A stretch of 32,157 nucleotides of DNA from a virus. The notes below the pieces were generated by a model that saw nothing but the letters and a program-made list of their open reading frames with translations, had not been told where the DNA came from and did not search any database. Each line of letters begins with the position of its first letter. The stretch's first letter is position 1. The stretch is taken from positions 1 to 32,157 of the IMG/VR virus record IMGVR_UViG_3300011113_000495. One strand, given 5' to 3'. The translations under genes were made by a program, and so were the position numbers. Shown piece by piece: positions 1 through 32,157 of this stretch.

Positions 1-17
1 AAAAAATAAGACGCAGA

Positions 18-188
18 ATGAAAAAAAATTCCGGAGATATTTTTGAGGTCGTAGAAGTCGATCCAATTAGTGGGCAATACTTTATTGTGATACCTGAGCA
101 AATCATCAATGAACTTGAATGGTATGAGGACACAAGAATCAAACTTTCGGTGGATGGTGACGAACTCATTCTTACAGAGTCTGATTGA
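18..188 (+). CDS. Small AbrB/MazE-like protein (56 aa)
   Basis: A 56-residue open frame from ATG 18 to TGA 186-188. The middle (about residues 22-54) reads as a short beta-rich unit with an I-P-E-x-I-x-x-x-L-x-W segment followed by K-L-S-V-D-G-D-E-L-x-L, the layout of a swapped-hairpin AbrB/SpoVT DNA-binding domain such as MazE-type antitoxins. There is no partner toxin gene beside it, so a role as a small transcription regulator or an orphan antitoxin-like protein is inference. No strong ribosome binding site is visible upstream. A TAA at 7-9 could end a preceding gene that lies outside the window. Its stop codon overlaps the -35 box of the promoter that drives the next gene. The frame is convincing by length, composition and fit with the next gene; the family call is moderate. 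Confidence 0.6.
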   Translation: MKKNSGDIFEVVEVDPISGQYFIVIPEQIINELEWYEDTRIKLSVDGDELILTESD

Positions 189-213
189 CAAAGCATAGAT
201 AATATTGTATGAT
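185..213 (+). promoter_or_regulatory. Sigma70-type (early-like) promoter
   Basis: TTGACA at 185-190 is a perfect -35 hexamer and TATGAT at 208-213 matches the -10 consensus at five of six positions. The spacer is exactly 17 bp. Transcription would start near 220, leaving a leader of about 16 nt before the ATG at 236. This is unlike the ATAAATA-type late promoters found elsewhere in the window and suggests early or host-polymerase expression of the glycosyltransferase block. Confidence 0.6.
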
Positions 214-235
214 GTTGATGTAATTAAACTCAATT

Positions 236-988
236 ATGGCTAAAGGATTTACAGTAAAAGCAAATGCTCCTTCTCAACAAAGAGAAGAATGGGATTACGA
301 TTTAGCAAGAGAAATGGTAAGAGGTAAATCCATTGTCTTTTGTCTTCCTGGTAGAGGAGTTTCATATACTTACTTAAAGAACTTTGTTCAACTTTGTTTT
401 GACCTAGTTCAGTCAGGTGCAAGTATTCAGATCTCGCAAGACTATTCATCCATGGTTAATTTTGCACGATGCAAGTGCTTAGGTGCGAATGTACTGCGAG
501 GACCGAATCAGATTCCTTGGGACGGTAAATTGAAGTATGATTGGCAACTTTGGATTGATTCTGATATTGTTTTCAATACTGAAAAGTTTTTCCAACTGGT
601 TCTAATGGATAAAGACATCGCTGCTGGTTGGTATGCAACAGAAGATGGTCACACAACCTCAGTGGCACATTGGTTAGATGAAGATGACTTCCGTGGAAAT
701 GGAGGTGTAATGAATCACGAAACGGTTGAGAGTATTTCAAAGCGTCGGAAACCATTTACCGTTGATTATACAGGTTTTGGTTGGGTTCTGATTAAGAATG
801 GTGTCTTTGAACATGAAGAGATGAAGTATCCTTGGTTTGCTCCAAAGATGCAAGTCTTTGAGTCTGGTGAAGTACAAGACATGTGTGGTGAGGATGTATC
901 GTTCTGCCTCGATGCAAAAGAAGCAGGATTTGAGATTTGGTGTGATCCTCGCATTCGCGTTGGTCACGAAAAGTCAAGAGTCATTTGA
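236..988 (+). CDS. Glycosyltransferase-like protein (GT-A fold)
   Basis: 250 residues. A first beta-strand with a nucleotide-sugar-binding look (S-I-V-F-C-L-P-G-R, 32-40) is followed by a D-S-D motif at 108-110 in the context W-I-D-S-D-I-V-F, the metal and sugar-nucleotide site of GT-A glycosyltransferases. A later G-E-D at 218-220 followed by F-C and G-F-x-I-W-C-D-P, and a histidine at 244 in V-G-H, fit the acceptor/base and second metal-binding positions of the fold. No signal peptide or membrane segment is seen, so it should act in the cytoplasm. Donor and acceptor are unknown; candidates are phage structural proteins, DNA or a host glycan. It is the first gene behind the sigma70-like promoter at 185-213 and ends five bases before the next small gene. 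Fold call good, substrate unknown. Confidence 0.7.
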   Translation: MAKGFTVKANAPSQQREEWDYDLAREMVRGKSIVFCLPGRGVSYTYLKNFVQLCFDLVQSGASIQISQDYSSMVNFARCKCLGANVLRGPNQIPWDGKLKYDWQLWIDSDIVFNTEKFFQLVLMDKDIAAGWYATEDGHTTSVAHWLDEDDFRGNGGVMNHETVESISKRRKPFTVDYTGFGWVLIKNGVFEHEEMKYPWFAPKMQVFESGEVQDMCGEDVSFCLDAKEAGFEIWCDPRIRVGHEKSRVI

Positions 989-992
989 GACG

Positions 993-1184
993 ATGGCAGA
1001 AACTTACAATATTCTTTGTAAAGGTAGGAGAATTTATACTAGTCTTACAGAAGAAGAATATTTCAATGTTATGGAGGACCTGTCAATTGAGTATTATCAG
1101 ACAGGTTCTCCAAGACCTGAAGATCTTGAAACTGAAATTTTAGTGGAGAATAACGTATGGCAACAAAAGCAAAAGGTGGTCTGA
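993..1184 (+). CDS. Small conserved-type phage protein of unknown function (63 aa)
   Basis: ATG at 993, four bases after the stop of the glycosyltransferase gene, gives 63 residues. The same frame is open back to an ATG at 837, but that stretch lies wholly inside the glycosyltransferase in another frame, so the start at 993 is preferred. The protein is acidic (many Glu), with a short beta start (Y-N-I-L-C-K-G-R-R-I-Y) and then a helical T-E-E-E-Y-F-N-V-M-E-D-L segment, the look of a small single-domain protein. Its last 28 bases overlap the next gene in another frame. I do not recognise a function. Compact packing with neighbours and a sensible composition support it as a real gene. Confidence 0.6.
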   Translation: MAETYNILCKGRRIYTSLTEEEYFNVMEDLSIEYYQTGSPRPEDLETEILVENNVWQQKQKVV

Positions 1185-1312
1185 ATAAAAACAGTTCTTA
1201 TATTCCTGGTCCTCCTAAGAAATCTCGTCAAGGCAATGGTATGGGAACGAAGTATGCTGCTTCTTCTCGTAATGGGGCAAGAAAAAAGTATCGTGGGCAA
1301 GGTAAAGGTTGA
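1157..1312 (+). CDS. Very basic small protein (51 aa), possible nucleic-acid binder
   Basis: ATG 1157 to TGA 1310-1312 encodes 51 residues, overlapping the end of the previous gene by 28 bases and the start of the next by one base (TGATG). It has 13 Lys/Arg and no Asp or Glu, is rich in Gly, Ser and Asn, and ends in R-K-K-Y-R-G-Q-G-K-G. It has no hydrophobic core, so it is probably disordered until bound to something. Charge suggests binding to DNA, RNA or an acidic protein surface, but this is inference. The stop/start overlap with the following gene suggests translational coupling. No family is recognised beyond a resemblance, from memory, to small conserved proteins of cyanophages. Confidence 0.6.
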   Translation: MATKAKGGLNKNSSYIPGPPKKSRQGNGMGTKYAASSRNGARKKYRGQGKG

Positions 1313-1902
1313 TGTATCATCTGGACGGTAATGATGAATGGAACAATATACATTCATCAGACCTCTGGATTTACAATAAATTATTTCTAAGTCGGGTTTT
1401 AGGTTATACTTGTGGTCCTGTTGGGACTACAGTTCCTAAACCCGACTTTTATATTGTGCGCCCATCCTTTAATTTACTTGGTATGGGGCGTTTTGCTCGT
1501 AAAGAATGGATTGAAAAGCACACTGATCACATTCATCCTGCCGAATTTTGGTGTGAGATTTTTGAAGGCGAACATTTAAGTGTAGATTTTCATCATCAAG
1601 AGGCAGAATTGGTTGTACTTGGCACAAGAAATGCTAAAGACCCTTATTATAAGTGGCAAAAATGGGAAAAAATTGACCGAAAAGTAGAATTTCCTTCAAT
1701 TTTAAATCACTTAAAGGGCAACTATGACTGGATTAACTGTGAATTTATTGATGGACACTTGATTGAAGTGCATTTTCGTAGAAATCCTGACTTTCGCTAT
1801 GGAAATTCAGTTGCAATTCCAGTTTGGAATGATGAAGAAGTGAAAAATGTATCTTTTGTTGAAGATCAAGACTATTTTCGTAAGGGTTTTTACATAGAAT
1901 AA
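1312..1902 (+). CDS. Uncharacterised protein with ATP-grasp-like motifs (196 aa)
   Basis: The ATG at 1312 shares its first base with the stop of the upstream gene; a TTG one codon earlier is less likely. 196 residues, soluble. Visible motifs: W-I-Y-N-K at 19-23 then G-Y-T-C-G-P (31-36); Y-I-V-R-P at 47-51 followed by N-L-L-G-M-G (54-59); E-F-W-C-E-I-F-E-G-E-H-L-S-V-D (78-92); and N-C-E-F-I-D-G-H-L-I-E-V-H-F-R-R-N-P-D-F (142-161). The order of a conserved Lys/Arg-Pro strand, a Gly loop, an acidic F-x-x-G-x-x-x-x-V-D strand and a final I-E-V-x-x-R-x-N-P strand resembles ATP-grasp ligases (for example the RimK/D-Ala ligase group), in a reduced form. If so it would join a carboxylate to an amine, with unknown substrates. 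This is fold-level inference. The C-terminus runs into the late promoter of speD. Confidence 0.65.
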   Translation: MYHLDGNDEWNNIHSSDLWIYNKLFLSRVLGYTCGPVGTTVPKPDFYIVRPSFNLLGMGRFARKEWIEKHTDHIHPAEFWCEIFEGEHLSVDFHHQEAELVVLGTRNAKDPYYKWQKWEKIDRKVEFPSILNHLKGNYDWINCEFIDGHLIEVHFRRNPDFRYGNSVAIPVWNDEEVKNVSFVEDQDYFRKGFYIE

Positions 1903-1905
1903 ATA
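1898..1905 (+). promoter_or_regulatory. T4-type late promoter (AATAAATA) of speD
   Basis: AATAAATA matches the T4 late consensus TATAAATA at seven of eight positions. It overlaps the stop codon of the upstream gene and ends 20 nt before the TTG at 1926. That is the same spacing as at the other late promoters here, which favours TTG as the speD start. Confidence 0.55.
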
Positions 1906-1925
1906 AATTTTTACTAAAAATTGAG

Positions 1926-2267
1926 TTGAAACAGTTTTCAATGGGTAAGCACCTCTTGTTAGAGGTGTATGATGTTCAGTATGACCTGATCAATGACGTA
2001 AATTCTCTACAAAACGTCATGATTAGGGGTATTGAACGTGCAAAAATGACAATTTTGAATACATTTTCCCATTGTTTTCTTCCACAAGGTTGCACAGTCG
2101 TCATTGCACTATCAGAAAGTCATGTTTCTTGTCACACTTGGCCAGAAAATGGTTGTTTAGCAATTGATGTTTATACTTGTGGTGAAGGAAATCCAAAATT
2201 AATTGCTCTTGAACTTTTAAAATATCTCAATTCTGACTCATATATGCTTCGTGAATTGGATCGTTAA
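1926..2267 (+). CDS. speD: S-adenosylmethionine decarboxylase proenzyme
   Basis: 113 residues, the normal size of the short prokaryotic SpeD. It decarboxylates S-adenosylmethionine to give the aminopropyl donor for spermidine synthesis, using a pyruvoyl cofactor made by self-cleavage. The site is intact: E64-S65 in S-E-S-H-V-S-C-H-T-W-P-E is the cleavage pair, with S65 becoming the pyruvoyl group. H70 and C85 (in V-Y-T-C-G) match the processing and catalytic His and Cys of the Thermotoga maritima enzyme at a constant offset of two residues. The TTG start gives M-K-Q-F-S-M-G-K-H-L-L, which preserves the first beta-strand; the in-frame ATG at 1941 would cut it short. TTG also sits 20 nt from the late promoter. 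A host-type metabolic gene placed immediately before the baseplate genes, as known in other T4-like cyanophages. Function is firm, the exact start less so. Confidence 0.93.
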   Translation: MKQFSMGKHLLLEVYDVQYDLINDVNSLQNVMIRGIERAKMTILNTFSHCFLPQGCTVVIALSESHVSCHTWPENGCLAIDVYTCGEGNPKLIALELLKYLNSDSYMLRELDR

Positions 2268-2270
2268 ATA
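2264..2270 (+). promoter_or_regulatory. Possible weak late promoter (TTAAATA)
   Basis: TTAAATA overlaps the speD stop and differs by one base from both ATAAATA and CTAAATA. Initiation 5-7 nt downstream would put the transcript 5' end at about 2275-2277, exactly where the first stem-loop of the following leader begins. Supported only by the match and this position. Confidence 0.3.
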
Positions 2271-2275
2271 GAAAT

Positions 2276-2329
2276 AAGGAGATAGCAACCTCCTTTATAA
2301 AAGTTCTGTTTTATTCATTAAAACAGGAG
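2276..2329 (+). promoter_or_regulatory. Leader with two stem-loops, the second enclosing the Shine-Dalgarno
   Basis: First hairpin: AAGGAG (2276-2281) pairs with CTCCTT (2290-2295) around an 8-nt loop. Second hairpin: CTGTTTTA (2306-2313) pairs perfectly over 8 bp with TAAAACAG (2319-2326) around a 5-nt loop TTCAT. The ribosome binding site AGGAG of the next gene is at 2325-2329, so its first two bases lie in the second stem. CCTCC at 2289-2293 could alternatively pair with GGAG at 2326-2329. The first hairpin could also act as a weak terminator for speD, although the T-run after it is short. A role in translation control is inference. Confidence 0.45.
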
Positions 2330-2334
2330 CTACA

Positions 2335-2583
2335 ATGTCTAATTTGCCAGTCGATAGGGACAAAAATTATATGTATGAAATGTGGGGAACAAAACAATTA
2401 ATTACAGATTATGAATCTGTCCTACAAAAAAGAGTCATTCAAGAGGTTATGCACGATTCTGCGCCAAAACATGACTTTCATAAACAACTTGAGTTGCATG
2501 AAAAAATTAGAAATGATGAAGATTATGATGATTGGGAATATGGAACTGAACCTACCTATGGATCTTCCTGGAAATCATCATAA
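2335..2583 (+). CDS. Acidic protein of unknown function (82 aa) upstream of gp25
   Basis: 82 residues starting at ATG 2335, behind the strongest ribosome binding site of this region (CAGGAG ending five bases before the ATG). The N-terminal half has Y-M-Y-E-M-W-G-T-K-Q-L and a helix with L-Q-K-R-V-I-Q-E-V-M-H-D. The C-terminal half is rich in Asp, Glu and Tyr (N-D-E-D-Y-D-D-W-E-Y-G) and looks disordered. No transmembrane segment or signal peptide. No family is recognised. It sits between speD and gp25, its leader is structured (2276-2329), and its stop codon overlaps the late promoter of gp25. It may be a small late protein made in quantity, but nothing in the sequence shows a function. Confidence 0.65.
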   Translation: MSNLPVDRDKNYMYEMWGTKQLITDYESVLQKRVIQEVMHDSAPKHDFHKQLELHEKIRNDEDYDDWEYGTEPTYGSSWKSS

Positions 2584-2586
2584 ATA
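2579..2586 (+). promoter_or_regulatory. T4-type late promoter (CATAAATA) of gp25
   Basis: CATAAATA matches TATAAATA at seven of eight positions. It overlaps the stop codon of the upstream gene and ends 21 nt before the gp25 ATG. It would drive gp25, gp6 and the giant gp7 gene, which follow with gaps of a single base. Confidence 0.6.
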
Positions 2587-2607
2587 AGTAAAGAAATTTT
2601 ATGTTAA

Positions 2608-3009
2608 ATGGCAATAACTAGGATATCTAGATCATTTAAAGATATTAGTTTATCCTTTGAACCACATCCTGTGACAAAGGATCTACCGATTCTAACTAAT
2701 GAAAGAGCAATTATTCGCTCAATTCGTAATTTAGTTGAAACAATTCCAAATGAGAGATTTTTCAATCCTCTTCTTGGATCAAATGTACGTTCAAGTCTTT
2801 TTGACTTTGTTGATTATGGTACTGCATCAATCATCAATGATCAAATATTGAACGTTATTTCAAATTATGAACCAAGAGTAAATGATGTTCAAGTTAAGGT
2901 AGATCCTCGTCCAGATACAAATGAGTTTGAAATTACTGTGATTTTTAATATTATTGGTCAAGAAGTTCCAGCACAGCAGTTTTCCTTTATATTAGAGGCA
3001 ACAAGATAA
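2608..3009 (+). CDS. gp25: Baseplate wedge protein gp25 (sheath initiator)
   Basis: 133 residues, essentially the length of T4 gp25 (about 132). The family forms the platform on which the contractile sheath starts to polymerise and links it to the baseplate wedge; relatives include TssE of type VI secretion. The signature E-P-R triad is present at 88-90 (N-Y-E-P-R-V). It is preceded by the usual I-R-S-I-R-N-L-V-E-T region (36-45) and an F-x-P-x-L-G-S-N-V-R-S segment (52-62). The start is the ATG at 2608; an ATG at 2601 is out of frame. One base separates its stop from the gp6 start, so the two are likely co-translated. Late promoter at 2579-2586. No insertion or oddity. Confidence 0.93.
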   Translation: MAITRISRSFKDISLSFEPHPVTKDLPILTNERAIIRSIRNLVETIPNERFFNPLLGSNVRSSLFDFVDYGTASIINDQILNVISNYEPRVNDVQVKVDPRPDTNEFEITVIFNIIGQEVPAQQFSFILEATR

Positions 3010-3010
3010 A

Positions 3011-4951
3011 ATGCCTTTCACTAAGTTCTCTAATTTAGATTTTGATCAGATAAAAACCTCAATCAAAGACTATCTTCGTGCAAATTCTACGTTCACGGAT
3101 TTTGACTTTGAGGGGTCAAATTTTTCTGTTTTAATTGACACTCTCGCTTATAACACTTATATTACTGCATTCAACTCAAATATGGTTGTCAATGAGTCCT
3201 TTTTGGATTCAGCAACAATAAGAGAGAATGTTGTTTCCTTGGCAAGAAATATTGGTTATGTACCTAAGTCTAGAACCGCTGCGAGCGCGGTTGTTTCATT
3301 TACTGCACAACCAACAAGTTCAACGGCAACACTGACCTTACAGGCGGGTCTGGTGTGTACTGGCACTACGAATGGCACATCATATGTGTTTTCAATTCCA
3401 GAAAACACTACAGCATCTGTAAAGAATGGAGTTGCAACATTTAGCGACGTTACAATCAAGCAGGGAACATTTTTAAGAAAACAATTTACTGTTGATGGGT
3501 CGTTAGATCAAAGATTTATTTTAGATAACTCATATGTTGATACTTCCACAATTCGCGTTTATGTAAAAGGCATTGGCGATAGTGGTCTTGGTCAATTATA
3601 TACTCTTGTAGATAATATTTTTGAAATTGATTCAAATTCAAAAACGTATTTGATTCAAGAAGTCAAAGATGAAAAGTATGAACTTCTTTTTGGAGACGGT
3701 AGATTCGGCAAAAAACTTGATAATAATGCAGTCATCACTGTAACTTATATTATCACTGACGGAAAAAGTGGTAATGGTGCAAGTTCATTTACCTTTGCTG
3801 GAACATTTAAAAATGAAAGTGATAGTGTAGAAACTCTGAACAATACAATTTCAGTTACAACTTCTCAAACTTCACAAGGCGGATCTGATATAGAAAGTAT
3901 TGATTCTGTTCGTAGTTTTGCACCAAGATTATATGCTTCACAATATCGAGCGGTAACTGCAAGAGATTATGAATCTCTTATTAAATCAAAAATATATCCA
4001 GAAACTGAATCAGTATCTGTGGTTGGTGGTGAAGAATTAACACCACCACAATATGGTAAAGTCTTTATAAGTATCAAACCTAAAAATGGTACATATGTTT
4101 CGGATTTTGATAAGCAAGAAATTAAAAATAAACTAAAGCAGTATAGTGTATCTGGTATCAATCCAGAAATTCAAGACTTAAAGATATTATATGTTGAAAT
4201 TGATTCTTCAATCTATTACAATTATTCTCAGGTTGGTAGCGTAGAAAATTTAAAAACAAATGTTATCAAGTCTTTGAACACTTATGCATCATCAACTGAC
4301 TTAAATGCATTTGGTGGTAGATTTAAGTATAGTAAAGTATTGCAAGTCATCGATGCTACAGATACTGCAATTACTTCTAATATTACAAAAGTCAGAATTA
4401 GAAGAGATTTAAAAGCAAAAATTAATACACCAACTCAATATGAAATTTGCTTTGGTAATAAGTTTCATATAAATCCTGATGGAAAGAATATCAAATCAAC
4501 TGGTTTCAAAATTAATGGTGAAACAGACACTGTATATCTAACTGATACACCTGAAAAAAATTCTGACGGCACTTTAACTGGAAAAGGAACAATTTCAATT
4601 GTAAAGGAAATTCCAGTTTTAGTGAGTGTTGGGACTACAACAACTCTTAAAACACCAGTTGTAGTTCAATCTGCTGGAACTGTAAATTATGAAACAGGTG
4701 AAATTTTATTAGGGGCGTTGATAATTACATCAACTACATTGAGTCAAGATATTATTGAAATACAAGCTTTTCCAGAATCAAATGATGTTATAGGTCTTAA
4801 AGATCTATACTTATCTTTTAGCGTTTCCAAAAGCAAAATAAATATGATTAAAGATGTCATTGCTTCTGGTGATGACATATCTGGTGTGGTTTTCTCCACA
4901 AAAGATTACTACAGATCAAGCTATTCGAACGGGGAACTAACGAGGTCGTAA
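3011..4951 (+). CDS. gp6: Baseplate wedge protein gp6
   Basis: 646 residues against about 660 in T4. gp6 dimers form the continuous inner ring of the baseplate and belong to the baseplate J-like superfamily. The N-terminus carries the usual T-K-F-S-N-L-D-F-D-Q-I-K start. It continues with D-F-D-F-E-G-S-N-F-S-V-L-I-D-T-L-A-Y-N-T-Y (about 36-56) and the helix with F-L-D-S-A-T-I-R-E-N-V-V-S-L-A (about 65-79), then G-Y-V-P-K-S-R. The mid region (P-R-L-Y-A-S-Q-Y-R-A-V-T-A-R-D-Y, about 305-320) is the J-like core. A one-base gap on each side places it tightly between gp25 and gp7. Nucleotides 3271-3370 are markedly richer in G+C (about 53% by count) than the rest of the gene. Confidence 0.92.
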   Translation: MPFTKFSNLDFDQIKTSIKDYLRANSTFTDFDFEGSNFSVLIDTLAYNTYITAFNSNMVVNESFLDSATIRENVVSLARNIGYVPKSRTAASAVVSFTAQPTSSTATLTLQAGLVCTGTTNGTSYVFSIPENTTASVKNGVATFSDVTIKQGTFLRKQFTVDGSLDQRFILDNSYVDTSTIRVYVKGIGDSGLGQLYTLVDNIFEIDSNSKTYLIQEVKDEKYELLFGDGRFGKKLDNNAVITVTYIITDGKSGNGASSFTFAGTFKNESDSVETLNNTISVTTSQTSQGGSDIESIDSVRSFAPRLYASQYRAVTARDYESLIKSKIYPETESVSVVGGEELTPPQYGKVFISIKPKNGTYVSDFDKQEIKNKLKQYSVSGINPEIQDLKILYVEIDSSIYYNYSQVGSVENLKTNVIKSLNTYASSTDLNAFGGRFKYSKVLQVIDATDTAITSNITKVRIRRDLKAKINTPTQYEICFGNKFHINPDGKNIKSTGFKINGETDTVYLTDTPEKNSDGTLTGKGTISIVKEIPVLVSVGTTTTLKTPVVVQSAGTVNYETGEILLGALIITSTTLSQDIIEIQAFPESNDVIGLKDLYLSFSVSKSKINMIKDVIASGDDISGVVFSTKDYYRSSYSNGELTRS

Positions 4952-4952
4952 T

Positions 4953-7900
4953 ATGATACAAACGGGTTTTGAATCCAGGGTAAAAGTACAGCAAATAATT
5001 GACAGTCAACTTCCTAAATTTATTTTAGATGAAAGTCCAAAAGCTGCAGACTTTTTAAAACAATATTACATCTCTCAAGAATATCAAGGTGCTCCAATTG
5101 ATATTGTTGAAAATTTAGATCAATATCTAAAACTTGATAATTTAACTCCAGAAGTTGTCGTTGGATTTACCACACTTTCTTCTGGTATTTCTTCAACAGC
5201 AACTACTATCCAAGTTGCAACAACCAAAGGTTTTCCCCAAAACTATGGTTTGTTCAAAATTGATGATGAAATTATTACATATACAGGTTTAACTACAAAT
5301 ACATTTATTGGTTGTATTCGTGGATTTTCAGGTATTACAAGTTATCATCAAGATTTAAAATCTGAAGAATTAGTATTTTCCACATCAAAGAAAGCATCAC
5401 ACGTAGGTTTATCAACCGTTCAAAATTTAAGTTCACTTTTCTTACAAGAATTTTATAAAAAAGTTAAATATTCTCTTACTCCAGATCTAGAAAATAAAAA
5501 TTTTGTTTCCGACTTGAATGTGGGAAACTTTATAAAAGAAGCAAGAACTTTATATGAGTCTAAAGGAACAGAAGAATCTTATAGAATTCTTTTTAATGTT
5601 CTTTTTGGTGAGACGCCAAAAGTAATTGATCTTGAGCAATTTCTTGCCAAACCATCTTCAGCAACTTATGTAAGGAGAGCAGTTGTTGTTGCGGATACTA
5701 TTTCTGGAGATCCTCTTAAATTAGAAGGTCAAACTATATTTAAAAATAATGACACTACAACATCAGCATCAGTATCTGAAGTTGAAGTAATTAGAAGAAA
5801 AAATAAAACATATTATAAACTTTTACTTTTCATTGGTTATGATGATGCATTTCCAACAATTACTGGTTCTTTTCAAATTACAGGAAGTAGTAAAAATTTA
5901 GATTATGTAAGTGTTGGCAGTTCAGTTATTTCCGTAGATTCTACAATAGGGTTCCCAAAATCGGGCAAAATTTACTCTGGTGATAATGAAATTACCTACA
6001 CGAGTAAAAGTATTAATCAATTTTTTGGTTGTTCAGGAGTTACTTCTGGTATTGCAACTGCATCTACAATTCGTTCTGATGAAACTTATTATGGTTATGA
6101 AGATGGAGATATAACAAAAAGAGTTGAGTTAAGAATCACTGGAGTTCTATCTGACTATAAACCTATTACAACTGATTCTTCAGTTTCTGCTGGGGATCAA
6201 ATTAAAGTTAAAAATGTTGGTCAAATAATTCAAAATCCAATAAGCAATAAATCTTACAAACAAATTTTTGCAAATAGTTGGATTTACAATACTAGTTCAA
6301 GATTTGAAATTGATTCATTTGGTTCTGGATCAATATCACAGGTTACATTAAAAACTGATATTGATAAATCTAGTTTAAAAGTTGGTGATTATATTGATAT
6401 TTTGGCAGGTGGTTCACAAACTATAGTTGCATCTAATTTAAGAATAACAGGCATTTCTGGAAAACAAGTTACAACCGCACAAAGTTTTTCTTTATCCTCT
6501 GGGTTTGATTATGATGTAAGAAGAAAAATTAAAAATGCATCAAGTTCCTCCGTCGCATTAGAATTCACACCAACAACTTCGGATGTTCAAAATGTTTATA
6601 ATGATAATGATGAGTATATGTATGTTGCATCAAATTCATTACCATCATATCAAATAACTCAACCAATCTTTTCATATAATGCATCTGGAGTAAGTGGACA
6701 AAACTCCACTACTGGTTTATATTCAATAATTACTTTTTCAAGTCCAGTATCTTTTGTAACTGGATCTGAAATTTATTACACCCCATCAAATTCTCCAATT
6801 TCTGGTCTATCTGAAGGTGTTTATTATGTTGAAGTTCTTTCTGGAAATCTTGAAATTAAAATATACGCATCCAGATCTGTTATAGGAACATCAGATTATT
6901 TAACTTTTGGTTCATTAACATCAGGAACTCATAACTTTGTTTTAAACTCTCAAAAAGAAAAAGTTTTATCGCCGCAAAAAATACTTAGAAAGTTTCCACT
7001 CTCTGTCAATATTGGTGATGGTCAATCAGACTTAACAACACCAGGATCTGTAGGAATGTTGATCAATGGTGTTGAAGTATTGAGTTATAAGACAAATGAC
7101 AAGGTTTATTATGGTCCACTAAAATCTGTTGGTGTTTTGAATGGTGGTTCGGGATATGATGTGATCAATCCTCCACTTTTATCTTTATCATCAGGATCTG
7201 CACTTGTTCAACCAGTGGTTAGTGGAAGTGTAGAAAAAATTTATGTAGATCCTCAAGAGTTTGATATTGATGTTATTGTTTCCGTTGCTCTTACAGGGGG
7301 CAATGGTTCTGGGGCATCTTTTGAACCAGTAATTCAAAGAAAAAGAAGAGAGATTGAATTTGATGCTCGTCAACTGACAGATGGTGGTGGTGTTGATATT
7401 ACAAATGAGACAATAACCTTTTTATCTCAACACAATTTAGTTGGTGGACAACAAGTTGTTTATAGACTTGGAAGTAATCCATCTCTTGGAATTGGCACAT
7501 TTAATGGTTCAAATGCCAGCAGTGGAAATACTTTAAAAAGCGAATCAATATATTTTGTTAAGTATATTAGTGATACTACTATTCAACTTTATCAATCACT
7601 TTCAGATTATAGATCTGGAATCAATACTGTTGGATTTACAACTATTGGAACGGCAGGTATTCAAAAGTTTGCAACTGAACCAAAAAATACTCTATCAGAG
7701 ATTAAGGTAATAAATGGCGGTTCTGGTTATACTAATAGAAAACTTAGAGTTTCATCATCTGGCATATCAACAATAAATTATTGTGTTTCTTTCACAAATC
7801 ACGGTTTTAATGATGGAGAATTGGTTACTTACGCAAGCACTGGAAACTTAATTTCCGGGTTATCAACATCTAATCAATATTATGTTCTTAAAGTAGACAA

Positions 7901-10900
7901 TAATAACTTTAGACTATCAGATGCTGGTATAGGTGGAACAATAAGAACAAATTATGAGAGAAGAAAATGCGTTGGATTAAATTCAACTGGAAGTGGATAT
8001 CATATTTTTAATTATCCAGAAATTTCTCTTCAAGTTCAATATAGTGCTGTAGGATTAGGAAGCACCCAGTTCAGAGGATCAATATCTGCAACTCCAATTG
8101 TAAGAGGAAAAATTACAGATGTTTATGTTTATAATGAAGGATCTAATTATGGTTCGTCTATTTTAAATTACCATAAAAAACCCACAATATCAATTAAAAA
8201 CGGAAAAGATGCACAATTCAAACCAGTCATCGTTAATGGCAGAATAGAAGATGTATCTATCCAGTATAGTGGCACTGAATATTACTCAACACCTGATATC
8301 AAAGTATCTGGTGTTGGAACAGGTGCTATTTTAAGACCAGTAGTAGTTAACAATAAAATAACGGATGTAATTGTAGTAAATGCTGGCGCTGGATACTCAA
8401 CAGTAGATACAACAATATCTCCTAGTTCTGCAGGTAAAAATGCAATCTTCAATCCTCAAGTAAGAGATCTTAGTGTTAATAATAATGTTTTATATAATAA
8501 TGTAAGTGCAGGAACAACGGCAGCAAATGAAATCATATCTTCATCATATTCTAATTTACAATATGGTATTGCTGGTTATTCTCAAATAGTTCAAAATGAG
8601 TTTGAAGATACTGGCGCATCACATTCTCCAATTATTGGGTGGGCTTATGATGGGAATCCAATTTATGGATCGTATGGTTATTCAGATCCAAAAGACGAAA
8701 ACTCATCTCTTAAAAAATTAGTTTCTGGATACACATTAAATTCAACAAATGTATCAAACAGACCATCTGAATTTTCTGTTGGATTTTTCTTAGAAGATTA
8801 TACATTTACAAATTCTGGAGATCTTGACGAATACAATGGTAGGTTCTGTATCACACCAGAATTTCCAAATGGAGTTTATGCTTATTTTGCAACATCAATT
8901 ATTGATGCACAAAATAATGTTGTAGGTAGTTTTCCATATTTTATTGGAAATAGATATAGATCAAAATTTATATCTGAAAATAAAAAATTAGATCAGACAT
9001 TTGATTTTAATAACTCAAACTTAGTTAGAAATACTTTCCCATACAAGGTTAATGAGGAATATGCTGATAATGATTTTATTATAGAGTCTAATGAAGTTAT
9101 TAACCAAGTTACAGTTGTAGAATCAGTTTCTTCTGGTTATATTGACGAATTTGAAATCATTAATTCGGGAACTGACTATAAGGTTGGTGATAGTCTTCAA
9201 TTTGATGAAAGTAATACTGGCGGGGGTGGATTAGTTGCAGAAGTAACAGAAGTTGAAGGTAAAGAAATTGTAGATTTGCAAACTTCAACTACATCATACG
9301 ATGACGTTATCTTTACTTGGAATAATGGAGATCAAATTCAAGTAAAAGTTAGTCCACAACATAGTCTACAAAACTTAGATTATGTAAATGTTTCTGGTCT
9401 TTCTACTGAACTTTCATCTTTAAATGGATCTCATCAAATTGGGGTAACTTCTTATACCTCATCTTTAGTTAAGGATATTCCGGCATATTCATCTGCAGGA
9501 ATCGTAACTGACATTTATATCGCTAACATTCCAGAAAATATTTCTGTTGGTAGTAGTATTAAGGTAGAATCGGAAACATTATCTGTTTTAAATATTTTTT
9601 CAACTCAAAATGTAGTTAGAGTTGTTAGAGAAACAACAGGAACTGCACATACTGCAACTACTACAGTTAATTTTATACCAGATACTTTTACAATTAATAA
9701 ATCAGTAAATTACTTTGAATCTAAGGTTAATGATTTAATATATTTCAATCCAAATCAATCTATTGGTGTAGGAACAACTTCTGGTGTTGGAGTTGCTGTT
9801 ACTAATAATGTTGGAGTTCAGACTAACAATATAATCTCAATCCCAACACAATCAATTTATTTACCAAATCACCCATTTAAAACAAATCAGGAAGTTATTC
9901 TATCAAAATTATCTACAGCATCTGCAATCTCAGTAGCAAATACCTCTGGAAGTACTGCATTCAATTTACCATCTAGTGGAAATAGTCAAACTGTTTATAT
10001 TATTAAAAAATCTGCAGATTATATTGGAATAGTAACTCAAGTTGGATTAACAACTTCAACAAATGGTCTTTTCTTCATTAGCAATGGATCCAACAATTAT
10101 CAATATTCATTACAATCTAATTTTACACAAGTAAAGGGTGACATTCAAAAAATTGAAACCAGGGTTTCTGTATCTACCTCACATAATCTTGTCTCTGGAG
10201 ATAGTATCAATCTCTCAGTTAAACCAAATCTTTCTGTCGGTATTGGAACTTCTACTTCAATTCGCATTTCAAGAGACTCTTCTACTAACTATATTTTAAT
10301 CAATTCTATTGGATTTAATTCCACAGGAATTAATACCACAACCAACATCATTAATATTGCATCACACAATTTAAAAACTGGAGATAAAATAAGATATTCA
10401 GCAAATGTAACAGCAAATGGGTTATCAAATGGGTTCTACTATGTTTATAAAGTTGATGATAATAATATTAAATTATCAGAAACTTATATAGATTGTGCAG
10501 AAACACTACCCCCAAGAACTATAAGTATTGCTAGCACAGGAGGATCTTCACAAAGTATTTCTCTTATTAACTCACCAATATCCGTAATCAAAAATAATAA
10601 TCTTGTATTTGATTTGACAGATTCTTCTTTATCTGGTTATAAGTTTAAAATATTCTATGATCAAAATTTCAAAGATGAATTTGTTTCGACAGGATCTACA
10701 AATACATTTTCAATTTCTGGAGTAGGAACTGTTGGAGTATCAACAAATGCATCATTAACTATTAATTACACTGAAAATATTCCATCTCAATTATTCTACG
10801 CTTTAGAAAAATCTGGTTACATAAGCACTGCAGATAAAGAAGTTCAAAATTATTCTCAGATTAGTTTTGTAGATAGTTACTATAATGGTTCTTATAAAAT

Positions 10901-13900
10901 TTCTGGAGTTGGAACAACCACTTTCAATATTTGTTTAACAAAATCTCCAGAGAAAAATTCATACACTCAATCTGAGTGTGATGTAATAAAATACACAACC
11001 AATTCATCCACGACTTCTGGAGGAGTATCTAAAGTAACAGCGACTTCTCCCGGTATTAACTTTAAAAAGTTACCAGTGTTTGAGGGCATAGATTCTATTT
11101 CTGGAACGGGAGCATATATTGTACCAAAATCAAATACAATTGGTAAAATTAATGAAATTAGAATTGTAAATGAAGGTTTTGAGTATGCATCCGATAAAAC
11201 TCTGAGACCAGAAGCATCGGTTCCTAAATTTGCTACGATTAAAAATTCTAATACTATTAGTAATATTTCAATTTCTAATGGTGGTAAAAATTACATATCA
11301 TCACCAGATTTAATTATAGTAGATTCTGATACTGGAGAAAAAATTAACTCGGGATTATTAATTGCAAATCTAGACAGTAGTTCAATAAGATCAGTTACAA
11401 TAGATGCGGCACCATTTGGTCTCCCCGATACAATTGTAACTATAAGAGCAATTAATAATACCAATGGAGTTGGAATTCAAACTGTTCAATCATCAAGTTC
11501 GGGTATTGTAACTTGCATTTTAGTCACTCCTCTTGCAGGATTTACTACAGAACCGTTTGCTGTGGGCGATAAAATATTCGTAGAAGGAATACAAAAATAT
11601 GGCACAGAAGGTGATGGTTTAAATTCAGAAGATTATGGATATGACTTCTTTACCGTTTCAAGTTATACGAATGGAGGAACACTTCTCCCCAGACAGTTAC
11701 AATTTAATTTATCAGGTCTTACAACTAATCCTGGTATAGCAAAAACCGCAGAAAATTTCTACGGAACCGTAATTAACTATAATAATTATCCAAAGTTTAA
11801 TATTACACAAAGTTTTTCAAACTTTATAATCGGAGAGACATTAGAGGTTAAGAATGAAATTGGTTTCATAAAACAGGATTTGATAATTAGTGAATCAAAT
11901 CAAAACTATCTTAAAATTTCTGGAACTTACGCTCTACAAGCAAATCAAATTATCAGAGGAACTCAATCAAGATCAATAGCAACAGTTAATAGTGTTAAAG
12001 AGTCATCTGGTCAATTTAATGTTGGATATGCCTCAACTCAAAGAATTGGTTGGGCAGATGATATTGGTAAATTAGATGAAGATACGCAAGTTATTTCAGA
12101 TAACGACTATTACCAGAATCTTTCATACTCAATAAAGAGTAATCAAGAATGGTCTGATATTGTTAGCCCAGTAAACGGACTACTTCACCCATCTGGACTC
12201 AAAAATTTCTCAGATACTCAAATCACTGAGAATGTTGGTGTAGGAACAACAGCAGTACAAGAATATGTCTACTCTTTTTATGATGTTATAAATGAAAATA
12301 GAGTTGATACTATTAATAATTTTGATCTTGTCCTAGATGTTGACACTTTAGGAGAAACTTCTAAGTTCTTAAAATTCAAAAATAAAAAATTAACCGATTA
12401 TATTGAATGTAGAACTAATAGAGTTCTTGATATTGATGATATTAGTTCTCAATTTTCTTCTTCGGATCAAATTTCTAATTTAGATACTTCTTCAATAGTT
12501 GCAGACATTATTCCATCAAGAAGATATAATAAGTATTTGGTACAGATATCAAGTAAAGATTATTCGCAAACACAGTTTAGTGAGATTGTTGTTCTTAACA
12601 ATACAACTGATGTCTTTACCTTAGAAAAGGGTTCAATTAACACAGGTATATCTTCCGAAGTTGGATATGTGTCTAACGGAATTGGTAATGTATATGGTTA
12701 TATTGATGATATTTCGTCAAATTATTACTTAAAATTTGAACCTACTGAGGCATATAATACAACATATAATATTAAGTACTTAAATACAACATTTTCAAAT
12801 TTCACAAGTGGTGTTGGAACTACTTCAATAGGATTTGTCTCTCTAACTGGAATAACTTCTACAGTTTCTTCTGGTTCAACTTCAATTCTTTTACAAACTC
12901 CAACATCAGTTTTAAAATCAGTACACTCAGAAATTCATATCATTGATAATACAACTGATGAAATGAATTATGTTGAAATTTTTGTTGATCATGACGGAAC
13001 TGATACAAATATTGCAGAACTTTATTTTGATGATGAAGATGGATTAAGTTCTAACTTTATAGGAACATTTGGCGCATCAATTAGTGGTGGAATTTTAACA
13101 CTTAATTATACAAATACTTCAAGTAATGATGTAATTATCAGAACAAAAAATGTTGGTTTTGGAACAACGGCATCTGGAATAGGGACATATAGATTTAAAC
13201 AATCTGGACAAGTTGATGGATTTGAAAACACCGTCAATTATAACTCAAATTATTCAAATATTTCTTCAGCATCTACAATTACATCATTTAATTCATCTAC
13301 TTATACATCATTAAAATCAACTGTGAGGGTTGGATTAGGTCAAACAAGCGCACTCCACCAAGTAATGCTTGTTGTAGACTCTTCAAACATATACACAACC
13401 CAATATCCCTTCCTTTCAATAGGAAGTACATCTGGAATAGGTACTTTTGGTGGAGAATTAGTAGGATCTACGGTTTCACTTAAGTTCTATCCAGATTCTT
13501 CAATATCTGGAACTTTTGAGATTCTAAGTTTTAATGAAATTTTCTTTAAAGAAAATGATTATATAAACATCCCTCCAGATTTACAATATAGTAATATTTT
13601 AGAGTCTGTAGGAGTTTCAAAATATTTTGCAATTAATGATGATGATTTAAATAAACTCAATTTTGAGTTAAATCACCAAGGAACACCCATTTTTATGAAG
13701 ACATTTGATCCTTCAAATTCTTCTATCTTGAACCGCGCAACTGGAACATTTAGCATTCAGAATCACTTTTTTAGCACTGGCGAGGAATTAATTTATACTC
13801 CAAATTCAACCTTTGTTGGTGTTGCTGCAAGTTCTGTTGGTATAGGTTCAACCCTTAATTACGTTGGTGTAGTTACCAGTATACTTCCATCAACTGTATA

Positions 13901-16844
13901 TGCAATTAAAATTGATAATAACAACTTTAAATTAGCAACTAGAAAGGAATATGCAAATGCGGGTATATCAGTAACCTTTACCTCTATTGGTTCTGGAAAT
14001 GCTCATGAATTGGAGATGGTTAAAAAGAATGAAAAATCAATTATCTCCATTGATAATATTATTCAATCGCCAATTGCATACTCCTTATTAACTTATACAG
14101 TCAATAATGGTGGTCAAATTGGAACTGCATCTACAATTTTTGGTTTGAGTGGAATATCTTCAATTATAATTGGTGACATTTTAAAAATTGATAATGAATA
14201 CATGAGTGTCATCAATGTTGGTTTGGGGACAACATACTCTGGTCCAATATCTTTTGCTGGAACATTCCCACTAGTAAATGTTCAAAGAGGGTTTGTTGGA
14301 TCATCAGCAACTACTCATTCAAATTCTGGTATTGCATCTGTCTATAGAGGATCATTTAACATTGTAAAGAGTGACATTTATTTCACTCAACCACCTCAAG
14401 GAAGTTTAGAAGATCAATTATTTGTAGATTCTGATGAACTCTCAGAGGCAAGATCTTATTTCAATGGAAGGGTCTTTTTAAGAAAAGATTATACAACTAA
14501 TCAAGTTTATGACAACATTTCAGAAACATTCACTGGAATAGGTCAAACTTATAGATTAACCGTTGGTGGTGCAAATACAGTTGGTTTAGGAACTAGTGGA
14601 GGAAGTGGAATTGTACTAATCAATGGTATATTTCAAACACCAACAACTGAAAACAATGCAAATAATAATTTTAGAATTATAGAGAATTCTTCTGTTGGAA
14701 TCACCAGTATAGTATTTTCTGGAATTACATCAGCAAATGGTTCAATTGTAATTTCAGAATCTGATGTAAATATGAACCAACTTCCTAGAGGTGGTGTGAT
14801 TGTTTCTCTCGGATCAACAGCAGGATTAGGGTACGCACCATTAGTTGGAGCATCAGTAACAGCAATAGTTTCTGGAGGATCAATTACTTCAATTGGTATC
14901 GGAACTACAGGTAATTGGGGTTCTGGATATAGAAGTCCAGTTTCAGTAGCAGTTACGGAAACTGGTCACTCTGGAACCGCTGCTACAATCACAGCTCTGG
15001 TTGGTGCGGGAGGGACATTATCATTTACTATTGTTGGTGGTGGAAGTGGATATATTAAACCAACAATTAATATTTCTCCACCAAATTACAATAATTTATC
15101 CGTCACTGGTGTTTCTAGATTGGGAGTTGGTGCAACCACTGCATGTGGAACTGGTTTATTATTAAATGTTTCCGTTGGTGCTCGTTCTACAACAGGCATA
15201 GGTTCAACTTTATTTGAAGTAACTGGATTTAATATTACTCGTAATGGATATGGTTTTAAAACTGGAGATGTTATTAAGGCAGTTGGTCTTGTAACTGCTT
15301 ATGGTCTAGCACAACCATTATCAGAATTTGAATTAACTGTACTTGAAACCTTTAGCGATTCATTCTCATCATGGCAATTTGGTCAATTGGATTATATTGA
15401 TTCAATTAAAAATCTCCAAGATGGAAATAGGACTAGATTCCCATTATATTATAATTCTCAGTTATTAAGTTTTGAGCGCAATGCAAATGATGTTGATTCT
15501 CAATTGATTGATTTTAATCAATTGTTAATTATATTTGTTAATGGAATTCTTCAACAACCAGGTGTTGCGTACAACTTTACTGGGGGAACATCGTTTACAT
15601 TTACAGATGCTCCTAAAGTAGATGATAATGTTGCAATTTACTTCTATCGCGGTAGTTCTGCAGATAGCACATCTGTTGATGTATTTGAGACCATTAAACC
15701 TGGAGATGATCTCCAAGTTTTCAGCAATAATGGTAACGTGGGTATTACAACAACTCAAAATCTCAGAGTAATATCTGAAATTATCAGTTCAGATAAAGTT
15801 AAAACACCTCTTTATACGGCACAAGGAATAGATCAAATAATAGAAAAACCTGTTTATTGGACTAAACAAAAAGTAGATAAAGTCATTGATGGTGAATTAG
15901 TTTCAAAAGCAAGAGACTCTATTGAACCGCAAATTTATCCAACTGCAAAAGTTATTAAAACCATAACTACAGGTAGTAATGAAATATTTGTGGATAATGC
16001 AGCATTCTTTAATTATGAAGGTGACCCATCAATTGATTTTGATGCAATAATTATTTCTGGTGCTGCCGATCCTGTGTCTGCTGCTGTGACCGCAATTGTC
16101 TCTGCTGCAGGAACAATTCAATCATTGTCTATTAATAGTATTGGTAGTGGATATACCGGATCATCCGTTAATGTAAGTATTTCTTCACCACCAAGAATTG
16201 GAGTTGGCATAGGAACTACAGCAACTGCATCAATTTCTATTGTAAATGGTTCTTTATCTACCGCTACAATTATCAATCCAGGATTTGGATATACTACTGC
16301 ACATGCTCCACAAGTTCTTGTTCCTTTACCAGATCCAATCTATGAAAATATAACAAGTGTAACTGGTATTGCAGGAACATCTGGAAATATTACTGGAATA
16401 AGCACAACAGTTGGCATAGGAACAAATCTTGCAATTAACTTCACACTATCTTCTGTTTCTGGTCTCTCTGTTGGTTATCCAATTTACATTTATAATACAA
16501 TAGTTGGTAATGGAGTTACATCAATCATTAGTACAAATTCTGATATTGTTGGTGTGGGAACTACTTGTTTGGATAACATTTATTATATCAGTGGTATTGA
16601 CGCTGGTGTTGGAATTATCACATGCAATATTCATTCTCAGTCTTCAACAGTTGGTATTGCAACTACAGGATCTATTGTTGGCAATTTCTCTTGGGGAAGA
16701 ATGACAGGATTCTCAAGATCTTCCTCTCCAATTTCAATTGGAGTTTCTGGATTTATGGTTAATTCTGGTCTAACAACATTCCCAACAATTCAAAGAAGAG
16801 GGTATGGTTTGAGAAATATTGGTCCAATTAAAAAGACTCTCTAA
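4953..16844 (+). CDS. gp7: Giant gp7-type baseplate wedge protein (3963 aa)
   Basis: A single 11.9-kb frame in the gp7 slot between gp6 and gp8. T4 gp7 is about 1032 residues. Residues 203-220 (S-K-G-T-E-E-S-Y-R-I-L-F-N-V-L-F) and the following V-x-x-L-E-G-Q-T-I-F match the T4 gp7 stretch S-T-K-G-I-E-A-S-Y-K-F-L-F-K-V-L and its L-V-G-Q-T-I-Y. In T4 that lies in the C-terminal third; here it is N-terminal. About 3600 further residues are beta-rich and low in Cys. In order they hold: dEIIxYT modules (about 71-133 and 311-376); GSGYT repeats; several H-x-L-x-x-G-D modules ending in YYVxKVDnnnxxL; a YHYH-like domain (1217-1340); a threefold repeat (about 2512-2864); and a V-N-G-I-L-Q-Q-P fibre-type module (about 3524-3570). 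gp7 organises wedge assembly and contacts gp6, gp8 and gp10 in T4. The extensions probably form peripheral baseplate domains; their role is unknown. Confidence 0.85.
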   Translation: MIQTGFESRVKVQQIIDSQLPKFILDESPKAADFLKQYYISQEYQGAPIDIVENLDQYLKLDNLTPEVVVGFTTLSSGISSTATTIQVATTKGFPQNYGLFKIDDEIITYTGLTTNTFIGCIRGFSGITSYHQDLKSEELVFSTSKKASHVGLSTVQNLSSLFLQEFYKKVKYSLTPDLENKNFVSDLNVGNFIKEARTLYESKGTEESYRILFNVLFGETPKVIDLEQFLAKPSSATYVRRAVVVADTISGDPLKLEGQTIFKNNDTTTSASVSEVEVIRRKNKTYYKLLLFIGYDDAFPTITGSFQITGSSKNLDYVSVGSSVISVDSTIGFPKSGKIYSGDNEITYTSKSINQFFGCSGVTSGIATASTIRSDETYYGYEDGDITKRVELRITGVLSDYKPITTDSSVSAGDQIKVKNVGQIIQNPISNKSYKQIFANSWIYNTSSRFEIDSFGSGSISQVTLKTDIDKSSLKVGDYIDILAGGSQTIVASNLRITGISGKQVTTAQSFSLSSGFDYDVRRKIKNASSSSVALEFTPTTSDVQNVYNDNDEYMYVASNSLPSYQITQPIFSYNASGVSGQNSTTGLYSIITFSSPVSFVTGSEIYYTPSNSPISGLSEGVYYVEVLSGNLEIKIYASRSVIGTSDYLTFGSLTSGTHNFVLNSQKEKVLSPQKILRKFPLSVNIGDGQSDLTTPGSVGMLINGVEVLSYKTNDKVYYGPLKSVGVLNGGSGYDVINPPLLSLSSGSALVQPVVSGSVEKIYVDPQEFDIDVIVSVALTGGNGSGASFEPVIQRKRREIEFDARQLTDGGGVDITNETITFLSQHNLVGGQQVVYRLGSNPSLGIGTFNGSNASSGNTLKSESIYFVKYISDTTIQLYQSLSDYRSGINTVGFTTIGTAGIQKFATEPKNTLSEIKVINGGSGYTNRKLRVSSSGISTINYCVSFTNHGFNDGELVTYASTGNLISGLSTSNQYYVLKVDNNNFRLSDAGIGGTIRTNYERRKCVGLNSTGSGYHIFNYPEISLQVQYSAVGLGSTQFRGSISATPIVRGKITDVYVYNEGSNYGSSILNYHKKPTISIKNGKDAQFKPVIVNGRIEDVSIQYSGTEYYSTPDIKVSGVGTGAILRPVVVNNKITDVIVVNAGAGYSTVDTTISPSSAGKNAIFNPQVRDLSVNNNVLYNNVSAGTTAANEIISSSYSNLQYGIAGYSQIVQNEFEDTGASHSPIIGWAYDGNPIYGSYGYSDPKDENSSLKKLVSGYTLNSTNVSNRPSEFSVGFFLEDYTFTNSGDLDEYNGRFCITPEFPNGVYAYFATSIIDAQNNVVGSFPYFIGNRYRSKFISENKKLDQTFDFNNSNLVRNTFPYKVNEEYADNDFIIESNEVINQVTVVESVSSGYIDEFEIINSGTDYKVGDSLQFDESNTGGGGLVAEVTEVEGKEIVDLQTSTTSYDDVIFTWNNGDQIQVKVSPQHSLQNLDYVNVSGLSTELSSLNGSHQIGVTSYTSSLVKDIPAYSSAGIVTDIYIANIPENISVGSSIKVESETLSVLNIFSTQNVVRVVRETTGTAHTATTTVNFIPDTFTINKSVNYFESKVNDLIYFNPNQSIGVGTTSGVGVAVTNNVGVQTNNIISIPTQSIYLPNHPFKTNQEVILSKLSTASAISVANTSGSTAFNLPSSGNSQTVYIIKKSADYIGIVTQVGLTTSTNGLFFISNGSNNYQYSLQSNFTQVKGDIQKIETRVSVSTSHNLVSGDSINLSVKPNLSVGIGTSTSIRISRDSSTNYILINSIGFNSTGINTTTNIINIASHNLKTGDKIRYSANVTANGLSNGFYYVYKVDDNNIKLSETYIDCAETLPPRTISIASTGGSSQSISLINSPISVIKNNNLVFDLTDSSLSGYKFKIFYDQNFKDEFVSTGSTNTFSISGVGTVGVSTNASLTINYTENIPSQLFYALEKSGYISTADKEVQNYSQISFVDSYYNGSYKISGVGTTTFNICLTKSPEKNSYTQSECDVIKYTTNSSTTSGGVSKVTATSPGINFKKLPVFEGIDSISGTGAYIVPKSNTIGKINEIRIVNEGFEYASDKTLRPEASVPKFATIKNSNTISNISISNGGKNYISSPDLIIVDSDTGEKINSGLLIANLDSSSIRSVTIDAAPFGLPDTIVTIRAINNTNGVGIQTVQSSSSGIVTCILVTPLAGFTTEPFAVGDKIFVEGIQKYGTEGDGLNSEDYGYDFFTVSSYTNGGTLLPRQLQFNLSGLTTNPGIAKTAENFYGTVINYNNYPKFNITQSFSNFIIGETLEVKNEIGFIKQDLIISESNQNYLKISGTYALQANQIIRGTQSRSIATVNSVKESSGQFNVGYASTQRIGWADDIGKLDEDTQVISDNDYYQNLSYSIKSNQEWSDIVSPVNGLLHPSGLKNFSDTQITENVGVGTTAVQEYVYSFYDVINENRVDTINNFDLVLDVDTLGETSKFLKFKNKKLTDYIECRTNRVLDIDDISSQFSSSDQISNLDTSSIVADIIPSRRYNKYLVQISSKDYSQTQFSEIVVLNNTTDVFTLEKGSINTGISSEVGYVSNGIGNVYGYIDDISSNYYLKFEPTEAYNTTYNIKYLNTTFSNFTSGVGTTSIGFVSLTGITSTVSSGSTSILLQTPTSVLKSVHSEIHIIDNTTDEMNYVEIFVDHDGTDTNIAELYFDDEDGLSSNFIGTFGASISGGILTLNYTNTSSNDVIIRTKNVGFGTTASGIGTYRFKQSGQVDGFENTVNYNSNYSNISSASTITSFNSSTYTSLKSTVRVGLGQTSALHQVMLVVDSSNIYTTQYPFLSIGSTSGIGTFGGELVGSTVSLKFYPDSSISGTFEILSFNEIFFKENDYINIPPDLQYSNILESVGVSKYFAINDDDLNKLNFELNHQGTPIFMKTFDPSNSSILNRATGTFSIQNHFFSTGEELIYTPNSTFVGVAASSVGIGSTLNYVGVVTSILPSTVYAIKIDNNNFKLATRKEYANAGISVTFTSIGSGNAHELEMVKKNEKSIISIDNIIQSPIAYSLLTYTVNNGGQIGTASTIFGLSGISSIIIGDILKIDNEYMSVINVGLGTTYSGPISFAGTFPLVNVQRGFVGSSATTHSNSGIASVYRGSFNIVKSDIYFTQPPQGSLEDQLFVDSDELSEARSYFNGRVFLRKDYTTNQVYDNISETFTGIGQTYRLTVGGANTVGLGTSGGSGIVLINGIFQTPTTENNANNNFRIIENSSVGITSIVFSGITSANGSIVISESDVNMNQLPRGGVIVSLGSTAGLGYAPLVGASVTAIVSGGSITSIGIGTTGNWGSGYRSPVSVAVTETGHSGTAATITALVGAGGTLSFTIVGGGSGYIKPTINISPPNYNNLSVTGVSRLGVGATTACGTGLLLNVSVGARSTTGIGSTLFEVTGFNITRNGYGFKTGDVIKAVGLVTAYGLAQPLSEFELTVLETFSDSFSSWQFGQLDYIDSIKNLQDGNRTRFPLYYNSQLLSFERNANDVDSQLIDFNQLLIIFVNGILQQPGVAYNFTGGTSFTFTDAPKVDDNVAIYFYRGSSADSTSVDVFETIKPGDDLQVFSNNGNVGITTTQNLRVISEIISSDKVKTPLYTAQGIDQIIEKPVYWTKQKVDKVIDGELVSKARDSIEPQIYPTAKVIKTITTGSNEIFVDNAAFFNYEGDPSIDFDAIIISGAADPVSAAVTAIVSAAGTIQSLSINSIGSGYTGSSVNVSISSPPRIGVGIGTTATASISIVNGSLSTATIINPGFGYTTAHAPQVLVPLPDPIYENITSVTGIAGTSGNITGISTTVGIGTNLAINFTLSSVSGLSVGYPIYIYNTIVGNGVTSIISTNSDIVGVGTTCLDNIYYISGIDAGVGIITCNIHSQSSTVGIATTGSIVGNFSWGRMTGFSRSSSPISIGVSGFMVNSGLTTFPTIQRRGYGLRNIGPIKKTL
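5559..5800 (+). other. T4-gp7-like core segment inside the giant protein
   Basis: Residues about 203-283 of the giant protein. S-K-G-T-E-E-S-Y-R-I-L-F-N-V-L-F-G-E and the downstream L-K-L-E-G-Q-T-I-F-K with an alternating beta segment correspond, from memory of T4 gp7, to S-T-K-G-I-E-A-S-Y-K-F-L-F-K-V-L-Y-N-E and L-V-G-Q-T-I-Y. This is the basis for calling the gene gp7 and fits its place between gp6 and gp8. Confidence 0.75.
7117..8460 (+). repeat. GSGYT-type protein repeats in gp7 (first cluster)
   Basis: Protein-level repeats with the pattern I-x-V-x-N-G-G-S-G-Y-x-x-x-P-x-(L/I)-x-(L/I), a small-residue stretch such as G-S-A or G-T-G-A, and F-x-P-V-V-x-x-G-x-I-x-x-V. Clear copies are near 7135 (N-G-G-S-G-Y-D), 7715 (N-G-G-S-G-Y-T), 8130 (N-E-G-S-N-Y), 8265 (Y-S-G-T-E-Y-Y) and 8380 (N-A-G-A-G-Y-S). 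An H-x-F-x-D-G-E module of another type lies between copies. Degenerate copies recur near 9145-9260 and 11020-11330. Confidence 0.7.
8601..8972 (+). other. YHYH-like domain embedded in the giant gp7
   Basis: Residues about 1217-1340. H-S-P-I-I-G-W-A-Y-D-G-N-P-I-Y-G-S-Y-G (from H1224), then L-D-E-Y-N-G-R-F, then P-N-G-V-Y-A-Y-F-A-T and F-P-Y-F-I-G. This is the order of landmarks in YHYH-family domains (DGxPIYGPY, LDECNGRF, YHYHxT, yPYxxGC). The naming YHYH box reads Y-A-Y-F and the usual Cys residues are Tyr and Asn, so any metal site of the family is probably altered. Function in a baseplate is unknown. Confidence 0.65.
12490..13545 (+). repeat. Threefold domain repeat in gp7
   Basis: Three diverged copies at about 12490-12795, 12883-13157 and 13305-13545. 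Shared features are a leading (S/R)-x-x-(H/Y)-x-x-(I/L)-x-(I/V) strand, an acidic turn, a V-E-I-F-V-D-H-D or S-E-I-V-V-L-N-N strand, a G-T-F-G or G-N-V-Y-G turn, a hydrophobic L-x-L-x-Y/F strand and a final T-F-E-I or N-V-I-I strand. Repeated beta-sandwich domains are likely. Boundaries are approximate. Confidence 0.5.
14830..15270 (+). repeat. GSGYT-type protein repeats in gp7 (second cluster)
   Basis: Copies W-G-S-G-Y-R-S-P-V-S-V-A-V (about 14920) and G-G-S-G-Y-I-K-P-T-I-N-I-S (about 15040), followed by a degenerate N-G-Y-G-F-K-T-G-D-V-I (about 15245). Between them lie Gly/Thr-rich I-G-I-G-T-T and G-T-A-A-T-I-T-A strands. Same family as the repeats at 7117-8460 and in gp14. Confidence 0.7.
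15522..15660 (+). other. Fibre-type VNGxLQxP module in gp7
   Basis: Residues about 3524-3570: I-F-V-N-G-I-L-Q-Q-P-G-x-x-Y-x-F-T-G-G, then F-T-F-T-D-A-P-x-x-D-D-x-V-x-I-Y-F-Y-R-G. The pattern NGxLQxPxxxY, FxxAP, DxVxIxYxxG is common in phage tail-fibre and appendage proteins. A degenerate copy reads L-I-N-G-I-F-Q-T-P near 14620. Confidence 0.55.
16080..16330 (+). repeat. GSGYT-type protein repeats in gp7 (C-terminal cluster)
   Basis: Two copies near the C-terminus of the giant protein: I-G-S-G-Y-T-G-S-S-V-N-V-S-I (about 16140) and P-G-F-G-Y-T-T-A-H-A-P-Q-V-L-V (about 16280). They are joined by V-G-I-G-T-T-A-T-A-S-I-S-I-V-N-G-S-L-S, the same alternation as in the other clusters. Confidence 0.65.
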
Positions 16845-16849
16845 GTAAG

Positions 16850-16857
16850 TATAAATA
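16850..16857 (+). promoter_or_regulatory. T4 late promoter (TATAAATA) of gp8
   Basis: A perfect TATAAATA in the 32-bp gap between the giant gp7 gene and gp8, ending 19 nt before the gp8 ATG. It restarts late transcription after the 14-kb gp25-gp6-gp7 unit. No clear Shine-Dalgarno lies in the short leader. Confidence 0.75.
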
Positions 16858-16876
16858 TAGAAAAAACAATATTCAA

Positions 16877-18454
16877 ATGTCTGCAATTGTAACAGATCAG
16901 TTTAGAATACTTAATGCTTCTAATTTTATAGATTCTGTTAATGATTCTTCAAATTCTTATTATGTTTTTGTTGGTTTATCAAATCCATCACCATCTTCTG
17001 TTGGATTTGGTAGAGATACAAATTGGGACACTACTTCACCAAATCCAACAGATAATATTGATTATTTAAATCATTATGAATCAACAGTTTTATTTGGCAA
17101 AAAGATTACTAGTGCAAATATTAGAAGAGTAATTAGAAAAATTAGTTGGACTTCTGGTCAACAATATGAAATGTATAGACCAGATTACAGTGTTATAAAT
17201 CCTGCACCCATCTCTGGTGCTATGAGACTGTATGATGCAAATTACTATGTTATTAACTCTGATTACAGAATTTATATTTGTATTGATAATGGTTCTTCTG
17301 GCATTAAAACAACGGGAAATGCATCTCAAGTAGAACCAACTTTTACAGATTTAGAACCATCTGAGCTTAGTGATGGTTATGTATGGAAATATCTCTATAC
17401 AGTTTCTCCCAGTGACATTATAAAATTTGATTCTACTGAATACATTACATTGCCAAATGACTGGGAAGTTTCAACTGATGCCCAAATTACTGCGGTGAGG
17501 GAAAATGGTAACTCAGATTTAAATGAAAATCAGATTAAAAAAGTATATATTAATAATCAGGGTTTAGGATATACCTTATCAAATGGTCAATCTTGCAATT
17601 TAGTTGGTGATGGTTCTGGAGGAGTAATTTCTGTAGAAGTTGATGCAAATGGAAAAATTACAGATGTAACTGTTACATCTGGCGGAAAAGAATATACATA
17701 CGCTTTAGTAGATTTGGGAACATCAAGTACGAATATTCCCAGTGTTTATGCAGAATTAATTCCAATTATTCCACCATCAAAGGGACATGGATTTGATTTA
17801 TATAAAGAATTAGGGGCGGATAAAATTTTAATTTATGCTCGTTTTGATGATTCTACGAAAGATTTTCCAGTAGACTCTAAATTTGCTCAAGTTGGTATTT
17901 TAAAAAATCCAAGTATTTACGATTCTACTGGGGTAAGTACGACAGTATATACTCAGAATGAATTTTCTGGAGTGTATTCGATGAGATTTAGTTCAGTAAC
18001 AGGTGGAACTCCAGCAGTTGGTGATAAAATTCAACAAATTCAAACAAGCGGCAAAAAAGCACTTGGATATGTTGTCTCCTATGATTCTGAAACAAAAGTT
18101 TTAAAATATTCTAGAGATAGATCATTATATTATGGTGGAGGTGGTGGAACCACTCATACAGACTTTATAGGAGTTTCTACATTTTTCACTTCGTCTGGAA
18201 GTTTGGTTGATTTTACTAGTGGAGTTCAAGTTTCAAAAGTTGGTGGTGGATGGAATGCTACAATAGGCAATTTTAGTGGAATAACCACAACTATTTCAAA
18301 TAAAATTATAAACCTTGGTGTGGAGTTTACAAATGGGTTTGCAACCCCAGAGATAAATAATAAGTCGGGCGATATAATTTATATCGACAATAGACCAACG
18401 GTTTCTCGAAATTCTAGACAAAAAGAAGACGTTAAAATTATCCTGGAATTTTAA
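16877..18454 (+). CDS. gp8: Baseplate wedge protein gp8
   Basis: 525 residues against 334 in T4. gp8 is a dimeric wedge protein that joins gp7, gp10 and gp6. The N-terminus (I-V-T-D-Q-F-R-I-x-N-A-x-N-F) parallels T4 A-I-V-T-S-K-F-R. The segment D-G-Y-V-W-K-Y-L-Y-T-V-S-P at about 168-180 matches T4 D-G-Y-V-W-E-Y-L-F-E-I-P-P. The end G-D-I-I-Y-I-D-N-R-P with V-K-I-I-L-E-F matches T4 G-E-M-I-Y-M-E-N-R-P with I-N-I-L-F-T-F. The extra length is partly an insertion at about residues 223-282 of GSGYT-type repeat (N-Q-G-L-G-Y-T), the same family as in gp7 and gp14, plus further beta-rich Gly/Ser segments (H-T-D-F-I-G-V-S-T-F region). The T4 match at both ends and in the middle makes the call firm. 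Its own late promoter is at 16850-16857. Confidence 0.9.
   Translation: MSAIVTDQFRILNASNFIDSVNDSSNSYYVFVGLSNPSPSSVGFGRDTNWDTTSPNPTDNIDYLNHYESTVLFGKKITSANIRRVIRKISWTSGQQYEMYRPDYSVINPAPISGAMRLYDANYYVINSDYRIYICIDNGSSGIKTTGNASQVEPTFTDLEPSELSDGYVWKYLYTVSPSDIIKFDSTEYITLPNDWEVSTDAQITAVRENGNSDLNENQIKKVYINNQGLGYTLSNGQSCNLVGDGSGGVISVEVDANGKITDVTVTSGGKEYTYALVDLGTSSTNIPSVYAELIPIIPPSKGHGFDLYKELGADKILIYARFDDSTKDFPVDSKFAQVGILKNPSIYDSTGVSTTVYTQNEFSGVYSMRFSSVTGGTPAVGDKIQQIQTSGKKALGYVVSYDSETKVLKYSRDRSLYYGGGGGTTHTDFIGVSTFFTSSGSLVDFTSGVQVSKVGGGWNATIGNFSGITTTISNKIINLGVEFTNGFATPEINNKSGDIIYIDNRPTVSRNSRQKEDVKIILEF
17548..17725 (+). repeat. GSGYT-type insertion in gp8
   Basis: V-Y-I-N-N-Q-G-L-G-Y-T, then G-D-G-S-G-G-V-I-S-V-E-V, then G-K-I-T-D-V-T-V-T-S-G-G-K-E-Y-T-Y. 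This is one full repeat and the start of a second, with the same strand order as the repeats in gp7 and gp14. No such segment is recalled in T4 gp8. Confidence 0.65.
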
Positions 18455-18457
18455 AAG

Positions 18458-21400
18458 ATGGCTCAAAAAACTAATCTTAATGTAAGCCCATATTTTGATG
18501 ACTTTGCGGAAGAAAATATTGGCGCAAGGGACAAAAATTACTATAAAGTTCTTTTTAATCCAGGAAGACCTATACAGGCACGAGAGTTAAACACTCTTCA
18601 ATCAATACTTCAAGATCAAGTAGAATCTTTTGGAAGTCATATTTTCAAAGAAGGATCTTTAGTTATTCCAGGAAATATTACTTTTGATCCTCAATTTAAT
18701 GCTGTTAAATTAGTATCTCAACAATACAATGTTGAAGTTTCCTCTTATCTGGCAAATTTTGTTGGCAAAACAATAACAGGTCAAATATCTGGCATATCTG
18801 CAACAGTTCAAAAGGTTCAACTTCCCAATACTGCATTAGGAGTAACATATCCAACTCTTTATGTCAAATATTTAAAATCAGATTCTAATTTTGAAATCAA
18901 TCCTTTTCAAAATAATGAACAGTTAGTTGCATCTGAAACAGTAGGAACAATAACAGCAGGCACTCCTTTTGCAACTACCGTCGCCTCTAATGCAACTGCA
19001 ACTGGTTCTGCTGCTTCTATTGGTGAAGGTGTTTATTTTATTAGAGGAACGTTTGTTAGAGTTCCAAAGCAAACTTTAATCTTAGATTACTATACAAATA
19101 CTCCTTCATATAGAGTTGGTCTAAGAGTAGATGAGCAAATCATTACTGCCAAAGATGATTCTGCTTTATATGACAATGCAAAAGGATTTAGTAATTATGC
19201 AGCTCCTGGAGCAGATCGATTCAAAATATCTCTAACTTTAACTAAAAAATCATTAACTGATACTAATGATATTGATTTTGTAGAGTTATTAAGAGTTAAA
19301 GATGGTGCAATTAAAAAGGTAGAGGTTAAGTCTAGTTATTCTCTCATAAGAGATTATTTAGCACAAAGAACTTATGATGAGTCTGGTGATTATGTTGTAG
19401 ATCCATTTGAGTTTTCATTAAATAATTCTCTAAATAATCGACTTGGTAATGATGGTTTATTTTTCAGTAATGAAAAAACAGATCAAGGTGCAACTCCATC
19501 AGATGACTTAATGTGTATTAAGTTCTCTCCAGGTAAAGCATATGTAAAAGGATATGATATTGAAAAAACTGGTGTTGAAATTGTAGACGTATCTAAACCA
19601 AGAACAAAACAAACCATTTCTTCGGTTAATATACCATTTGAAATGGGGAACTTATTAAGAGTTAATAATGTAACTGGATCTCCAAAACAAAAACAAGAAG
19701 TTTACCTACAAAGTCGCAGAAAAAACAGTACAACAGTTGCTGCTGGTTCAACAATAGGTTCTGCAAGGATTTATAGTTTTAATGTAACGGATGCTGCGTA
19801 TACTGGCGCATCTACCAATTGGGATTTGTACTTATATGATATTCAAACTTATACTGAGTTAACGTTAAATCAGTCAGTATCACCCACTCAATTACCAGCA
19901 ACTTCATTTATTAAAGGTAAAAGTAGTGGTGCTAGTGGTTATGTGGTTTCTGCTGGGTCTAATTCTACTGTAGTCAATATTAGACAAACCTCAGGAACTT
20001 TTGCTGTTGGTGAACAAATTTTAATCAATGACTCCGAAATATATCCAAGAACTATTTCATCAATTAAAGTATTTGGTATTGAAGATGTAAAATCAATTCA
20101 CCAACCAACTTCAATTTCTGGATTTACCACAGCATTTTTATCTGATGCTCAACTTGATAGAATTAATAGAGCAGAAACAATCACAATATCTGCTGGTAGT
20201 GGTGGAATCAGCACTGCAACTGTTGCTTCTCCAGCGACTTTTAGTGGAATTAAAACCGATAATATTATTAGATATCAAAGAGCAGGTATAACAACCGAAG
20301 TTTACAATCGCGTTGTATCAATATCTCCTGCTTTAAATTCAATGACACTAGAAGCAGTTACAACTGTATCTGGTATTTGTGATGGATCATTGCCATCATC
20401 TCAATTCAGTGGAGCATATGCTCTTGGTGCAACAAAAATTAAAAATGAGCAGAAAGGATTTTTATACGCTCAACTTCCAGATTCAAATATTGCTTCTACC
20501 GATCTAAGTACGTCAACAATAACTTTCACTGCTCAATCTAATACAACACTCACACCATCTTCAAATACTCTAACAGTAGACACTGGAAAATTCAGTCTTG
20601 GTATCAATACAGCAACTGCAAGATTTGAAGCATTTGATGAGGAAAGATATTCAATATTCTATACTGATGGCACAATAGAAAATTTAACATCCGACAAAGT
20701 AACTTTAAGCGCAAATTCAGATCAGGTTACATTTTCAAATATTCAAAATAAACAAATATCAGTTATTAATGCAACCTTTGTTAAAAATGGCGTTCAAAGC
20801 AAACAAAAACAGTTTAATAGATCAAAAACTTTAAACATAACTCTTTCAAAAAATCCTCAATCTGGAACTGGTATTAATACTTCTACAGGAGATGGACTTA
20901 CATACAATCAATATTATGGATTGAGAGTTCAGGATGAAGAGATAAGTTTAAATTATCCAGATGTTGTTAAAGTTATTGCAGTTTATGAGTCTTTAACAAC
21001 CAGTGTTCCAGTTTTAGATCAAATTTCATTTAGTTCTGTTGCAAACGTTGACGCAAATGCAATTATTGGTGAAAACATTATAGGTGATGAGAGTAATGCA
21101 ATAGCAAGAATAGTAACCAAACCATCTTCAAATACATTGGGTATTGTATACTTAAACAATAGCAGATTTACTTCTACTGAAAGTGTTACTTTTGAAGAGT
21201 CTAATATAAAAACAACAATTACCTCAATTACCTCAGGAACATATCGAGATATAACCACAAAATTTGTTCTTGACAAAGGACAAAAAGAACAATATTATGA
21301 CTACTCAAAAATTATTAGAAAATCTGGAGAGTCGGCACCTTCAAAACAACTTTTGATCGTATTTGATTATTACTCTGTTCCAACTGGAGATACTGGAGAT

Positions 21401-24400
21401 GTATTTACTGTAAACAGTTATAGTGAAGAAAGATTCTCTACAGATATTCCAAGTATAGGTTCAAATAATGTAAGAGCATCCGACACATTAGATTTTAGAC
21501 CAGTAGTTTCTGTCTTTAGTGGTTCTTCTTCATCACCATTTGATTTTTCTTCTAGGTCATTTGGTTCTGAACCTAAAATTGTTTTATCACCAAATAAAAG
21601 CGCATTAATTGGATATCAGTTCTATCTTGGAAGAATCGACAAACTTTATCTTGATAAACTTGGAAATTTTGTAGCACTTCAAGGAACTCCATCAAGAAAT
21701 CCAAAAGCTCCTAGTAAGTTTGATGATGTAATGGAGATTGCAACAATTACGTTGCCACCATATCTTTATAACCCAAAAGATGCAGTCGTATCTTTGGTTG
21801 ATAATAGACGTTATACAATGAGAGATATTGGAAAAATTGAAGATAGAGTTGAAAATCTTGAAAGAGTAACATCATTATCTTTACTTGAACTCAATACTCA
21901 AACTTTACAAATTCAAGATGCTCAAGGATTTAATAGATTTAAAACTGGATTTTTTGTAGATGACTTCAAAAATTCAGATCTAATTAATACTCAATTGTCG
22001 AGTGTTCAAGTAGATGTTGAAAATGATGAACTTACCCCAATCATTTCTAATAATAGTTTAAATTTAAAGCCAGTTTCTGCTGACAACGTTACAGATCAAA
22101 ATTTTATTCCAAATAGCAATTTTGCATTATATGATTCAAATGTTCAAAAAACTGGAGATGCTATTTCATTAAAATATGAATCTGTTGGGTGGATAGAACA
22201 AACATTTGCCACAAAAGTTGAAAATGTTAATCCATTTCATGTTGTTTCATATAGCGGAACTATAAAATTAAATCCATCTAGCGATAGTTGGGTTAGAACT
22301 ATAAGATTACAAAATATTAATGTAAATCAAACTAACTGGGTTTGGTTAAGAGCAACAGGAACTTTTGCTGTTGTTGGAAGTTCCACAAACACAAGCGTTG
22401 AAGATAGATTAGTTGCAAGTGGAACAGAACTCTATATGAGATCCAGGAATACTGGATTCATTGCTGTCAATTTAAAACCTTTAACTAAGGTTTATCAGTT
22501 CTTAGATGGTAATAGTGGAGTAGATTTTGTTCCTAAACTTGTAGAAATAGCAAATGATTCAACATTAGAAAATTATGGCGCTACTGCAGCATTCCAAGTC
22601 GGAGAAACAGTAGTTGGTTCATTTAATGATTCAAATCTAATTCAATTTAGAGTTGCAACATCTAACCACAAAGAAGGTCCATTTAATAGTCCAACAGTTA
22701 CATATACTACAAATCCATATTCTTCTTCCGAAACTATTCCAGCATCATACAGTGCCTCATCAAAAATTTTAAATATTGATATTGATTCTCTATGCCTAGA
22801 AGCACAAGGATTATATTCTGGGTATTTAACCAAAGGAATGAGATTAGTTGGACAGACAAGCGGTGCAATTGCATACGTTAAAGATCTTAGACTTGTTACA
22901 GATATTAATGGATTCCTTTCTGGTTCATTCTTCCTAAGAGATCCAAATACAACTCCACCACCATCCGTAAGAATTGCTACTGGATCCAAAGTCTATAAAC
23001 TAACTTCAAGTTCAACAAATGAAACTCCTGCACCAGGTAGTAAGTTAATTTCTGCAGCAGAAACTGTTTATAGAGCAGAAGGAACCTGGGAAGAAAGGCA
23101 GAGAGTTACAACCACCACAACGACGATTTACTATGTTGACCCTCTCGCACAGTCATTCTCGGTAGGAGGTGTTACAGAGGCAGGAAACGGTCTTAAACCT
23201 AACGATGACGCTAATGGTGCTTATCTGACCGCAGTGGACTTATTCTTTAAGAGTAAAGATTCTGAAAATGCCCCATTAACAGTTGAGGTTAGAACAGTAG
23301 AACTAGGAACACCGACAAGAACGGTTATTGGCAATCCAGTTACACTAAAACCTAGTGATATTAAAACATCATCAAATGCTTCTGTAGAAACTAAAGTTAC
23401 TTTTGATTATCCAATTTATCTAGCGCCTGGTTTAGAATATGCAATTGTTCTTCTTGCACCACAAACTGATCAATATGAAGTTTGGATTGCTGAGATGGGA
23501 GAAAAAACCATTGAAACTGCAAATCTTCCAGATTCTCAAGCAGTGAGATATTCAAGGCAGTTTGCAATTGGAAGTCTGTTCAAATCTCAAAATGGATCTA
23601 TTTGGACTGCAAATCAATATCAAGATTTGAAATTTAAACTTTATAAAGCTAACTTCACATCTACATCTGGTAGTGTTTTATTCCACAATCCAACTTTAAA
23701 TGAAAGTAATAATTATGTCCCAACTTTAAGTCCAAATCCAATTACAATTCTACCAAGAAAAGTCAACCTTGGAATTTCAACAATAACTAATTCTACTATT
23801 ATTGGAATTTTAACAACTGGTAGAAAAGTATCAGTTCAGTCAGCATCTTATAACTCTGGTACTATTGTAGGTACAGGAAGTTCAGTCACTTCAGTTGGAA
23901 TTACAACTGGTGGATCTAATTATACCAGTGGTAGTGTTCAAACATATAATATTGTTGGAAATGGTAGCGGCTTAAGATTAAATATAACAGCAACAGGTGG
24001 AGTAATTGCAGGAGTAGCGGTTTCTGCATTGTATCCAGGAAATGGTTACAATGTTGGTGATGTTGTTGGAATAGTCACATCATCTGTAACTCCAGTTGGT
24101 GGTCGTGACGCCAGAATTACAATCAGTGGAATTGGAACAGGTATCGATACCCTTTACTTATCTAATGTTCAAGGAAATTCCTTCAATGTGGGTGTTGCAA
24201 CACTTTCTTACTATGATACTTCAGGTAATTTAGTATCGTTGGCAAACACTACAATTACATCATCAACACCTGTTGGGGGTGTTTATTCTGGCAACTTCTT
24301 CAAAGTTAATCATTATGAGCATGGAATGTATTCCAGTGCCAATAAAGTTACAATTTCAAATGTAAGTAGTGATGTATCTCCAACTACATTATCGCTACCT

Positions 24401-25639
24401 TTAACCACGTCCGATACAACTATTAGTGTTGCATCAACAACAAACTTTGGAACATTTGAAGGAAAATCTGTAAGCGCAACCAATCCTGGATACATTAAAA
24501 TTGAAGATGAAATTATCAAATATGAAAGTGTTGGTTCGGGAACTCTTCAAACAATCACTAGAGGTGTAGATTCTACCAGGGCAATTAGTCATGATTTAAA
24601 TACACGAGTATCTAAGTATGAAGTTGGTGGGGTATCTTTAAGAAGAATAAACACCACTCACAACGTTAGTAGCACTGGCATTGATATTGATAGTTATTAT
24701 ATTGAAGTTGATAGATCTTTAAATGGAGTAGATAGATCTGCTGATAATACACCCACAAGTTTCCCACAGTTATCATTTACCGATGAATTATCTTGTGGAG
24801 GAAATTCTGTCACTGCAACTGAAAATATTCAGTTTAATAGTGTTGTGCCACAAATCGCTCTACTCAATCCAGGATCACCAACATCTGTAAGTGGTCAAAT
24901 TAGAACTGTTAGTGGAACAAGTGTAAATGGCACCGAGTCATCATTTATTGATCAAGGATATGAGAATGTAGAACTTGGAGTTGAAAATAAATTAAATTCA
25001 ACTAGGATTGTTTGTTCAGATGTAAATGAGCAACAATATTTAAATCCATCTACTTTCTTAAGAAGTAAATCTTTCACAATGAAGGTTGATCTGAAAACAA
25101 CAGATTCAAATCTTTCTCCAATGATTTTCTGGAAAGATTCTTCTGTAGAATTCTTAAATAATAGATTAAATAGACCAATTCAAAATTATCCTGCAGACAA
25201 TAGGGTTAATAGTATTCTAAATGATCCACATGCAGCAATTTATGTCTCAAACACCGTTAACTTGGGACAACCAGCAACATCACTCAAAGTGATTGTAAGT
25301 GCATATCGTAACGCATCGTCTGATTTTAGAGTATTATATAGTTTAATTAGACCAGATTCAAGTGAAGTTCAACCATCTTTTGAATTATTCCCTGGATATG
25401 ATAATCTAACCTTAGATAATAACCAAGATGGTTACTTTGATGTAGTAGATCCATCTAAAAACAGTGGTCTACCCGATGTATTTGTTCCTCCAAGTTTAGA
25501 AAATCAATTCTTAGAGTATGAATTTTCTGCAAATAATCTTGGAAGTTTTACTGGATATACAATTAAGATTGTAATGTCTGGAACAAATCAAGCTTACGCA
25601 CCAAGATTTAAAGATCTAAGGAGTATTGCTTTAGCATGA
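18458..25639 (+). CDS. Large virion structural protein with DUF4815-type N-terminus (2393 aa)
   Basis: 2393 residues, four bases after gp8. The N-terminus has the DUF4815 hallmark: V-S-P-Y-F-D-D-F, Y-Y-K-V-L-F-N-P-G-R-P-I-Q-A-R-E-L-N-T-L-Q (28-48) and H-I-F-K-E-G-S-L-V-I-P-G. It continues with R-T-Y-D-E-S-G-D-Y (about 303-311) and S-P-G-K-A-Y-V-K-G-Y (about 356-366). Around 1561 is D-P-L-A-Q-S-F, then Y-L-T-A-V-D-L-F-F-K-S-K-D and a P-x-Y-L-A-P-G-L-E-Y-A-I-V-L-L strand, a conserved virion domain. A GSGYT repeat block follows (about 1809-1910), then a dEIIxYT module (about 1976-2045). The gene occupies the place of T4 genes 9-12, so it probably forms the outer baseplate and fibre-attachment layer; this is inferred from position. 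Nucleotides 23131-23250 are about 49% G+C, above the surroundings. No signal or membrane segment. Confidence 0.82.
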   Translation: MAQKTNLNVSPYFDDFAEENIGARDKNYYKVLFNPGRPIQARELNTLQSILQDQVESFGSHIFKEGSLVIPGNITFDPQFNAVKLVSQQYNVEVSSYLANFVGKTITGQISGISATVQKVQLPNTALGVTYPTLYVKYLKSDSNFEINPFQNNEQLVASETVGTITAGTPFATTVASNATATGSAASIGEGVYFIRGTFVRVPKQTLILDYYTNTPSYRVGLRVDEQIITAKDDSALYDNAKGFSNYAAPGADRFKISLTLTKKSLTDTNDIDFVELLRVKDGAIKKVEVKSSYSLIRDYLAQRTYDESGDYVVDPFEFSLNNSLNNRLGNDGLFFSNEKTDQGATPSDDLMCIKFSPGKAYVKGYDIEKTGVEIVDVSKPRTKQTISSVNIPFEMGNLLRVNNVTGSPKQKQEVYLQSRRKNSTTVAAGSTIGSARIYSFNVTDAAYTGASTNWDLYLYDIQTYTELTLNQSVSPTQLPATSFIKGKSSGASGYVVSAGSNSTVVNIRQTSGTFAVGEQILINDSEIYPRTISSIKVFGIEDVKSIHQPTSISGFTTAFLSDAQLDRINRAETITISAGSGGISTATVASPATFSGIKTDNIIRYQRAGITTEVYNRVVSISPALNSMTLEAVTTVSGICDGSLPSSQFSGAYALGATKIKNEQKGFLYAQLPDSNIASTDLSTSTITFTAQSNTTLTPSSNTLTVDTGKFSLGINTATARFEAFDEERYSIFYTDGTIENLTSDKVTLSANSDQVTFSNIQNKQISVINATFVKNGVQSKQKQFNRSKTLNITLSKNPQSGTGINTSTGDGLTYNQYYGLRVQDEEISLNYPDVVKVIAVYESLTTSVPVLDQISFSSVANVDANAIIGENIIGDESNAIARIVTKPSSNTLGIVYLNNSRFTSTESVTFEESNIKTTITSITSGTYRDITTKFVLDKGQKEQYYDYSKIIRKSGESAPSKQLLIVFDYYSVPTGDTGDVFTVNSYSEERFSTDIPSIGSNNVRASDTLDFRPVVSVFSGSSSSPFDFSSRSFGSEPKIVLSPNKSALIGYQFYLGRIDKLYLDKLGNFVALQGTPSRNPKAPSKFDDVMEIATITLPPYLYNPKDAVVSLVDNRRYTMRDIGKIEDRVENLERVTSLSLLELNTQTLQIQDAQGFNRFKTGFFVDDFKNSDLINTQLSSVQVDVENDELTPIISNNSLNLKPVSADNVTDQNFIPNSNFALYDSNVQKTGDAISLKYESVGWIEQTFATKVENVNPFHVVSYSGTIKLNPSSDSWVRTIRLQNINVNQTNWVWLRATGTFAVVGSSTNTSVEDRLVASGTELYMRSRNTGFIAVNLKPLTKVYQFLDGNSGVDFVPKLVEIANDSTLENYGATAAFQVGETVVGSFNDSNLIQFRVATSNHKEGPFNSPTVTYTTNPYSSSETIPASYSASSKILNIDIDSLCLEAQGLYSGYLTKGMRLVGQTSGAIAYVKDLRLVTDINGFLSGSFFLRDPNTTPPPSVRIATGSKVYKLTSSSTNETPAPGSKLISAAETVYRAEGTWEERQRVTTTTTTIYYVDPLAQSFSVGGVTEAGNGLKPNDDANGAYLTAVDLFFKSKDSENAPLTVEVRTVELGTPTRTVIGNPVTLKPSDIKTSSNASVETKVTFDYPIYLAPGLEYAIVLLAPQTDQYEVWIAEMGEKTIETANLPDSQAVRYSRQFAIGSLFKSQNGSIWTANQYQDLKFKLYKANFTSTSGSVLFHNPTLNESNNYVPTLSPNPITILPRKVNLGISTITNSTIIGILTTGRKVSVQSASYNSGTIVGTGSSVTSVGITTGGSNYTSGSVQTYNIVGNGSGLRLNITATGGVIAGVAVSALYPGNGYNVGDVVGIVTSSVTPVGGRDARITISGIGTGIDTLYLSNVQGNSFNVGVATLSYYDTSGNLVSLANTTITSSTPVGGVYSGNFFKVNHYEHGMYSSANKVTISNVSSDVSPTTLSLPLTTSDTTISVASTTNFGTFEGKSVSATNPGYIKIEDEIIKYESVGSGTLQTITRGVDSTRAISHDLNTRVSKYEVGGVSLRRINTTHNVSSTGIDIDSYYIEVDRSLNGVDRSADNTPTSFPQLSFTDELSCGGNSVTATENIQFNSVVPQIALLNPGSPTSVSGQIRTVSGTSVNGTESSFIDQGYENVELGVENKLNSTRIVCSDVNEQQYLNPSTFLRSKSFTMKVDLKTTDSNLSPMIFWKDSSVEFLNNRLNRPIQNYPADNRVNSILNDPHAAIYVSNTVNLGQPATSLKVIVSAYRNASSDFRVLYSLIRPDSSEVQPSFELFPGYDNLTLDNNQDGYFDVVDPSKNSGLPDVFVPPSLENQFLEYEFSANNLGSFTGYTIKIVMSGTNQAYAPRFKDLRSIALA
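23886..24190 (+). repeat. GSGYT-type repeats in the DUF4815 protein
   Basis: T-G-G-S-N-Y-T-S-G-S-V, V-G-N-G-S-G-L-R-L-N-I-T-A-T-G-G-V-I-A-G-V-A-V, then P-G-N-G-Y-N-V-G-D-V-V-G-I and D-A-R-I-T-I-S-G-I-G-T-G. Two units of the family found in gp7, gp8 and gp14. Confidence 0.65.
24378..24595 (+). repeat. dEIIxYT module in the DUF4815 protein
   Basis: T-T-I-S-V-A-S-T-T-N-F, then G-Y-I-K-I-E-D-E-I-I-K-Y-E-S, then T-R-G-V-D-S-T and S-H-D. The same strand order occurs in gp7 at about 5163-5350 (A-T-T-I-Q-V-A-T-T-K-G-F-P, F-K-I-D-D-E-I-I-T-Y-T-G, I-R-G-F-S-G). Less regular copies are near 5883-6080 and 14100-14345. Confidence 0.6.
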
Positions 25640-25839
25640 TGATACCTGTAAAAGGATTTCCAAATTTATATCGTGATGAAAAAACTGGTGCAATACTTAA
25701 TTGTGATAACCAATCATATAATCAATACATAAACTCAAAAAATAATAGAGAAGTGCAAAAAGTTGAAATAGATCAAATCAAAAAAGATATTGATGAAATT
25801 AAATCTTTATTAAAGGAGATTATTAATGGATCCAAATGA
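25636..25839 (+). CDS. Small coiled-coil protein of unknown function (67 aa)
   Basis: 67 residues; ATG 25636 overlaps the stop of the DUF4815 gene (ATGA), and a second ATG at 25639 is an equally possible start. The N-terminus reads I-P-V-K-G-F-P-N-L-Y-R-D-E-K-T-G-A-I-L-N-C-D, a small beta unit. From about residue 33 a heptad pattern follows (V-E-I-D-Q-I-K-K-D-I-D-E-I-K-S-L-L-K-E-I-I) that should form a coiled coil, so oligomerisation or docking to another coil is likely. Its 3' end overlaps the next gene by 14 bases. Small proteins of this type are recalled from the structural block of other T4-like cyanophages; placement between virion genes suggests a virion component or assembly helper. 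Confidence 0.7.
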   Translation: MMIPVKGFPNLYRDEKTGAILNCDNQSYNQYINSKNNREVQKVEIDQIKKDIDEIKSLLKEIINGSK

Positions 25840-26002
25840 AATTAGTTTAGAATCAATGAATAAGTTATTTGAATATGAAAAGCATGTTCGAATAATTGAT
25901 GAATTAGATGAAGAAGAACTGAAAAATTTTGCAAAACTTTACTGTAAATTATATTTGAAACAGCAAGAGGTTCTTAGTTCTCTGAGTAAACTTGACTTAT
26001 AA
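25826..26002 (+). CDS. Small helical protein of unknown function (58 aa)
   Basis: 58 residues from ATG 25826, behind a strong AAAGGAG at 25812-25818 that lies within the end of the upstream gene. Overlaps that gene by 14 bases. The protein is acidic at its N-terminal half (E-L-D-E-E-E-L) and predicted all-helical, with F-E-Y-E-K-H-V-R-I-I-D-E-L and F-A-K-L-Y-C-K-L-Y-L-K-Q-Q-E-V-L. It resembles, from memory, a small conserved protein found beside the 67-residue one in related cyanophages, so the pair may act together. Its stop codon is inside the perfect late promoter at 25998-26005. Confidence 0.7.
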   Translation: MDPNEISLESMNKLFEYEKHVRIIDELDEEELKNFAKLYCKLYLKQQEVLSSLSKLDL

Positions 26003-26005
26003 ATA
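25998..26005 (+). promoter_or_regulatory. T4 late promoter (TATAAATA) for the 26028 gene and neck genes
   Basis: A perfect TATAAATA overlapping the stop of the 58-residue gene and ending 22 nt before ATG 26028. The genes behind it up to gp15 follow with one-base stop/start overlaps, so it could drive a 26028-30288 transcript. Confidence 0.75.
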
Positions 26006-26027
26006 AAAAGTAGGGATCTTAGAATAA

Positions 26028-26372
26028 ATGGCAGCTATATATGTCACTAATCTTGTAATTAATGCTGGTAGTGATTTTAGCCAATCTTTTACCTTGGAAG
26101 GATCTTATAATAATTCTCCATTAAATTTGACTGGTTATACAGTTGCTGCTCAGATGAGAAAGTGGTCCGGAAGTTCTGCAGCAATAACTTTCGAAACTTT
26201 AATTGAATCTCCTCCTACTGATGGAAGATTATTAATACATTTGCCTCACATGGAGACGACAAATATCAGACCTGGAAGATATGTTTATGATGTCATAATT
26301 ACCGATTCTTTTGGAATCAAAAATAGAGTTATTGAAGGTATGGTTCTTGTAAGAGAAGGAGTAACCAAGTAA
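26028..26372 (+). CDS. Probable virion structural protein (114 aa), baseplate/appendage type
   Basis: 114 residues. I-N-A-G-S-D-F-S-Q-S-F-T-L-E (12-25), L-N-L-T-G-Y-T-V-A-A-Q-M-R-K (32-45), then G-R-L-L-I-H-L-P (67-74) and P-G-R-Y-V-Y-D-V-I-I-T-D (82-93) with a final I-E-G-M-V-L-V-R-E-G-V-T. The pattern of a GxDF strand, DLTGYT-type strand, R-K and PGRYxYDV is that of small beta-sandwich domains found at the N-termini of phage baseplate upper or appendage proteins. Here the domain stands alone. The first gene behind the perfect late promoter at 25998. Its TAA shares the A with the ATG of the next gene. Exact role in the virion unknown. Confidence 0.72.
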   Translation: MAAIYVTNLVINAGSDFSQSFTLEGSYNNSPLNLTGYTVAAQMRKWSGSSAAITFETLIESPPTDGRLLIHLPHMETTNIRPGRYVYDVIITDSFGIKNRVIEGMVLVREGVTK

Positions 26373-26827
26373 TGTCTTACATTAACGAAAGAGTAGGTCA
26401 ACAAAATTCAATTAAAGTTATAGCTAGTATTTCCGGAGCTGCTGGCGGGTTTGCTGCTCTTTCTGAAAATGTAATTGGAGGGATAGCATCAGTAACTTCA
26501 CTTAATGTAAGTGGATTATCAACTTTTGTTGGAGTTGCAACTTTTAAAAATAATGTTTACATTGGCGGTGACTTATATATTGGTGATGACTTAAATTTTG
26601 ATGAATTTACGGCTAGAAATGGAAATATTACAGGAATTCTTACCGTAGGTCAATCAATTTATTATACTCCTGGACAACCTTATGGAGTGGCGTATTTTGA
26701 TACCAACGATCAACTAGTTTCTACTGGAACAACTACATCAGCAATATCAGAAACTAACTATGTACTATCAACAAATTCTTCTGGCGTTCCTACCTGGTCA
26801 AATGTAATAGATGGAGGATCCTACTAA
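26372..26827 (+). CDS. Fibre-like structural protein (151 aa)
   Basis: 151 residues. After an N-terminal A-G-G-F-A-A-L stretch it has repeating short strands typical of trimeric fibre shafts: S-V-T-S-L-N-V-S-G-L-S-T-F, G-V-A-T-F-K-N-N-V-Y-I-G-G-D-L-Y-I-G-D-D-L-N-F, N-G-N-I-T-G-I-L-T-V-G. The C-terminus has Y-F-D-T-N-D-Q-L-V-S-T-G-T-T and N-Y-V-L-S-T-N-S-S-G-V-P-T-W, a motif common in phage tail-fibre and whisker-type proteins. It is in the place of T4 wac (fibritin), directly before gp13, so a neck or baseplate appendage is plausible; this is inference from position and composition. Coupled by TAATG overlaps at both ends. Confidence 0.7.
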   Translation: MSYINERVGQQNSIKVIASISGAAGGFAALSENVIGGIASVTSLNVSGLSTFVGVATFKNNVYIGGDLYIGDDLNFDEFTARNGNITGILTVGQSIYYTPGQPYGVAYFDTNDQLVSTGTTTSAISETNYVLSTNSSGVPTWSNVIDGGSY

Positions 26828-27669
26828 TGGCTAAACCAGCAACTAGACAAGAACTAATAGATTATTGTCTAAGAAAATTAGGTGCTCCAGTTTTAGAAAT
26901 CAATTTAGCTGATGATCAAATTGATGACTTAGTTGATGACGCTCTACAATACTTTCAAGAAAGACACTTTGATGGTGTTGAAAGAATGTATCTTAAGTAT
27001 AAGATAACAGAAAATGATTTGAACAGAGGTAAGGCAGACCCTACAAATGGTGTTGGAATTGTAACGACAACTGGCACAGCAAATATTAGTGGTATTGGTA
27101 CAACCACATTTAATTTTTATGAAAATTCTAACTTTATTCAAGTACCAGATTCAATTATAGGTATTGAAAAGATTTTTAAATTTGATACTAGTTCAATCTC
27201 AGCAGGGATGTTTAGTATTAAATATCAGTTATTTTTAAATGATTTATATTATTTCAACTCTGTTGAACTTTTACAATATGCCATGGTAAAAACTTACCTG
27301 GAAGATATTGATTTCTTATTATCAACTGATAAGCAAATAAGGTTTAATAAAAGACAAAATAGACTTTATTTAGATATAGATTGGGAGGCAAAAGCAAAAG
27401 ATACCTTTATTGTTATTGATTGTTATAGGATTTTAGATCCAAATGATTTTACGAGAGTGTATAATGATAGTTTTTTGAAGAGATATTTAACTGCTCTAAT
27501 GAAAAGGCAGTGGGGTCAAAACTTAATTAAATTTAGAGGTGTAAAACTTCCTGGTGGTATAGAACTTAATGGTAGAGAAATTTATGAAGATGCTGAAAGA
27601 GAATTAGAAAGTATTAGACAAAGAATGTCTATGGATTATGAACTTCCACCTTACGATTTTATTGGATAA
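26827..27669 (+). CDS. gp13: Neck protein gp13 (head completion)
   Basis: 280 residues against about 309 in T4. gp13 with gp14 seals the portal after packaging and provides the surface for tail joining. The N-terminal helix pair R-Q-E-L-I-D-Y-C-L-R-K-L-G-A-P-V-L-E-I-N (8-27), then D-D-Q-I-D-D-L-V-D-D-A-L-Q-Y-F-Q-E-R-H-F-D-G (about 30-51), is the hallmark of the family. The C-terminal half has Y-L-D-I-D-W and the helix with F-L-K-R-Y-L-T-A-L-M-K-R-Q-W-G-Q-N-L, and ends L-P-P-Y-D-F-I-G. Its order directly before gp14 and gp15, with one-base overlaps on both sides, confirms the identity. No insertion of the GSGYT type is seen here. Confidence 0.9.
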   Translation: MAKPATRQELIDYCLRKLGAPVLEINLADDQIDDLVDDALQYFQERHFDGVERMYLKYKITENDLNRGKADPTNGVGIVTTTGTANISGIGTTTFNFYENSNFIQVPDSIIGIEKIFKFDTSSISAGMFSIKYQLFLNDLYYFNSVELLQYAMVKTYLEDIDFLLSTDKQIRFNKRQNRLYLDIDWEAKAKDTFIVIDCYRILDPNDFTRVYNDSFLKRYLTALMKRQWGQNLIKFRGVKLPGGIELNGREIYEDAERELESIRQRMSMDYELPPYDFIG

Positions 27670-29063
27670 TGGCACTTAATCCTTTTTTCTTACAAGGTTC
27701 TCCGAATGAGCAAAGACTCGTTCAAGAATTAATCAATGAACAACTTCGTATTTATGGAGTAGAGGTCATTTATATTCCAAGAAAATTTGTAAGAAAGGAG
27801 ACTATACTTAAAGAAGTTTCATCATCAAAATTTGACGATAACTATGCTATTGAGGCATACATCAATAATTATGATGGTTACACTGGCCAGGGCGATCTTT
27901 TATCAAAATTTGGTGTCAGTTTAAAAGATGAAGTTAATTTAATTATCTCCAGAGAAAGATTTGAAGATTTTATATCTCCATTTATGGAGGTAGAAGATGA
28001 CAGTGAAATAGAGTTATCATCTAGACCAAAAGAAGGAGATCTTGTTTATTTTCCTTTGAGTCAAAGATTATTTGAAGTTAAATTTGTAGAACATGAACAA
28101 CCATTTTATCAATTGGGAAAATTATATGTTTATGAATTAAAATGTGAATTGTTTGAATATGAAGATGAAATTATTGATACTACAATTGATGAAATAGATA
28201 AAAAAATTCAAGATGATGGATATATTACGACTCTCAATTTAATTTCTGCAGGATCTACCGCAACAGCAACTGCAACTATTGGAACTGGTTATATTAGACA
28301 AATATATCTCAACAATGATGGTAGAGGTTATACATCAGCACCAATAGTTTCTATATCCACAGCACCATCTGGCGGCACAAATGCATCTGCTGTTGCAATA
28401 ACGACTTCTGTTGCGGGGGTTAGATCAATTAAAGAAATTTTACTAATAAATGCTGGAACAGGTTATACTGTAGCACCAACAATCACAATTTCTGGCGGAG
28501 GTGGATCTGGTGCCGCTGCAACATGTTCAATTGAAACTTCCCAATCTGGAATTGTCACTTTCACCATGACAAATTCGGGAAGTGGTTATGGTGCAAAACC
28601 GTTAGTAACAATTACAGGATCTGTTGGGACTGGTCAAACAGCAGTTGCTCAATCTGTTGTAGGTTCTGATAATTCAATTACTTCAATAAGAATACAAAAT
28701 CCAGGTGCAGGATATACTGTTGCACCTACTGTAACAATTGCATCCCCACCAGTCATATCTGGATCTGGAACTTACTTGTTTAATGAAATTGTTTCTGGGT
28801 CAGTGTCCAAAACAAAAGCAAGAGTTAAGTCTTGGGATAAAGATACTAATGTTCTTAAAGTATCTTTTGTTGGAATAGGAACTGTTATTTCTGGTTTTTA
28901 TCCAAACGAACTTGTTGTTGGTACAGCATCATCAGCATCTTATGCAGTCTCATCTTATGAAACGTGGGATTTATATGATAAATATAGTGAAAATAAAACA
29001 ATTGAAGACGCAGCAGATCAAATTATAGACTTTTCACAATCTAATCCATTCGGTAACTTTTAA
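27669..29063 (+). CDS. gp14: Neck protein gp14 with repeat insertion (464 aa)
   Basis: 464 residues against 256 in T4. The N-terminal part matches T4 gp14: L-V-Q-E-L-I-N-E-Q-L-R-I-Y-G-V-E-V-I-Y-I-P-R-K-F (about 17-40), Y-I-N-N-Y-D-G-Y-T-G (63-72), F-G-V-S-L-K-D-E-V-N-L-I-I and E-G-D-L-V-Y-F-P-L (about 120-128). It then has F-E-V-K-F-V-E-H-E-Q-P-F-Y-Q-L-G-K; the T4 counterpart is F-E-I-N-W-V-E-P-Y-D-P-F-Y-Q-L-G. The tail end (D-Q-I-I-D-F-S-Q-S-N-P-F-G-N-F) fits the T4 end with S-S-P-F-D-N-D-F. Between them about 200 residues are inserted, including four GSGYT repeats. gp14 binds gp13 at the neck, so the insertion would project from the head-tail collar. Coupled by TAATG overlaps to gp13 and gp15. 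Confidence 0.9.
   Translation: MALNPFFLQGSPNEQRLVQELINEQLRIYGVEVIYIPRKFVRKETILKEVSSSKFDDNYAIEAYINNYDGYTGQGDLLSKFGVSLKDEVNLIISRERFEDFISPFMEVEDDSEIELSSRPKEGDLVYFPLSQRLFEVKFVEHEQPFYQLGKLYVYELKCELFEYEDEIIDTTIDEIDKKIQDDGYITTLNLISAGSTATATATIGTGYIRQIYLNNDGRGYTSAPIVSISTAPSGGTNASAVAITTSVAGVRSIKEILLINAGTGYTVAPTITISGGGGSGAAATCSIETSQSGIVTFTMTNSGSGYGAKPLVTITGSVGTGQTAVAQSVVGSDNSITSIRIQNPGAGYTVAPTVTIASPPVISGSGTYLFNEIVSGSVSKTKARVKSWDKDTNVLKVSFVGIGTVISGFYPNELVVGTASSASYAVSSYETWDLYDKYSENKTIEDAADQIIDFSQSNPFGNF
28220..28770 (+). repeat. Four GSGYT repeats inserted in gp14
   Basis: Four clear units with G-Y at codons 28326, 28461, 28584 and 28710, giving spacings of 45, 41 and 42 residues. Each unit reads I-x-x-I-x-(L/I)-x-N-x-G-x-G-Y-(T/G)-x-(A/K)-P-x-V-x-I-(S/T), then a Gly/Ala-rich G-S-G-A-A-A-T or G-T-G-Q-T-A-V stretch and a polar turn. 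The most regular array of this repeat in the window. Confidence 0.85.
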
Positions 29064-29860
29064 TGTTAGGAACTTATTTTTATCACGAAATTATTAGAAG
29101 AACTGTCATTGCTTTTGGCACTCTTTTTAATGACATCAATATCAGACATAAGGATTCTTCTGGTGATAGCATAAGTCAAATGAAAGTTCCTTTAGCTTAT
29201 GGACCCATTCAAAAGTTTCTTGCAAGAATTGAACAGCAACCTGAGTTGAACAAACCAATTGCAATGACTTTGCCCAGGTTATCATTTGAGATGACTTCAA
29301 TTCAATATGATGCAACAAGAAAAGCAAATATAACTCAAACATTTAAAGCATCTGATGGTACAAACTTAAAAAAAGTTTATTTGCCAGTTCCTTATAATTT
29401 AGGTTTTCAATTAAATTTGATTGCCAAACTAAATGATGATGCTTTACAAGTAGTTGAACAAATTTTACCATACTTTCAACCATCTTTTAACCTTACTGTA
29501 GATCTCATTGATTCAATAGGAGAAAAAAGAGATATTCCAGTTGTTTTAGAGAATGTATCTTTTACAGATGATTATGAGGGAGATTTTTCTACAAGAAGAA
29601 TTTTAATATATACATTTAACTTTACTGCAAAAACTTATCTCTTTGGTCCTATTGCAGAATCTACTGATGGTCTCATTCGTAAGGTTCAAGTTGATTACTA
29701 TACGTCAACTGATACAACAACAGCGAAGAGAGAAATGAGATATACAGTAGTTCCAGATCCAGTTGATGCAGGTCCAGATGATGATTTTGGATTTACAGAA
29801 TCTATTGAAATGTTCTTTGACGGAAAAGAATATAGTCCAACACAACAAAAAGATATTTAA
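29063..29860 (+). CDS. gp15: Tail sheath stabiliser and completion protein gp15
   Basis: 265 residues against 272 in T4. gp15 caps the tail tube and sheath and joins the tail to the gp13/gp14 neck. The N-terminus G-T-Y-F-Y-H-E-I-I-R-R parallels T4 G-Y-F-Y-N-S-S-F-R-R. Most telling is V-E-Q-I-L-P-Y-F-Q-P-S-F at 131-142, identical over ten residues to T4. Then come K-R-D-I-P-V-V-L-E-N-V (T4 K-R-D-I-K-I-V-L) and A-E-S-T-D-G-L-I-R-K with V-V-P-D-P-V-D-A near the end (T4 A-E-G-L-I-R and V-V-P-R-D-I-D). No insertion. The ATG overlaps the gp14 stop by one base. The identification is firm. Confidence 0.95.
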   Translation: MLGTYFYHEIIRRTVIAFGTLFNDINIRHKDSSGDSISQMKVPLAYGPIQKFLARIEQQPELNKPIAMTLPRLSFEMTSIQYDATRKANITQTFKASDGTNLKKVYLPVPYNLGFQLNLIAKLNDDALQVVEQILPYFQPSFNLTVDLIDSIGEKRDIPVVLENVSFTDDYEGDFSTRRILIYTFNFTAKTYLFGPIAESTDGLIRKVQVDYYTSTDTTTAKREMRYTVVPDPVDAGPDDDFGFTESIEMFFDGKEYSPTQQKDI

Positions 29861-29865
29861 AGATT

Positions 29866-30288
29866 ATGAAAAATAATTATGATGAGTTGGATTCTACTTT
29901 CAATATTGAAAGTCAGATTGTAGAGGTAGAGAAAGTTAAAGGGGAGTTGGATATTGCTCCTTTGAAATCTGATGACATTAAAAAAGATTACGAATATACC
30001 AGAGCAAATTTATACTCCTTGATAGAAAAGGGGCAAGAGGCAATCAACGGTATTATGGAACTTGCTGGAGAAGGTGCAAGTCCAAGAGCTTATGAAGTTG
30101 CTGGTCAATTAATTAAAAATGTTGGTGACGTTACAGATAAACTTATAGATCTTCAAAAGAAATTAAAAGAAGTAGAAGAAGACGTAACAAAAACAACTAA
30201 TAACGTAACGAATAATGCGGTGTTTGTTGGTTCAACATCAGAACTATCAAAACTACTCAAACAAGGTTTTCTAAATAATAAGGAGTAG
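29866..30288 (+). CDS. gp16: Terminase small subunit gp16
   Basis: 140 residues against 164 in T4. gp16 forms a ring that recognises DNA for packaging and stimulates the gp17 motor. K-K-D-Y-E-Y-T-R-A-N-L at 39-49 matches T4 D-D-Y-G-V-V-R-R-N-M. The central coiled helices include G-A-S-P-R-A-Y-E-V-A-G-Q-L-I (70-83; T4 A-D-S-P-R-H-M-E-V-F-A-T-L-M). The C-terminal N-N-A-V-F-V-G-S-T-S-E-L at 116-127 matches T4 Q-N-A-T-V-F-M-G-S-P-T-E-L. The T4 N-terminal segment is shortened. Five bases separate it from gp15. The large subunit gp17, next in T4, is not the next gene here; two other genes intervene before the window ends. Confidence 0.92.
   Translation: MKNNYDELDSTFNIESQIVEVEKVKGELDIAPLKSDDIKKDYEYTRANLYSLIEKGQEAINGIMELAGEGASPRAYEVAGQLIKNVGDVTDKLIDLQKKLKEVEEDVTKTTNNVTNNAVFVGSTSELSKLLKQGFLNNKE
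30271..30277 (+). promoter_or_regulatory. Late promoter of CTAAATA type for the 30301 gene
   Basis: CTAAATA is a variant of the late box described in some T4-like cyanophages. It lies in the last codons of gp16 and ends 23 nt before ATG 30301, the same geometry as the other late promoters here. An AAGGAG at 30280-30285 is 15 nt from the ATG, too far for an ordinary ribosome binding site. Confidence 0.45.
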
Positions 30289-30300
30289 TTCTTATTTCTA

Positions 30301-32013
30301 ATGAGTTGGTCTGACAAATATAAAAGATCAATTGACTGTGACAATCCAAAAGGATTTTCGCAAAGAGCTCACTGCCAAGGTAGAAAGAAAAAATTGAAAG
30401 AACAATTAAAGCCATTTAAAACAGTTGAACAGATTGCAAAGAAGCATCGTCTTGATGTTTCTTTTATTCAAAAACAACTTGATATGGGCGAACCAATTGA
30501 ACATGAGCATACTAAAAATCATAAGTTGGCAATGGAGATTGCTCTTCAGCATCTAGATGAAATTCCCGATTATTATACTCGTCTGAAAAAAATGGAAGCA
30601 TCTGCTAAAAAAGAACATAAAAAGTTCAAAGATGTAAAAATTAACGAGGAGGGTCTTCGTGATTGGTTTGGTAAGTCTAAATCAAAAGAAGGAAAACCTG
30701 GTTGGGTAAATGTTGTTACTGGTGGAACTTGTGCAAGTGATGAACCTGGTGAAGGAACACCTAAGTGCGTTTCATCGGCAAAAAGAGCAAGTATGACTAA
30801 AGCAGAAAGACTTTCTGCAGCAAGAAGAAAAAAAGCAGCAGATCCTGGACAACAACAAAAGTCTGGTGCTGCTAAACCAACGTATGTCTCTACAGATCCA
30901 AAGAAAAAAATGAAAGAAGAAATAGATTTACAAGAAGTTAAAGATAAACCAGGAAAAAGTAGCGGTAAAAAAGATGCTTGCTATCATAAAGTAAAATCAA
31001 GATATGATGTTTGGCCAAGTGCATATGCATCTGGAGCGTTGGTTAAATGTCGTAAAGTTGGTGCTGATAATTGGGGAACAAAATCAGAGGAGGCACAAAT
31101 GATTAGATACTGTCCAAAATGTGAAAAAAATGAAACTCGTGATGAGTGTAAGTATGGACCAAAATATTGGGATATGTTTTCTAGACCTTCTGCTTTAACT
31201 ACTAATCAGTTAAAGTATAATATTGCAACTGTTCATCCTGGCAATTTTCCAGAGTCATATGACCACGAGTATTCAATGGCTCGCTCTGAACTTTCCACAA
31301 TTATTGCTGCTGCAAAAAGACTTCGTAAAAAAATGAAGGGCGAAGGCAACATTGAGGCATGGGTTCAGTCAAAGATTACTAAAGCAGCAGACTACATTGA
31401 TGCCGCTGCCGATTATGTAGATAGTGGTGAGATGAGTACAGAAGGTGTTAGTTTTGAAATTGGCGGCAGAAAAACAACAGGTCTTGCATCAATGACTCCT
31501 GGTGATGTAAAAAGAAAAATGGAAGCAGATCCAGGTTCAGCAGAAAAACTTGGACAAAAATATAAAGAGGTAAGACAAAAAATTACCCTACCGTTAGCAA
31601 ATTCACAAGAGTTGGAAGGTGAAGTCATTGATGAGGCAGGTAAAAAATGTTGGCCAGGATATAAGAAAAAAGGGACTCAAAAACTCTTTGGAAAAACTTA
31701 TAATCGTTGTGTAAAAGCAGAGCAATTTTCTAACTGGAGAGAAGAACTGGCAGAAGACTGGCAAAAGGTTAATCGCCAAGACAAAACTGATGGTTTGAGT
31801 CCTGCCGCTGTCAAGGCATATCGTCGTGAGAATCCAGGTTCAAAACTTCAGACTGCAGTAACAGAAAAGAATCCAGAAGGTAAAAGAGCAAAGCGCCGTG
31901 CTTCATTTTGCCGTCGTATGAAAGGTATGAAGTCAAAACTTACTTCTGCAAAAACTGCAAGAGATCCTGATTCCAAAATCAACAAAGCCCTTCGTCGTTG
32001 GAACTGTAACTAA
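30301..32013 (+). CDS. Basic mosaic protein of short phage modules, Cys-bearing (570 aa)
   Basis: 570 residues, strongly basic, assembled from short segments. A 1-31: W-S-D-K-Y-K-R-S-I-D-C-D-N-P-K-G-F-S and A-H-C-Q-G. B 36-100: DUF5661-like, E-H-E-H-T-K-N-H-K-L-A-M-E-I-A and D-Y-Y-T-R-L-K-K-M-E. C 118-205: D-W-F-G-K-S, T-G-G-T-C-A-S, T-K-A-E-R-L-S-A-A-R-R-K-K-A and P-T-Y-V-S-T-D-P. D 221-260: A-C-Y-H-K-V-K-S-R-Y-D-V-W-P-S-A-Y-A-S-G-A-L-V-K-C. E 267-294: Y-C-P-K-C-x9-C, a likely zinc site. F 297-378: helical. G 447-475: C-W-P-G-Y-K-K-K-G and Y-N-R-C. H 498-570: S-F-C-R-R-M-K-G-M and N-K-A-L-R-R-W-N-C. I recall similar pieces, separately combined, in uncharacterised marine phage proteins. Position after gp16 and its charge suggest a DNA-associated or internal head protein; this is inference. 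CTAAATA late box upstream. Confidence 0.75.
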   Translation: MSWSDKYKRSIDCDNPKGFSQRAHCQGRKKKLKEQLKPFKTVEQIAKKHRLDVSFIQKQLDMGEPIEHEHTKNHKLAMEIALQHLDEIPDYYTRLKKMEASAKKEHKKFKDVKINEEGLRDWFGKSKSKEGKPGWVNVVTGGTCASDEPGEGTPKCVSSAKRASMTKAERLSAARRKKAADPGQQQKSGAAKPTYVSTDPKKKMKEEIDLQEVKDKPGKSSGKKDACYHKVKSRYDVWPSAYASGALVKCRKVGADNWGTKSEEAQMIRYCPKCEKNETRDECKYGPKYWDMFSRPSALTTNQLKYNIATVHPGNFPESYDHEYSMARSELSTIIAAAKRLRKKMKGEGNIEAWVQSKITKAADYIDAAADYVDSGEMSTEGVSFEIGGRKTTGLASMTPGDVKRKMEADPGSAEKLGQKYKEVRQKITLPLANSQELEGEVIDEAGKKCWPGYKKKGTQKLFGKTYNRCVKAEQFSNWREELAEDWQKVNRQDKTDGLSPAAVKAYRRENPGSKLQTAVTEKNPEGKRAKRRASFCRRMKGMKSKLTSAKTARDPDSKINKALRRWNCN

Positions 32014-32014
32014 G

Positions 32015-32157
32015 ATGAAATCATTTAAAGAGTTTCTATCAGAAAGTATCAATATTGCTGGAGACTTCAACGGCAATCTTTATATGAATAGTTCTGACAC
32101 ACAATCAGAACCAGTTAGAGAATCTTTTCTTGCTGATATTGTATGGCAAGGAAAGTT
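32015..32157 (+). CDS. Start of a protein with a T4 capsid-targeting-like N-terminus (partial)
   Basis: ATG 32015 opens a frame that runs off the window after 47 codons. It begins M-K-S-F-K-E-F-L-S-E-S. T4 internal protein III starts with the ten-residue capsid-targeting sequence M-K-T-Y-Q-E-F-I-A-E, cut by the gp21 protease after Glu10. The match is M-K-(S/T)-(F/Y)-x-E-F-(L/I)-x-E, with the Glu at the same position and an L-x-E cleavage pattern. The next part reads I-N-I-A-G-D-F-N-G-N-L-Y-M-N-S-S-D-T, a beta-type start. This suggests, without proving, a protein packed inside the prohead. It starts one base after the stop of the 570-residue gene. The remainder lies outside the window. Confidence 0.75.
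   Translation, partial: MKSFKEFLSESINIAGDFNGNLYMNSSDTQSEPVRESFLADIVWQGK

Follow-up and report, generated by a model that had tools for sequence, protein, structure and literature searches.

A gp7 core split by a long insertion in the giant baseplate wedge protein of a T4-like cyanophage

The window (the whole stretch of DNA analysed, 32,157 nucleotides) is a 32-kb IMG/VR fragment of a T4-like cyanophage, and its forward strand carries a wedge operon in the order gp25-gp6-gp7-gp8, as in P-SSM2. The sheath initiator gp25 lies at 2608..3009 (PHROG_261, baseplate wedge; gp25 holds the same position in P-SSM2), gp6, the core-bundle partner, at 3011..4951 (PHROG_219, E 2e-204; Pfam Gp6-like_1st helical domain), and gp8 at 16877..18454 (Pfam Phage-Gp8). 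Between gp6 and gp8, the place of the gp7 family in the wedge operon, a single stop-free ATG frame at 4953..16844 (+) encodes a gp7 homolog of 3,963 residues, a baseplate wedge protein by PHROG_2885 (E=0) and by synteny. It starts 2 bases past gp6 and ends 32 bases ahead of gp8, and it is the giant gp7 of the preliminary description, which takes up 37% of the window and is about 3.8 times as long as T4 gp7 (1,032 aa). Residues 2-3328 give a near full-length match to PHROG_2885, "baseplate wedge subunit" (3826 bits), and residues 1-500 have matches in 462 phage records, nearly all of them cyanophages; in the gp6 tree the nearest sampled relative of the window phage is S-SRM01. Immediately upstream of gp25, at 1926-2267, there is a host-like metabolic gene for S-adenosylmethionine decarboxylase, found in the same place in S-SRM01, and a small ORF of 151 aa at 26372-26827 matches parts of several large baseplate wedge PHROGs.

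Each T4 tail contains six copies of gp7, a monomer which lies at the wedge periphery and touches gp6, gp8, gp9, and gp10 (PMC3004832). The parts of T4 gp7 (PDB 5IV5, 5HX2) that are colinear with the window protein are a helical region spanning about 643-759, domain V (766-861), and, about 5 residues further on, a closing HPxG segment (866-892). Encoded like the window protein between gp6 and gp8, T4 gp7 differs from it by 640 extra N-terminal residues and by a domain VI (920-1012). We found the counterparts of the colinear parts in the window gp7 in the T4 order: core piece A1, a core-bundle helix-turn-helix at residues 14-58 (4992..5126, +; T4 gp7 about 648-690); core piece A2, the SKG(T/I) helices, at residues 162-247 (5436..5693, +; T4 about 711-759), which contains YESKGTEESYRILF; the domain V equivalent at residues 241-310 or thereabouts (5673..5882, +); and core piece B, the closing YYQ...HPxG segment, at residues 2379-2422 (12087..12218, +; T4 about 866-892), with the sequence DYYQNLSYSIKS...LLHPSGLKNF. 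These elements of the gp7 family are present, with B displaced by about 2,070 residues.

The profile that detects these pieces was built from compact gp7s only (IMG/VR contigs and phages ZZ01 and 7757), with neither window-like nor T4 proteins in the set, and was cut into A1, A2, and B, with which real, reversed, and shuffled proteins were scanned. A1 scored 17.3 bits in the window gp7 against 2.7 for the best of 138 shuffled or reversed controls, A2 35.4 bits (control maximum 6.7), and B, of which the protein has a sole copy, 36.3 bits (control maximum 4.9). At the colinear sites of T4-family gp7s, A2 reached 27-32 bits and B a modest 8-14 bits; a direct comparison of A1 with T4 gp7 was weak, 5.1 bits at best. 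One above-control copy of each piece, in T4 order, occurs in the window gp7 and in twelve other gp7s tabulated (cyanophage, pelagiphage, and rhizobial), and the uncut compact profile gives three successive matches in the window protein, at 14-65, 156-425, and 2276-2423. T4 proteins had entered the search set of the iterated profiles, which are therefore possibly circular, and we base our claims on uniterated profiles with shuffled and reversed controls.

The compact gp7s came to light when tblastn of T4 gp7 matched Desulfovibrio phage 7757, whose protein, together with that of Synechococcus phage BUCT-ZZ01, revealed gp7s of about 600 residues with an N-terminal core. IMG/VR yielded 80 more compact-gp7 loci, most of them with the whole core in about 350-430 residues, and no relatives of the gp7 of phage 7757 itself. 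The compact core consists of helices ("lPdFv..d...f..FLeAYYEWle", then "fY.aKGtEkSykllFr.ly"), followed by a beta region and by "D..yYQ.FSYVlk......y....k...HPAG...FG". In profile-profile comparison it aligns to T4 gp7 641-829 (probability 98.7, E 2.4e-16); among PDB sequences the compact profile best matches the gp7 of 9f4a (E 9.6e-11) and that of T4 (8.6e-8), and in Foldseek the AF2 model of the compact core finds three gp7 chains as its only hits with E<0.001 among 491, with nothing else below E 0.1.

For the window protein itself, phmmer with residues 1-400 found no match among PDB sequences, so the relation is one that profiles detect. With hhalign, window residues 151-370 align to T4 gp7 717-856 (probability 96.3, E 1.7e-9), which bears out the relation to T4 gp7 proposed for residues 1-320, and PHROG_964, the T4 gp7 family, is matched over its positions 726-788 by window residues 193-265 (E 0.0062). 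When profiles of 220-residue segments were slid along the protein and compared with a profile of six T4-family gp7s, segment 1-220 reached probability 89.7, segment 151-370 the 96.3 given above, and segment 2251-2470 E 0.007 to T4 775-920; the last signal and a motif scan together led to the finding of B. The other segments gave E 0.17 or worse against the same six-member profile. Foldseek with the AF2 model of residues 1-335 ranked the same three gp7 chains 1-3 (E 8.6e-4 to 3.2e-2). This model has a mean pLDDT of 55 and low TM-scores to gp7, so that the similarity is local only; the order of its helices and strands is that of the compact core.

These results bear on the view that gp7 is absent from cyano- and pelagimyophages and replaced by VrlC (PMC7029224, 2020), under which the window ORF would be an unrelated structural protein; gp7 had also been counted outside the cyanophage core genes (PMC3037559, 2010). 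Consistent with such a replacement, the T4 N-terminal two-thirds are missing, the Pfam family PF23786 (Baseplate_wedge), which is matched by 38 of 38 compact relatives, reaches 13.2 bits in residues 1-335 against a cut-off of 27, and the Pfam domains of T4 gp7 are likewise below cut-off in the window protein. However, all three core pieces lie in the gp7 ORF and in none of the other listed window ORFs, VrlC included, the structural and profile matches are to gp7, and the loci concerned also have a VrlC homolog next to gp7 and gp8, so we regard this view as very improbable. The VrlC-like protein of the window (18458-25639) is itself a giant, 2393 aa long, and contains an RGxxG hairpin (1982-2042). 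The identity of the window ORF as an ortholog of T4 gp7 is well shown, and an insertion of about 2,070 residues divides its core where T4 has a junction of only a few residues.

Several statements of the preliminary description can now be refined. It had placed the T4-like core at about residues 200-285; the N-terminal location holds, and the extent is larger, since the core begins near residue 14, continues through A2 and domain V to about 310, and closes with B, so that a part of the gp7 core, the closing segment only, does lie elsewhere in the protein. The loss of the T4 N-terminal two-thirds was confirmed: no segment matched T4 1-640 below E 0.17, except the N-terminal end of the true core match, and neither these domains nor domain VI (920-1012) were detected in the window gp7. 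Among the proteins compared, both occur only in T4-family gp7s, and we did not take them as defining the family. The notion that the core had moved to the N-terminus does not stand, as N-terminal cores are usual in compact and mid-size relatives and in the 242-residue ortholog of Vibrio phage XM1 (PMC10457771); a simple relocation of the core was dropped once B had been found at 2379 and N-terminal cores had proved common. Since the core is N-terminal, and its spacers small, in marine, rhizobial, and other phages, it looks as if the 640 N-terminal residues of T4 were the exception, a special case.

The sequence that follows domain V, described earlier as some 3600 modular beta-rich residues after the core, is indeed made of beta-rich modules; it is not a single C-terminal extension, and falls into an in-core insertion at residues 311-2378 (approximate start; 5883..12086, +) and a C-terminal tail of about 1,540 aa at residues 2423-3963 (12219..16841, +). 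At the domain V-B junction T4 has about 5 residues, and the compact phages with the closest spacing have roughly 100. A1 and A2 are separated by a smaller insert, about 103 residues long, with an RGxxG beta hairpin module at residues 78-131 (5184..5345, +), of which a second copy lies at 319-369; the corresponding insert has about 610 residues (605-612) in P-SSM4 and S-SSM4. Ten GSGY beta-module matches lie in a zone at residues 718-3783 (7104..16301, +), and beside these the insert and tail contain two RGxxG hairpins, several HxL..YYV modules, and a YHYH domain. As one GSGY-type stretch is already present between domain V and B in the compact gp7s, growth of the insertion through repetition of this resident module is a natural reading of the sequences.

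The same module family was seen in other virion proteins. In gp8 (525 aa vs 334 in T4) the GSGY matches at residues 190-285 are apparently inserted into a T4-like fold, and the neck protein gp14 (27669-29063, 464 aa) is extended by four GSGY matches at residues 168-382. There is also a match (PDB sequence profile, E 2e-7) between domain I of the T4 tail sheath protein gp18 and the GSGY-type beta stretch in a compact gp7 core (L104:3971-5083), and Pfam Gp18_dom_I is found in 14 of 38 compact gp7 members, a hint that one module family may be common to sheath and baseplate.

The YHYH domain lies within the insertion at residues 1218-1318 (8604..8906, +; Pfam PF14240). YHYH domains are predicted to be metal-dependent hydrolases (PMC7824862), and the arm could accordingly be imagined as an enzyme that aids in breaching the cell wall: the Pfam score is far above the cut-off (98.8 bits vs 25), and the domain sits within the insertion in 8 of 8 giant gp7s matched by motif (the window and seven others). 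On the other hand, the match is confined to the C-terminal half of the Pfam model (87-185 of 193), and in place of an intact Y-H-Y-H signature the window gp7 and most relatives have YAYF, from which we would expect the predicted metal site to be altered, its ligands probably lost in part. An enzymatic arm is therefore unlikely.

The split core was found in every cyanophage gp7 tested, from 1,454 to 7,312 aa, and the sizes of the spacer between A2 and B (all of which include domain V, about 60-70 residues) and of the tail vary widely: 99/302 in phage 7757, 193/233 in ZZ01, 516/207 in HTVC008M, 795/21 in phiM7, 1082/88 in S-CRM01, 1579/1183 in S-PM2, 2139/1464 in S-SRM01, 2131/1541 in the window, 2223/2674 in P-SSM2, 2828/3304 in S-SSM4, and 2802/3720 in P-SSM4. 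The compact gp7s (BUCT-ZZ01 607, Desulfovibrio phage 7757 586, Mendera 503, and RHph_I1_18 528 aa; Pfam PF23786) resemble the window protein in a core that runs from the N-terminus and in the beta region that separates domain V from B, and differ in having only 99-324 residues from A2 to B. The cyanophage gp7s of PHROG_2885 (P-SSM2 5195, S-SRM01 3895, ACG-2014f 4225, and P-TIM68 4307 aa) share the split core, with 2139-2223 aa between A2 and B vs 2131 in the window, and differ in module indels and in their tails (1464-2674 aa). P-SSM4 (7312 aa) and S-SSM4 (6932 aa) keep the three pieces in the same order and have a first insert of 605-612 aa, a second of about 2800 aa, and tails of more than 3300 aa. 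Next to P-SSM2 and P-SSM4 the size of the window gp7 is ordinary for the group. A single origin of giant gp7 is possible, with 35% support in the gp6 tree, which has no outgroup root. The split-core gp7 of Pelagibacter phage HTVC008M (L179:19521-22571; B at 764-810) carries the annotation head closure Hc2, probably on account of shared GSGY modules.

A further reading takes gp7 as a polyprotein cut after assembly, with a small gp7 left in the wedge and the insert and tail as separate proteins, and indeed B could join A in trans. We consider this quite improbable: relatives keep an uninterrupted frame (four from IMG/VR, 3,895-4,123 aa), and homologs are treated as single proteins in GenBank and in proteome reports. 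The S-SKS1 homolog (L183:18001-30387), largely unannotated, matches the window gp7 over its full length with several frame changes, and in a 236-kb IMG/VR relative (L192:8202-18946) the frame switches near window residue 3150-3164, and residues 2511-2904, approximately, are missing. Programmed frameshifting was considered for these two and rejected, as the switches lie at different places, some by A-runs, and are most likely sequencing indels. In virions of S-CREM2, ORF122 (1,937 aa) was represented by 91 unique peptides (PMC10665884); this ORF has the split core, with A2 at 158-237 and B at 1875-1919, so a split-core gp7 is present in virions. Giant cyanophage gp7s were already known and are annotated in GenBank (P-SSM2, P-SSM4, and S-SRM01); the split core appears to be new, as we found no description of it in the literature searched, which took in few subscription papers.

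Known orthologs suggest how such a chain may be arranged. In Vibrio phage XM1 the core bundle is made up of two gp16 chains and the N-terminal helices of gp17, whose C-terminus and one core loop hold the tail spikes (PMC10457771); gp17 resembles the window gp7 in this helix-turn-helix and in the outward projection of loop and C-terminus, and differs in being minimal and, by our reading of the helices, in having the spike-holding loop at another point of the core. The gp7-like part of Alg12 in AlgoCIS was termed an evolutionary hotspot for re-engineering (PMC8894135). By analogy with these two and with T4 gp7, we infer that each chain has a normal core from which two large arms extend. A1, A2, domain V, and B would fold as one unit with two gp6 chains, B folding back on A, and this core bundle would, as it does in T4, bear gp25 and the sheath. 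After domain V the chain would run outward through beta modules strung over about 2,070 residues before coming back to the core at B, and a second arm of about 1,540 residues would depart from the C-terminal side; with six copies of gp7, twelve large arms would surround the baseplate. The arms would most likely form the peripheral baseplate, taking the role that the N-terminal domains of gp7 and gp8-gp12 have in T4, and may provide docking sites for fibres or spikes and relay the attachment signal to the core bundle. We give this reading as a whole, a gp6-gp7 wedge core with two long arms that form the peripheral baseplate and its docking sites, a probability of about 0.7; the extra baseplate layer suggested in the preliminary description is plausible.

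Conservation along the extension is even in close relatives (mean identity 50-77% per 150 residues), and no hypervariable receptor-binding tip stands out there. We therefore do not favour a role of the arms in recognising the host directly. The same evenness would suit extensions that are purely mechanical, an enlarged stiff outer layer or dome with neither fibre docking nor host sensing, as would the GSGY modules shared with gp8 and gp14, which suggest a general structural padding of the virion. Against a purely mechanical role, the known gp7 orthologs hold spikes or fibres by core loops and termini (PMC10457771, PMC8894135, PMC3004832). A second point against it comes from S-PM2, in which an early non-synonymous mutation arose, during chemostat culture with the host, in an ORF of exactly 3,048 aa (PMC9910659). 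The S-PM2 gp7 has 3,048 aa, and, given this identical length and a place near gp8 and virulence-associated genes, the mutated ORF is probably gp7. A mechanical role thus has some claim to consideration, and we think it the less probable outcome. Docking arms remain our preferred reading, and a bolder form of it can be offered tentatively: in Kyanoviridae, gp7 might be a one-chain baseplate periphery, in which beta modules that multiplied at the one junction within the core and at the C-terminus replaced gp9-gp12, the separate peripheral proteins of T4, and fibre docking and the contraction trigger became covalently wired to the core bundle.

T4-like cyanophages are abundant in the ocean, and they do possess gp7, despite earlier statements (PMC3037559, PMC7029224). 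The three-piece core offers a simple test for gp7s of 503 to 7,312 residues throughout the T4 superfamily, and corrects annotations such as that of the HTVC008M protein; for S-PM2 it gives a probable identity to the exceptionally large ORF which changed during coexistence with the host. It also assigns the great variation in size of one baseplate protein to insertion sites that can be defined within a conserved machine, and the split tells structural biologists which residues, distant in sequence, should meet in the map of a cyanophage baseplate.
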